From assembly GCA_947034895.1 (NCBI GenBank), contig OX344763.1:436501-500500 (forward strand): a DNA stretch of 64,000 nucleotides, read 5' to 3'. Positions 1-64,000 of this stretch are shown in pieces; position 1 is the stretch's first letter; each line of letters begins with the position of its first letter. This DNA is from Rhytidiadelphus loreus (lineage: Eukaryota; Streptophyta; Bryopsida; Hypnales; Hylocomiaceae). Position numbers and translations under genes: made by a program. A model generated the notes under the pieces. That model made no database searches. It had not been told where the DNA came from and worked only from the letters and a program-made list of their open reading frames with translations.

Positions 1-785
1 ACAAAAGAATAAAGGAACTAGAATTTTTAAATACCCGTTTCTAGGAGTTAAAAAGTCAAAGCTCCGTCGTGCGGGAGCAACCCTAGGAAATAACTGACAA
101 ATTAAAGTTTAAGTACCCGTTTCTAGGTTTCAAAGTCAAAGCTCCGCCGTGTGGGAGCAACCCCATGAAATAACAAACAAATTAAAGTTTCAAGTACCTG
201 TTTCCAGATTTCAAAGTCAAAGCTCCACCATGTGGGAGCAACCCCAGGAAATAACAGTATCCAAGGATCCAAAATGGTATTTTGAAGACTTGATTTTTAA
301 AAGAGGTACACATGACAGTGTTTAACCGAACATTAAAAACTAATTCCCAAAATTCCAAACAAAGTTCTAAGTTTAATCACTAAAGAAGGTACACATGATA
401 GTGTTTAACCGAACATTAGCAATTATTCAAACCAAACATCCGTTATGCAACGAGTTTTGGCACGTGGTGATGCTCAAAACCTTTTGGCAAGGTCTAGCCT
501 TGCCGCTTTAAAGTTTTAAGTTCACAAACTATTATCAATTTGTACAAATAGTTGGTTAGTACCCAAAAGAACAAGAAAATCAATTTAGAGTTTGGGAACT
601 ACTCCCACAACTTTCAAAATATCAAAGTTTTGGGGCTTGAAGCCTCCAACTTCAAGAAACAAGTTAGTTAACTCAAACAACATTAGAGTTAAGGGATTTC
701 TTCCTCCTAAATTCTTGAAAAGCAAAGTTTTGGGGCTTGAAGCCTCCAAATTCAAACAAGAAAAGAAAAGAAAGCTTTGAAGGGG
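1..785 (-). repeat. Dispersed repeat R1, inverted copy with 80-bp tandem subrepeats
   Basis: This stretch is a reverse-orientation copy of sequence seen again at about 2550-3260 and 6384-7060. About three tandem subunits of roughly 80 bp lie at 40-260; each contains a core reading GCTCC-N6-TGCGGGAGCAACCC or a close variant. Further right the block holds the CGGTTAAACACTGTCATGTG segment and the phrase GGGGCTTGAAGCCTCCAA twice, all of which return in the other copies. The arrangement suggests terminal or subterminal parts of transposable elements that have rearranged here. No reading frame of interest is present. Confidence 0.75.
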
Positions 786-1869
786 CCCTCCGGACCTATG
801 TGAGCCCTCAAGTTGGCACTTGGAACTCTGAACTTATTTTTCGTGATTTTTAGTTAATTTTTAAGTGAAAAATAAGAAAAAACATATAAAAATACAATTA
901 TTGTGGGTTTTGGTAGAAGTCCCTACCAAAGAGGTGTGTAATGGCCTTAAATGCGTGAAACACGTAAGACGTTACATTTTCACTAATTTTAGGTCTTATT
1001 AGTATAAATAAGTAGTTAAGTCAATAATTCCGAGCGATGTGAGAATTTGAGAGTTAACCAGTTCTAGTATCTTGTTCATGTAGTACAACAGCTATAAGTA
1101 TACATGTAACAAACTGGTTAAAAGTTAGAGTCTAGTCCGAGTCAGTCCAAATCAAATTCGAAAGAGTTAGATTTATTGTTTGCAGGTAATTTTGAGAAAT
1201 ACAATCATTCACAGACCAAGATGGAGGAAATGATGATTGGAACATACAGAGAGGTTCTTTTCTAGGTCAAAGCATGCCAGGAGGTCAAATAGAAGCCCGA
1301 TCATCCAAGATTCCCCAGTATCAAGAATAATTTCCCCCCCGGGTGAAAATTATTAAAGAATTGCTAAAAATAGCATTCTTATTGGAGATTTGGTTTTGCC
1401 CTTAGTTGATGGACATCTTGTAGAAGATTGCCCAAAAGTTTCGGGATTTTACAAAACTCCACGATGACTCCATGGGAAGTCAACCGCTTAAAATTGCATT
1501 TGTAAATTCCTAGAAATTACCAATGTTGCGGTAAAATCTCACTAAAAATTAGGATAGTGTTTTGTGTGCCAATAAAGAGCCCTGTCAAGTTTGAAGACAT
1601 TCCGACATTCCCAAGTACCAAAATCAGGACCGACAGCGAATTTTACAAGAATTTACAACTTGGCGGCGAGTTGACCGGCAAACCAGGAGCTAGCGGTGTC
1701 CGAACGGAGCGTTTCAAGGGTCAATTCTTACTCCCACGAATATTCTAAACCACCCAGGACCGACAGTTTCATCAAAAGACGCAAACTCCAAAAGTTAGCT
1801 TTTTAACTTTTGTTCTGAGTTATCATAACTCAAATTTGCGCTTTAAAACAGCTGGAGAGGTAGGGGTAA
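786..1869. other. Intergenic, no gene seen
   Basis: AT-rich sequence with only short chance frames. A 63-codon frame at 1557-1748 shows no recognisable domain. I see no RNA gene and no clear repeat of the other blocks here. Confidence 0.5.
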
Positions 1870-2510
1870 GGGGTCCTTTAGGCTAATTGGGGTCTTCTGA
1901 ATGCGATGGCGCAGTTTGTTTTCAGTTTCGAGTTGTCTCTCAAAAGATAAAGAGGGTCAGCCCTTAGTTTGACTTTTAAAAGGTAATTTTGGATTAATCT
2001 AGGTTGATTTTACAAATATCTCTTGTAAAATCGAAGATTGAATTTGCCCAAGATACTTGTCTTGCATAAGAAGCCATCTTTTGGACTAAAGAAAACCAAT
2101 TTAGAACTAATCCTAGATTAAAACACAAAATATCTTGGTTAATTAGGTAGGTTTTCAAAATATCTTTGGGAAAATCAAATATTTGATTTGGGAAAAGATT
2201 CTAAGGCCATTTAGGGCCTAGAAGGAACTCGCTTGAGAACCTTCCTTCCCATTAAACAAAGATTATTTTGAAAATACGTTTAGGTAGTTTAGCAAAATAT
2301 CTAGATTGAAAGTAAAGATAATTTTACGAACAACTTACCGGGGGGGCCGGGAGCGAGTATATAAGGCCCTTCCTCGAGGTTGTTTGTGGCCCTCATTTCT
2401 TTGTTTCATTCTTGTTGTTGCTCTTGTTGTGCTACCGACACTTGTTGGAGCACTTTTTAAGCCAAGTTTTGGCTCTTTTCTTCTATTTTCTTCTATTCTC
2501 TTGTACTTTG
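1870..2510 (+). repeat. Repeat R2, inverted partner of 5760-6383
   Basis: Most of this block returns in reverse complement at 5760-6383. The shared part includes the GACCCTCT-type segment, a long AT-rich part around TTAATCTAGGTTGATTTTAC, a TATA-containing segment and the stretch after it that ends near CTTGTACTTTGAAGG. The two copies are diverged but alignable by eye. They could be leaders or terminal regions of a non-autonomous element. Confidence 0.7.
2358..2364 (+). promoter_or_regulatory. TATA box inside repeat R2
   Basis: TATATAA lies in a GC-richer context (GCGAG before it, GGCCC after it). The same box is preserved in the inverted copy at 5892-5898 on the minus strand. Preservation in both copies suggests a transposon promoter, but no coding frame of note follows. 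Confidence 0.4.
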
Positions 2511-2549
2511 AAGGTCCGGAGGGCCCCATCAAAGCTTTGTTTTCTTTAC

Positions 2550-3260
2550 TTGTTTGAATTTGGAGGCTTCAAGCTCCAAAACTTTGCTTTCAAGAGTTTA
2601 GGTAGAGGGAATCCCCTAACTCTAGTGTTGTTTGTGTTAACTAACTTATTTCTTGAATTTGGAGGCTTCAAGCCCCAAAACTTTGACATTTTGGGAGTTG
2701 TGGGAGTAGTTTCCAAACTCTACTTTGATTTTGTTGTTCTTTTGATACTAACCAACTATTTGTGCGAATTGATACTAGTCTGTGAACTTAAAACTTTAAA
2801 GCGGCAAAGCTAGACTTTGCCAAAAGGTTTTGAGCATCACCACGTGCCAAAACTCGTTGTATAACGGGTGTTTGGTTTGAATGATTGCTAATGTTCGGTT
2901 AAACATTGTTATGTGTACCTCCTTTAGTGATTAAACTAGACCTTTGTTTGGAATTTTGGGAATTAGTTTTTAATGTTCGGTTAAACACTGTCATGTGTAC
3001 CTCCTTTAAGAATTAAGTTTTCAAAATACTAGTTTGGAACCTTGGATATTGCTAATTTCCTGGGGTTGCTCCCGCATAGCGGAGCCTTGACTTTGAAACC
3101 TGGAAACGGGTACTTGAAACTTTGATTTGTCCATTAATTCCTGGGGTTGCTCCCGCACGGCAGAGCTTTGACTTTGAAACCTGGAAACGGGTACTTGAAA
3201 CTTTGATTTGTCCATTAATTCCTGGGGTTGCTCCCGCACGGCGGAGCTTTGACTTTAAAA
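2550..3260 (+). repeat. Repeat R1, forward copy with 81-bp tandem units
   Basis: Forward copy of the block at 1-785. It ends in an 81-bp tandem repeat with units starting at 3059, 3140 and 3221 (CCTGGGGTTGCTCCCGCA...). Because 81 is a multiple of three, an open frame runs through the array on the minus strand at 3021-3239 with a repeated peptide. I read this as a by-product of the repeat and not as a gene. Confidence 0.8.
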
Positions 3261-4525
3261 TCTAAAACACTTCTTGGGAAAAGTGAGGAATTTAAAGTGT
3301 TGGATACCTTTGAGTGACCATTAGAAAATTATTGGTTGTACATTTCATCAAAATTATTAAGAATTGGAAGGTTCTTTTAGTTAATTTAAAAGAATTCACT
3401 CCAAAAAAACTATTAGAATCAAATTAACCTTTTACTTAAGGGAGGGATTTTTGTACTCTTAATTAATTAAAAGTTAGTTAGTTTGGTTTTTAAGGGAAAC
3501 CAATCAAAAAATCAGTTATCCCTTAACCTTTGTCAATTTCAGAATTGAGGGTTTAAAACCTCAAATTGCAGCCTTGTAGTTGAGATTCTCAAGGCAGTCG
3601 CAGCAGTCGTCGCAGGCAGTCGCCGCAAGCAGTTGCAGCCAGTCGCAGCAGGACCAGTCGGGAGTTCTGTGGGCTTTGGGGTCTGTGGGTTTCGGGAGTC
3701 TCTTGCAGACTCACAGTCAATGCAGTTGGGAAACAAAGGGTCTAAGAGAGGAATTCTTACTTGGGAATTAAGGAGAATAATCACTCATAAAACAAACCTA
3801 AGCCTAGGCGGTTGTTGCCACGCACAAAAAATTTTATTTTTGGGAGAAAAATCAAACACCAAGAATTTGCTTTAAACACATGAGTATTCTAAACCACCAT
3901 AGCTCCCCATCAACAACAATACAACAAAAACAACAAGTGAAGGAAGGAGAAGGATTATAAGAAGTTAGCCAAGGAGAACGAAGGATCAAGGTGAGAATCT
4001 TCCTAATTAATTTGATTGATTATTTTATTGTTTTCATTGGCATTTTACTATTGAAGTTGGAATTGTTTGGATTGTTTTTATTCTTTTTACTATTCATTTG
4101 GATTGTCGTTCATCCTTTTATTCCTTTTCCTATTCATTGATAGATTTGTTTTAGATTATTTAAGATTATTTTATTAGAATACTATTCATTCGGTTGGTTT
4201 TAGTTATTAATTAGGATTCCAAAGCCAAATTAGTTGTTTGTTTGTAGTTTGGGGATTTGTTTTATTAGGCCTAATAAGCCAAAACAATAAAAACAAACAA
4301 CAACTAATATCTTGGAATATTTAACAAAATAACTATTAAAAATTTGGCAATCGAATAAAACTACTATTCATTGAAAACTTGGGAAAATTGAATTAAATTT
4401 ATCATTTAATTTATTTTCCTAAAATCAAAGGATTAGTTTTAAATTGCGAAAACTAACAAACTTGGACTTTTTAGATAGGTTTAGAAACAATAATACTAAG
4501 ATTTCTTTCAAATTCATGAAAGACA
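3261..4525. other. Intergenic, with a short CAG-rich stretch
   Basis: AT-rich sequence. A stretch at about 3590-3655 is built of CAGTCGCAGCAGTC-like motifs, a short imperfect triplet-like repeat. No gene could be supported. Confidence 0.5.
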
Positions 4526-5782
4526 ATGGAGAATTTCGAGGAGACAATTATGATGGTGTTTTGCGATGACGGGACGATCGACATTCTTGATACCGAGGTA
4601 TGATTTCAAAATTTATCTTTTGTCTTTTCTTTTGCTTTCATTCTTTAAAAATTTAGATTAGAAAATTAAAACTAACAAAATTAACCATTAAGAATCCAAT
4701 AGCTAGTAGAATTCAAATTGTTAGAAAACCTTTGAAAATTTAACTAAAATCGTAAAGGTAATAATTAGATTAACTTTGAATTAATTTGGAAAACGAAATA
4801 GTAATCTCATCCAAAAGAATCTCAAAAGGAATCTAATTTAATTTAGGAACTTAGGGAATATTAGAATAATTAGGGGAAGTCAAAACCTAATTTATCTACT
4901 TATTCTCTTGAAAATTATTAAAGGAACGAATTCCATCCAACCCAGGGGAATTTTCATCCATTTAAAAGTTTTCACCTAAAAGTTCTAAATTCTTACTTTT
5001 TATCTTAACAAGAAGTTAATTAATCACTTTACTCATAAAAACCATAAAACCCTAAAAAATCACTAAAATTAGAATAATAACTTAGAATTAGGATTAATTA
5101 AAGAACAATTAGGAATATTCTTCAGGCACGACTAGGGAATCTTTTGAAAACATAATCTTTTAAAGAATCTTTTGAAGATTCTAAATCCACCTTTTACTTT
5201 TTAAATTACTTTAATTTGGAAAGATTAAAGGGTGGATGAAGTTTTGACCTAATTTTGGATGAAAAATCTTAAAATAGGTCAAAATTAGGTTTTCTCTAAA
5301 AATTCCATTAGATAACTTAATTAACCTTTCAACCCTGAAATTTAGATTTATTTCACATTAATTCGCTATTTTTAGTTGACGGATGAAGTTTATAGGATAG
5401 AATTAGGTACGAATTTCATCCACACATAACTTTCATTAAGAATATCAGAATCCAACTTGCTTTACCATTTTGGAAAGGGAAAATTGTATTCTTTGATTTA
5501 GTTTAGGTAAAATTTTAGTTTAGCTAGAAGTTTAAATCACAATTAACTAACCTTTAACAACCTTTATTTCTTAACTATTAGAGTGTTTTGAAGTACTTAA
5601 ATTAGGTAAAAATCAACATAACAAAGTGTCCATTGCTTGGAAGGCCAAAGAACACTACGTTTACATTTCACCTTTACAATTTGCTAACTTATGCCGCTAG
5701 AATCTGTGTGCAACTTTCTGACTTAAAGGTGGAGTTAGAAACACTCACAACCTTCAAAGTACAAGAGAATAGAAGAAAATAG
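4526..5782 (+). CDS. Two-exon gene-like module of unknown function, copy A
   Basis: I do not recognise this. Exon 1 (4526-4597) encodes 24 residues starting MENFEETIMMVFCDDG and ends GAG before a GTATGA donor. Exon 2 starts at 5627 after ACAAAG and reads CPLLGRPKNTTF in phase with exon 1, running to TAG at 5780-5782. The intron is about 1.03 kb. A diverged copy with the same exon boundaries lies at 8387-9624, and most differences in exon 1 leave the protein similar, which argues for past coding selection. In this copy the sequence changes abruptly after codons for ETLT in exon 2, where repeat R2 begins, so the 3' end looks truncated by a rearrangement. It could be an exon pair of a transposable element or of a decayed gene. 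Confidence 0.4.
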
Positions 5783-6383
5783 CCAAAACTTGGCTTAAAA
5801 AGTACTCTCATAAGTGTCGATAGCACGACAAGAGCAACAACAAAAATGAAACAAGAGAATGAGGGTCACAAACAACCTCAAGGAAGGGTCTTATATACTC
5901 GCTCCCGGCCCTCCAGGTAAATTGTTCGTAATTATTTTCTTACTTTCAATCTAGATATTTTGCTAAACTACCTAAACACATTTTCTTAATAATTTTTGTT
6001 TAATGGGAAGGAAGGTTCTCAAGCGAGTTCCTTCTAGGCCCTAAATGGCCTTAGAATCTTTTCCCAAATCAAATATTAGATTTTCCAAAGATATTTTGAA
6101 AACCTACCTAATTAACCGAGATATTTTGTATTTTAATCTAAAGTTAGTTCTAAATTGTCTTTCTTTAGTCCAAAATATGGCTTCTTACGCAAGACAAGTA
6201 TCTTGAGCAAATCCAATCTTCAATTTTACAAAAGATATTTACAAAATCAACCTAGATTAATCCAAAATTACCTTTTAAAAGTCAAACTAAGGGCTGACCC
6301 TCTCTATCTTTTGAAGGACAATTCAAAATTGAAAACAAACTGCACCATCGCATTCAGAAGACCCCAATTAGTCTTAGGGACCC
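5760..6383 (-). repeat. Repeat R2, inverted copy
   Basis: Reverse complement of 1870-2510, including a minus-strand TATATAA at 5892-5898. It abuts copy A of the two-exon module on its left and a forward copy of R1 on its right, which marks two rearrangement breakpoints. Confidence 0.7.
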
Positions 6384-7060
6384 TGTGAGAGTTGTGGGAG
6401 TAGTTTCCAAACTCTAAATTGATTTTCTTGTTCTTTTGGGTACTAACCAACTATTTGTACAAATTGATAACAGTTTGTGAACTTAAAACTTTAAAGCGGC
6501 AAGGCTAGACCTTGCCAAAAGGTTTTGAGCATCACCACGTGCCAAAACTCGTTACATAACGGATGTTTGGTTTGAATAATTGCTAATGTTCGGTTAAACA
6601 CTATCATGTGTACCTTCTTTAGTGATTAAACTTAGAACTTTATTTGGAATTTTGGGAATTAGTTTTTAATGTTCGGTTAAACACTGTCATGTGTACCTCT
6701 TTTAAAAATCAAGTCTTCAAAATACCAGTTTGGATCCTTGGATATTGTTATTTCCTGGGGTTGCTCCCACATGGTGGAGCTTTGACTTTGAAACCTGGAA
6801 ACGGGTACTTGAAACTTTAATTTGTTTGTTATTTCATGGGGTTGCTCCCACACGGCGGAGCTTTGACTTTGAAACCTGGAAACGGGTACTTGAACTTTAA
6901 TTTGTCAGTTATTTCCTGGGGTTGCTCTCGCACGGCGGAGCTTTGACTTTGAAACCTGGAAACGGGTACTTGAAACTTAAATTTGTTTGTAATTTCTTGG
7001 GGTTGCTCTTGTACAGCGGAGCTTTGACTTTTAAATCCTGGAAACGGGTGTTTAAAAATT
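6384..7060 (+). repeat. Repeat R1, second forward copy with 81-bp tandem units
   Basis: Close to 2690-3260. Tandem units begin at 6754, 6835, 6915 and 6996, giving four copies of about 81 bp. The shared motif TGTTCGGTTAAACACTGTCA and the unit core match the copies at 1-785 and 2550-3260. Confidence 0.8.
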
Positions 7061-8386
7061 CTAAACCCTTAATCCATTCGTGTTGCCTGAGGTAGCCCCC
7101 CCATGGCAAAGCTTTGGCTTTTAGAGTTAAAATTTACCTTTAAAAGACCATTTAAACTTGGATTTACCCCCGCAAGGCAAAGCTTTGACTTAAACAATAA
7201 GAATCAATGGAATAATATTCTTTTGAAACTTGTTTAAAGTCTAGGATTCCTTGAATTATTTCTCTTTCGCTTGTGCAAGTTGTGGAGGTATTTGGCCTCT
7301 CAAACTTTTCATTTGTTTCTTTATTAGATTGTTAGTTTTTATCTTCATTTTGGAAATTTACAACAAATTAAGTCAACATAGTTGTTTGTTGTGTCTTTTA
7401 TTTCCATTGAAGCCATAAAGAATTATTTGTCATATTGTTGTTTTATTTTCTTTGCTAGTTATTATTTCTAAATCGTGTGGGACTTTTGGAATAACCAAAA
7501 TCAGGTCGTAAGGAAGGTTCAAACCTGCCCGAAAGGAACTGGACCAATCCAAAAGAAATCAGTTCGGAAGGAACCAGAACGGGGTCGGGACTAGAGCTGA
7601 CGGGGTCGGGGCCAAGATTGACGGGGTCGGGGCCAAGATTGACGGGGTCGGGAAGACAAACGGAGCCGGCAGCAGCCAACCGGGGTGCAACACGTGGCGA
7701 GAAGACGAACAAAAAAAGGATGACGGGGAGCGGGGGTCTTGAGTAGGGGTCTCCACCAACCCGGCAGCGATACGTGGCGGCACCAGCAAGTGAGTTTGGA
7801 AAATGAGCAGCTGGCTTAGAGTTGGAAAATGAGTAGTGGTCCAGAGAGTTGGAAAACGAGTAGTGGTCCAGAATTTGGAAACGATCAGTGAGTAGAGTTT
7901 TAAGAAAAAATACCGATCCAGCATCTGTAATCAGAGGTTAGGATTGAGAAGTTGATAATTTAAATACTCTAATCAACAAGGTCTATTTGAAAAAAACATA
8001 CATACGGGCTTGACATCTAAGCAATAAATCTATTTCCTATTCATTTAGTTGTTTGGTAGTTATTAATTAGGATTCCAATTGTATTAGTTGGCCAAAATTT
8101 GTTGTTTAGAGTTTTGTTTTATTAGGCTAATAAGCCAAATAGATAAAAACAAAAAACCACTAATATCTTTGGAATATTAAACTAAAAACTATTAAACGAT
8201 TGGTAAAACTTAAGAATAATATCACTATTCATTAGAATTAGAGAATTTAAATGAATTAATTAATTTATAAGAAAAAATTTAAAACAAAATTATCATTTTA
8301 AACTAACAAAATTGGACTTTTTAGATAGGTTTTGGAACAACCATTAATCAAAAACTCACTAGAATTTTGCGAATTCATGAAAGATA
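7061..8386. other. Intergenic, no gene seen
   Basis: Apart from the 21-bp tandem repeat, this is AT-rich sequence. The part from about 8030 is a diverged copy of 4180-4525, which forms the 5' flank of the two-exon module. Confidence 0.5.
7599..7655. repeat. 21-bp tandem repeat
   Basis: Units starting at 7599, 7620 and 7641 read GACGGGGTCGGGGCCAAGATT. It sits in a GC-richer patch (about 7480-7800) between AT-rich flanks. Open frames through the patch are low-complexity and not convincing. Confidence 0.8.
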
Positions 8387-9624
8387 ATGGAGGACTTCGT
8401 GTATACAATCATGATGGTATTTTGCGATGACGGATCCACCGACATTCTCGATACCGAGGTATGATTTTCAAAACTTGTCTTTTGTCTTTTCTTTTGCTTT
8501 CATTCTTTAAAAATTAGATTAGAAAACTAAAACTAACAAAATTAACAATTAGGAATCCGATAGTTAGTTAGAATTTAAAAATCGTTAGAAAACCTTTAAA
8601 AATTTAACTAAAATCACGAAAGTAATAATTAGATTAACTTTGAATTAATTTGGAAAACGAAATAGTAATTTCATCCAAAAGAATCTCAAAAGGAATCTAA
8701 TGTGAATTAGGAATCTAGGGAATGTTAGAATAATTGGAGAAATTAAACCCTAATTTATCCTTTTAATTCTACATAAAACTTATTGAAAGAACGAATTCCA
8801 TTCAACTAAGGGGAATTTTCATTTATTCATAAGTTTTTACGTAGAAGTCCAAAATTCTTACTTTTTACCTTAATAGGAAGATAATTTATCACTTTACCCA
8901 TAAAAACCATAAAACCCTAAAAGAATCATTAAATTTAGAATAATAACTTAGAATTAGGATTAATTAAAGAACAAATAGGAATATTCTCAAGGCACGACTA
9001 AGGAATCTTTTGAAACCATAATCTTTTAGAGAATCTTTTGAAGATTCCAAATCCACCTTTTACTTTTAAAATTACTTTAATTTGGAAGGACAAAAGTGTG
9101 GATGAAGATTTGACCTAAATTTGGATGAAAATTCCTAAAATAGGTCAAAATTAGGTTTTCTCCTAAAATTCCATTAGTTAACTTAATTAACCTTTCAACC
9201 CTGAAATTTAGATTTATTTCACATTATTTTGCTATTTTTAGTTGACGGATGAAGTTTTTAGGATAGAATTAGGGACAAATTTCATCCATCAATATCTTTT
9301 AGTAGGAACATCAGAATTCAACTTGCTTTACCATTCTGGAAAGGGCAAAGTGCATTCTACACATTAGCTTAGATAGAATTTTACATTATATTAGTTTTTA
9401 CTTACTCATCAAGGTCTTGAACCTTTTAACTTTTAGATTGCTTTGAAGCAGATAGAATTCAATTATAACCATAACAAACAAAGTGTCCATTGCTTGGAAG
9501 GCCAAAGAACACTACGTTTACATTTCACCCCTACAATTTACTAACTTATGCCACTAGAACCTGTGTGCAACTTTCTGACTTAAGGGTGGAGTTAGAAACA
9601 CTCACAGTTGGGCGTAAGTGGTAG
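8387..9624 (+). CDS. Two-exon gene-like module of unknown function, copy B
   Basis: Diverged paralogue of the module at 4526-5782. Exon 1 (8387-8458) encodes 24 residues ending in ILDTE before GTATGA. Exon 2 begins at 9484 with CPLLGRPKNTTF and can be read to a TAG at 9622-9624, or may splice onward at a GTAAGT donor whose GT is at 9614. Flanks and the intron are also alignable to copy A, so a segment of more than 1.5 kb was duplicated. The conserved frame in both short exons supports past coding use, but the family is unknown to me. A related PLLGR-coding stretch occurs at about 10422 and 22228 in other contexts. Confidence 0.4.
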
Positions 9625-10852
9625 TTAGCTTGCATTTTGACTTCTTAGGTAAGTAGATGACAACCCAACTACTTCCATTCAATGGGGCACGAAGGTTGAG
9701 GTAAAAGAAAAGGAAGAGGAAAACAAACTTCGAGGCAAAGAATACGAATCTCTTAGGTTATAAAGATAAAAGAATACTTTGGCCAACAAGTGGGCTTATC
9801 TTTACAACTCGCAATGGTAGAAAGGGGGGACTTGAACAATTTGATGATGGATCTTCATGCCAAGGTAAGATCCTAACTCTCCTCCCTTCATGCTAATCCA
9901 CTAGGGGCCAAAACCGTAGTTAGGCCGAGAGCTAGGTGTCATAGGACGGAAGTCAGGTCAAATTTGAGTAGATCTTGAGAGGTTTCCAAAAACATAAGAC
10001 AAGAAGGAATCAAAGTTAGGACGCCCGAGATATCAATGGATGAAGTTTAGAGCCCAAAATGGATGAAACCTAGGAGTTCTCATTCATCCAAGTCTAAATT
10101 TAGGACTTAGATAGATTAGAGGAAGCCAGATCTATAGGCCAAATCTCACCTTCATTTGGAATTAGGAGCTCACAAAAAATTATGGATGAATTTGGATGGC
10201 CACCAAGCCAAAACTTCATCTGCTCATAGCGGTTTGTTGGAGAGTCCTAATTGAGTGAATCTTAGGTTTTTAGAAATGGCATGAGAAGAGCTCCTGCCTT
10301 AGAACAATAGAATAGACCTTAGAAGTAGGAAACCTAGAACCATAACATAGTGTGATAGTTAACTTAAGAGCCATCTAGAACTGCAATTGTAGAGACCATT
10401 TTAGGAAGTTAGCAAAAGATCCATTGCTTGGAAGGCACAATGGATTGACGCTTAGACACCTGTTAGGATAGAAACCTATCATAGGATTAGAACCTGGTTG
10501 TGTTCGCCAATTTACCAAGGGTGGGTAAATAAGCGCCCATACAAGGCAAAGAGAATTTTCAAAATAAATAGGCTAATAAGGAAGATGAAGCTTGACGAGA
10601 AATGCTTGTTTATTTACTTATTTAGTTTGACACAAATGAAACAAGATTTCATTGCAAAGGAAGAAAGAAACAACCATCAGCCACATGAAGCATGACTGGA
10701 ACAAACTTAAGAGAGGAAAAAGAAAAAGAAAAAAGAAAAAAAGGACTCAGCCACGGTCAGCTAGGGAGGGACCAAGTCGCAGCAAAGTACAACCAAGAGC
10801 CAAGGCACAGTGCGGTAGGCGGGACGGGACGACCATGGAAGCCAATAAAAGT
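9625..10852. other. Degenerate gene-like sequence, no firm gene
   Basis: A short possible exon at 9814-9864 (ATG to AAG, 17 codons) is followed by a consensus-like GTAAGA donor. At about 10422 the phrase CCATTGCTTGGAAGG recurs in a frame reading PLLGRHNG, similar to exon 2 of the upstream modules. The relation suggests further decayed paralogues. An A/G-rich stretch lies at about 10712-10745. Confidence 0.35.
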
Positions 10853-11600
10853 TCAAAGAGGTTCGAAGACGAATTCTGCGTTGGGGCCTGCAGGCAACCA
10901 GTGGGGTTGACTCCCGTTCATCAAGGCAAAGATTCCATGCTTGCACTTGCGATTAATGAAGTTCATCAAGAACTTGCGCTGAAGATCCGAGGATCTTTTC
11001 TTTTTCTTGGTGACTTCGGCCCATTCAAGTCTTCCGTAGTCGATGAGGCCTATCCAAATGTGTTGTAGAAGTCTCTCTTCAGTCCAAACTTGTTCGTTGA
11101 AGACTCGATCGTTTTGTTGTATCCAAAGTGTCCAAGGAATAGTAGTGAGCAGTTTAAGCCAAATCCGTTTTACAGGGTTGAATTTCTTGGGGATGCTTAT
11201 TGAGAAGATGCCATGTTGCCTGGTAAGCGGGCGTCGTGGTCCTCTTGCTTCTTTCCCTACCAAGAGGGCATTGAGAATATGTATTGCCCATTGCTAGGCT
11301 TTGTAAGCAGCAGGGCATTTCCAAAACCTGTGCAGGATTATCTCCTCTATCTTTCTTGGGCATATAGGGCAGTTCGTATCTATGGTGTCGTCAATTATGC
11401 CCCTCCAATGATTCACAACAACCGCCTTCTGCCATACGAGCCAGAGGAGGCATGCTTCTTTCCTCTTCTTATCTTTTGGCCAAACAGATTTCCATTGCAA
11501 TCTGAATTCGCCCAACAAGAGACTTGTCAATTTCGGCTCGACGGGGTTGGGGACAACATGCTTTCTACTAAGTATGCACCATGTCGGAATCCATAATAGC
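10853..11600 (-). pseudogene. LINE (non-LTR retrotransposon) reverse-transcriptase C-terminal remnant
   Basis: Minus-strand frames at 11530-11294 and 11263-10853 together resemble the zinc-binding C-terminal region found after plant LINE reverse transcriptases (the zf-RVT type). Visible marks are WKSVWPKDKK, a CPICPRKIEE segment followed by HRFWKC (CxxC then H and C), and then IPWTLWIQQNDRVFN. The two parts are in different frames, so at least one frameshift is present. The polymerase and endonuclease parts are absent, so this is a dead fragment. The assignment rests on motif recognition only. Confidence 0.7.
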
Positions 11601-11896
11601 TTAGTACGGACCTTAATAGTCTAAGAAAAATTAAAATAGATCAAATTTGAAAAAAATTAGTTTAGGCATAGACTAGCGGAAATAAATAAATACTTAGAAT
11701 TAGTTTAGACTTCGTTCCGGAACCAGTACGGAAGCATGACGGAACTTGACATCCGAGCGGACAGATTCAGGAGCCGGAACACAGGAACCCGGAATGCAGG
11801 CATTAAATTCAGTAGCTTGCGGCGGTAGACTAGGGATACGTTACGGCGTTCCATAGCCTGCGTTCCCGTTACAGTGAACGTTGGGCATAGGATTTC

Positions 11897-11904
11897 TATA
11901 TAAA
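11897..11904 (+). promoter_or_regulatory. TATA box of the 12011-13912 ORF
   Basis: TATATAAA lies about 110 bp upstream of the start codon, followed by a pyrimidine-rich stretch (TTCCTCCTCATTTCTCGCCC) suited to a transcription start at about 11925-11935. The leader would be about 80 nt. Confidence 0.6.
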
Positions 11905-12010
11905 CCTAGTTCCTCCTCATTTCTCGCCCTCTTTCAGTTGCTCCGCATCTGGCTGATAGTGAGAGAAAGTGTGGTGAGTTAGGGTTACCGCGATAGGAGA
12001 GGTGAGACGG

Positions 12011-13912
12011 ATGGCAGGGGTTAGTACTTGGTATATAGTACCGGCCCGGAAGATTAGTCCGGTATATCCGGAAGATCCGCTGCACTTGCGGCATTTAGAG
12101 GACGATTTGGTTGTTTTAGGTTGTGCAGGTCTGCTGAAGAAACCCTGGAACATCCAGAGTGACCAGGTGCTCCGGGAGTTGGCGGCAGGTGCTCCAAACC
12201 AGTACGACCAGACCGTACGTGGGCATCCGGACCAGTGGACGGAGGAGTTGTGGGCGGAAGTGTACGGGTTCTCCCAAACCGGAAGCGGATTCGCTGCCCG
12301 GACGGACCAGTACCACCAGCACAAGTTCGTGAACCCACCACACGCAAAGGAGGGCTACGCGATCAAGGACTGCCGGGACGAGAGACATAGGCGGCTGCTC
12401 CGGTTTCTGCTACTGATCCTGTACCCGGATAAGAGTTCCCGGGTTACGGTAACCATGGCCAACACGATCTTCGGGGCGTTTCAGGACTGGGTCGTGAACT
12501 GGGGCCGGATCGTGGCGAGCGTGGTGGGGCGCTGCACCGGGAACTTGGCGAAGAACAAGCCGAACCCGCTCAGCACGTACTTGCTCCACCTGTACCAGCA
12601 CCGGGAACTGTTGACGGAAGACGAGGCGACGGATTACGAGACCGGGCTCATCATGCTCCAATGCAACTGCTCTGACGACGAGGAGCAGGACACGCAAGAG
12701 TCTGAGGATGAGGAGGAAGAAGCCAAGCCGGAAGTCAAGCCGGAGATCAAGGAAGAGAAGCCGGAACCGGAACCGAAGCAGATACAGAGGGAAAAGGAGG
12801 AACGGGAGCAGGCATCGGGAAGCAAAAGACGGAAGTCTACACTTCCGTCTTCCAGAGGTAAATTCCCGGGTCCCTTTCTCATCCAGGATAAACAGGAGTG
12901 GGAAGGACCCCGCTTCTTCGAGTGCGGAGAAGAGTGGATCCGGACCGCGAAGGATTACCACGACAGGCTCACGGAGATCGTACTCCGGTCCGCGGAAGTG
13001 GTGAAGTGCGAACCGGACAACCTAGTGGACGCGCTGAAGGCGTTACCGGCCGAGTCGGAATGGAACAAGATGAGGACGGAAATCCGGAACCTGAAGACGG
13101 AACGGGACGCGCTCAAGGGGAAGTTGATCTGGACGGAAGAAGAACTGCACCAGTCTCAAGGGGTGACGCAGAAGGCATACCAAGCGTTCCAGACCTTCCA
13201 GAAATGGATGGTCAGTCCGGCGGATCTCTACCACAAGGCGGCGCTGTATGACGAGATGCAGAAGACGTCCGCGGCCCTCACCAACACGAAGATAGTCCGG
13301 GTGATGGTGGAGATGTCCGGAAGGATGGAGGCATCGTTGAAGGAGTTCCGGTCCATGATGACGAACATGGATCCGAACAAGCCACTCGACTTCGGGGGAT
13401 TTCCGGAAGTTCCGGATGTCATCGCAACTCCGGCAACTCAACCTCCCATCTCGCCCATCAAACGCACAGGTCAGTTTGGGTCACTGATCCACATTGTCAC
13501 TCAAGGGGGGCCTTCATCCGGATTTCTGGGGCAGGATATGCCGGTCCGGAGCAGTTTGGATGCCCGGATCGACCTTGTCCAGAATCCGGCACGGACGCAT
13601 CCGGAGCAGTTCGAGGATATCGAACCACCTCCACCGATGCCCTTACCTACACCGGATCCCATCGAGATATCGGAGGAGGCGGAAGCAGAGGAACCGGAAG
13701 CAGAAGAAACAGAAGTGGTGGAAGATCCGAAGTCGTTGGAGAAGGCGGACCGGTCTCTCGTCCATACGGACGAGACGGATTCTGACAGTCCTCCGGTCCG
13801 GAAGACGTCGATCATCACCCGGGCGTCCCTCCGTACACCCCAAGGCAAGACTAGCATCCGGGGGCAGTTAGGATTTGACAGTAGTTCGAAGAAACAGCGG
13901 AAGGGAAAGTAG
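12011..13912 (+). CDS. Intronless GC-rich ORF, 633 aa, unknown, possibly retroelement gag-like
   Basis: I do not recognise a named family. The first ATG is at 12011 (MAGVSTWYIVPARK). Residues about 1-215 look globular and rich in aromatic residues. Residues about 216-285 are acidic and Glu/Pro/Lys-rich, followed by the basic KRRKS. Residues about 350-400 are a likely coiled coil (repeated E/K/R/L pattern around NLKTERDALKGKL). The C-terminal third is Pro/Glu-rich and ends in a basic tail (KKQRKGK). The ORF is much richer in GC than its surroundings, has no introns and has a TATA box just upstream. That fits a retroelement structural ORF or a transferred or young gene, but no reverse transcriptase, protease or long terminal repeats could be seen beside it. 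The open frame over 1.9 kb in repeat-rich DNA argues for recent function. Confidence 0.6.
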   Translation: MAGVSTWYIVPARKISPVYPEDPLHLRHLEDDLVVLGCAGLLKKPWNIQSDQVLRELAAGAPNQYDQTVRGHPDQWTEELWAEVYGFSQTGSGFAARTDQYHQHKFVNPPHAKEGYAIKDCRDERHRRLLRFLLLILYPDKSSRVTVTMANTIFGAFQDWVVNWGRIVASVVGRCTGNLAKNKPNPLSTYLLHLYQHRELLTEDEATDYETGLIMLQCNCSDDEEQDTQESEDEEEEAKPEVKPEIKEEKPEPEPKQIQREKEEREQASGSKRRKSTLPSSRGKFPGPFLIQDKQEWEGPRFFECGEEWIRTAKDYHDRLTEIVLRSAEVVKCEPDNLVDALKALPAESEWNKMRTEIRNLKTERDALKGKLIWTEEELHQSQGVTQKAYQAFQTFQKWMVSPADLYHKAALYDEMQKTSAALTNTKIVRVMVEMSGRMEASLKEFRSMMTNMDPNKPLDFGGFPEVPDVIATPATQPPISPIKRTGQFGSLIHIVTQGGPSSGFLGQDMPVRSSLDARIDLVQNPARTHPEQFEDIEPPPPMPLPTPDPIEISEEAEAEEPEAEETEVVEDPKSLEKADRSLVHTDETDSDSPPVRKTSIITRASLRTPQGKTSIRGQLGFDSSSKKQRKGK

Positions 13913-16130
13913 ATAGTTAGACTGATAGTGTTTTTAGTTATCTTTTTGTTAGACTTAGAGTTCCGGGTCTCAGTCAGAACCCGGATTCCGGATTTTCAGG
14001 GGTAAGTTTCAGTTAACTTATCCACCCGGACTTTTAGGGCAGTTTAGGATGGTGTTTAGTGGCACTTTCCGCGGGTTTTACGGCATGTTGTTTTGTTTAT
14101 AAAAGGAAGGGACCGCTTGTGGTCTTGGATTCCTTTTCTTGCTATTCCTTATTTTGAGCAGTAAATATATGTATGCATTTTTTTATTGTCTTTTTACTCA
14201 TTGCCTTAGTTTTCTTTGTGGGTCCTTGGTTTCATGTTCTTTGGGAGTTTGAAGGTTGCTTGGGCGTTTGCTTGAAGGTTTTGGCTACAGAGTAGAGAGG
14301 TGGTAAGGAGGAGTCCGGATTCAGGGTTTCCCGGGTCTGTGAACTGTGTGTTGTCCAGGGAAGCAGTTCTAGCGTGTCTAGGAAGTTGTGCGGAGTCCGG
14401 CGTTGGTGGTGTGGGTGCGAGTCCGGAAGGCCAGGGAGGGTTCCGTGCGGAGATAAGCAACCGTCTGTGGAAAAACCCCGCTCACCTGGAAAGTTCCGTC
14501 CGTCTGCAAAACACAAGTTGGAGTGCTAGTACCGGACCCCGTCTCAGTTTCCGAGTAAGTCTTGTATTTGTCGTTGTAGCAAGGGGAGTCGGATTGTATT
14601 CTGAGTGACCTACTTCTGGAGAAATCCGAAGTTGTGAGGGTCAGCCAGTGTGTTCCTTGTTTGTGACGGAAAGATCTTTGGGTACGTGTCATTAGGAAGT
14701 TAGAGTTTGTCGGATACAAGGAGTGGTGTTGTCCTTACCCCTCCGGAAAAGTCAGTGAGGACCCTCTGAAGGTAAAACAGAGGTATCGAAAACCGTGTGT
14801 TAAAGTTACGGATCTGGTGTTTGTGATAATCCGGATCCGGTAGAGAGTCCGGATAGAGATAGAATCTGGTTGGGGAGTAAAAATTGAAGTAGTTACAATA
14901 AACCGGATTAGACGGAATTTAGAACACCCTCTGGGGTTCCCTGGGATGATATTCCGTGTCATCTTGCCACGTTGTTGTGGTTAAGAGCGCTTACTACAGT
15001 ATTACGCGTACGACACACCACCCAAGGCTGGCCGTAAAGTTCATAAGTGGGACCTTTTCTCCCACACCATTCCAGACAAATCTCCCTGGGTCCTACTCTA
15101 GGTTGTCAATGTGTCCATAGAAGAGCCAAATTGAGGACTTCTTCTATCCTCTGCTGATTTGAGAGACTCTTACTCTATGAAAATAACTTGGGGGTCCGCT
15201 TGGTCTGCGCCTTCTACTCTCTTCAAGGTTGGGAAGAAACATCCTTGCTGTGGGGAGGACTGTGAATCCCGGGGTCGTCCAACTCTCTAGCCAATTGTGA
15301 GCTTGCCCCTTACCCTCGTAGATTCTCCTCTCGAAACCTGTATCACTATTTGTAGAATTACGTTGTTTTCTTGCTCATACTACCTTAGCCACTCGTTTCC
15401 TTTAGCTTGGGGGAGATCGTCAATCAACAAAGCATACCATTGGGTTTGTATGGTTGCCACTGCGGCTCTCTAGGCTCCTTCTTCGTCTAGCTTGGTACAT
15501 TTCTTAGCAGGAATTTATGTTGAAAAAAACAACAAGGGCCTTTTCTACAAGACAAGGAGCTATTTTTGAGTTGCCCTTGTATATGTTTGCGCCTCTCCTA
15601 TTTTGAAGTTTTATTGATCTTTGTTGAGTTTTATCAAGTTACAAGTGTAGAGAAAGAATGGCTAATTAATAATAAAGATTTGAAAAAAGAAGCTCAAATA
15701 ATAGCCAAATTTCCTATAGACAGCCAAGATGTATTGTCTATATTGAAATTATTTAATATATATAGTAAAAATATATTGAGGCAAGTTTGATGTCTACTTC
15801 ACGCCTACTGTTAGATGGGTTTGGGGGTCTCTAAGAGATTGTTTTGGGGTTGTTCCACATGTTGGAAACCACGGTAATGGGCAATTGCGGTTTTCCATTA
15901 AAATGGTGGTTTAAGGGACCAACTAGGGCATGAGATCTTGCAAAAGATGATGCCATACGTGATGCCATACGTAAACGATTAGTGATTTGGGCACACATGG
16001 GACACAATCGATCCTTGATATGAGATGAATAGGTGCCTTAGTACACCTCAGTCTCCATTCCTTTATGTACAAATGCCAATGGAATACCACCATTTTAACG
16101 AAATTGTCCGTAGTAGTGCAATCACATTAT

Positions 16131-16133
<3 letters not shown>
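13913..16133. other. Downstream region, no gene seen
   Basis: 13913-15000 shares the TCCGGA/CCGG-rich composition of the upstream ORF and may be its 3' untranslated or element-end sequence. 15000-15500 looks like decayed coding sequence on the minus strand with several stops; I cannot name it. From 15550 the sequence is AT-rich. Confidence 0.4.
14098..14106 (+). promoter_or_regulatory. TATA-like box downstream of the GC-rich ORF
   Basis: TATAAAAGG occurs about 190 bp after the stop codon. It could drive a second transcript or belong to an element end. The following kilobase has no long frame with recognisable content. Confidence 0.3.

Positions 16134-16175
<42 letters not shown>
16134..16175. 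repeat. AT dinucleotide microsatellite
   Basis: An uninterrupted TA/AT run of about 42 bp. Confidence 0.95.
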
Positions 16176-16176
<1 letters not shown>

Positions 16177-18600
16177 CTCAAAAAATAATAATAATTTTAA
16201 AAATATTTTAAAAATATTCTTTTTTTTAAATTGAAAAAGATATTTAAAAATTAATTAATTAATATTATTTGACATAGTAGTCTTTCAACCACGTAAAATT
16301 GTGCCAATGTGCTATTGTAGCGAAGTTCCTATAATCTGGGAGCTTTGGAGAACTCACAATCTTTCAGAGGCCCGAAAACACATCTAATGCTCAACCATAT
16401 TAATTCCTAAAGAACCAGGGTGTTTTTTTTGAAAAAAACACTCAAAATTGTCATTTCTATTGCAAGGTATAAAACTTTTAAAGTTTTTATTTTTGCATAT
16501 CTAAATATAAAATCTTGCACTAGACTATCATGAGATTTATGTGGTAGAAATTTCAAAAACTTTGACCTTGTGGATTGTAAGATATCTATGTTTAACCCCT
16601 AAATGGTTTTGACTATGTTTTCACCAAAATCACTCCAAAACTACTATTTCTAGGACAAATATCAAATTTTTGAAAAATATCATTTTTAGATACATGTAAC
16701 CATAAGATCTTATAGTACACTAGTTTGAAAAGATGTGAAAATTATTTCAGAAATTTCCACTATGTAGATTGCAAGATATTATTTAGAGTTTGAAGTGACA
16801 AAAATCCTTTTTTTGTCCCTACAAAAAATCAAATAGCTGCACTTTATAAGGTCACTTCAATAGCTGCATTTTTGTATGAAAAAAATGTCCAAAATAGTGG
16901 TTACTCTTTGAATTCCTACTTCAAGGCAAGTTGGATACATGCTTGAAAACTTTTAGATCATTTGGAATTGTACAACATATAGGAAAAAATTAATATTAAG
17001 TAAAATATAGTGAATGATCCAAAATAATAAATTATTAAAAATTTATTTATGGAATTGAAAAATGCCAATTCCAATGGTTGTAATGTTGTAATAAACAATC
17101 TATACCTAAATTTTTTATTTATTTCCATAAATATTCAAAATTGAGTTAAATAAAGGACTTCAAAGTTTGTTTTAGAGTAGAGATTCTATAACTTGCAAAC
17201 TACCGCAATTTGCAACTCCTCATAACTTTCATCTTAGTAATCAAACGAAATGATTCAAACATTTCCATGTACATATAAATCTAGAGAATCAATTCCAAAT
17301 TTTTATTTTTTAAGAAAGTTATTTTTCAAGGGAATTTTTTTTACCCAAGTTTGTCTACTGAGCAAAAAAAACTATATATCATACAATAACATTTTAATCA
17401 TGTAGTCAAAAGTTATGAAAATTGTTGGGCCTTAAAGCTACTCCTTGGACATATGTTATGCGAGATGTTATGTAAAAATTTCAAAGAAATAAAAACTTCA
17501 TTTATAGTAAGCTTCCTAAAATTGTTTTGCACCTTCCATGACTGGATTTTTTGGCTTTGAATCTTCTTAACTCATAGTTTTGCACTACCGGTATTGAGTA
17601 TAAGATTAAAGCTTTTCATGTTGAAGATTTTAGTTGGGAGTCAAGTTTTTTTTTTCTTAAAAAGCACACTTAAATTTCATTCTATAAAAAAAATTTAGGC
17701 AGAGGTAGATAAAGAGACTGAATAAAAAATTAATTTGTGAATAGCTCTCAGATGGAATTGAAACACAATAATCTCAAAGGTGAGATTGTTTTGGCAAGCA
17801 AAATTAACCTTGGCAAACAATTCTTTTGAAAAATTGTAAAAATTGAATTAAAAAACAAACCTAGTACGTTATTTTTTGAAAAAGATTCTATGATTTCCTA
17901 TAGAATAAGATGCTCCAAACTTTTACATCAGTAATACAAATGAAATGAATCAAAACTTTCTACGTAGGCAAAATCTATGAGAATAAAACAAAATAAATAA
18001 TTTCCAAAATCTTTATTTTTGCCTAGCCAAATTGCTTTGAAGCTTATTGTGGCATAACTTTTGCTCTTAGGTACCAATTGAAAGAATAATTATATTCTTG
18101 TAAAGTCAATGTGTTTTTCTATCTTCAATAAAAGTTTTAAAAAATAATGTCAAAAATCGAGGTTACAAGAACTTACCTAAATCTCAAATATTCCTTAGAG
18201 GACACTTGGGACTTTAGAGCTTTAGGTAGACTTAAGGTCTATTTGAAGCCTACTTCAACAAACTTTTATTTTATGTATAAAACTTTTAGAATCTAAAAAT
18301 AGAACCTAGGTAGCACATGTGTATTTTCTTACTATTACCTATATATTAATATGAAAAGAGCACCCAATGAGCCTCAAGCTATGGAAAAAAATAGCAAAAA
18401 TGCTAAATTGTCATCACCATCAAATTGAAACATCGCCATCACTAATGAATTCCAACCTTGCCTTCTTATCATTCTGAACCCTAATCCTAATCCTAAACCC
18501 CACTCACATATTGTTCAGCATCAACCTCGCACTCTTTGCCTTGGCCGAGCTCTCATGACATCCCCTGGGTTGCTTATGACATCACTTCCGGGCTAAGTAA
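16176..18600. other. AT-rich intergenic, no gene
   Basis: No open frame of note. Loosely repeated phrases such as TTGCAAGATAT and GAAATTTC with nearby TATGTAGATT-like text recur here, and again at about 25370 and 59060, suggesting a very old dispersed repeat. Confidence 0.5.
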
Positions 18601-18781
18601 CCACTATACCGGGCCCGTTTACTGCGATGCCCCGAGGGAAGCGAAATGAACAGCAACGGAACTTATTGGGGGGCCCAAGCTCCAGGAATTCGGAGAGAGG
18701 AAGCCTTAGGGTTTCAGTTATCTGAGCTTAACAAGGAGAGACCGCGAGAAACAAAGAGGGACTGTGAGAAGAGTGTGAGCC

Positions 18782-18916
18782 ATGTCCATACGAAACTCAT
18801 TTAGCTCAAGCTTAGTTAGTGTCGTCGCCATTGGTGCTGCTTCACTTCACTTCGTGTCGAGAGCAGGCCCCCGCCCCTCCCCGCTCTGTTCTTCTTCTTC
18901 GCGACTTCTTCTGTAG
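18782..18916 (+). other. Possible upstream ORF in the SYS1 leader
   Basis: A 44-codon frame (ATG 18782, stop 18914-18916) lies about 225 bp before the SYS1 start in the GC-richer region that probably holds the promoter and 5' leader. If the transcript includes it, it could lower SYS1 translation. The peptide (starting MSIRNSFSSS) has no recognisable domain and the transcription start is not known. Confidence 0.3.
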
Positions 18917-19140
18917 CGCTCTTGTTTTGTTTGGTGGTTTTAGGCCTTGTTAACCTTTTTGCTGCATGACCATACCCGCGCGCCATGCCCACGCGTTGCT
19001 GCTGCTGCTGTTCGTGGCGCAGGACGTCCGATCGCTCCGTTTGCTAGCGCCGGCCCGTTCTTGATCCTGCTTGTTGCTTGCGTGCTGACTTGCCGGCTTT
19101 GGGGCGGACGCTTCCGGGATTGCACGCGCATTGGGGCGCC

Positions 19141-20165
19141 ATGTTTTATGGGGCGATGATATGGGATCCGTGGCTGATCCTGGCGCAGATAGTGTGCATC
19201 CAGTCCCTTTACTACATGAGCTTGGGAATCTTCTTGTGGGCGTTCGTGGGCACCCAAGTGCCTGAACTCACGCTCAAGTATTTCTTCAATCACTCACTGG
19301 TCACTGGCGCTTCCGTGGTGGGCTGGAGTATCATCGCGGCCTTCATTGTCAACGCTTTGTGCGGGTGAGCATCGTTTCTTCGATTACCATCCTCTTGAAT
19401 TAATCTCACCATTGCCAAGGTCTAGTCAACTCGGAAGAATGGTTGGATGGAGGACTTGGCTTCCATCGCGTGCAGAGCCACCACTGGCGATTAAGTCCCA
19501 AAATGTAGGTTCAGTGACTTTGGGTGGTGGAGCCCGACTCGAAGCAAGTGAGGCTGAAGATTAGGGTAACGAGGTCTGCTGAGATGCTTGTTCCACTCCA
19601 CAACAAAAAATGCTGAGATAGATCAAGCATTTTCAGACCTGAACCAAAAGACAGCAAACTCCTAGAGCTCCAGGATCTAGTTCTGAAGTTTGCACAGAGG
19701 AAAAATTTATTTGCCGCGTACTGCCGCCCCTTTCTAATTGATTTGTGTGGTGGTGTATCTTTTGACAGAGCGGCTTACGTGTTTATATTGGTGGAGAGGG
19801 CCAAAAAGTGCCTGGATTTCACCGTGACCCTGTACATTATTCATCTCATTTTATGTTGTCTTTACACGGGTTTCCCCACCAGCTTCTTATGGTGGTTCGT
19901 GTATGTCATATGCATGGTGGTCACCGCTCTGCTTGGAGAGTGGCTGTGTATGCGACGAGAGCTGAAAGACATTCCTATGCGAGGCACTCGACTTGGTAAG
20001 TGCTCTTTCGCTCTCCCTTCTTTACTTGCAATATGATGCAGTGATACATGGAAACATGATGAACTCCTTGTCCCAGTACAAAATATTCAGAAACACGAGA
20101 ATTACGTGAATTCAGTTTATGTTACTCGAAACTGAAACATACTTATGTTGTCTGCAGATGTGTGA
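19141..20165 (+). CDS. SYS1: SYS1 homologue, Golgi integral membrane protein
   Basis: Three coding exons join in phase: 19141-19364, 19769-19995 and 20158-20165, giving 152 residues. SYS1 is a small four-helix membrane protein of the Golgi/TGN; in yeast and animals it is the receptor that brings the ARF-like GTPase Arl3/ARFRP1 to the membrane, upstream of Arl1 and GRIP golgins. Family marks are WDPWLILAQIVCIQSLYY at the N terminus, CLDFTVTLYIIHL in the third helix, and GEWLCMRRELKDIPM at the end. The length matches plant and animal SYS1. Four hydrophobic segments lie at roughly residues 11-34, 54-81, 91-109 and 114-134. The start MFYGAMIWDPW is typical for plants; an upstream in-frame extension is not needed. 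Exon 3 supplies only the last two codons and the stop. This is the clearest host gene in the window. Confidence 0.93.
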
Positions 20166-21629
20166 GCACTGGAATTGAACAGGTTCCTGGGTCCTGTATA
20201 CCCAAGTGAACTTTTGTTTGATTTAAAGCAGCAATTTTATGTTCTAGTAGAGGGAGCTCCTCTTTCTATTGATGGACTTTCTTAGGGTTTGTATACTTAC
20301 CCGTTGGCAGCCTTTGGTACTTTGACCTTGTACCAGATCTTGATCTGTTCCCTGGATCCAGCATTGTGTTTTCCCTCCCTCTTCATGTATACTGAATTAT
20401 GACCTTTCAGAAAACATGGTGGACGTCTTTGTTTTATTTGAAGCAGGTAACTCATAAGCTCAGATGTTGTCGTTGCGTCGCCAATTTTTCAATCTTCAGA
20501 TCTGTTCAATCTGAACCCTAAACACAATCCCTTGCCTCTATTGAATTTTCTTCAATAGTGACCTGCCTGAATAAGATGTAACATGTTCTGCCTGACACTT
20601 TTATTGGTTGACTTTATATTGTTCGATTCCTATAACACGGAACTGCTTTACTTTTTTAATTGCTGTGTCGGGTAACCTTAGTATTCCCCCTTGGAATTTA
20701 ATTGTCATGTATGTGAGAATTATTCTTTAACCACATGCATGACATTCATACGTTCTACAACTGTTTGCATCATATTGTTCGTTTGATGACATATTAAACA
20801 ACAGGATATGCAACAACATGTATATCTGTTTACTATAGGTTGTTTACTATCTATTTCTTGAACTCAAGGTATTTGGGGATATGTATCAAAGAAAGAAATT
20901 GTCAAGAGGATTGAGTTTTGAACACCTCCAGTATACTTAACTCAAGCCATCAAAGAAGAGGATTAGGTTTGGAACACCTAAAGTATTCTTGAATTCAATC
21001 TATTAAAGAAGAATATTGTCATGATGATGATTGAACCTTGAATTGTTAAGAGATTCTTCATTGAACTCGAGCTATTAAAGAAGAATATTGTCATGATGAT
21101 TGAATCTTGAATTGTTAAGAGATTCTTCAATGAACTAGGAGATGAATCCAATGTATTATGAGCCCTTTTCTAGAGTATGGATACTTGCCATTAAATGTCA
21201 AGAAGACATTAGAATACTGTAATTATACCACCAATAATTTAGAGGGCAATATAAATTTTTTGTACCATTTTCTTATGATAAGCACTATTTGTCAAGAGGT
21301 AGTCTATCAATGGCACAAATGACATCCCACTCCCTCCAAAATACATTACCCTTAAGTAGATAAAAGAGGCATTTAAAAAAGTCTTAAATAAAGCAAAGCC
21401 TTGAAATGCATTTTGTATGAGTCTTCACCCTAAATCCTAAATCATGTGCACTTAATATTTGTTTTTCATTTAAATCAAATTTCTATTTCTATTGTTCATA
21501 TTATTGTTTAACCACTAAAGGACCAAAGAACCTACTTTAGGCTTTTTTAGAACTTGATAGGTTCTTTTGACTTCATATCTTAGTAGTCTTGTATGAAATT
21601 TTTAGGATGGGTGCTACTCATCATAATCT
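20166..21629. other. SYS1 3' flank and AT-rich sequence
   Basis: The first few hundred bases are probably 3' untranslated sequence of SYS1. A two-copy tandem duplication of about 66 bp lies at 20999-21133 (GAAGAATATTGTCATGATGA and following). No gene seen. Confidence 0.5.
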
Positions 21630-22491
21630 ATGTGTGAAGCTATGTTTTACATCATTCCAATAAATATTGCAAGATCTAGAAAGGGAATGTCTTCAAGGAA
21701 AAGTAGATATCAAGTTAAATCTTTTGAAGATAACCAAGGAAGACATTTAAAGTTAGAAGATCAAGAAAGTCTAGAGCTAATTCAAACTTTGAAAAAACAC
21801 TTTAAAACCCATAAGAGAATGAAAGATGAAGTTTAGAAGGAAGAATAGATGAACTTAAGGAGATTATGTCTGTCCAAGTGCAAACTTAGCATTTAGAAAG
21901 TAGATTTTAACCTAAAAATCATAGACAAAATCTAAGGTCAAATTGAGTTTAGGAGTTGATAGAAATGAATGGATGAAGTTTAAATTGCCCTTCTAAAGGC
22001 AAAACTTCATCCAAGTCTAACTTTCTCTAAGAGCATCAAATTTGAATGAATATTATGTTTTTAAAATTTTCATGATATAATCTTTAACTTAGAATTGATA
22101 TATTTTGACTATAAACTCTTTTTCCAAAAACCATAGTAGCCTTTGGTTGTTTGGCCAAAAATTGTAATTTTGTGTTAAGTTTTAATGATTTATCTTGTAG
22201 TTCACATCCAATAGGCAATTAAAAAGATCCATTTCTTGGAAGGCACAATGGACCACACCTAAACACCCAATTAGGAAAAATTTGCACATAAACACTAGAA
22301 CTTGCTTGTGTTTGTTTAAATACCAAAGGTGGATATTGAAATGCTCACATATGTCCACAAAGTTCCAACTTTTGAGATATTTTCAAATATTTCTTTTAGG
22401 TTATTTCCTCATGCACTTAGGAGAGTTTGAAATTTTCAAGTTGACTTTACTATGGGTTTTTTCATCCTTTGCATTTTGCTCATGTCCATGA
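21630..22491 (+). other. Decayed gene-like sequence with PLLGR-related stretch
   Basis: An open frame at 21630-21836 encodes a Lys/Glu-rich peptide of about 68 residues with no recognisable domain. At about 22228 a stretch reading DPFLGRHNG corresponds to the PLLGR exon at 5627, 9484 and 10422. The flanks also share the phrase GGATGAAGTTT with those regions. This looks like another diverged paralogue without an intact structure. Confidence 0.3.
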
Positions 22492-22633
22492 ATAAGTAGG
22501 TTCCCAAATGATCAATGATGGCAAACTTTTGTAACTACTTCGCATGGCATGGACTTGTTTATTCATTAAATTCCAATAAAATCTTACTATAATCTTGCAA
22601 TTATATGTTAGTGGGTTTAGCAACAAAGGTTGC

Positions 22634-22636
<3 letters not shown>

Positions 22637-22676
<40 letters not shown>
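22637..22676. repeat. AT dinucleotide microsatellite
   Basis: An uninterrupted AT run of about 40 bp. Confidence 0.95.
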
Positions 22677-22679
<3 letters not shown>

Positions 22680-25600
22680 GTACTTAGCTACTTGAAATCT
22701 CATTTTTGCATGGAATTTAAGGGCTTGCATGTTCTCTTGTTAGAACATTGACATTATCAGAAATGGTCATATTTGTGGACTTCTCAATCTATTAGCTTGA
22801 AAGAATCATTGGTCGAGTATATACTAGCTTCTTCTAAAGTTGGAACTTAGAGTGCGAAGTAGTATTTAGTATTGAACTTATCATTAATGTCTTTAAATTT
22901 AATTAGCTCAAAAAGAAAATTATGATCAATAGTGTAGAGGAAGAACTAATCTAATCAAGCATACTAACTATTTGTCTTCTCATCTACCGTAGAGAGACTC
23001 TAAGTGTCTACAAACTCTCATCGTCACCCAAAGTTGTTGCAAATGTCCCGGGCAAATGTCAAATGAAATCAAACTACCTCTTATAGCTTAGTGCTTGTCT
23101 AAGAATAATGTCTTCCGAGCTGCCAACAAGGTCATCTGAGTCTTGTGAAATGGATGAGCAATGGTTTTTGGATGAGCCTTGACTTTGTGATTGGTGGGCG
23201 TGAACCAAAGTCACCATCATTTGTGGCTGCAAGACTCTTGAACTTGAAGAGACGGTTAATAATCACTAAGAAACTTGTAATTGCTTGTCAATTTGTACTT
23301 TGACCTTGTTTGCATTGCATGTTCAAAATACAAGGTTCTTATAGTCATGTCCCCATATATATAATTCTCCACAAACAATGCTTCAAAAATCTTGTATGCC
23401 ATTTGGCAAATAACACGCAAGACAACTACCTTGTTGAATTGAAAGAAAAATTAGAAAATTGAAGCCATATTACAAAATCCACAGCCTAGATAAATGTTGT
23501 AGACAAATAGAAATGACCACTACTGATCCAATTGGGCATGTTCACATTTTTAGGTAGCACTTATATGGCTTCTAAAATCACGAAAAAAACAGTTGTAAAG
23601 AGGAAGATCCCACAAGGGTCCACAAAAAAATTTAGCTCAAAATGTAGAGCCCTTCTATGGTTATTGTCTACATGTACAAAAATTGCAACTTGGTATTCAA
23701 ATGGTATGTCATTGTGCAACATCCTTTAAAGGTTAATTAGATAGTTAGTATTTGTTAATTGATAATAATTGGGACTATGTGGTTAATGCATATGGGGGTT
23801 ATCTTGATTTGTCATATCCAGTTGTTTAACTTGAAGTAATAATCTTTCTCATTAGTTGGATTGAGTGGATGCTTATAAAATACTTGGGCTAGAAATACAA
23901 TTGATGAGCCAAAGTTTTGAGTTATGATAATATGATAATATGCTTGAAATTTGCCTAGTTGATGAGCCAAAATTTTGTGTTATAGTAATATGCTTGAAAT
24001 TTGCCCACAGAAGGAGAAGAAGAGCTGCATGAGGGAATTTGAGCATAAAAAGATGATGTCCATATTTCCTACAGAAAGATAAATGCGTAGAAATTCATTG
24101 TCTACTTGAAGCATATTTTTTCTGATATAAAATGCATTCACTAAGCTTTATGGAATTGAAAGCTCCATAGGTATTTATTATAGTTTGTAGACTAGGGTAA
24201 CTTTGAAGTCCAAAATGGCTATGAAATAAGCACGGCTATCCCAAAAGTGAAAATTGGAGAGTCAAGCCTTACTAGTATCAGTTCTTAATTCAAGCTATTC
24301 AAACCAAAAATGGAGTGAGGCCCATTTGCAACGTCATCAAAGTTTGCATTAGTAAGAAACTAAAGCAATGTGGTTCACATTCAAATCCATGACTAACAAA
24401 AACAAGCAGCTTGCATGCATAAGTTCTCCTTAGGTGCGCAAAGGAAGTCCTAAACTGAAGCAAGGAGGTCTGAAGACAGCGGCTTGGAACAGTCTATAAA
24501 CAACAATGGGAAAAAAAGGTGTAAGTAAAAAAAAATTTAAATAAACATTTTGTTTTGTTTTGTTGTGTGAATAGAGTTTATATTATACTTGGTTTTAGGA
24601 ATACATGGTGGTAGGAGTTTATATGTTAAATGATTTAAAGAACTACCATGGGATTTCAAGGGTATGTAAATGTTGAATTCTTAATGGTTAAACCAATGTA
24701 GATTTGAAGAATTGCTTAAGTTGTAGAGATAAAGTAGGTGGCCTCTTTTCACTTTCTCTCTCTCTCTAATTTGAGTATACAAACTTTGAAACATATATGT
24801 GTATTTTTGTGAACAATTTGTGTGCGTAATAAAAGCTTTACACATATTTTGATTTGTGTGTAAGTTCTAGTGATTGGGCATTTGTATGTTGTGTATAATT
24901 TCTTGAAATAGGAATAATTGATTTCTTGTGCTTTAAGCAATTGTGTATAAGTGTAGGTCGACTTTTGATTAAATAATTTTGTTGGTTTGTATAAGTTGGA
25001 AGCAATGTGTGAATTCATTAAGGCTCATAGTAATTGTTATGTGAGAGGAATATAGCTTTAAGCTAATACTTGTGAAGATATCTATGGAATGTTTGTAACT
25101 AGTTACACTACAAGGAAATGGAGGTAAATGTAACCATAGAAGAATGACTGCTTGTCCGGAACGACTTGAATATGACTCGTGTTTCCTAATTGCACCAAGG
25201 GTTTGGGGTTGTCATCATTAGAGTCAATTCAAAGTTACATTCGCAACTACAGGATGATGACTTAGCGGTAGGGAGTCTTTATCCACATTTTTACATCCGG
25301 AACGTGCTGTCTTTATCTAGTCCCGCAATGTGCTGAAAAACTTGTTTTTTCCACTTTAAATGCAAATATCTTGCAATCTATGCGGTCAAAAATTCTGAAA
25401 TTTTTTCCACACTTTTTAATACTAGTTGGGTGTAAGATCCTATAGTTAGATGTCAAAGAAAAACATTTTAAATTCTTTTTTTTTCTTTGCTACAGAAATG
25501 ACAGTTTTCAGTGTTCCTTTGGTAGAAAAAAGGCCTTGCTCCTGTAGAGGTTAAAATGATGCACTCTTGGAGACTTATTTTTCTTTTGATTTTTTTCTCT

Positions 25601-25764
25601 ATTTACTAATGTTTTTTTCAAAACAAACTAAAAAAATAAAGTTAGATTGACAATGCAAAGGCCAAAAACTAAAATTTAGATGACATTTAGCACCTCTAAG
25701 AGATAGAAAAACAATTTTTGGTTCTAATTTTTATAGAACTAGGTTGATAACTTTCACAATGTCT
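22677..25764. other. AT-rich intergenic, no gene
   Basis: No convincing frame. A two-copy duplication of roughly 55 bp lies at about 23902-24006 (TTGATGAGCCAAA...TATGCTTGAAATTTGCC). Confidence 0.5.
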
Positions 25765-25774
25765 ATGTTTCATC
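25765..25774. repeat. Target-site duplication of MULE-2, left
   Basis: ATGTTTCATC, identical to 31404-31413 on the other side of the element. A 10-bp duplication is within the 9-11 bp usual for Mutator-like elements. Confidence 0.9.
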
Positions 25775-26189
25775 CAGGATTGTTAGCGTGCAAGCTTGTG
25801 AGCATGAGCATGTGAGCGGGAATTTTTTTTGTAGTATAAACAAGTTGGAACCTATGACCGTGGGTTTATTACATTATAAATTTCAGGAAATGTAAAGTCA
25901 TTTTAATGAAATTTGACGCACTTGCAAATGTATTTTGAAGGTATTTTTTGCCACAAGCAAATGCAGTCATTTTTTATAGACATCATGATGCAAAAAATCC
26001 AAACGAAAATAGCAAATGTCCAAGATGTAGCCATTAAACACACAAATACACTCATAATTCTAAAATCCACGCATTATAGTTTGGCTCAAGAGATATGTCA
26101 ATCTCAAGAGTCTAAATCATAGTGGTTTTGGTTATAGAACCCTCAATTGTTGATGGCTTTAAAGTCTCTATACCCTTGAAGGCACTACC

Positions 26190-26345
26190 ATCTATAATTC
26201 CAAAATTTTCAAAGCATAAGTATCTTTATGGCGTTTTGGTTTAGAGCAGCCAAAGTCTGCAAATGTTGATGCCATCTGCTCGACAAACACGGAAAGATGA
26301 AAATTCTTCTCTAGAGTGAAGAAAAGACTTTGTGTCTTCATCATC
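26190..26345 (-). pseudogene. ParB-MTase C-terminal exon remnant
   Basis: Minus-strand translation contains FVEQMASTFADFGCSKPK and TYALKILEL, matching YAEQLASAFVEFGSSKPK and NYALNVLEF of the last exon of the MULE-1 gene (54391-54652). It ends at an early stop where the MULE-1 protein continues into a Ser/Glu-rich tail. The match shows that the last exon in MULE-1 is truly coding and fixes its frame. Confidence 0.8.
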
Positions 26346-26801
26346 TCATCTATTGATGTCAATTTTATATGGCTACAAATAGATGTAAAACAATGTTAAG
26401 CTTACAAAACTTAAAACTTGACATGAAAAAAAAGGATAAGAAAAATTGCTAGCTTACTGGCAAAATTTTGACTTCTAAGCTAACTTGAGAGGTGCCATAG
26501 TTATAGTGTCTAGATCTTGGGATATTGCAACTAGTAGTGGCAGTCATGTTATTGCTACAATCGAGGTGCATTTCCTCATGGGTTTGATGATGGCGTGAAA
26601 AAGATCCTTATCCTCCTCCAATGCCACAATGTGGTAGCCTATACTATAACAAACAATAATAGAGACACTTGAATTTAATATCATATACATTAGTTTAAAA
26701 ATTCACTTTACAAATTAGACTTAGAATCCATAGTAATTCAATTCAATAGTCACCTACAGTTGTGATGCAATCTAAAACTCTAAAGTGTGTGCGAGCCTCT
26801 T

Positions 26802-26940
26802 CTAAAAATTCAAGACCGTGAACAGAATTCCCACCATGACTAACTTGATCATCTTCAAGTACAACTTGGTGGACTTTTGCTTAGCTCTCAATCTCATGGC
26901 ATTTGCAATTATGAGTTTAGGATTCCTCTTCAAATGGGAT
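26802..26940 (-). pseudogene. ParB-MTase exon 3 remnant
   Basis: Minus-strand translation reads IIANAMRLRAKQKSTKLYLK, matching GIANAMRVGAREKSSKLYIK in exon 3 of the MULE-1 gene (51230-51424). It is part of a 79-codon open frame (27041-26802), but the neighbouring exons are broken. Confidence 0.85.
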
Positions 26941-27414
26941 TGTCTCATTACACTTTCATTTTGTAGCATCTGTTGCAAGTACAATTTGTTGTTGTACGAT
27001 TCAAGTGACTTTTCAATTAGAAAATAATATAAACTAATCAAACCACAAAATACAAAATAATAATTTGAAAAATAGCAATTCTACATAATCCAAATCTCAC
27101 TTGGAACATGAAAGTCATAAAAATATTATTGACATCAAGTGTCAAGTTTTTCTAGATGAATGGAAAACATATTTCTTCACCTCTAATGGCCTCAACATCT
27201 TTATAAACTTGGACAAGGATAGAAGGTTGTACCTTTGCACTCAATACAATATGTGAATCAAGTTGGTCTTTTTATGGGAGTCCTCAATGGATTTGGATTT
27301 CAAATGTGGTGATGAAAAATCTTTTCATATATCTTGAATAACAAATAAATTGTAGAATGAGTAAAACCCAAAATTGATTGGATGGGTTTGCAAAAGAAGT
27401 CATTCACTGGTTTA

Positions 27415-27590
27415 TGCCATGCATGACCTGCATGATCAATTCAATCTTGTCTTTGGTATTGAGAACAATGTAATTTGTTGTAATATGCCAGAACATCTTT
27501 GTTGAATGAAGTCTAGAAATATGACTCATCCACGCCAATAGACAATGATTTCCGTTCCACACAAAGAACTTTGACTTCCTCAAAAAATAG
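27415..27590 (-). pseudogene. ParB-domain exon remnant in MULE-2
   Basis: Minus-strand translation contains SKFFVWNGNHCLLAWMSHIS and later KIELIMQVMHGIN, matching LKFFVCDGNHRRISWMSHIN and RIELVMQVMHDIN of MULE-1. The DGNHRR signature has changed to NGNHCL, so the ParB-like site is lost. A further duplicate of this exon lies at 33095-33225. Confidence 0.88.
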
Positions 27591-27976
27591 AATGGAGCAT
27601 GACCTCAGTAGCTTTCTTAGTTGACTTGTTACTAGATATCTCGATGTTTGCATTTGTCGAAGTCATTGTTATGATGGACTTGCCACATCCACAACAAGAA
27701 CTATGTTATGATGCACCTTTGAGGTTGAGGCTTGACCCACATCTCCTCCCTGCACTTGAACAACTAAATCTACACAAGACAACAAGACAATGTTAACAAT
27801 TGAACTTTAGACAACAAAAACAAAATTTTTACAAAGCACAAAATGAAATGTATAATTTTTAACAAAAAAATTATAAAAAATTATAAAACAGAATCTCTAA
27901 GCTATGGTTCTCATCAAATAATCTTGGTAGCCCAAAAAAAGATTTGAAAAAAACAAAAAAATCTTTTTTTTTTTCA

Positions 27977-28480
27977 CCGAAAATAGGGGGTCCGGCTGGT
28001 AGCTCAAAAACCTCAGTCCGATCTGACTGGGGTTTTCAAGCTACTTGGTGGTACCCCTGTTTTTGGTACAAGAAAAAAATTTGAAAAAATAAAAATAAAA
28101 AAATAAATTTTTGATAAAAAATAGGGGGGTCGGCTGATACCTCAAAAAACTCAGTCGGACCCCACTGGGGTTTTCAAGCTACTTGGTGGTACCCCCGTTT
28201 TTGGTACCAAAAAAAAGTTTGAAAAAAAAAAAAAAAAAAAAATTGTTTTTTGCTTTTTGTTTTTGACCGAAAATAGGGGGTCCAGCTAGTAGCTCGAAAA
28301 CCTCAGTCCAACCCGACTAGGGTTTTCGAGCTACTTGGTAGTACCCCCGTTTTTGGTACCCGAAAGAAAAAATTTGAAAAATAAAAATATTATTATTATT
28401 ATTATTATTTTTGTTTGTTTGTTTGACCAAAAATAGGGAGTCTGGCTATTAGTTCAAAAACCTCAATTGGGTGTAAGGTA
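27977..28480. repeat. Hairpin repeats of the TCGGACCCGACT family, three full units and one partial
   Basis: Units at about 27977-28069, 28113-28209 and 28264-28360, and a partial one at 28422-28480. Each begins near AAAATAGGGGG, passes a central inverted core (CAGTCGGACCCCACTG-like) and ends near GGTACCCCCGTTTTTGGTAC, so the ends can pair. Poly-A and TTATTATTATT runs separate them. The same family is found inside MULE-1. Confidence 0.8.
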
Positions 28481-30265
28481 GTAGTGTTTAATTCAAGGTT
28501 GTTTGTCAATGCTAAATGGGGTGTTTGTTTTGTGTACAATGATAAACTTTGACCTTTTTTCATCTCCACAGATTGTTTGTGAACAATAGTCCTACATCTT
28601 TTAATTTCCCTTCCCAAAATTTGAATATTTCATTCTAGTTTGAGCTATTGTATTTCAATGTCTTGATATAAGTCTACACCTTTGATTGCCCTCTCTCAAT
28701 TAGACTTGAGTATTGAATTACAACCATCCAACTTTCTTTCAAGATAATGTATGTTGCCTCTGACTTTTCATGTTCAACATAGCCTTTAGAAATTCAAATA
28801 TCTTGTTCATGAATTAGCAATGCAATAGTGAGTTGCAAGAAAATATTGTTAACCCATTATAGAATTCAAACAATGGAAACAATCAAAATTTACACACGTG
28901 GAAAACTAGAACAAGTAAATATGAAAACCTACCTGCATCATCTATTTGAGTATTGCCTTTGCAACTTTCTAAAACTCTAGTTGGAGTTGTACTACCTTCT
29001 TTGCATTTTCTTTTATTGTATTAGTACGACAATCATCCATGTTAAATTTTAATTTAAGAAGCTTATTTGTGATTTTTATACTCTACTTCTATGGCTCCAT
29101 GCATTTAACTTTACTTGTGGCAATCACAAGAATCTCACTTTCAAGTTCAGCAACATTCCAAACTAGATCTAAATCACTGTGCAATATCTAGTAATGAAAA
29201 AGGTTATTAAAAAGATCACAAGACCTAGCGCTACTTGGCATAATCTTTATTCCCTTTTTTATTACCATTGCTCCCATACTACAAAAGCTAACTCCGCATC
29301 GTTGGGATGTAAGGTAACTTAGCCTATGACAAGCCAACTTTGAACCAACCTAATGTAGGTGAAAAAATTCTTGTGAAGTAAATTTTAGAAGATACATGTA
29401 TAGCTAAAGAATTTTTGGACCTACATTAAGTTGATCTAAAGTTGGCTTGTCATAAGTTGAGTTATCTTACAACGATTATGGTTGCCACCCAAAGTTGTTA
29501 TATCCCCATTAGTAGATTTGAAAGTCAAAACATTAGTTGTTGCACTTGATAAGTTTTTCTAAAGTGGTTGTCCAAGTTGTCAATGTCTAATTAACCTTCT
29601 TCTTTTCACATTTGTAATGTAGCCCTTCACCAACCAAACAACAAATTTGTCATTGGTAACCTACTTAAATCCATAAATTTTAGAGTATAATAGTATAAGA
29701 CTATATGGAAACAAAATTTGCATCAAGATTCAACAATGTATAGGTTGTGCTCAATTTGGAGCACTTTCCAAACACGTCCTCAACATTTGCGTCAGTGATG
29801 AAGGCAATATTTTCAACAAACGTAGGATTAAGTCTTCTACTACCCAATGGTGCTAGTATGTGAGCCTACAAGCTTTGAGTCTAGACACATAGGTACTCTA
29901 CAACTATTGGAGATGTTTATAATATACATACTTATAATATAAACATCCCATAACTATGGTCAAGAAGGTGCTTGTATAATAGACACCTACAATATAATTA
30001 GGCACCTATTATGTAAATATCCTATAACCATAAAAGATGATTATAACATAGGTACCTACAACATTGACACCTATAATATAAACATCCTATAACTATGAAA
30101 GGTGTCTAAAACATAGGAGCCTAGGCTTCTATATTCATGGACTCGAGATCCCTAAGCTCACATAATAGCAATTGAATGTGCTCTACTACCTATTATAACC
30201 CCCTTTCTTCTTAAAAAAAACTTCTTTATGTATGCGTTGTGAAAGGCAATCTCTTCTTTACATTG
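28481..30265. other. MULE-2 internal region, no intact gene
   Basis: Reads as decayed intron or exon sequence of the element. 28430-29525 is duplicated at 36020-37015. On the minus strand around 29036-28935 a possible exon starts MDDCRTNTIKENAKK and ends at a GTAGGT donor, but contains stops. 29930-30130 is a degenerate tandem stretch of CCTATAACTATG / ACCTACAATATA phrases. Confidence 0.45.
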
Positions 30266-30269
30266 ATTG

Positions 30270-30880
30270 GGACAAACCTGAGTTGAGATGAGGAATACTA
30301 TTGCAACATGTTGGCTTCCGTCTGCAAGAACACCTTATTTTGTCTCCACGTCGAGTGTTCAATATGTTTAATATATTCAAGAGTATATTGTATGATCAAC
30401 CACCTCTACATGATGCAAATGTGTATCTAACAGTCCGAAACAATTGAACGATATGGCAAATTGCAAATGCACCAACTACAAAACAGCATAACAAGTGGAA
30501 GAGTGCTAACTATGTCAAAGGAGAAATACTGGGAGTAACATTGTTGCCTTTCCCAAGACTAGGTACAATTGTATCACTAGAAATTGGATTTGACCTTAAT
30601 AAAAATGTGCACTGATTTACATGAGGTACATAATCCTCATGCACATGCTCGAACTTTACAAACATGGCAATTTTAGCCATTGGAGGTTGTCAAAAATACA
30701 TTAATTGCAAGCACTTATACTACATGTACTGGTACTTTTGCAGGATGGACATCTATGAAGATAAATTCATTCATGCACCAAATTTATTAGTCTATTATTT
30801 GTTTTCCAATTTTTTTCTATTTTTTGGGAAAGATGTTTTTTTTCATTTATATATATTTTTTCTTAAGTATTGATTAGTAC
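30270..30880 (+). pseudogene. Transposase SWIM-domain remnant in MULE-2
   Basis: Plus-strand pieces match the end of the MULE-1 transposase: GEILGVTLLPFPRLGTIVSL against GEILGVTLLPFPGLGAIVSL, and INCKHLYYMYWYFCRMDIYE against VNCKHLYYLFRYFCKMNMDE. The SWIM ligand pattern C-x-C ... C-x-H is still visible (CTCSNF and NCKH), but frameshifts and stops interrupt the frame. Orientation relative to the ParB pieces is the same as in MULE-1. Confidence 0.88.
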
Positions 30881-31403
30881 ATTAGGTTGGAATACATTTG
30901 TGAGAAGTTCATGACACTTGAATGTCGTGGCTGAGGTTTGAATCCTATGAGGCCCCAAATTATACTAGTGCATACGATGTTTATAATGAGCTCCAAGCAA
31001 AGCGTTGATGTAGAGTAGCATTAGTGGATGCTAGGTTATACTTATTATTGTGTTTGTGAGTCACATTAGCCTAATATATCCTACTATGTTCTTGAAATAA
31101 TTTGTGAGTGCCTCGACATAAAAATTGTAGTGGTTGAATTGAATACTGAATTGTATACCACAATATGAAGTTGTTTTCTACTCGAAATGAATAGTGATAA
31201 ATTTTCTTTTTTAAATATTGAAATTCACGGTTATAGGAATAACAGTCATAGGTCCTAAAATTTACTAAAAATGGTATATTTTCTTCTCTATTAAGATTAT
31301 TTTTTCAAAAAAAATACTTTTTGGTAAAAAAGTTGAAAAAAAATTATTTCAAGGCTCCCCGCTCGCAAGGTCGCCGCTCCAAGCTCGCACGCTTGCGTCG
31401 TTG

Positions 31404-31413
31404 ATGTTTCATC
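31404..31413. repeat. Target-site duplication of MULE-2, right
   Basis: ATGTTTCATC, a perfect copy of 25765-25774. Confidence 0.9.
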
Positions 31414-32249
31414 CATTGGTTTTTGTTCACAACATTGTTAAACTTCCAATTTGGACTTAATCAATTCCATTGTAAAGGCCATAGTCAAAAGTGAGTAATT
31501 GTGTGACTGTATTTTGACTACAATTTACTCTAAGGTGACTACATAATGACTTCCGTGTCACTACTCTACTATTTTGATTGCGATTTACTCTAACACGACT
31601 ACGTAATGATCTCCACATCACTACTCTACTATTGCATCAACATTTTATAAATCCCACATGGTTTGTCTTCCCTCCTACCACCCCACTTGTATAAAAGGCT
31701 TGTTATTTGAACTCTTTGTATTCACACACTAAATGGCTTGAAAATCCATTTGACACATAAACAAAATATAGTGTATTGTGTATCATGTATTTGTATATGG
31801 TATATGATGTATGAATCATGTATATGGTGTATGAATCATATATTTATATATGATCACTACAAGGAAAATGGGCCCTAATCTACAATTTTTTTGACAGAAT
31901 AGTGTCCGAAATGACAGTCACAACTTGTGAAATTTTGTTTTTTGTCAATGCAGTCAATATTGCAATGTCTGTCAAATTCTTGTCAATTTCTCAATCAATT
32001 TTGTCAAACAAAGTTAATGTCTTCCTAGAAATCCAAGAAATTTTTATATACAATTTTTATTTTAGATACAAAATGAAGTGGCTATCATTTTCTAAGTTTA
32101 TATAAGAAATTATACCTCGTTGCAATCTTTAACCATTCACCACCACCAACATTACTTTCTTCAAGGGAGAGAAACTCCCTCTACATATGTGGAGGTAGGA
32201 GGTCAACCAACGCATATGGGATATGTGAATTTTTGAAGTTGTGAGAGTC
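31414..32249. other. AT-rich intergenic with short tandem repeats
   Basis: A two-copy repeat of about 60 bp lies at about 31513-31635 (CACTACTCTACTATT ends each unit). 31760-31850 is a GTATATGGTGTATGAATCAT-type simple repeat. No gene seen. Confidence 0.6.
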
Positions 32250-33074
32250 CATAGTGAAGTTAGAAATCCGTAATTTTGTAATAAAACTAAGATTTTAGAC
32301 CTCATTTGAGCATAGTATAATGTATTTTTTTTAAGAACTTTGAACTAAGAATAGTTAGAATATGAATTGAAGTTTTAAGCTCAAAAATTCTTTTGACATT
32401 TCAAGTTTTCAATCAAAAGTTATAGGCATATTTCAAAGAGGAAGTTTGAACAAATATAATAAGAACAGTTTCAAACACCTCTTTGAAATTTCATAACTTT
32501 TGATTGAAAACTTGAAATGTCAAAAGAATTTTTGGATGCAAAACTTGAGTTGATTTCCTAAATAATTTTAGTTCAATTATATTTGAAAAAACACATTATT
32601 CTATGCCTAAATGAGGTTTGAAGTTATACTTTCAACACAATTCCTATTTCTAACACATTTATGTGTAAAGTTAGAAATAGGAATTGTGTTGAAAGTAGGA
32701 CTTCAGACCTCATTTAGGCATAGATGAATGTGTTTTTTCAAAAAAAATTTAACTAACATTAGTTAGAAAATCATCTCAAGCTTTTCATCCAAAAATTCTT
32801 TTGACATTTTTAGTTTCCAATCAAAAGTTATGAAATTTCAAAGAGGTGTTTGAAATTGTTCTTATTATATTTGTTCAAACTTCCTCTTTGAAATCTGCCT
32901 ATAAATTTTTATTGAAAACTTGAAATGTCAAAATTATTTTTGAACTTGAAACTCCAATTCATATATTAACTAGTCTTAGTTCAAAGTTCTTAAAAAGAAT
33001 ACATTATACTATGCTCAAATGAGGTCTAAAATCTAAGTTTTATTACAAAATTACGGATTTCTAACTTCACTATG
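32250..33074. repeat. Long nested palindrome (foldback element), about 400-bp arms
   Basis: The sequence starts CATAGTGAAGTTAGAAATCC and ends with its reverse complement GGATTTCTAACTTCACTATG. The arms meet at a perfect ACACAT-TT-ATGTGT centre near 32660. Each arm contains a smaller inverted repeat (around CTTTTGACATTTCAAGTTTT and its complement, separated by about 50 bp), so the structure is a palindrome within a palindrome. Arms differ by scattered substitutions and small indels. A transcript would fold into a long double-stranded RNA, the typical source of small interfering or microRNA-like RNAs. No coding capacity. Confidence 0.92.
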
Positions 33075-33089
33075 AATTGTATTGTAATT

Positions 33090-33545
33090 CATTGTAATAT
33101 GCCAGAACATCTTTGTTGAATGAAGTCTAGAAATATGACTCATCCATGCCAATAGACAATGATTTCCATCTCACACAAAGAACTTTGATTTCCTCAAAAA
33201 ATAGAATGGAGCATGACTTCAATAGCTTTCTTAATTGACTTGATACTAGATATCTCAATGTTTGCATTTGTCGAAGTCATTGGTTATGAAGGACTTGCCA
33301 CATCCACAACAAGAACTATGTTATGATGCACCATTGAGGTTGAAGCTTGACCCACATCTCCTCCCTGCACTTGAATAATTGAATTTGCATGAGACAATAA
33401 GACAATGTCAATAATTGAACTCTAGACAAGAAAAAACAAACAAAAATTTCTTACAAAGTACAAAATGAAATGCATAATTTTTAACAAGAAAATTAAAACA
33501 AATTATAAAACAAAATCTCTAAACTATGGTTCTCATCAAATAATC
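33090..33545 (-). pseudogene. Third ParB-exon copy, fragment
   Basis: Nearly the same as 27475-27930 of MULE-2, in the same orientation, including the ParB exon piece (33095-33225). Here the DGNH motif is preceded by a stop (FFV then TGA then DGNHC). It starts right after the foldback element, so the left boundary may have been cut by that insertion. Confidence 0.85.
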
Positions 33546-36017
33546 TTGGTTTAGTATACAATCCCTATAAAGGTCATCAATAATATATGCAAAGATGTCA
33601 CATTAAATGAATTTAAAAAAAATCCAAAAAGTAATAAATGTTAACAAAAACTAGGCAGCTTAGTACCACAAACTTCTCAAATTTGTCTATGACTAGAAAA
33701 AATTAGTTAATGAAACCATCCTTGGCCCACAAAAGTATCAATAAATACTAATGGCCCCAAAAAATCTAAATTCAAATTCAAAAGCATGATGCGCCACATG
33801 CGTAATACACCATGCTCATAGCAACTTTGCCATGCCTTGCCAATTAACTCCAACATTGAAAATTCCTAAATTTTTGAAAAAGGTACCAATTCTAGGGAAT
33901 CTAGCAAAGGCTCATCCAAAGTTAGTTGGATCCGATTGACCTAGGAAGAGACTTCAAATCACCCCCAAGAATTGATAACCAATTGATTTTTGTTTAAATT
34001 TTCATACATCCATTACATTTCATTTTCAAAACAATATTAAACTTTAATCCAAAGTTATCAAGCTTCATGCTCTTCAATACAAATCACAATCACTAATTTG
34101 AACTAAAATGTGAAACTAGGAATTCAAATTCTACTAGCCTTGAAGCAAAACAAAGAGGCATCCATATTATTTTATTCTCTAAACCACAGCTTGGAGATCT
34201 ATAACGAGGATATCAAAACTTAATCCAATTCCAAGAGGTCCAACATAGACTCTTCCAAGGTCAATTGGACCCAACTAACCCTGCAAAAGTCCCTACTTGA
34301 CTTCATGGAATCAAGTCAAATTTAAGTTTTATTAAGAAATGAAACATGAAATGCATTATCACACTTACATTCATTCAAAACATAGGAATCCTTGCATTAC
34401 TCAAAATATCCCTCTTAAAACTTGGAATCGAGAAAAGACATTTCTAGGTTTTTGTTTTTGTTTTTTTTGCATAAAAGTGGGAGGTCCAATTGGTACCTAC
34501 AAGACCTCAATTGAGTTCGATTGAGGTTTTTGGAGTGCCTAATTGTACCATTGTTTTCGGTGCTAAAAATTGTTACTTTAAAAAAAAAATTGATTGAAAA
34601 TAGGGGATTTGGCTAATACCTTGAAAACCCCTGTCAGGTCCGACTGAGGTTTTTGGACTACCTAGTGGTACCCCTGTTTTTGATACTCAAAAAAAAATTT
34701 GAATTTTTTCTTTTTCCTTTTTTCTAGATTTTCACTTCAAGCTTTCTTGGTGAAAAAGATTCTTGAAATGTTTTCTAATAAAATGACATTTATACTTGAT
34801 ATTTGTTGGTTAAATTTAATACATAAAAACATGACTATGTGGATTGTTGATAGTGAAGCCTAGAAATATATATATATTCTTTCTTTTGAAATAAAGAACA
34901 ATTGTTTTATTATCTCTGACTTAAACGGTCTTACTAATGGTCAAAGAGGATAAAGATGTGGGAATATTATTCACACATGGATATTTACATCTTGTTAAAC
35001 TTCCCATTGGTGTATTTATTTTCCATCCATTGATGCTACAAGAGATTCTATTTATTCAAAGTATATTTGGATTGATTTTTTTTGCAATGCCTTATACTGA
35101 CTTAATTTGGTAGTTGTTGCACCTTTAATGCTGGGGTTGAGGCTCAATTAACTAACCCTATTGACATGATGTTTGACAATATGAGATCATATGGGGTGGA
35201 TTTGTTCATAGGACCTTTATTTCTTCATGAGCTATTTTGATCCCTTATAAATGACTTGGCTTCCACGTGTACAAGCTGACATGATGTGGGATCTAATCTC
35301 CTTGACTTCATCGTCTGACTAGATTGAATTTACTCCTTGCTTCTATCACCATATTATTGGGTTTGGGCTGGCAACTTCAGTCTCATTCATTCTTAGCTAG
35401 CTACCCATCGTTGCAGGCCTATTGCAGTTTGATAGCCCAAGTAGACTGAGTTCTTTTTCTCTTTATTCCCTGACTTGAGATTGGAGTTCTGTATCAAGGA
35501 TGGCTTTGTCACAATCTACTCCTAACAGTCAAGTTTCGTGGTTTATAATTTGTGGATATAATACATGGACTTTTACTGGTTTATTTTGCTCTTTTCTAAG
35601 TTGTTTTTTGTGAAAACGATGACAAGTGACATAAGGCTGAAGACACCTTGCATACACACTATAACTAACTACTTGTTTGTTGTGGTGTACATGGATGCAA
35701 GTGAAGCCTTTGTCTTCATAAAAGGGCTTAGATTCTTATGAACTAGTTTTATTCCTACATTTCTACTTGTCCATATTAAAAAAAAAGTTTGTATAGTGAG
35801 ATGGAGATTTTGTTGGACAAATTATCTTGTTCCAAGCTTATAAATTTATAACTTTTTGCTTTTACATGAAAAAAGAAATACTATCTTATGGTATTTGACA
35901 TGTTTGAAAGTTATTCTATATTCTTTTTTATATAGAGTGGTATCTATATAAATATTTATTTACATATTTTGACCTTAGATTAACAAGAGGTGTTCCTGAA
36001 AAGCCTTTTTTCCTTGA
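33546..36017. other. Region between two MULE fragments, no gene
   Basis: Corresponds in position to 27930-28430 of MULE-2 but is about 2 kb longer, so sequence has been inserted. It contains two hairpin-family units at about 34470-34563 and 34600-34687. No named gene is visible. Confidence 0.5.
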
Positions 36018-37015
36018 TTGAAAATAGGGGGTCCGGCTGGTAGCTCAAAAACCTAAGTTAGGTGTAAAGTAGGAATGTTTAAATCAAGGTTGTTTGTCAA
36101 TGCTGGATGGTGTGTTTATTTTGGGAACAATGACAAACCACCACCTTTTTTCATCTTTATAGATTGTTTGTAAACAACACTGCTATATCTTTTCATCTTC
36201 GTAACCTCCTTTCTCAAAATTTGACAACCATCGAAGTTTCTTTCAAGATAATGTATGTTGCCTTTGACTTTTCATGCTCAACATAGCCTTTAGAAATTCC
36301 TATAGCTTGTTCATGAATCAACAATGCAATAGTGAGCTCTAGAAAAATATTATTAATCCATTACATAATTCAAGCAATGGAAACAATCCAAATTTACACA
36401 CGTGGAAAACTAGAATAAGTAAATATGAAAACCTACCTGCATCATGTATTTGAGTATTGCCTTTGCAACTCAATCTCTAGAACTCTAGTTGGAGTTGTAC
36501 TACCTTATTTGCATTTTCTTTTATTGTACTAGTACGACAATCATCCATGTTAAATTTTAATCCAAAAAGCTTGTTTGTGATTTTTATACTTTACTTCTAT
36601 GACTCTATGCATTTAACTTTACTGGTGGCAATCACAAGAGTCTCACTTTTAATTTCAGCAACATTCCAAACTAGATCTAAATCACTTTGCAATACCTAGT
36701 AAGATCACAAGACCTAGCGCTGCTTGGCATAACCTTTGTTCCCTCTTTTTTTACCATGGCTCCTATACTACAAAAGCTAACTCCGCATTGTTGAGATGTA
36801 AGGTAACTTAGCCTATGACAAGCCAACTTTGGACTAGCTTAATGTAGGTGAAAAAATTCTTGTAAAGTAAATTTCAGGAGATACATGTATAGCTAAAGAA
36901 TTTTTGGACTTGCATTAAGCTGATTCAAAGTTGACTTGTCATAGGTTGAGTTATCTTACAACGACTATGGTTGCCACCCAAAGTTGTTATATCTCCATTA
37001 GTGGATTTGAAAGCG
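36018..37015 (-). mobile_element. Partial MULE copy (homologous to 28430-29525)
   Basis: About 1 kb matches MULE-2 internal sequence, beginning at a partial hairpin unit and ending near AAAGTTGTTATATCTCCATT. Together with 33090-33545 it forms a third, disrupted copy of the family. No terminal inverted repeats of its own are visible. Confidence 0.8.
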
Positions 37016-39077
37016 ACTAAAATTTAAGGCAACAACCTGCCTTATACTTTAATGTTGAAAAAAATGTAAAGTCAAGAATTTCTTGTTGAAAAAAAGTGGG
37101 AAACATGTTGTAGAAGTTGCATATATTCATAAACACAAGAATTCAAAAAAATATGCAATCGATGGTCACTTTGAATGACCTTGAATGTGAAACTAAAATT
37201 TGAGGCAAGAACTTGCCTTGTACTTTATTGTCGAATGAAAATAACTAGTATAGACCTAGTATTAATGTATTTATTTTCATATATTTTAAAATAAATGTAT
37301 TAGAGTAAATCAATTGTAATTAGAAGCAAGTCTAGTAAGTTGAAACATTCCCAAAAAATCCTAAAACAACTTTTATCAAAGATTCAATTGAAACCCGGGC
37401 AAAAGAAATGGCATGTATTTAAAGATTAATACACTAATCAACTTGTCATATATTTTGACTGCTTCTAATTTTTTGCTGTTAATATGAATATTATCTATTT
37501 AAAGGCCTTTTCTGAATTTGAGACCAACTAATGACATGAATTTTATTAGGTCTAGTGACAAATGCAATTTTAAATTTGGATTTTTTTTTAAATTGAGTAC
37601 TTTGTTGCAAATTGATTTTTGAACCTATAACCAATGTATGTTGATTTTTAATTATAAAAAGACACATAAATTTGATTTTCCAATATAACAATCTAAATTA
37701 TTGTGAATATTCTTGGAAAAAATTTCAGATTTCTTAAGTGTATTTTGTACTTATATGAATTTTCTTTATTTTGTATTCAAAAATCCATATGAATTACAAT
37801 TTCTCACAAAAAATTCTTAAATTTTTAAAATCTTATGGCTTCCAAAAGATTTATATAGTCATCTTTGAAAAATAAATATTAAAAAAATCATTTGCAAATA
37901 GTCACAAAATAGGAGCATTTAGAGTCAAGGATCTCAAAGTTTGACTATGCATCTTTTGGGCCCTATTTAGGGTTACTCCCTACAAGGATCATCACATGTT
38001 TGTCTCATTGTCATTGTTATAGAATCACCTTCTTGCAATAAAAAAATCCATTTACTTTATGAAATGTTGAATTGGAAATATAATTTTTGTTCATTTATAA
38101 CGGACAATAGTAGATTTGCCAAAAGGAATTTGAATCAATTTTTATTAGCATTATGGGTGTGTAGAAAATCAAAATATGGTGCAAGTGAGCAAAATAGGAA
38201 GAAAATTCCATATATGACATGCATTTTGGGCTGTTCACTTTTCATATTGCTATCATACAAGGCATGCATTTTGAAATGACTAGCACTAATAAAACTAAGA
38301 TTATGATGATGTAATTGCATAGAATGAAGGTGAAATACAAATATACTCTAAACTCATTAGTCTCACCTTTTGTTCAATGACATTTTTAAATATTCTACAC
38401 ACTTACCTACCATAGTATTGTTGCTTATTGTACGCTTGTCTCACATTCTAACCATTTGACTTGTAATATGATTTTCCTCCAAAAAGTCTAATTATCAAGG
38501 TGTATATGATTGGCTTGTGGTTGGTTCATTGATCATATATGGTTAATCTAAATTTTTTGGCTCATTTCATTTGACCCTTTAAAAGAAATTTACAAGAATT
38601 AATGCAAGTTCATTGTTGAAAGCTTTTATTTTTCACTGAAAAAGACAAAGGTCTGATTTTTTAAGGGTTCTCAAAAGGCATATACATATCATTAGTGGAA
38701 GAGTAAAGCTTGCCAATTTTACTTCATTTCCCGACTTTGAGCAAAGCTTGCCAATTTCACTTGATTTGAAATCTAAAAAATTGTATTTATCCATTTGCCT
38801 TGAAAATGGTCCCATTGAAAAAAGTAACTTTAGCACTTTCATGATTTTCACCATTGAAATTTAAACATGCAAGTGTTGGATTTGGAGTTATATGCAATTT
38901 CTACTTAATAAAAAAAATTGCATTTTAACAATTGCAAGGTGGATTGTGGAATGAGTTTGATAGCTCCTTGTTTGAATTTAAGGTATTTGGAAGTGTACTT
39001 TAGTGTGCTAACACAATTTCTAGTTGTTCATGTCACCTCCAATTCCAAAAAACTTTTAATATATGCAAATTTGTCAA
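37016..39077. other. AT-rich intergenic, no gene
   Basis: No convincing frame. A frame of 97 codons at 38918-39211 runs into the MULE-1 terminal repeat and is not a gene. Confidence 0.5.
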
Positions 39078-39087
39078 ACATTGTAGG
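39078..39087. repeat. Target-site duplication of MULE-1, left
   Basis: ACATTGTAGG, identical to 55681-55690. Confidence 0.93.
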
Positions 39088-39178
39088 CAACGACGCTAGC
39101 GTGCGAGCTTGGAGCGTGCGAGCTTGGAGCGGGGAGCTTGTGAGCTGCGAGCGTGAAGCTTGTGAGCTTGGAGCCTTA
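39088..39178 (+). repeat. MULE-1 left terminal inverted repeat
   Basis: GC-rich end made of GAGC-containing repeats (GCGTGCGAGCTTGGA twice, then GAGCGGGGAGC, GTGAGCTGCGAGCGTGA and so on). Pairs with 55632-55680 at the outer roughly 30 bp with substitutions; the right MULE-2 end (31350-31403, reversed) is closer to it. Confidence 0.85.
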
Positions 39179-40205
39179 AAAAAAATTAAATCAACATTTT
39201 TACAAATATAATTTTTTTTTGGAAGAAAATTTTTGAAGTTCAAAAAAACTTTCTATTTTTAGTAAATTTTAGGACCCATAACCGCTCCCCCTATGACCGT
39301 GTATTTATAGAGGGTTTGTATCTAAATTCAAAATTTCTATATTCTGTGTAAAATATTTAAACCTATGTTTTCAGTTGAACAATTTCAGTTGTCCCAATAC
39401 AATTCGAATAGGTACCCACTTACAATTTCTCTAATAAATATACTATAATATATTAAGCAAATTTACTTACAAAAATTGATGTCGGTACATATATCCTTGC
39501 CTCTACTATTGCTACTGTACATGATCAATCACTCTAAACCCAATATAGAGATTTTGGCCATTAGTATATTTTATAGCCTCACGGGATTTTAACTGAGGTC
39601 ACTACATTGAAGGTTCACTGACCTTTCTCAAATATGCTCCACCTTTAAGGAAAGGCCTATATTTTTGGAAAAAAATATAGAAATGTACAAAGGCTTCTCC
39701 CCCTCCCCCGAATGGAAATAATGTGGAAACCAATGTGGAAAAGAAAATGATAAATATATAATGAGTAAGCAATGGAAATGGTTCAAAGATTATTAACCAA
39801 ATCCCCCCCCCCAAAAAAAAAAACGGTGAAGGAAAAAAAATAATAAACAATGAAAAGAAAAGGAAATTGGAAAAAACAATTTCATTTACCAAAATAAAAA
39901 AATGAAAACAAAAAAAGAATTAAAAAAAGGATCATAATGAGCTCACATAGAAATCAAAGGTACAGGCTGCTGAACATTAATGAATATAACATTCATAGGT
40001 CCACTGTTACATTTAGGCTTTCATTTTAGAGCTTAGCCATTCTTAGCTTCATTCTCTAAAACGATTTACTAATGACGGACACTCATATATTCTAAGAATG
40101 CATAAATTTCTTGAAATACATCCATGTCAAATGATTAGTGAATGGTACTAAATGTCATTTCATTTGTACCAAATGAAATACACATAACTATGTGGACACA
40201 ATTAC
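39179..40205. other. MULE-1 left subterminal region, no gene
   Basis: AT-rich, including A-rich runs at 39815-39925 and a poly-C/poly-A junction near 39805. It probably holds the 3' end of the transposase transcript. Confidence 0.5.
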
Positions 40206-43200
40206 CTATGGAATTGTAATGATCCCTGCTTTAACTAGAAGAAGCTTCAATTCATTGAAGCTATAACTTGGTGCATGAATGAATTTGTCCTCATCCATGT
40301 TCATCTTGCAAAAGTAGCGGAACAAGTAGTACAAGTGTTTGCAATTCACGTACTGTTGGCGACCGCCAACAGATGAAACAGCCATGCTTATAAAGTCTGG
40401 GCAAGTGCACGACGGATACATACCCATTGTAATTCGGTACACATTTCGGTTATGCACTGTCCCGGTCTCCAATGACACAATTGCACCTAGCCCCGGAAAT
40501 GGCAACAATGTTACCCCAAGTATTTCTCCTTTAACATTTCCAGCACTCTCCCACTTATTCCGTTGTTCTATAGTTGGTGCATTTGTGATTCGCCGTATTG
40601 TGCGATTGTTCCGGACCGTTGGATACATATGACCATCAGGTGGAGGTGGTTGGTCATACAATACGCTCTTGAATATGTTGGATATATTGAAGAGTCGACG
40701 AGGAGATAAGATAGGGCGCTCTTGAAGTCGAAAGCCAGCATGCTGCAGTAATAATGTCTCCTCCCGAGTTAGATGAGTTCCAGTTAAAACAGGCCATTCC
40801 TCTGGTACCTCAGGCCAATCTATTACCCACTTGCGCTTAGTTCCTTTGACACATCGTTCAATGTCATCTGCACAAAACCAAAAATCTGCTAGCACCTCAC
40901 GTTTAGTGCCGTAATCTTCTTTTTTCCCGCGATAGGTGGGAGCAGGTGTCCCCTTTTGTTCTTTCGAAATTCTTGCAGTGCACCTTATATTCGACCCCCG
41001 TTGTTGAGCATGACATTTTGCGTTCGATTTCTGATTGATCCTTGCAATGTGCCACTTTGAAGTGTCACAATCACTTTCTAAAGCAACTGTCACATGTGAA
41101 GAAGTGTTCCCTTCAAGTTGTTTACTGCTGTCCCCACAAGAGTCAGAAAATGCCGTTGTAGACCGCGTTCTCACACGAGGTTGGGAAAAATTCAATTTAT
41201 CAGGTCTATGTGAATCTCCTGCATCGCCAATAGGGACGTCCAACTTCCTCTTTGTACTTCCAAATATTTCTTCTCCTTCCAAATGGGGTATGCGAGTTCC
41301 AACACCTTCCGATCCCGGTAAAGTATTCAAAGCCTCTACGATTTTTTTAGGATCTCCACTACGTCTTGCAGCTCTCAGCTTCAACTCTCCTTTTGATGGA
41401 CCACATCCAGATGCATGTCCCTTCAAGTAAGCACGATAGTTTGTCATTTGCATCCATGCACGGATGCTGTCATCGCAAGTGGCGTCAAATAAATTGTTTC
41501 CTCGGTTCCCAGACATTTGAAGCCACTTGTTATGAACGGTTTCTGATAAGTTGCACGAAGGCATGTCCGCCATCTCGTCCAAACTCAAACCCTACAAATG
41601 CAATATAATATACTTCATGGGTCTCACATTGAATAGAACATGATACAGTCCACTGCATTTTGACTATTACAGAATAAAATGCAATGTATAGGTCACATGA
41701 AGTCAAGGTCAATCTATAGAAATTCAAGATCACCTTATATTAAACCTTCTGAAACAACCATTACAAGAAAATTCAACTCCACGTTCAGACATCCTAACCA
41801 TTTAGAATGACAATTTCTATATTTTTTTCCTTCTACATAAACCAAAAATGGGGGTACTGAGTGGGGACCCCAAAACCTTAGTCGGGTCCGACTGAGGTAT
41901 TTGGGTTGCTTCACAGTACCCCCATTTCCGGTTTAAGGGTTAAAAAAAAAAAAAAAAAAAAATCAGGTTAATCTAAAATTCTCCTCTTAATCCAGAATTG
42001 CAACCAAAAAAATTCAAATAAAATTTAAACATAGTTTTCCGAATGTCGCAAAGCATACTAAATCTCAAATGGGAGTTGAGCTTACCATTTGCATGAAGCC
42101 TCCCCATTGTCTATACCGGAAATGCCAAAAGGCAAGCCAATGGTCTAAGTGATGAAGTGCATCTTCAGTGGTAGCTCCTGATGATAACCACCATGACCGA
42201 ATTGCAAGATACTTTGTCTCTGCGTCCCCCATACTCTTTGCATCTTTGTATTGTTTACATAGTACATTGTGTTGTTGTTGGAATGCTTCCTTGATATACT
42301 TCTGTGTGTGCTTCTGAAGTGAAGTACTCCAATGCAACAAGCAAGTCCTCTCGCGATTTTCCATTTTTTGATTTGGAAAACCACTACCATAAATGATACG
42401 AACTGCATTCCAATTGGCCATAGCACTATCTGCCATGAACCCCTTGAAGTTTGGATATTCTACTCCATGTCGTGACATGACTGCATTCAAGCATTTCCAA
42501 AAAAGCACTTGTACCTCAGTATCTTCCGATTGCATATCGCATGTTGCAATTGTCATGACTTTCTTGTAATCGGAATCGTACATGTGGCAAGCCATTGTGG
42601 TCCACTCCTTCACACGCTTGACGTGGTCAAACATCATCCAAGCATTTTCCAGATTCCCTCCGAGTTGCATGCGCTTCACCAGGTCCACTCCACTTCCAGG
42701 TCCTTCAGTGAGCATCTTGAAAATGTACACCTTCTCCTTCCCTTGGCCTAGGAATACGCTCTCATGAATGAACTCAAATTTTGACTCCTTCATGGTCATA
42801 ATGTTGTCGATCACGCCTCCACGGTTGTTAGAGCGAAAGGAAGATATCACATTATGGATGTTCGGACTACTCAAATACTCAAACCTATCCATAACCTCTT
42901 CCAGTTCATGTCCTTTCAACATCTCTTTCTCTCCTTCACCGTTGTGAAACAAATACGTTGTTAAGAAATCTTTGCTAGCGGAGAGAGCAATTGCCGAGTT
43001 TGTTGCGGTTGGTGTTTTTGCCACTTGCTCTGCTATGAGTCCACAAATCTTTTCTGTAGAATCTCTATACATACCTTTTGCTATTGGGTGAGAATGATCT
43101 CCAATATGAATAGCGGCCCTAGTCATTTTCGGATTCTCACTATAGCAGTAGTAAATTCTAGCATCACATGTCTGCAAGCACGTAGGTGTCAATTTGCAGA

Positions 43201-44242
43201 GCTTGCAAACTAACGTACAATCTTTAGGAGCACTGTCCCCTTCTACAAATGGGAAGGTCGTGTAACCAGTCCACTCTGTTTCATTGCGTTTTGAAGCCCT
43301 CTTCAAGTAATCACACTCTGGATTTACACAAGCAAGATGACCAGCGCAGTATGATTTACGGAACTTCAGGTTGTTAGAGTTGTGAATGTTCGTGGTCAAT
43401 ACCTTGCACCATGGATGACCGTCATAACGCTTGTCCATCCCTTCCAAATTCCTAGCTGCTGATGAAGATGAAGCCCCTCGACATGGAGGCAATTCGAATA
43501 TGACATCTCCATTGAACACTGGTGGAAGGAATTGCACTCGATGGTGGTTAATGGCATTCAAATCCATTGTTGACAATTCGTTTCTAGACCGATGCATGCC
43601 ACTTAGTCTCCTCAAAGAATCCATAATACTTACTCTATCAACTAGACTTGGATACAATGGAGGACGGGACAACAACGATGTTGCAGGACTAATTGATGGG
43701 GTGCCAGAAAGTGAATGAACAACATGCTTCTCGTTTTGGTCCTTCTCTACAAACCGTGGTTTCTTATGTAGAGTAAGATCAGGTGACTCTCCTTCCGATT
43801 CGCTAGACAACTCAATGATGGGGTGTAATTGCTCAACCTTTACCGCACCCAAAATTGTAGGTCGAGAAGGGACTGCCAAAACTTGACGAGGAGGGCTACA
43901 CAGAACAGCATGGTTGACATATGGCATATTAACTGTCGAATTATCAGATTGGCGACTTAGAATCTCAGTTGATGCGGCTATCATGGAAAGAGGAAGACCA
44001 TAAGCTCTGTAGTTTCCTGAAGCAAGGTACCAACAATGGCCTCCCTCTTCTACGGACTTCACAACAGGAATAGACTCTTGGTGCTCACCGGATTTTGACT
44101 TCCTCTCTTCTTCAACATAGATGGAAGACTCAACAAATCTGAACCGTACATGAAGCAAATGACTTAGTACTCTAGCAAATCCTCCCTCCTCAACTGGAAA
44201 CACAAGTGGTATCGTATGACCATCTACTCGAACACAAGCCAT
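40206..44242 (-). CDS. MULE transposase: WRKY-GCM1-like zinc region, DDE core, SWIM zinc finger (1180 aa)
   Basis: Exon 1 is 44242-42086 (719 codons, ends ATG before GTAAGC). Exon 2 is 41591-40206 (after TTTGTAG, phase 0). Residues about 268-386 hold a Cys/His-rich unit (CAGHLACVNPEC ... RAAIHIGDHSHP) like the WRKY-GCM1 zinc-chelating domains known from MULE transposases. Residues about 400-719 resemble the MULE catalytic core; candidate acidic residues lie in IATCDMQSED (about 569-574) and FMADSA (D605), followed by CLLHW. The end carries a SWIM finger, CTC then NCKH, at about 1114-1138. A Ser/Thr-rich, low-complexity linker of about 300 residues separates core and SWIM. Residues 134-152 hold VKVE and IIELSSESEGE, a SUMO-site and SUMO-interaction-like pair. 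Start at 44242 gives MACVRVDG; an in-frame ATG at 44257 adds five residues. It moves the element by cut-and-paste, by family knowledge. Confidence 0.88.
41839..41935. repeat. Hairpin-family repeat inside the transposase intron
   Basis: Ends AAACCAAAAATGGGGGTAC and GTACCCCCATTTCCGGTTT pair. The centre is AGTCGGGTCCGACT, an exact palindrome except at the middle. A poly-A run follows at 41942-41960. It lies wholly within the 494-bp intron. Confidence 0.88.
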
Positions 44243-44246
44243 GATG

Positions 44247-44270
44247 ATGAAATACACTCGTGTATTTCAT
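44247..44270. promoter_or_regulatory. 24-bp palindrome just upstream of the transposase start
   Basis: Arms ATGAAATACAC and GTGTATTTCAT are perfect complements around a 2-bp centre. It is 4 bp from the transposase ATG at 44242 and overlaps the alternative ATG at 44257. It may be a binding site for a dimeric protein, but that is inference. Confidence 0.5.
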
Positions 44271-44893
44271 GAAACTCAAGAAGCCGATACTTAGATTGAA
44301 GTGGGGGAGTGACTGAACTTAGTTAAGTACTACATCATGTATGCATATACATCCATTCAAAATAAACCAGAGAATTTCCATAAATGGAGGATTCTATATC
44401 ATGCACTATGTCTAAGAGGGGCTACCAAAGAAGCCGCCAAAAATTAAATTCCCTACCACTATTATAAAGCATGGCATTCAATGCATTTAGGCGGCTCTAG
44501 CATATACCTTCCACCAAGGGACATGTAGTAGTTGGGTTAACATTTATTTCCCATAAATAGGTACATAGATCATGGCTAAAGTAGCCACACTCCAACTTTA
44601 TTCCCGCGATTTTTAAAGGTCACGTTCACAAGCATTTTGGTGGCTCTGGCAAGGACCTTTATAGTGAATGCAATAAATTGATCTGACATAGTTATACTTA
44701 TTATGAAAGATGCCTCCACTTTTTCACAACAATCTATGAATACTTATTCTGAAAGTTAAGTTTACATTGCCAAGTGGGAGGACAGCTCTTTAAATGAAAT
44801 GTTAGCTATAATTACTTCTACATTCTTAGGGCGGCGCGTGAAGTTGGTATGACTTTTAAATTTTGAGGGCGGCGTGTCAAAGGAATGTAATCA
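44271..44893. promoter_or_regulatory. Divergent promoter region of MULE-1
   Basis: The two transcription units face away from each other from here. A repeated GGGCGGCG motif (about 44829 and 44867) and TATA-like AT stretches are present, but no single TATA box is decisive. The recurring phrase GGCGGCTCTAGC / GGTGGCTCTGGC at 44490 and 44640 is a small direct repeat. Confidence 0.4.
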
Positions 44894-45136
44894 ATGAGGG
44901 GATGCCACTACTATGCTTCTGAGTATAAGTACTCTCCACTTCTCCATGGAAGAGACACTCGTATTCTTGTTTTTGGAAACAACGTCTGCTTTCGAGAGGC
45001 TCTTCCATCCATTCCTTTCATGTATGAGTCCATAGATAGTCATAGTGTTACATTTGTTATTCCTAAGCTGAAAAGCAAACGCAAGAGGCGTAGTTGTTTG
45101 TATTTCTCATCTCCAAAAGCGCTTAGGATATCTAGA

Positions 45137-48100
45137 ATGAATCGTCCGAAGAGAGTGGCGTCCAAGATTGCTCAATCAAATCCAGGGAACCTGCAGAAAG
45201 TCCTTCGCTTTGAAGCTGGAGGTAGCGGTGTGGAAGAGAATGACGAAGTGCAGAGCTTGGACTCACAGCAAGCAATGTCGGAGGACCCCAGAGATGAGAC
45301 GGTACTACAAGTAAGCACATTCAAATTCCTTTTCCTTCCTTCAATAACCATTGAATCTATAGGATTGATTACGTGGAAAAGTGAATTCTTCCTTATACAA
45401 TGACTTCAAATGCAAGTTTCATTGTAGTAGCTGTATAGGAGCATGTGAACATTACTTGCATGTGAACTATGTATAATGAAGAGGGTTCAATATTAAATAC
45501 TACATATGTGGGATATGGGTTAAATGTTCTGTGAATACCTTTCAGGTTGTCAACAATCATCATGTTATGTGCATTACATGTTAGCAAGTTCATTTCATTT
45601 GTAACTTGTACATTGGTAATGAGTGAGAAGGATTCATTTGTACTTGTCTAAAATCCTTTTATGTTCAAGAATAGTTTAATATGAGAAGGATTCTCTATAA
45701 GATACAAATTTTGAAAATTCTTATGTAGGTTTCATCTATTAATATAATGATCAATATATTTCAAATAATGGTCAATCTTTTTCATTTGAATATCAATGTA
45801 TTTCAATGAATGGAAATTCGTTTAAAAAAATGTTATATATGTTATTCTATTGAAGTTAAAAAATTTACGAATATATTTGAATTACATTAGGAACAAATAT
45901 CTTCGTTTGACTTGTACTTTAGCCTGGAGCGGTACGACGTCTACTTCCTGGATGTTCGGCACATTTAGATCCTTCATTCAGTCTCATTCTTGCATAGATG
46001 AAAGTCATCCTAATATTTGTTGATATTTTTTTTAGTTGTTGTCCTATCCATTGGATGGATTTGGTGTTATTAGAATATTTAAATTCATAAAATTACAAAT
46101 GTAGAAATATGTCAACTGGTATACTTGCATGGACTTTAGATAAAAACAGAGAGTGCAAAAAAGAGTTGAAATATGTAAAGGTCATTGAAATTTAGAAACC
46201 AGCACAAGAAGATAACGTTTTTTCAAATTTAATCAAACTCGTTTCACTGTGAAATAATAATATTTCACTTGTAATTGAACTTGGAAGAAATTCTGAAATA
46301 ATTTATTCAAAATTTATAGAAAATAATTAGTGACAGTATTAGTAGATCTAACCGTATGGATAGAAATTTAATATCAAAATCTACTGCTTTTGATTTTGAA
46401 AACCGATTCCAAAATATTCTTCGTAACATTAGTGTATAATGATTTTACTAAAAAAGTTAAAAATGACCATTTCCTTTTTAAACATTCCGAAGATATTAAT
46501 ATCCTTACTTCAAGCTATATTTATGGTTTCCAACAGACAATTTTAGCCGACTGGCTGTTTGAAGGACAACCGGATAGTTACGCCCTTTTTTAGCCTACAT
46601 GATTAATGTTTATGGGCAAGTGACTGATAAAATGGGGCGCATGATCTTTCGAACTTCCTTTACAAAAGCTGCCAAAACTTTAGATCATTCCATCTAAATC
46701 AGGAACTGCCAGTGCATGCGGAAGAATACCTTTCCGTGAATGAAATTCATGCACCTGCCGCCAAGCCTGCGGTTTCCGGTGAACCACACGTTCAAATTCC
46801 TCACGCTATCTAGTTTTTGCGAAGGTATAACAAGTATAATATATAACTAAACCACTAACTTAAACAATCATCTCTACCTGTATTCTTGCAGCGCCAGTCA
46901 CGCCAGGTAGTTTTGGGGAGGGTTGGCAGCATGAGACACACGAGGGCGCGTTCCAGGGAAGAAGAGAGGTCTTCAGCCGAAGACGAAACAACAAATCCAG
47001 AACCTGCGCACACTCCAGCTGAGGTAAGAATCTTGGTTTCAACTTTCATTCATTTATTTCTATGCTTCAGTTGTGGTTTCATTGCCACAAAAATGTAATA
47101 AGAGATGTTTGAATTAGTTTGCTTACTGAACTTATTTCTATCTCTGAAATCGTCCATTATAATTTCTGGAGATGATCACTGATCCTCTGATTGTCATTTC
47201 GGAGATGCTTGATGGTCATTCTCATCTTCCTGTAGGTCATTCCGGAGCGCATGCCGAAGTTCACAAAACCAGAAACACTAACCCGCATGTCGACGTTTAG
47301 TTCAGTGAATCTTTGCTGATCCTTTGATTTTCATTTCGTAGATGCTGGATGGTCATTCTCATCTTCCTGTAGGTCATTCCAGAGCGCATGCCGAAGTTCA
47401 CAAATCCAAAAACAATAATCCGCATGTAGACGTGGAGTTCAGTCAATCTTCGCTGATCCTTTGGTTTTCATTTCGTAGATGCTGGATGCTCGTTCTCATC
47501 TTCCTGTAGGTCATTCCGGAGCGCATGCCGAAGTTCAAAAAATCAGAAACAGTAACCCGCATGTGGACGTGGAGTTCAGTTATTCTTCACTGATCCTTTG
47601 ATTGTCATTTCGGAGATGCTCGATGGTCGTTCTCATCTTCCTGTAGGTCATTCCGGAGCGCATGCCGAAGTTCAAAAAAACAAAAATCATTACCCGCATG
47701 TCGACAAGGAGATCAGTCAATCTGATTCCAGAGATAATGCGACCCGTAGAACTTGATTCAGAATCTCGTCACGCATCCATATCCCGATGCTCACATCTAT
47801 GTGATCGGTAGTGTTTTTGTTGGCTGTAGTCGATTTCAAGTTGTTGTTGTCGATTGAAATTCTGAACTCCGTCTGACTCCGAACTGACTCCAAACTAGTC
47901 TGGGGGACGTCGGTTTGTTGTCTGACCTGACCTCGAACTAGTCAAATGGACCTAGTCGTGCTAACTGAAGATCTGAGTGGTGCTAACCGAAGATCTTAGT
48001 CCTGCTAACCGAAGATTTGTAGTTGCAGGCGTAGCATCCACAAATGATCCGTGGATTTGAAGCTCCGACCTGGAGTTGTAACCTGCGTTTTCCAAGCTCT

Positions 48101-49906
48101 AATCTACTATTCTGTAGTTGCACGCTCAGTTGTGTAGTTGCAGGCGTAGCATCCACCTCTGATCCGCGGAGGAATCAACAAGAAATGTAAAAAAAATGCG
48201 AAAACTAGTTGTTCAATTTGAGGGGGAGACTGGAAGTTAGAGTAACGGGAGGTACCCCCCAAACCCAAGTCGGACCCGACTGTGGTTTCGGGGGTACCTC
48301 ACGGTACCCCAACTTCCAGTCTCAGACTGATCTAAGAGAATTTTTTTTTTTTAATCTTGCTTGAAAAGTCTGGAATTGACAGACAAAACAGATTATTATA
48401 CGAGAATTTGTCACCATTGCTTGTAGGAGACTGAAAGTTGGGGTACCGCAAGGTACCCCCCAAACACCAGTCGGACCCGACTGTGGTTTTGGGGGTACCT
48501 CGCGGTACCCCAACTTCTAGTCTCCATATGGTAGGTATTCTTTAAATAATATTTTTTTTAATATTTTTTTTTGTCGTCGTTGTCTACCCGATACTATCTC
48601 GCACGAGTTGCCGTTAATGGCTGCCCTTGTGTCGAGTTTTTTTTTCTGCCGGTGGCTTCTCGACATTTTTATGAGACCGGAAGTTGGGGTACCGCAAGGT
48701 ACCCCCCAAACACCAGTCGGACCCGACTATGGTTTTGGGGGTACCTCACGGTACCCCAACTTCCGGTCTCCATACGGTAGGTATTGATTAGAATACTTGT
48801 GTTTTAAAAAAAAAAATTGCCAATGATGTCTGTTCGATCTTTCTCGCCCGATTTGCCGATAATGGCTGCCCTCGTGTCGAGTTTTTTTTTGCCTGTGGAT
48901 TCTCGACATTCTTATGAGACCGGAAGTTGGGGTACCTTGCGGTACCCTCCAAATACCAGTCGGACCCGACTATGGTTTTGGGGGTACCTCGCAGTACCCC
49001 AACTTCCGGTCTCCATACGGTAGGTATTGATTAAATTACTGGTTTTTTAAAAAAAAAAATTGCGTATGTTGCATGTCTGATCTTTCTCGCCAGACTAACC
49101 GATAATGGCTGCCAACATGTCGAGATTATTTTTTGCTGATGCTTTTTCGACATTTGTATGAGACTGGAAATTGGGGTACCTCGCGGTACCCCAACTTCCG
49201 GTCTCCATATGCCAGGAGTTTATGGAATGACCTTTTTTTTGGCCAATGTCGTCTTTTCGAAGCTGTGTCGCCATGAGTTATTTTTTGCTGATGCTTTGTC
49301 GACCATTTGATTAGACACGTTATGTGTAATTTCAATGTTGTGAAAACTTGATTAGTGTAATTTGAATGTAAAATTTAATTAGTATAACTTGATTACTTAA
49401 ACTTGAATGTAATATGTATGGTAATAACGTGTACGTCTTGGCATGTACAGATGGAACACACCAATGTTCCTACTCACCATGCCTCTTCATCGGCTATACC
49501 CACTACACATGTAGAGGTTGAAGTGGCTGAAGAATCGGTACCTCAGACTCCAAGACCTGCAATTGTGGAAGTGTGCAGTGAATCCCAAGCACAAGAAGAG
49601 ACAAATGTGGTGAGTTTGGGAGATATTTTGGATGCATGTGATCGTGCAGTCAATCAATTGGAGGTGCCCATGCAAAGTCGTATTAGTGAATCCAAGAAAA
49701 GGAAACGCAGGATGCCACTTTTCTCGGATGAAAGCTCAGAGACTGAGTATAGCTCAAAGTCAGATTGCACCTCTGAGGCAGAGTCCTCAGACTCAATTTC
49801 AAGTCCCTGGGGTCCTAAATCATGTCAATGTTCTTGTCTTCGACCAGTACGTAGAAACAGGGTGGTGATTCTACACCAATGTGAAGATTTAGACGATAGT
49901 ACATAG
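45137..49906 (+). CDS. N-terminal exons upstream of the ParB-MTase gene (same gene or short companion gene)
   Basis: Exons with clean phase-0 junctions: 45137-45310 (or from ATG 44894), 46892-47023, and one starting 49451. The first begins MNRPKRVASKIAQSN and is basic then acidic; the others are Ser/Glu-rich and disordered. The third exon has two readings. It can splice at a GTGAGT donor after 49609 and join an acceptor at 50153, in phase with the ParB exon. Or it can run to TAG at 49906, giving a nuclear-looking tail (KKRKRRMP then an acidic Ser-rich stretch). The second reading gives a companion protein of about 254 residues from the 45137 start; the first gives a 1261-residue ParB-MTase. 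The composition of the tail resembles the C terminus of the ParB-MTase protein (KPKKRRP then Ser/Glu). No domain is recognised. Only transcripts can decide. Confidence 0.5.
47178..47725. repeat. 137-bp tandem repeat, four copies
   Basis: Units start at about 47178, 47316, 47452 and 47589, each with CTGATCCTTTGATTGTCATTT and GGTCATTCCGGAGCGCATGC. It lies in the long intron between exons ending 47023 and starting 49451. The copies differ by a few substitutions, indicating fairly recent amplification. Confidence 0.9.
47726..48225. other. Intron sequence with small repeats
   Basis: A 24-28 bp motif GCTAACCGAAGATCT recurs three times at about 47958-48020. TGTAGTTGCAGGCGTAGCAT occurs twice, at about 48018 and 48135. 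Confidence 0.6.
48226..49210. repeat. Array of long hairpins, about 245-bp period
   Basis: Hairpins at 48226-48323, 48427-48524, 48673-48770, 48916-49013 and a short one at 49160-49204. From the second on, starts are spaced 243-246 bp. Each full unit runs from GAGAC(C/T)GGAAGTTGGGGTACC to GGTACCCCAACTTCCGGTCTC with a CAGTCGGACCCGACTG-like centre. The fifth lacks the middle, leaving a tight perfect stem GGGGTACC-TCGC-GGTACCCC. Spacers share TAATGGCTGCC and a TCGACATT motif. All within the same intron. Confidence 0.92.
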
Positions 49907-50135
49907 ATTGAATGTAAATGATTTCTTTATACATTGAGAGTTTGGAGTTATATCTTAGAAATAATAGTCATATCTTGGTATGATATTCCATTTATAATAT
50001 GAATGATACAATTACATTTTGTGTCCAAAGTTAAAATCTCTTGAAATTTAACATGTGTTACCCTCAGTAGAAATTTTATTTTATTGTATTTTGTTATATT
50101 TCATGTAATTGTTCAAAGATGTTTGACAACTCCAA

Positions 50136-53100
50136 ATGTACTTGCAAATTGAGGAATCTCCAATACTTTTGTCACAAGAGGAAGAACACCAGGATACTCC
50201 AGGAGACAATGAGACACAACAACCCCAGATTGAAGGTGAAGTGGAAGAAGATTTTCAGATGGAAGACATTGACGATGCTGAGGAAGAGAGAGAATTACTA
50301 GAAGACGAGCTTCGGCGGTTGCAGAAGGTGGACTCCGTTGCAACCATTTCTAGTTTGAGAATAAAGCCAGAGAAGCACTCACGTCTACGAATTCCGCTTT
50401 GCAGGCTTGTGCCAATGTCCATGGTCAGGCCAACACTCTCTTCGGACTTGATAAAACTTGAACAAGAGTTTGTTCATGGTTACCGTGAAGGGGCTACGGT
50501 GTTCTATGTCTCTACAACGAATGAGGCTAGAGAAAGTTCACATTTCACAGTGGACGAGGTGAACAAGTGGGATCCGTTTTGGAAGCAAGCAAACGATGAT
50601 TTCAACATGTTTGTGGAATCAAAGCATGAGCTGAAATTCATGAAGAACTTGAAGTTCTTCGTGTGCGACGGAAATCACCGTCGGATTTCTTGGATGAGTC
50701 ACATTAATAGACGCTACCCTGCTGACCCGAGTTGGCACATCTCCGTGGATTGCATCATTCTTGAAACTAAAGGAAGAATCGAGTTGGTCATGCAGGTGAT
50801 GCATGACATTAACAAGTAAGTTACTCTATTTTTTTTGACGTTCACTTCAAATTACTTTTTCACGTTTTGAAGTTTGCAAATGCATTTTCATATTACTTTC
50901 TGATGATAAATTTGTTGCCTTGTTTTCAGGTCAACAGAGGATTCTCACGTGAAGACCAATCTAGTGCATACACTTTATCGTGTGCAGAAGTATGGGCTTC
51001 TTCCGTTGGAGAAGTTCATGGAGATGCTAAGACCTTCAGAAAGGAAGCGTTGTAGTGTTCAAATTGGAAGGAAGTCTTGGTACTCTATGCCTACTGATGT
51101 TTTCACAGCTTTCAACTTTCGGGTGAGTTATATAATTTATATTTGAAAACATTTATATATATTTTTGGATTATTAATGTATTGTATATTTGAGTGAGCGT
51201 TTGTATTGAGATTCTGTGGAATTTTGCAGCACGAGATTTCTCAAGCGGCAGATATTGCTGCACGGAAATACAATGACCTTACTCCACTGGAAGAGAAAAC
51301 CGATCAAGGAATTGCAAATGCCATGAGGGTTGGTGCAAGAGAGAAGTCATCAAAGTTGTACATCAAGATGGTAAAGTTGCTAGCTGTGGCGAACCCGACT
51401 CTCGGTTCTGAATTCCTACAAGAGGTATGTATTTCTAGAATGACACGCTGTTGTGATTTTAATTGACTAGTTTGTAATGTAATGTTTTAAATATACAATG
51501 CATTTCTTCAGGTGGAGAAGCATTGGACCATGAATGAGGTTCAAGAGATGACACTTGAGAAGTTGCAAATGATTACAACATGCAATACAACACCTGCCCA
51601 GAAATTGAAGTATATGAAGTGGTGGAACTCATCCAATCCATCTCGGGAAGCTCGGAAATTTCCATTGCGGCCTGTGTCTGAAGAGAAATTATTGCCCTTC
51701 CTCCACAAGTGTGTGTGGTGGTCTGGGGTAAGTTGTTATTAGTATTTTTAAACATTTTGATGTGTATTTGAATATTATTTTTTATCATGTATATGAATTG
51801 AATTGTGATTATGTTTACCATTTTTACATGAATACATTTCTTCTTTTATAGATTGAAGAAAGTGCTCAAGAATACTTCGACAACGTGGTGAGTAAGGACA
51901 ACCTCCAAATCAACATGGAGGTTCCACTGGAACCGGAGTCACTTGTACAGTACATAGAAGGTTGGAGAAGGAAAATCTGGGAGCAAGGTTTTGGCCCATT
52001 TCTGAAGGGGGCCAACTCTTTCAAGAAGTCTGATTTGTTTTCTACGTATGATGGATCAGTGCAAGCCGTGCGGAGAGTTCTTTTCCGGTAAGTCTCTGAA
52101 TTTTTTTATTTTTTTAAACCATTACTTGATTTAATATTCCTAAACCATTAATGAAAAAATGTACAATCACCCGGAAATGGGTGTACTGTAAGGTATCTAG
52201 TAAACCTTGGTCGGATCGGATTGAGGTTTTTTAGTTACTTGCATTACCCCTACTTCTGGTTTCATGAAATTTAATTTAATTTTGACATATTTTTTATTTT
52301 CAGATTACAAATGTGATGCTTATGATTTGTGTTAGATTTGTGACATGGTTGAATAATAGGAACGTGTTTTCTTTTGTAATGTATTAAACATCGTCAGATA
52401 TTATGAATATATGAATTCACAAAGTATTGTTGGACTGAGTTTGTTGTTTTGGCAGGTACTTGAAACTTGAGCTAGTAGCAAAGAATGCTTTAGCACGAGG
52501 GAATCTTCCACCATTTCTTTCGTCGTGGCTGGATCGAAGTTCAGATGAGTGCATGTTCACGCAGACTCAACTTCGAACATTCACGACTGCAAATCTCAAC
52601 GGTGGAGGGTGGTACTTGGATTGCCAACTCACATTCACTCATCCGACGGAGGTGGGGCTCCGAAAGTCCTTTGATGGTCTTGGTGTTATTGACTTGGAAG
52701 TCCCCAAGTTTGCTGATCTCAATGATATACAGAAGAAAAGGGCCATTTCACGAAGGACAATTGCTGACAAGAAGAAAGAAAGCAAGGAACAAGAGATAAG
52801 GGCCAACAAGGAGAAAAAGGAAGCTGAACGTTTAGCAAAGTTGGCAGAAAAGGAGAAAGAGGCCGAGAAGGAGGGGAAGACAAAAGGCAAGGGCAAGAAG
52901 AAGGTTGAAGGTACAGACCAAGTTCCAGCGTCTTCAACGGTGGATCAGGGATCCCAAATGGAATCCGGATCACGCACTGGTATGAAGAGGAAGGCAGTTT
53001 TGAAAGAGCTCACAGAAGAAATGGTCACACAAGGGACACAAGTAATTGTCATTGGTGATGATGATGAAGTGAACTCTGAGGAGTTGATCCTCAACGTCTC

Positions 53101-54652
53101 CATCATGGACGTAATGGAGAATGAGGAAGAAGAAGGGAAGACATGCTTCAAAGAAGTCATGGACTTTTTGGACAAGGTAATTCTCTAGTTTTTCCGTTGT
53201 TGAATATTATGATTTTTCTATGAAATTGCATTATTGAAAAATGTATTAATTCTTGTCTGTTTGCACACCTCTATTTTGTAGTTCTCGGCTGGGAAGGTTC
53301 GGAAGTATGGTGGTAAAGTAATGCGACAGGCAGGAGTGGACCTAATTTTCTTTGACTGCCACGAGAATTTGCCAGTCCTCGGAGTGTCTTTCCCAAACAC
53401 TCATGTACCTACATGGAACGCCGACAAGGAGTACGAGATAATTCAAGAGGCTTTTCATTTTGCAGATAAATATTTGCAAGATGATGGTTGTTTTGTGGTG
53501 TTTCATTCGTGGAGTGCGGATGCGAAGGGCGTCATTGCTGGACTGTGTGAGGTATACCCGACAATGAAGAAGAAAGAGTGGTTGGGAATCAACCGTGTCC
53601 ACTTGACTTCGGCTATGGACCCTTCAAATACGGTATATTCTTTTGAGGATTTTTTAAATTTAGTGGCTATTTGCAACACCTAATATATTATTCATTTCTA
53701 ATGTTTTCTTGGTTGAATGCTAACAGATAATGAAATTTGGAGTCACCCTCTTGGTGAAAGACCTCGGCAAGGGAGTTAAATCGGAATTTGTTTTTCATCA
53801 AACAAATTCCATGAAAAAGGCCAAAGTCGATCTTCTACGAGATGACACACTCATCAACTATACTACAGAGGATACCATGCTTATGAATGAACGAGTACCT
53901 TGGCGTGGGCCTCGTGAGAAAGACGCGAGGTTTTTCCAGTTCCTCATTGAAGGGACAACAGTTGAAGGAGATGTAGTTCTGGACTGCACATCAGCTACTG
54001 GTTAGTTTTGAATCTCATTATTTTGAATGAGTTTTATATTTTACATCTAAATCATTCAGTGAATCAATTGTGTATTGTTTGTAACAGGTGCATCAATTAC
54101 AGCATGCCGTGGCACAGGCCGGCACATTGTGGCATTGGAGGAGGATAAAGACATTTTCAATGCCATACTATTGCCCATGCAAAAGAGTACTCCAGCCGTG
54201 GTGATTACAGAATCGGCAAAGGAAGCTACAGCATCTCAAGATCCAGATGCAATGGACATCGTAGTTCACAAATTTGCCCGGAAGACAAAATCTTGTAAGT
54301 AAGTTTTCATACATTTCTATTTCATATGCGTATGAACTATTAAATCATATATATTTCTTGATTTTAACATACTTTTATGTGTTTGTGTAGCCGTCAGAGG
54401 TTGATGATGGCAAATGGAACTCGGCAAAAAAGAAGGCTTGTTTTGAGTCCAAACAAGTCTTTTGATTTGCCAGTTTATGCAGAGCAGTTGGCATCGGCTT
54501 TCGTGGAGTTTGGTTCTTCTAAGCCAAAGAAGCGTAGACCTAATTATGCTTTGAATGTTTTAGAGTTTGTAGATGTTAGTGCATCTGAGGATAGAGAGAC
54601 TTCTGAGTCCTCTACCAACAACGATTCTGCGACCGAGTCTACTGCTACCTAG
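50136..54652 (+). CDS. ParB-like domain fused to DNA N4/N6-methyltransferase-like domain (1112 aa)
   Basis: Ten exons, all junctions in phase: 50136-50815, 50930-51122, 51230-51424, 51512-51727, 51852-52087, 52456-53176, 53282-53632, 53727-54000, 54088-54298, 54391-54652. Residues about 85-210 match the ParB/sulfiredoxin-like fold, with FFVCDGNHRRISWMSHI (DGNHRR 178-183). The middle is helical; residues about 598-658 are a Lys/Glu coiled region, then GMKRKAV (basic) and VIVIGDDDE (703-711, SUMO-interaction-like). Residues about 750-980 have the permuted order of beta-class DNA methyltransferases: motif IV position DLIFFDCHEN (D772), then EKDARFFQFLIEG, then motif I position VVLDCTSATGAS (about 948-958) and VALEED. 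Usual DPPY and DPFxGxGT are replaced, so SAM binding is possible but standard amino-methylation is doubtful. The C terminus has KPKKRRP. Exon 9 has overlapping donors 4 bp apart; only the second keeps frame. The start at 50136 is provisional. Confidence 0.85.
52170..52262. repeat. Hairpin-family repeat in intron 5 of the ParB-MTase gene
   Basis: Diverged unit with CCGGAAATGGGTGTACTG at one end, a TCGGATCGGA centre and TTACCCCTACTTCTGG at the other. It fits in the 368-bp intron between 52087 and 52456. Confidence 0.75.
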
Positions 54653-55118
54653 ACTCACGAGATTGACATATCTCGTAAGTTATTGTATTTTGTGTTGATT
54701 TTCATTATGAGTGGATTTGTGTGTTTTATGGCTACTTTTTGTCTTCATTTGTCTCACTTCAAAGTTTTAGTTTTTGTGATATTTGTTTGACTAAAAAAAA
54801 AGAAGTTGTTGCCCTAAGAATTTTGGAAAAAAATTGTAAGTGAACGTCATTTCTTCAAATGAACTCCCATGTATCCTAAATCCCAAATTTACAGGATTCA
54901 CGGTTCGAAGGCAATCATAAATTTTTCTCTAAACCAAAAAAATTTCCGAAGATTGAAGATTACAAAGATGAAACATGTAGCATTCTTGTTTAGAATTAAT
55001 ATATGGACATGAAAAAAGCTAGTGGTTGGTCATTGTATTCACCATAAACACCCCATATACCTTTTACTATAACATCATGTTCTTGGTCAAAAAATAAATA
55101 AAATTGAATTTGTTAAAA
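54653..55118. other. 3' flank of the ParB-MTase gene
   Basis: AT-rich, probably the 3' untranslated region and terminator. No further gene seen. Confidence 0.5.
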
Positions 55119-55339
55119 TATCAAAATGAGGGGTAGCACCAAGTACTCCAAAAACCTCAGTCGGACCAGTCTTGGTTCTTCAAGGTTCCATCCAACCCCC
55201 CTGTTTTGAGTAAAAAAAAAAGAAATTCCTCATTTTTTTCTTGAATACCAAAAATGGGGGTGCCACCAGGTACTCTCAAAACCCAAGTTGGACCCGACTG
55301 GGGTTCTAGAGGTACCAATCAGACCCCCCATTTCTGGTA
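55119..55339. repeat. Two hairpin-family repeats 3' of the ParB-MTase gene
   Basis: Units at about 55119-55210 and 55246-55339; the second has TACCAAAAATGGGGGTGCCA and CCCCCCATTTCTGGTA ends with AGTTGGACCCGACTGGGG in the centre. Confidence 0.8.
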
Positions 55340-55631
55340 TTTGGAAAGAAAACAGAAAACAAATTTGGGAATGTCATTTTTCAATTGAAGAGCATGAAGT
55401 TTTATTACTGTTTGTGATTTGAACACTACAAACATGGCACATCCCCAAGATTGCTTACAAGTCAAATACTGTAGATGTAAACAAGCAATTTCTTGTTTCC
55501 TTTTTTTTATGTCTAGTCTTCAGTTCTACATGTTTAACATTTCTTAATATTAATAACTTCAAATATCTTGAAATTTGTAATGTAAAAAATCCACGGTCAT
55601 AGGTCCCAACAAGTTTATAGTACAAAAAAAA

Positions 55632-55680
55632 ATTCCCGCTCACAGGCTCACGCTCACAGGCTCACACGCTAGCAACCCTG
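55632..55680 (-). repeat. MULE-1 right terminal inverted repeat
   Basis: In reverse complement it begins CAGGGTTGCTAGCGTGTGAG and continues as GAGC-containing repeats before an A/T run and the CCTATGACCGTG-type motif. It matches the left end of MULE-2 (25775-25820) closely, including GAGCGGGAATTTTTTTT. Confidence 0.9.
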
Positions 55681-55690
55681 ACATTGTAGG
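55681..55690. repeat. Target-site duplication of MULE-1, right
   Basis: ACATTGTAGG, a perfect copy of 39078-39087. Confidence 0.93.
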
Positions 55691-58600
55691 GAGGAGGCAT
55701 CATACTAAAAATAAGATACATACACTTCTCTTGTTATAATATCACAACTCTTATAAATGGTATATAGTGTATAGTCGTGGATATTGGTATGGGATACAAT
55801 GCCAATATCCCATATCGCTTGCAATGACAACAACTTCCAAAAAAATATAAATATTGGGGGAGGGGTTATAAAATGAATTTCACATGCACATTGTGATTGC
55901 CAATTAATTAATTGGAAGGTTTTGGCAATTGTATCACTATGTACCCAAAAGTTATTGAGATCAGTAAGGATTCCATTTCTTATTATTCTCTCTTGTGCAT
56001 TGAAAGTGACCTTTAACACAAAGGTACATTTTGCTTCCTTCAATGTACCAATACTGTACATTTTAGGAGGTGTCTGCTTTTAGTGACCATTGCTTTTATT
56101 GACCATTGCGTTTCAACATAAAAAATTCATAACTAATTCTACAAAAATCCCAAAAATGTGAAACAACTTGGATTCAATGCCAATTCCCTTTTTCTTCATA
56201 CAAAAATTGACTGAAAAATTGTTTCAAGGAGTTTTAGCTTCCCCTCAAATGCAATCAGTTCCAAGAAGGTTGCTTGAAGAGCAGCCTATAGTACCTTGCT
56301 TGGGAATAATAAGTACTTTGAGAGCTTATCCATGTTCTTATCGATGACAGTTGGAAAGTTGGAAAGCTGATCAGAATTTGTAGGCTTGCCTCTGGGTGTT
56401 TTCTTTTCTCCAAGCTCCGTTTTTTTTGTCCTCTGTTATTTCAATCACACCTTCAGGCTGATTCCTCACTCCCTCGCCTTCGGGTGTGTAATGCCTTCGG
56501 GTGCTTATCAGTAAAACTCACCCAGTACGGGTTTCAACCAGAATTTGCAGGCTTGGATGTCAAGAAAGGTACTGAAAGCTCTCTAAGGTAGCTAAACGTA
56601 GTCCCCAATGTACTTGTAGGATTTGGATCCATTTTGACACCATCTGGACTCACTCTTTTGTGGTGGCATTTAGGATTGGTTAAGAGTAGTTGGAATGTGC
56701 AAAGGCCGATTCCTTGCCATTTTCATTAGTTTCTTGTTTCGGCTCTGTTCCCTTTGATGTTATCCTTTTAATGGAAAATCCTTTGAACTTGAAATTTGGC
56801 ACACATATTACTAACATAGACATGATCTCATAACAAAAATTTCATGGCCAAATTTTAATTTCTCAATCTTTGGAAGGGTGTCAAAGTTGGTAGCATTGAA
56901 ATTTTTCTCACAACTACACATATTGGTAGATTATGAATATCTTTTTATGTGTAAATCTTTTGGCCTTTAAATTTGGCACATATGTTATTAACATAGAGAT
57001 GATCTTGTGAAAAAAATTTCATGATAAAATAACAATTTTTCAGCCCTAGGGAGGGCGTCAAAGATGGCAACAGTGGATGGCAGCAGTTATTTTTTCCCGG
57101 TGAATGCAAAAATTCGTAAATGAAGTAGACCTTACTGTACTGTACCAGGAAATGAATAATTAAATAAGGAGTAAGGTAGAACTACCCATTACCACCCTGA
57201 TTTGCAATCTGATTATATTGGAGCGAACTCTAGGAAAGACACATATTTTTTAGAGGTGTGCTTTTGTTTCAAGAGTCAAACCCAAGTGGAATTATAATTT
57301 TCCAATAAAACTTGTAATTTTTGTGAATTTCTTAAGTGAAATTGCAAAACCACCACTACACTGGATTCATAAACGTCCTCTTACAACTCAATACCGCTTT
57401 CCAATGTATCTAATAGCACTTGAAGATCCACCAATCATTAATTGACATGTTGTCTTTTAAAAGCATTAGTAAACTATTCTTGTCAGAATTTGAGACGAAT
57501 TAGCATGTTTTTCTGACAGAATTGTGACAAAGCTATAGACCACAAAATTGAATCACTAACGGAATTGGGCAGTTCTACCTTACATGACATTATGTTACAT
57601 CCACTATGATGATCATACGTCCATAAGTAGTATCATTGCAAGAAATACTAATGTGCCCTATGCCGTTGTCATAGCCAAAACAAAAGTAAAAATAATTTTT
57701 TAATTTGAAAAAAACTTCAAAATTCAATATCTTTTCACACAAAGTTTTTCAATGGTACCAAGGACGCTACCGGGGGACTCACGGTTTAAGAGATCTAACT
57801 GTAACAAAACAAGAAGAATCACTTAAGGTAGCCAACCTCATTTTGACCACTTAAGCAATTTAGCATAATTCCAATATGCATTTGGTGAGGAGAAAAATCT
57901 CCCTAGTAGAAAAAAAGATTTGAGGAGGGTTTCCATTTTTTCCCTTCAAAAACGAAATACTTATGAATTTTTTTCGTAGAGATTCCATTCAATCCATTCT
58001 TGTTATATAGGGCATCACATTTCCAACTATAGGTTGATTACAAAATTGACCATGCTTCAAAGTTGGTGAAAATCATGGCTTCAAATGTACATCTTATAAT
58101 CATTGTATGAACTCAATGTACACCTCTCCAACATTTGTGCTGCATGAGCTGTAATCTAACCTTGTGAGTTGTAAACTAACCATGTGAGTTGTCACAAGTG
58201 ATCAAAAACAAATTAGTCTAACTTGTGAAAATAGGTTGTGGTCAGAAAGCGGTCAGCTACCTTAACCCCAAAGTGACAAAGAGGATAGAAAGTGTCCTCA
58301 CACAGTTTAAGGTCTACTTCAAAGTGTTGTAACTTTTGCATCCAAGGTCCAAGTTCAATAAAACTTGTTAAGAATGTTGCGTTCTCCCCTCTAGTTTGTA
58401 TAATAAAATTTTAAGATCAATCCAAGGTTTATTGATTTTTTGGAAGCCAATCGAAGTCCACAACTTCAATTTGAGTTCACCAAACTGCATTTTAGGGCTA
58501 CAACTTTGGGGCCTTGTATCTCCTTCATCCATTGCTCATTTTCAATAAAATTTATTGGGTTTTGTTTCCCTTGAAGTATAGTTATTGTGGTAAAGTTTTC

Positions 58601-59840
58601 ATGTCAATACAAGTTGTTTTGAATGTTTGGGATCAATTCAAAGTTCAAATCCTGCCATTTTTGGAGTATAGTGAACTTTGACGGCTTGTTTCTTCTTCAT
58701 ACAAAGTTTATTTTCAATAATTCTTTTTGGAAAAGTTGTGTATACTAGTCTAGTTTTTGTAGCTAAAATTTCATGTTAATCCAAGAATTAATGAGTGACT
58801 GAGAAGCATTCTAGTAGAAGGAGGTTCACCTTTAGATGTGTTTTTTGCAATTTTTCTTGTTAATTTTTGACATTTCAAAGCCGTTTTGTAGACACAGTGA
58901 ATCAATTGAATGAATTTTTTTTTACCATTGTATTTGTATACTAGTTTTGAATCATTTTTTAGTGTAAAGTTTTTACATTTTAGTAGGTTTAGAAATCTAT
59001 TTTCACCTCCAAATGTGTTTTGGGGAAAATTTCAGCATCCATTTTCAACACTAAGAAATTATGATCTTGCAATCTATGTGGCCAAATGACTTCAAATTTT
59101 CCGCATGTCTTCTACAACATGTACACTACAAGATTGGGGGAGCACTATTTCTCACCCTTCACATTGCGGCTATTTATTATTCTGGCTCCCTGCTGCCGCA
59201 GCCTGCCATCTGTTGGTCCTACTGGCCCTTTTTCCACGTGCTGGTCGCTTTGAATGCCTGCCACAACACATGCACGCACTGTTTTTCCCTAACTGACAGG
59301 GTCTGCTCGGGAAAAACTGTAGTGTTTCGTCTGCTGTGTTCCGGCGTACCTGTAGTGCTGAAATGGGTCTGATTTATCGCATGCATGGACATGGGCCATG
59401 TCACGCATGGCGCTGTGGGCCAGGCCAGTGTTTCGCGGTGGCGGTATGTTTAAGGCCTTGGGTTGTAGGGGTTTAGTAAGTTCACAAGAATTCAAGGATC
59501 GAACAGAAGTGACATTTTCAATGGAAGGACCCTAATTAGGTACCGATGAAAAGAAATGACAGAGTGCCCCCCCCCCAAAAGGACATTCACTATGTTAAGA
59601 AAGCTAAAAAGAAATAAAAAATAGGAACTTCAAACAAAAAATAAGAAATTTAATGGAACAAACCCCCAAAAGGAAAATAACCTAATTTAATTACATGGTC
59701 AATCTAATGAACAATATAGATCTGAATTAAAAAAACATAGACCTTCATCAAAATTATAAGAAATTTAAATCCATTCAACTCCAAACTGTTTTGGACAAAT
59801 GGTTTTCAAATTCAGGAATTGGCCCCTGATTATTAGGGCT
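55691..59840. other. AT-rich intergenic with old degenerate repeats
   Basis: Two diverged tandem copies of about 130 bp at 56775-56905 and 56955-57085 share AAATTTGGCACA and ATGATCT. Loosely repeated units of about 185 bp occupy 58290-58990 (TTTTCAATAA, TTTGTAT and AAATTTCATGTTAATCC-like phrases). 59110-59420 is GC-richer but has no recognisable gene. A poly-C run of nine is near 59569. Confidence 0.5.
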
Positions 59841-60797
59841 GCATCCGGTTAGGGAGTGATAAAGCACTCCCTAACCCCAAAAAAATGTATAATTGCATGG
59901 CCCTAAACTCACTGTACTCCAAATTCTATTGGTGAAATGATTTTAGGGTTCAAGAATTAGGCCCCGATTATAAGGGGTGCATCCGGTTAGGGAGTGATAA
60001 AGCACTCCCTAACCCAAAAAAAATATATTATTGCGTGGCCCTAAACCCACTGTGCTCCAAATTCTTTTGGGGAAATGGTTTCAGGGTTCAAGAATTAGGC
60101 CCCGATTATAAGGGGTGCACCCGGTTAGGGAGTGATAAAGCACTTTCTAACCCCAAAAAAATGTATTATTGTGTGGCCCTAAACCCACTGTGCTCCAAAT
60201 TCTTTTAAAGAAATGGTTTCAGGGTTCAACAATTAGGCCCCGATTATAAGAAGTGCATCCGGTTAGGCAGTGATAAAGCACTTTCTAACCCAAAAAAAAT
60301 GTATTATTGTGTGGCCCTGAACCCACTGTACTCCAAATTCTTTTGGGGAAATGGTTTCAGGGTTCAAGAATTAGGCCCCGATTATAAGGGGTGCACCCGG
60401 TTAGGGAGTGATAAAGCACTCCCTAACCCAAAAAAAATGTATAATTGCATGGCCCTAAACCCATTGTGCTCCAAATTCTTTTAAAGAAATGGTTTCAGGG
60501 TTCAAGACTTAGGCCCCGATTATAAGGGGTGCATCCGGTTAGGCAGTGACACAGCAAGACCTAACCCAAAAAAATTGTATTATTGTGTGGCCCTAAACCC
60601 ACTGTACTCCAAATTCTTGTGGGGAAATGGTTTCAGGGTTCAACAATTAGGCCCCGATTATAAGGGGTGCACCCGGTTAGGGAGTGATAAAGCACTCCCT
60701 AACCCAAAAAAAATGTATTATTGTGTGGCCCTAAACCCACTGGACTCCAAATTCTTTTGGGGAAATGGTTTTTGGGTTCAAGAATTAGGCCCCGATC
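59841..60797. repeat. 138-bp tandem array, seven units, stem-loop in each
   Basis: Unit starts (GCATCCGGTTAGGG or GCACCCGGTTAGGG) are at 59841, 59979, 60117, 60255, 60393, 60531 and 60669, exactly 138 bp apart every time. Each unit holds GGTTAGGGAGTG-ATAAAG-CACTCCCTAACC, a perfect 12-bp stem with a 6-nt loop in four units and variants in the others. Since 138 is a multiple of three, a frame repeats every 46 codons (MYYCVALNPLYSKF...), but stops in some units make coding unlikely. Confidence 0.95.
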
Positions 60798-62272
60798 CTC
60801 ATTTACAATGCATGTCATTTGCAAAATACAGATAATTTCCTTTATATAGTTGACTAGAAGTATATATGCAGGGTGGAGGGATATTCGAGGGTAAATGGTG
60901 AAATCAAATTTGGACCAAAAAGGAGTATATACATTATGTCTTTGGATTCGTAGATACACTAGATACACTGGGTGTAGGGGGAACCTATTTGTCAAATGAA
61001 AAGCAATCCTCGGGTTCGGCGCATGAAAGAGGGTCTTTTTACGACTACCAAAAACAATTTACCTTAGAGTTTAGGGAAGTCTTTCATTGTAGAGTCGAAC
61101 AGGAAAAAATTGATTGCCGAAAACGCAATGTTCAAGGTTAACGAGAATTTTGTGTTCTGGTGCGAGTCCGGTAGTGTTTTGCGCGCTAGCTCAGAAGCGC
61201 GGCGACTGTTTGTAGGGCTCAGGCGTGCATTTCGAAGACGGCTTTGTGCTCAGGCTTTTGGCGATTTAGAACTTCACACGTGAGTAACGCAATTACAGGG
61301 TGATGAGTGCGAGGTGATGTTCTAGTGGGTAGGGTTTCAGGGCTATGATTGCCAAGCCTCCACTAAGCTGGGTGTCACACTCACGCGACTGCAGGGTCAT
61401 ATCAGGGAGGAGGCAAAAGGCGGCTCACTTATGGACGCTGGGAACTAGATGTCAAGTCCGCTGCGGTCGTGCTGCGCAATCACAACGGCGAGGGCGCAAT
61501 TTCGCGAGGCTCCCACAAGTTCGGTGACCCTCCCCCCCTTCAGCTCGTCTTGTTTTGTTTTCTGTGCGCTTTTGATTTCCGCACTAAGTTTGAGTCTACT
61601 GCGCGGCCCCTTCTGTGTGAAGAATTCTTGTCAAATTTTATGCGCCGGAGAGGAAATGGGACCTTGAAGAAAGGTAGAAATTTTGGGCTCCGCTGCTGTA
61701 GGGTCGGCGAGTGCAGGAGAGGATGGCCTGTAGTATACTGTGTTTGGTCTTTTTAACGAGTTAGGGCTTCAAAACGCTACCAATAATGGCGAAGAATGGC
61801 AGGTGATGAACTCCGTTCTTACTTAGTTAAGCAAACAGGGTTTCCGGTTAGTGAAGTTTGCAAAATGTATTCAGGACGACACACTGCGAGTGCTGTAGGA
61901 TATACAGTCTGGGCACGTAGTTCGGGTGGACACTAACGCAAAGCACACAACTTTCGTTCCAGGGCTTCCTTTAGGTACCCCGATTTCTACTTCTACTACC
62001 AGCTAATGTTTCGTTGGGGGGAGGTGATCGCATACCGCAACTGGTTCACCACAGCGAATTCGGTGGGAAAGCTGACTTTCTGCTTTGAAATGGGAAAGTC
62101 GAAAATGGATGCGCGCACACGCGAGGCAGCGACTTTGGAGCTCACGGAATAGAGTGGCAGCGGCAGTGACACTGATTTCAAGGTGTGTGAAAAAAATTTC
62201 TTCCCGCCGCACCTTCGCTCACTGACGTTGCAATTTCAGTTCATTTTCTCTGCCGATTTTTGGGTTGCCACA
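60798..62272. other. Leader-like region before the terminal ORF
   Basis: GC content rises from about 61100. Only short overlapping frames on both strands, none with a recognisable domain. It may be the 5' region or long terminal part of the element that encodes the frame beginning near 62273. Confidence 0.4.
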
Positions 62273-64000
62273 ATGGCAACCGCTCATACAAACACTGAAA
62301 ACTGGCTTCGCGGCAGGTGCTGGATCACGCTTTCGGGCCCACAACGGCTCCAGGGACTGCACAGTCGGGTTTCTTCAGGGAGGTTACGATCGACACGAGA
62401 AAGTTCGATGTCAATTACGGGAGTCGAGAAGAGTTCATGAGGTTGCTCGACGAGTGTTTGACGAAAGCGTGGATGAACATTCGCATCCCGAATAACCCCA
62501 GCAGGAAGTTCTGGAAGTGCATCCATTGCCAGAAGGAGAGCTTCAGAAACAAGATGCGGCTTAATAAACATCGTTGGGATTCAGAGTGTCCTGCCGTGCG
62601 AGATGAGACGGGGAACCGCCGTCGCATGCTGCCCTACCCGGACTAGGGGAAGGGCCAGGGGAAGACATCGAAGATGTACCGGGCTGGGAAGGCAGACGAG
62701 GTCGAGGCGAAGATTTGTGGAGCCCCCACTCGAGGGAAAAAGGGCAGACAAATGGCAGTTGGGACGGAAGGGAGTGAGGACACAGAGGACATGGGAAGAC
62801 AACATAAGCGCTTAAAAAAGAGGGAAGACACTCCTGACACAGAGGAAGACAGCGAGCACTCGGAAGAGGAGGACGATAGCGACACTGAAACAAAACGGCG
62901 GACGGGGAAGAAGAGGGCCAGGGAAGACGTGGTGCTTCTAGATGACGACGACTTCAGAGTGGAGACAAGGCAGACGCGCACACCGCTAGCAGGCGTGGCG
63001 GAAACACCTATGGGAATGAAAACTCGCACAAGCACAAGGGGGACCGTCCGCGCACTTCCTGCGCCGGCCAACGTCGCCAGCAGTGTTGAAAAGGCAGCAC
63101 ACGGTAGTGCTTCGGACGCACCCAGAGTGGACCCTATGTGGGAGAAACATGGAGACCTTCCGGCGATGGTGACACAACTCCAAGACATCTGCGGAAGTTC
63201 TTCGGATGCCAACCTCGACCGGCCCGTGACACGTGCCCGAAGTGGGATTGTTTCACCGGCTGAATCTGTGCAGGAGAAGCTGCATCAGCTGAAAACGAAT
63301 GCAGCCAGACTTGGTATAGCAAGGCCGGTGAAAGATTGGTCATGAGTTGTTGAACCCGCTCCTAAATCGGAGTCGAGCACGGAACCGAAGAAAGACTGGT
63401 CCCGAGTTGTCGGTGCCGCTCCAAGGTTACAGAAGGGGCCGACACCGAAGAAAGACTGGTCTCGAGTTGTCGGCGCCCATCCAAATCCAGAGCCGTGGCC
63501 GCAACCGAAGAAAGACTGGTCACGAGTTGTCGGCGCCCATCCAAATCCAGACCCGTGGCCTGAACCGAAGGGGTTCAGAACTCCTAGGTCACCTGCACTA
63601 CGCCGAAACACTACGCAGGTTGTTGCGTCCCCCGACAGCGGAGAAGAAATGGGAGTGACGGAGTTGCACTTAGAGGACGATTTCGAGACCACGGATCCAC
63701 GCGAGGCGTTGCAGACGTTGGGGGGAGTCTATTCAACGCCCCAACCAAGCCCGGATGAAGCCGACGATGGATACGCTGAACACCTCGATGCGATTCTCTC
63801 GCAAGAGCCGCATCCTGAAGCTGCGGAGACGAAGACCCGAGACCGGCCCCTGAAACCAGTTCGGGCAGATACTACGACGCCACAAAGCACTCCTGCAAAC
63901 AAGAAAGCAGTTGGGGTATGCACGTTGTCTAAAGGGAGAAAACAGCTTTCTACAAACACTGCAGGTGTCCCACCCACGCAGACGCCGACGGATATAGTGA
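62273..64000 (+). pseudogene. Interrupted GC-rich ORF with C2HC-like zinc finger and 20-aa repeats, runs off the window
   Basis: Not recognised. An ATG at 62273 (MATAHTNTENWL) opens a frame, but the better frame starts near 62317 and runs to the window edge with only two stops: TAG 62644-62646 and TGA 63343-63345. It first shows CIHCQKES...KHRWDSEC, a C-x2-C-x13-H-x5-C pattern. Then comes a basic and acidic region with VVLLDDDDF (62929-62955), then four 60-bp repeats starting 63328, 63388, 63448 and 63508 coding KDWSRVVG-type units. The first repeat has TGA where the others have CGA, so it is a C-to-T nonsense change. The region after it keeps the frame open for 218 codons. It is best read as a recently broken gene or retroelement structural ORF; stop readthrough is possible but unproven. 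Confidence 0.6.

Follow-up and report, generated by a model that had tools for sequence, protein, structure and literature searches.

The transposon at positions 39088–55680 of the window (the whole 64,000-nucleotide stretch of Rhytidiadelphus loreus contig OX344763.1 that was analysed) carries two divergent genes and is best read as a Mutator-like DNA transposon of high copy number, whose gene content is that of an autonomous element and whose putative D-D-E transposase would act together with a needed, self-recognising accessory protein derived from a ParB-methyltransferase (probability about 0.6). Its anatomy and the element-encoded status of the ParB-methyltransferase gene are close to certain. 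The two genes share one pair of ends, which recurs in the genome with different 10-bp duplications. A plant DNA transposon here maintains a gene of prokaryotic type as part of its working equipment and not as cargo, and a class reported from algal transposons now includes a Mutator-like element, one exon of that gene, exon 7, having at least 150 matches genome-wide.

The element is flanked by an exact 10-bp target-site duplication, ACATTGTAGG, at 39078–39087 and 55681–55690. This decamer occurs twice in the whole window, both strands having been searched, and in a shuffle control two or more occurrences anywhere were obtained in 3 of 100 shuffles. The ends match as reverse complements, CAACGACGCTAGCGTGCGAGC on the left and CAGGGTTGCTAGCGTGTGAGC on the right, although their outermost 7 bp are not identical. 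The left terminal inverted repeat occupies 39088–39115 on the plus strand, with the core GCTAGCGTG at 39095, and the right one 55653–55680 on the minus strand, the inner limits of both being approximate. Inverted repeats of roughly 20–40 bp are thus present, as expected of MULE DNA transposons, and the target-site duplication, for which about 8–11 bp is the norm in MULEs, is an exact 10 bp in the nine elements bounded at both ends. Both termini contain tandem arrays of GAGC-bearing units, one of 15 bp in 5.2 copies on the left (39098–39174, plus strand) and one of 14 bp on the right (55637–55665, minus strand); each of the nine bounded elements has six to nine GAGC in its first 110 bp. The 16.6-kb unit with a perfect 10-bp duplication and matching ends, described in the first-pass annotation, is confirmed by the repeat positions and the comparison of the ends. 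A scan of the window against Rfam at gathering thresholds gave no matches, and no relative of the transposase or of the ParB-methyltransferase gene was found in the viral contigs scanned.

The genome-wide search for the termini proposed in that annotation was run with a left-end 24-mer, which occurs 39 times in the plant's own genome (control 0). Examination of 21 ends (that of the window and 20 others) yielded nine complete elements with nine different exact 10-bp duplications, on which ground a chance duplication is rejected. The right end of the bounded elements resembles CA[AG]GGTTGCTAG. Right ends were sought by a repeat of the flank beside a GCTAGC-like core, and the presence of a repeat therefore reflects in part the way of searching; the uniform 10-bp length, the exact match, and the common right-end tip are independent of it. 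Exon 7 of the ParB-methyltransferase gene lies in register, 13.1–18.2 kb away and on the expected strand, at 20 of the 39 ends, and near these ends it is found neither on the opposite strand nor on the wrong side (0 in each case), against a random expectation of 0.078 on average and 2 at most (2,000 draws, with the lengths of C4 and C5 estimated). The 5.9 kb between the starts of the two genes, with repeats in between, would suit two adjoining or nested elements, the ends belonging to a transposase unit and the ParB-methyltransferase gene having been inserted separately, but this is extremely improbable, as independent insertion sites with distinct duplications show identical order and strand and similar spacing of the genes; for the family such a composite is refuted by the independent copies and by exon 7 standing in register.

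Over stretches of ca. 17.2 kb from seven other end copies, the gene is present in six, and in five of them through its last exon (c32 was covered in part). One copy, c23, has the transposase and no ParB-methyltransferase match in 17.2 kb. Among 13 copies read over 10 kb, seven have no match to the gene, an intact copy of which would begin beyond 10 kb. Ends without the gene, named in the first-pass annotation as evidence against its reading, therefore do exist, c23 being an example, but the five short copies bounded at both ends all keep remnants of the gene, and for this reason the short copies are regarded as internally deleted derivatives. Those with both ends carry target duplications of their own and so have moved.

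Within the transposon family the ParB-methyltransferase gene is divergent from the transposase gene. Its ten-exon model (50136–54652, plus strand) has an uninterrupted reading frame of 1,112 codons, coding for 1,112 amino acids, and all nine introns are of the GT-AG type. An open reading frame upstream of the model, at 49388–49906, is a candidate for additional exons. Exon 1 (50136–50815) comprises the ParB-like region, IPLCR...DGNHR, and is followed by exons 2 (50930–51122), 3 (51230–51424), 4 (51512–51727), and 5 (51852–52087), and by exon 6 (52456–53176) with a charged linker. Exon 7 (53282–53632) holds the position of methyltransferase motif IV, where DCHENL replaces DPPY, exon 8 (53727–54000) the start of motif I, LDCTSAT, exon 9 (54088–54298) the remainder of motif I, RHIVALEED, and exon 10 (54391–54652) a basic C-terminal tail and the stop codon. 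Most exon sizes are seen again in diverged copies, and the divergent ten-exon gene predicted at first pass was borne out by the open frame, the introns, and the exon structure kept between copies.

Both genes are under purifying selection, with dN/dS of 0.064–0.201 for the ParB-methyltransferase and 0.097–0.174 for the transposase (10 pairs from five copies in each case), and the constraint on the methyltransferase region is similar to that on the remainder of its protein. The low dN/dS, together with exon 7 in register at the ends, indicates that the gene belongs to the transposon, and selection like that on the transposase indicates a part of the element's own machinery, so that its earlier description as cargo had to be dropped. 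Mutator-like elements capture genes. A host or bacterial gene captured in Pack-MULE fashion, with no role for the transposon, would accord with this habit and with the presence of c23, a transposase copy without the gene; such a passive passenger is nevertheless very improbable and was rejected on dN/dS (0.06–0.20, like the transposase), and against it stand also the exon in register at the ends and the preservation of the gene in copies that have diverged from the window element to a dS of 1.3–1.5.

The transposase gene lies on the minus strand in two exons and is open over 1,180 codons. Exon 1 (42086–44242, 719 amino acids) codes for a zinc-ligand region and a predicted RNase H-like core with two conserved aspartates, D539 and D605, and exon 2 (40206–41591, 461 amino acids) for a candidate catalytic glutamate (SETVHNKW), the third residue of the triad, and a SWIM-like CxC...CxH, the motifs of exon 2 being assigned by eye. 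The glutamate is kept in copy c16, which has SEPVHN versus SETVHN. The best PDB match is ISCth4, a member of the IS256 family, with an E-value of 9.7e-4 but a weak TM-score of 0.14–0.25. The gene of the MULE/SWIM transposase reported at first pass has an open two-exon frame, but the Pfam models of MULE, SWIM, WRKY, and GCM gave no match to the window transposase, nor did those of MULE and SWIM in 22 sequences (window exon 1 and 21 relatives), so that the four names depend on motifs assigned by eye and on a weak match of fold.

For the accessory protein, a beta-class N6/N4 DNA methyltransferase fold is predicted and is supported by profile comparisons. A three-sequence profile matches DpnA (E 1.9e-7) and CcrM (E 5.8e-7), and the window protein matches a PHROG methyltransferase (E 9.2e-8); against PF01555 of Pfam the window protein alone scores 16 bits, below the 26.7-bit cut-off, which is exceeded by both of its relatives, from Ceratodon and Diphasiastrum. 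Motif IV is DC[HQP]E instead of DPPY in all seven copies read, from the at least 150 exon 7 matches in the genome, and with neither a second-position proline nor an aromatic residue it departs from the catalytic (D/N/S)PP(Y/F/W). Motif I reads LDCT[SA][AS]TGAS in all six readable copies, the SAM-binding FxGxG being replaced by T[SA][AS]TG with loss of the phenylalanine and the first glycine. Judging from the replaced motif, the methyltransferase is probably catalytically dead or changed, and the protein, its active site replaced, may serve to steer the element or to protect it instead of methylating DNA; the first-pass proposal that it marks element DNA presumed an active enzyme. The purifying selection on the methyltransferase region would also fit an enzyme of unusual chemistry. 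In PMC12477816 such proteins are suggested to bind the transposon that encodes them and to modify it epigenetically, and the match of the fold to adenine methyltransferases, in a region so constrained, points the same way. That the protein is an active methyltransferase, for N6-adenine or N4-cytosine, which despite its non-canonical motif methylates its own transposon as a self mark or a block to silencing, is nonetheless doubtful in view of the altered motifs IV and I, and motif IV is non-canonical also in Ceratodon (DTPF, with an altered motif I) and Diphasiastrum (DFPT).

The N-terminal part can be called ParB-like by virtue of a GxxR-type motif, DGNHR, which is invariant in all five aligned sequences and is present in five copies of the transposon, while c22, a copy with stops, has NGNHR. 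GxxR is the Box II motif of ParB-CTPases, as given in PMC12704722. No ParB match, PF02195 included, was obtained for this domain in Pfam, PHROGs, or PDB profiles; its sole PDB match is a ribosomal protein (E 0.013–0.026), and the AlphaFold model of the Ceratodon protein, with a mean pLDDT of 36, is unusable. Of the earlier ParB and methyltransferase assignments, the latter is thus upheld by the DpnA/CcrM and PHROG matches and the former by the motif and not by a profile; ParB shares the lack of profile matches with MULE, SWIM, WRKY, and GCM.

As a ParB-methyltransferase gene of a transposon this one is not the first of its kind, and to call the eukaryotic arrangement unusual, as was done at first pass, is too strong, since precedents are in print (PMC12477816); the setting here is a Mutator-like element of a land plant. 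Sola1-1_Ec32 of Ectocarpus, as described there, is a 21.5-kb DNA transposon with a divergent 1,104-aa ParB-like and N4/N6 DNA methyltransferase protein, and green and red algal transposon ParB-methyltransferase proteins are cited in the same text. By description the two elements are alike in being large DNA transposons with proteins of similar size (1,104 and 1,112 aa), and they differ in that the former belongs to the Sola1 family of a brown alga. Fusions of ParB-CTPase and N6_N4_Mtase are, according to PMC12704722, frequent in phages and prophage regions, and combine the identical domain pair, with the GxxR Box II, in one protein; the protein described here, in contrast, is ca. 1,112 aa long, spliced, encoded by a nuclear transposon, and unmatched by a ParB profile. 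Among the phage records listed (20 out of 99 and 20 out of 149), the matches cover the methyltransferase end only, and four phage methyltransferases scanned with Pfam at E 0.01 contain no ParB domain. Two relatives are M758_1G295400 of Ceratodon purpureus (30% identity over 84% of the query) and O6H91_08G053900 of Diphasiastrum complanatum (23% over 46%), both with the ParB-like motif and the PF01555 region, the latter differing in a Myb domain at its N-terminus and in a motif I close to the canonical form. The retrotransposons of Symbiodinium and Klebsormidium, according to PMC5890265, likewise carry DNA methyltransferases under purifying selection, some shown to be active; those, however, are C5-cytosine DNMTs of retrotransposons, and the present one is an N4/N6-type fold of a DNA transposon with its catalytic motif replaced.

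An accessory role in binding the element's own DNA is the probable function of the protein. Its targets would be the terminal arrays rich in GAGC, the changeable tandem repeats that separate the genes, or both; the ParB-like domain would load it onto DNA under nucleotide gating, and the fold of the methyltransferase would mainly engage DNA or bases, with catalysis absent or altered. Such a self-recognition factor might keep the element accessible or license the transposase; that it counters silencing, rather than playing another role, is put forward tentatively and with less than even odds. Service mainly in transposition, as a putative transpososome co-factor or target-site chooser, is possible though unlikely: the GAGC arrays are located at the ends, and the mobility of short derivatives with both ends argues for machinery acting on the ends, but the conserved zinc-ligand-like region of the transposase could itself bind them. 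Bolder, and fairly improbable, is the proposal of a eukaryotic "parS-like" self-recognition system, in which a ParB-methyltransferase of phage type, recruited by the Mutator-like transposons of land plants, would have become a catalytically dead, nucleotide-gated clamp on the elements' own repeat arrays; it would shield or license the element independently of DNA methylation and be kept by selection in a family of well over a hundred gene copies. The replaced catalytic motif yields a sharp prediction, separating the published idea of self-modification from a reader or clamp role, and with open frames, defined ends, moved deletion derivatives, and many diverged copies in one genome the role is directly testable, be it self-methylation, anti-silencing, or a co-factor function in transposition.

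The proposed self-recognising role would be comparable to that of VANC in the VANDAL elements of Arabidopsis, which belong to the Mutator superfamily. PMC5735166 and PMC10398659 describe VANC as an extra protein of elements with fast-changing tandem repeats in their non-coding parts, and the targets of VANC as forming tandem repeats (PMC5735166). An accessory protein and tandem repeats that differ between copies are common to both systems, but the accessory proteins have no sequence relation (the VANC domains DUF1985 and DUF287 gave no Pfam match in the ParB-methyltransferase protein). Between the two genes of the window element lie 4.0 copies of a 137-bp unit (47179–47723) and 3.1 copies of a 243-bp unit with palindromes of roughly 99 nt (48427–49192). 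All seven long copies scanned have tandem repeats in this position, c21 with one short array only, and the units differ from copy to copy; tandem repeats are found also in the flanking DNA of L029 and L030 and are thus not special to the element.

The transposon occupies window positions 39088-55680, and its boundaries agree with the 16.6-kb Mutator-like unit proposed in the first-pass annotation: the 64-kb window has just two copies of the perfect 10-bp repeat ACATTGTAGG, one precisely at each proposed edge, and the ends at both edges are inverted and have the core GCTAGCGTG in common. The outermost seven bases are unlike between the left and right ends, and further in, each end has a short array of tandem units that contain GAGC. 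The transposase is encoded on the minus strand in two exons with 1,180 codons open, and the divergent ten-exon gene on the plus strand, proposed to join a ParB-like domain to a DNA methyltransferase-like fold (ParB-MTase), has indeed 1,112 open codons and nine GT-AG introns; no defects were found in either gene of this copy. Upstream of the ParB-MTase gene, open stretches encoding acidic and basic low-complexity protein (49388-49906, 46892-47023, and 44891-45310) may be additional 5' exons of this gene, or else a third gene. A near-palindrome of ca. 99 nt, GAGACCGGAAGTTGGGGTACC...GGTACCCCAACTTCCGGTCTC, recurs inside the element (48225-49013, 41837-41935, 55243-55341, and 52171-52230). Its copies lie in the internal array, close to the right end, and within introns of the transposase and ParB-MTase genes, and it resembles a small foldback element that has spread through the family.

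The core of the transposase matches 60 proteins at 35-80% identity, one of which, P0003, ends near the window splice position with only ca. 20 residues beyond, as would fit the same intron read through. The enzyme had been described as a MULE/SWIM transposase; the structural model (mean pLDDT 66) predicts an RNase H-like core in which two D residues are conserved, and a third catalytic residue and a SWIM-like CxC...CxH motif were assigned by eye, but none of 22 sequences (window exon 1 and 21 relatives) matched Pfam MULE or SWIM, the sole transposase-related Pfam name being a zinc finger with E 0.76 in one of the 22. The best solved structure match is the transposase of ISCth4 (E 9.7e-4, TM-score 0.14-0.25), a member of IS256, the bacterial relatives of Mutator. 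The Mutator-like assignment is supported by the duplication length, the ends, and the core, and not by Pfam membership.

The 407-Mb assembly containing the window (489 contigs) holds 39 occurrences of the left-end 24-mer and none of its backwards control. The exact 24-mer undercounts the family, since L042, a copy with a variant tip, also belongs to it (exon 7 is 97% and the left 1.4 kb 96% identical). Twenty of the other 38 left ends were read ca. 10 kb inward, seven of them ca. 17.2 kb, with the remaining 18 left out. Among the window element and these 20 ends nine complete elements were bounded, each flanked by an exact 10-bp duplication, different in all nine. A right end was accepted where a flank repeat (up to one mismatch) adjoined a GCTAGC-like core, so that a repeat of some sort is built into the selection; neither the constant 10-bp length nor the common right-end tip CA[AG]GGTTGCTAG depends on that criterion. 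The bounded elements with both genes measure 16.6, 17.0, 17.2, and 14.4 kb, while five are internally deleted derivatives of 5.2-7.7 kb; for the other twelve ends no right end was found within the stretch read. Six short derivatives, L015, L018, L019, L020, L029, and L030 (five with bounded lengths of 5.2-7.7 kb), keep pieces of the ParB region and of the C-terminal part of the second gene, and neither its middle nor most or all of the transposase was matched in them; a mini-protein made from the retained pieces would be hypothetical.

The ParB-MTase gene is a part of the element. Among the seven additional ends covered for ca. 17.2 kb, six contain it, through the last exon in c16, c24, c21, c22, and c33, and through exon 7, where the sequence read ends, in c32. 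The seventh, c23, has the transposase and no ParB-MTase match in that stretch. Thirteen ends were read for just 10 kb: the six short derivatives contain remnants of the gene, and no match was found in the 10 kb of L017, L025, L026, L027, L028, L031, and L034, an intact gene beginning only after ca. 10-13 kb; in L025, exon 7 lies at 14.2 kb, beyond the part read. Genome-wide, exon 7 has at least 150 matches (the best 150 of 1,103 candidates, identity from 100 to 59%), 125 of these 150 stop-free by our own count. On the expected strand, 20 of the 39 left ends, including the window, have it at a distance of 13.1-18.2 kb inward, and none has it on the opposite strand or wrong side; 2,000 random placements, with the lengths of two contigs estimated, put exon 7 in register at 0.078 ends on average and at two ends at most.

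The lengths of lifted exons 2-10 (193, 195, 216, 236, 721, 351, 274, 211, and 262) are kept in c16, c24, c21, and c32, the last compared without its final three exons, save for insertions in exons 3 and 5 of c21; intron identity falls to 57-59% in c21 and c32. In a Nei-Gojobori script, dN/dS over the ten pairings of five copies is 0.064-0.201 for ParB-MTase, against 0.097-0.174 for the transposase. Among the window, c16, and c24, the three ParB-MTase comparisons have low dS (0.08-0.16); ratios with c21 or c32 are rough, since dS there is 0.84-1.58, mostly near saturation. The copies themselves carry defects: two transposase stops and an altered exon-4 donor in c16; a one-base insertion in ParB-MTase exon 1 and AA aligned at the exon-6 acceptor in c24; stops in the transposase as well as the ParB-MTase gene, a pair of long insertions, AT aligned at the exon-4 donor, and a change of the second candidate catalytic D of the transposase to N in c21; one stop per gene and a ParB-MTase exon 1 short by one base in c32; and stops in the ParB part of c22. 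A constraint like that on the transposase argues that the element needs the ParB-MTase protein for some function.

Two blocks in the N-terminal region of the protein are invariant, IPLCR and DGNHR (c22, a broken copy, has NGNHR); DGNHR fits the GxxR Box II described in PMC12704722 as a motif of the ParB-CTPase fold. No profile search of the protein recovered ParB, so the ParB-like domain stands as a motif-level call. At E 0.001 among 5.8 billion proteins the only full-length relatives are those of the moss Ceratodon purpureus and the lycophyte Diphasiastrum complanatum, in a search that covers 0.55-1.75x the query length with exact words in common, and which exon-split genes and shorter prokaryote fusions escape. 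The two together suggest a land-plant host, probably a bryophyte. In the Diphasiastrum relative, P0002, motif I is close to canonical and the N-terminus has a Myb domain; the seven member sequences of its 90% cluster could be several copies or just several records.

The proposed methyltransferase fold was recovered by profiles, and the sequence of the C-terminal part places it in the beta class of DNA methyltransferases: a three-sequence profile matched DpnA (1.9e-7) and CcrM (5.8e-7), a PHROG methyltransferase family matched the window protein at 9.2e-8, and for Pfam PF01555 the window protein falls below the cut-off and the Ceratodon and Diphasiastrum relatives above it. The catalytic DPPY position, in exon 7, reads DCHE in the window, c16, c24, c21, and c32, DCQE in c22, and DCPE in c33, with DTPF in Ceratodon and DFPT in Diphasiastrum; motif I is LDCT[SA][AS]TGAS in six readable copies, versus LDPFxGxGTT. 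The replacement is old and kept in copies with dS above 1, and is therefore read as lost or changed activity, not recent decay; methyltransferase activity has probably been lost or changed.

GAGC arrays lie at the ends of all nine bounded elements. In an uncontrolled scan, tandem repeats with differing units occur between the genes in the seven long copies, c21 with a single short array; the flanks of L029 and L030 contain tandem repeats too. A comparable case is that of VANDAL elements, where VANC proteins lift silencing and bind tandem repeats that change fast (PMC5735166 and PMC10398659). This parallel of tandem repeats in elements with an extra protein, together with the constraint, favours a self-recognition protein. 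We infer that the ParB-MTase protein would load on element DNA as such a factor, its presumably inactive methyltransferase fold serving as a DNA-engaging module, and that once bound it might counter silencing or license transposition. The main rival reading is self-modification, PMC12477816 suggesting that proteins of this type modify the transposon that carries them.

This kind of transposon-borne protein is already known: PMC12477816 describes a 21.5-kb Ectocarpus Sola1 element encoding a ParB-like and DNA methyltransferase protein of 1,104 aa opposite to the transposase, and cites similar proteins of green and red algal transposons. Relative to the literature found, the novelties, as far as searched, are the Mutator-like carrier, a host that is probably a land plant, the evidence from multiple copies together with selection, and a catalytic motif whose replacement has been preserved. 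In the otherwise A+T-rich window there are also two G+C-richer blocks (11978-13912 and 62647-63345; 2-kb means 0.57 and 0.55), whose long charged ORFs look, by eye, like gag-type retroelement regions.
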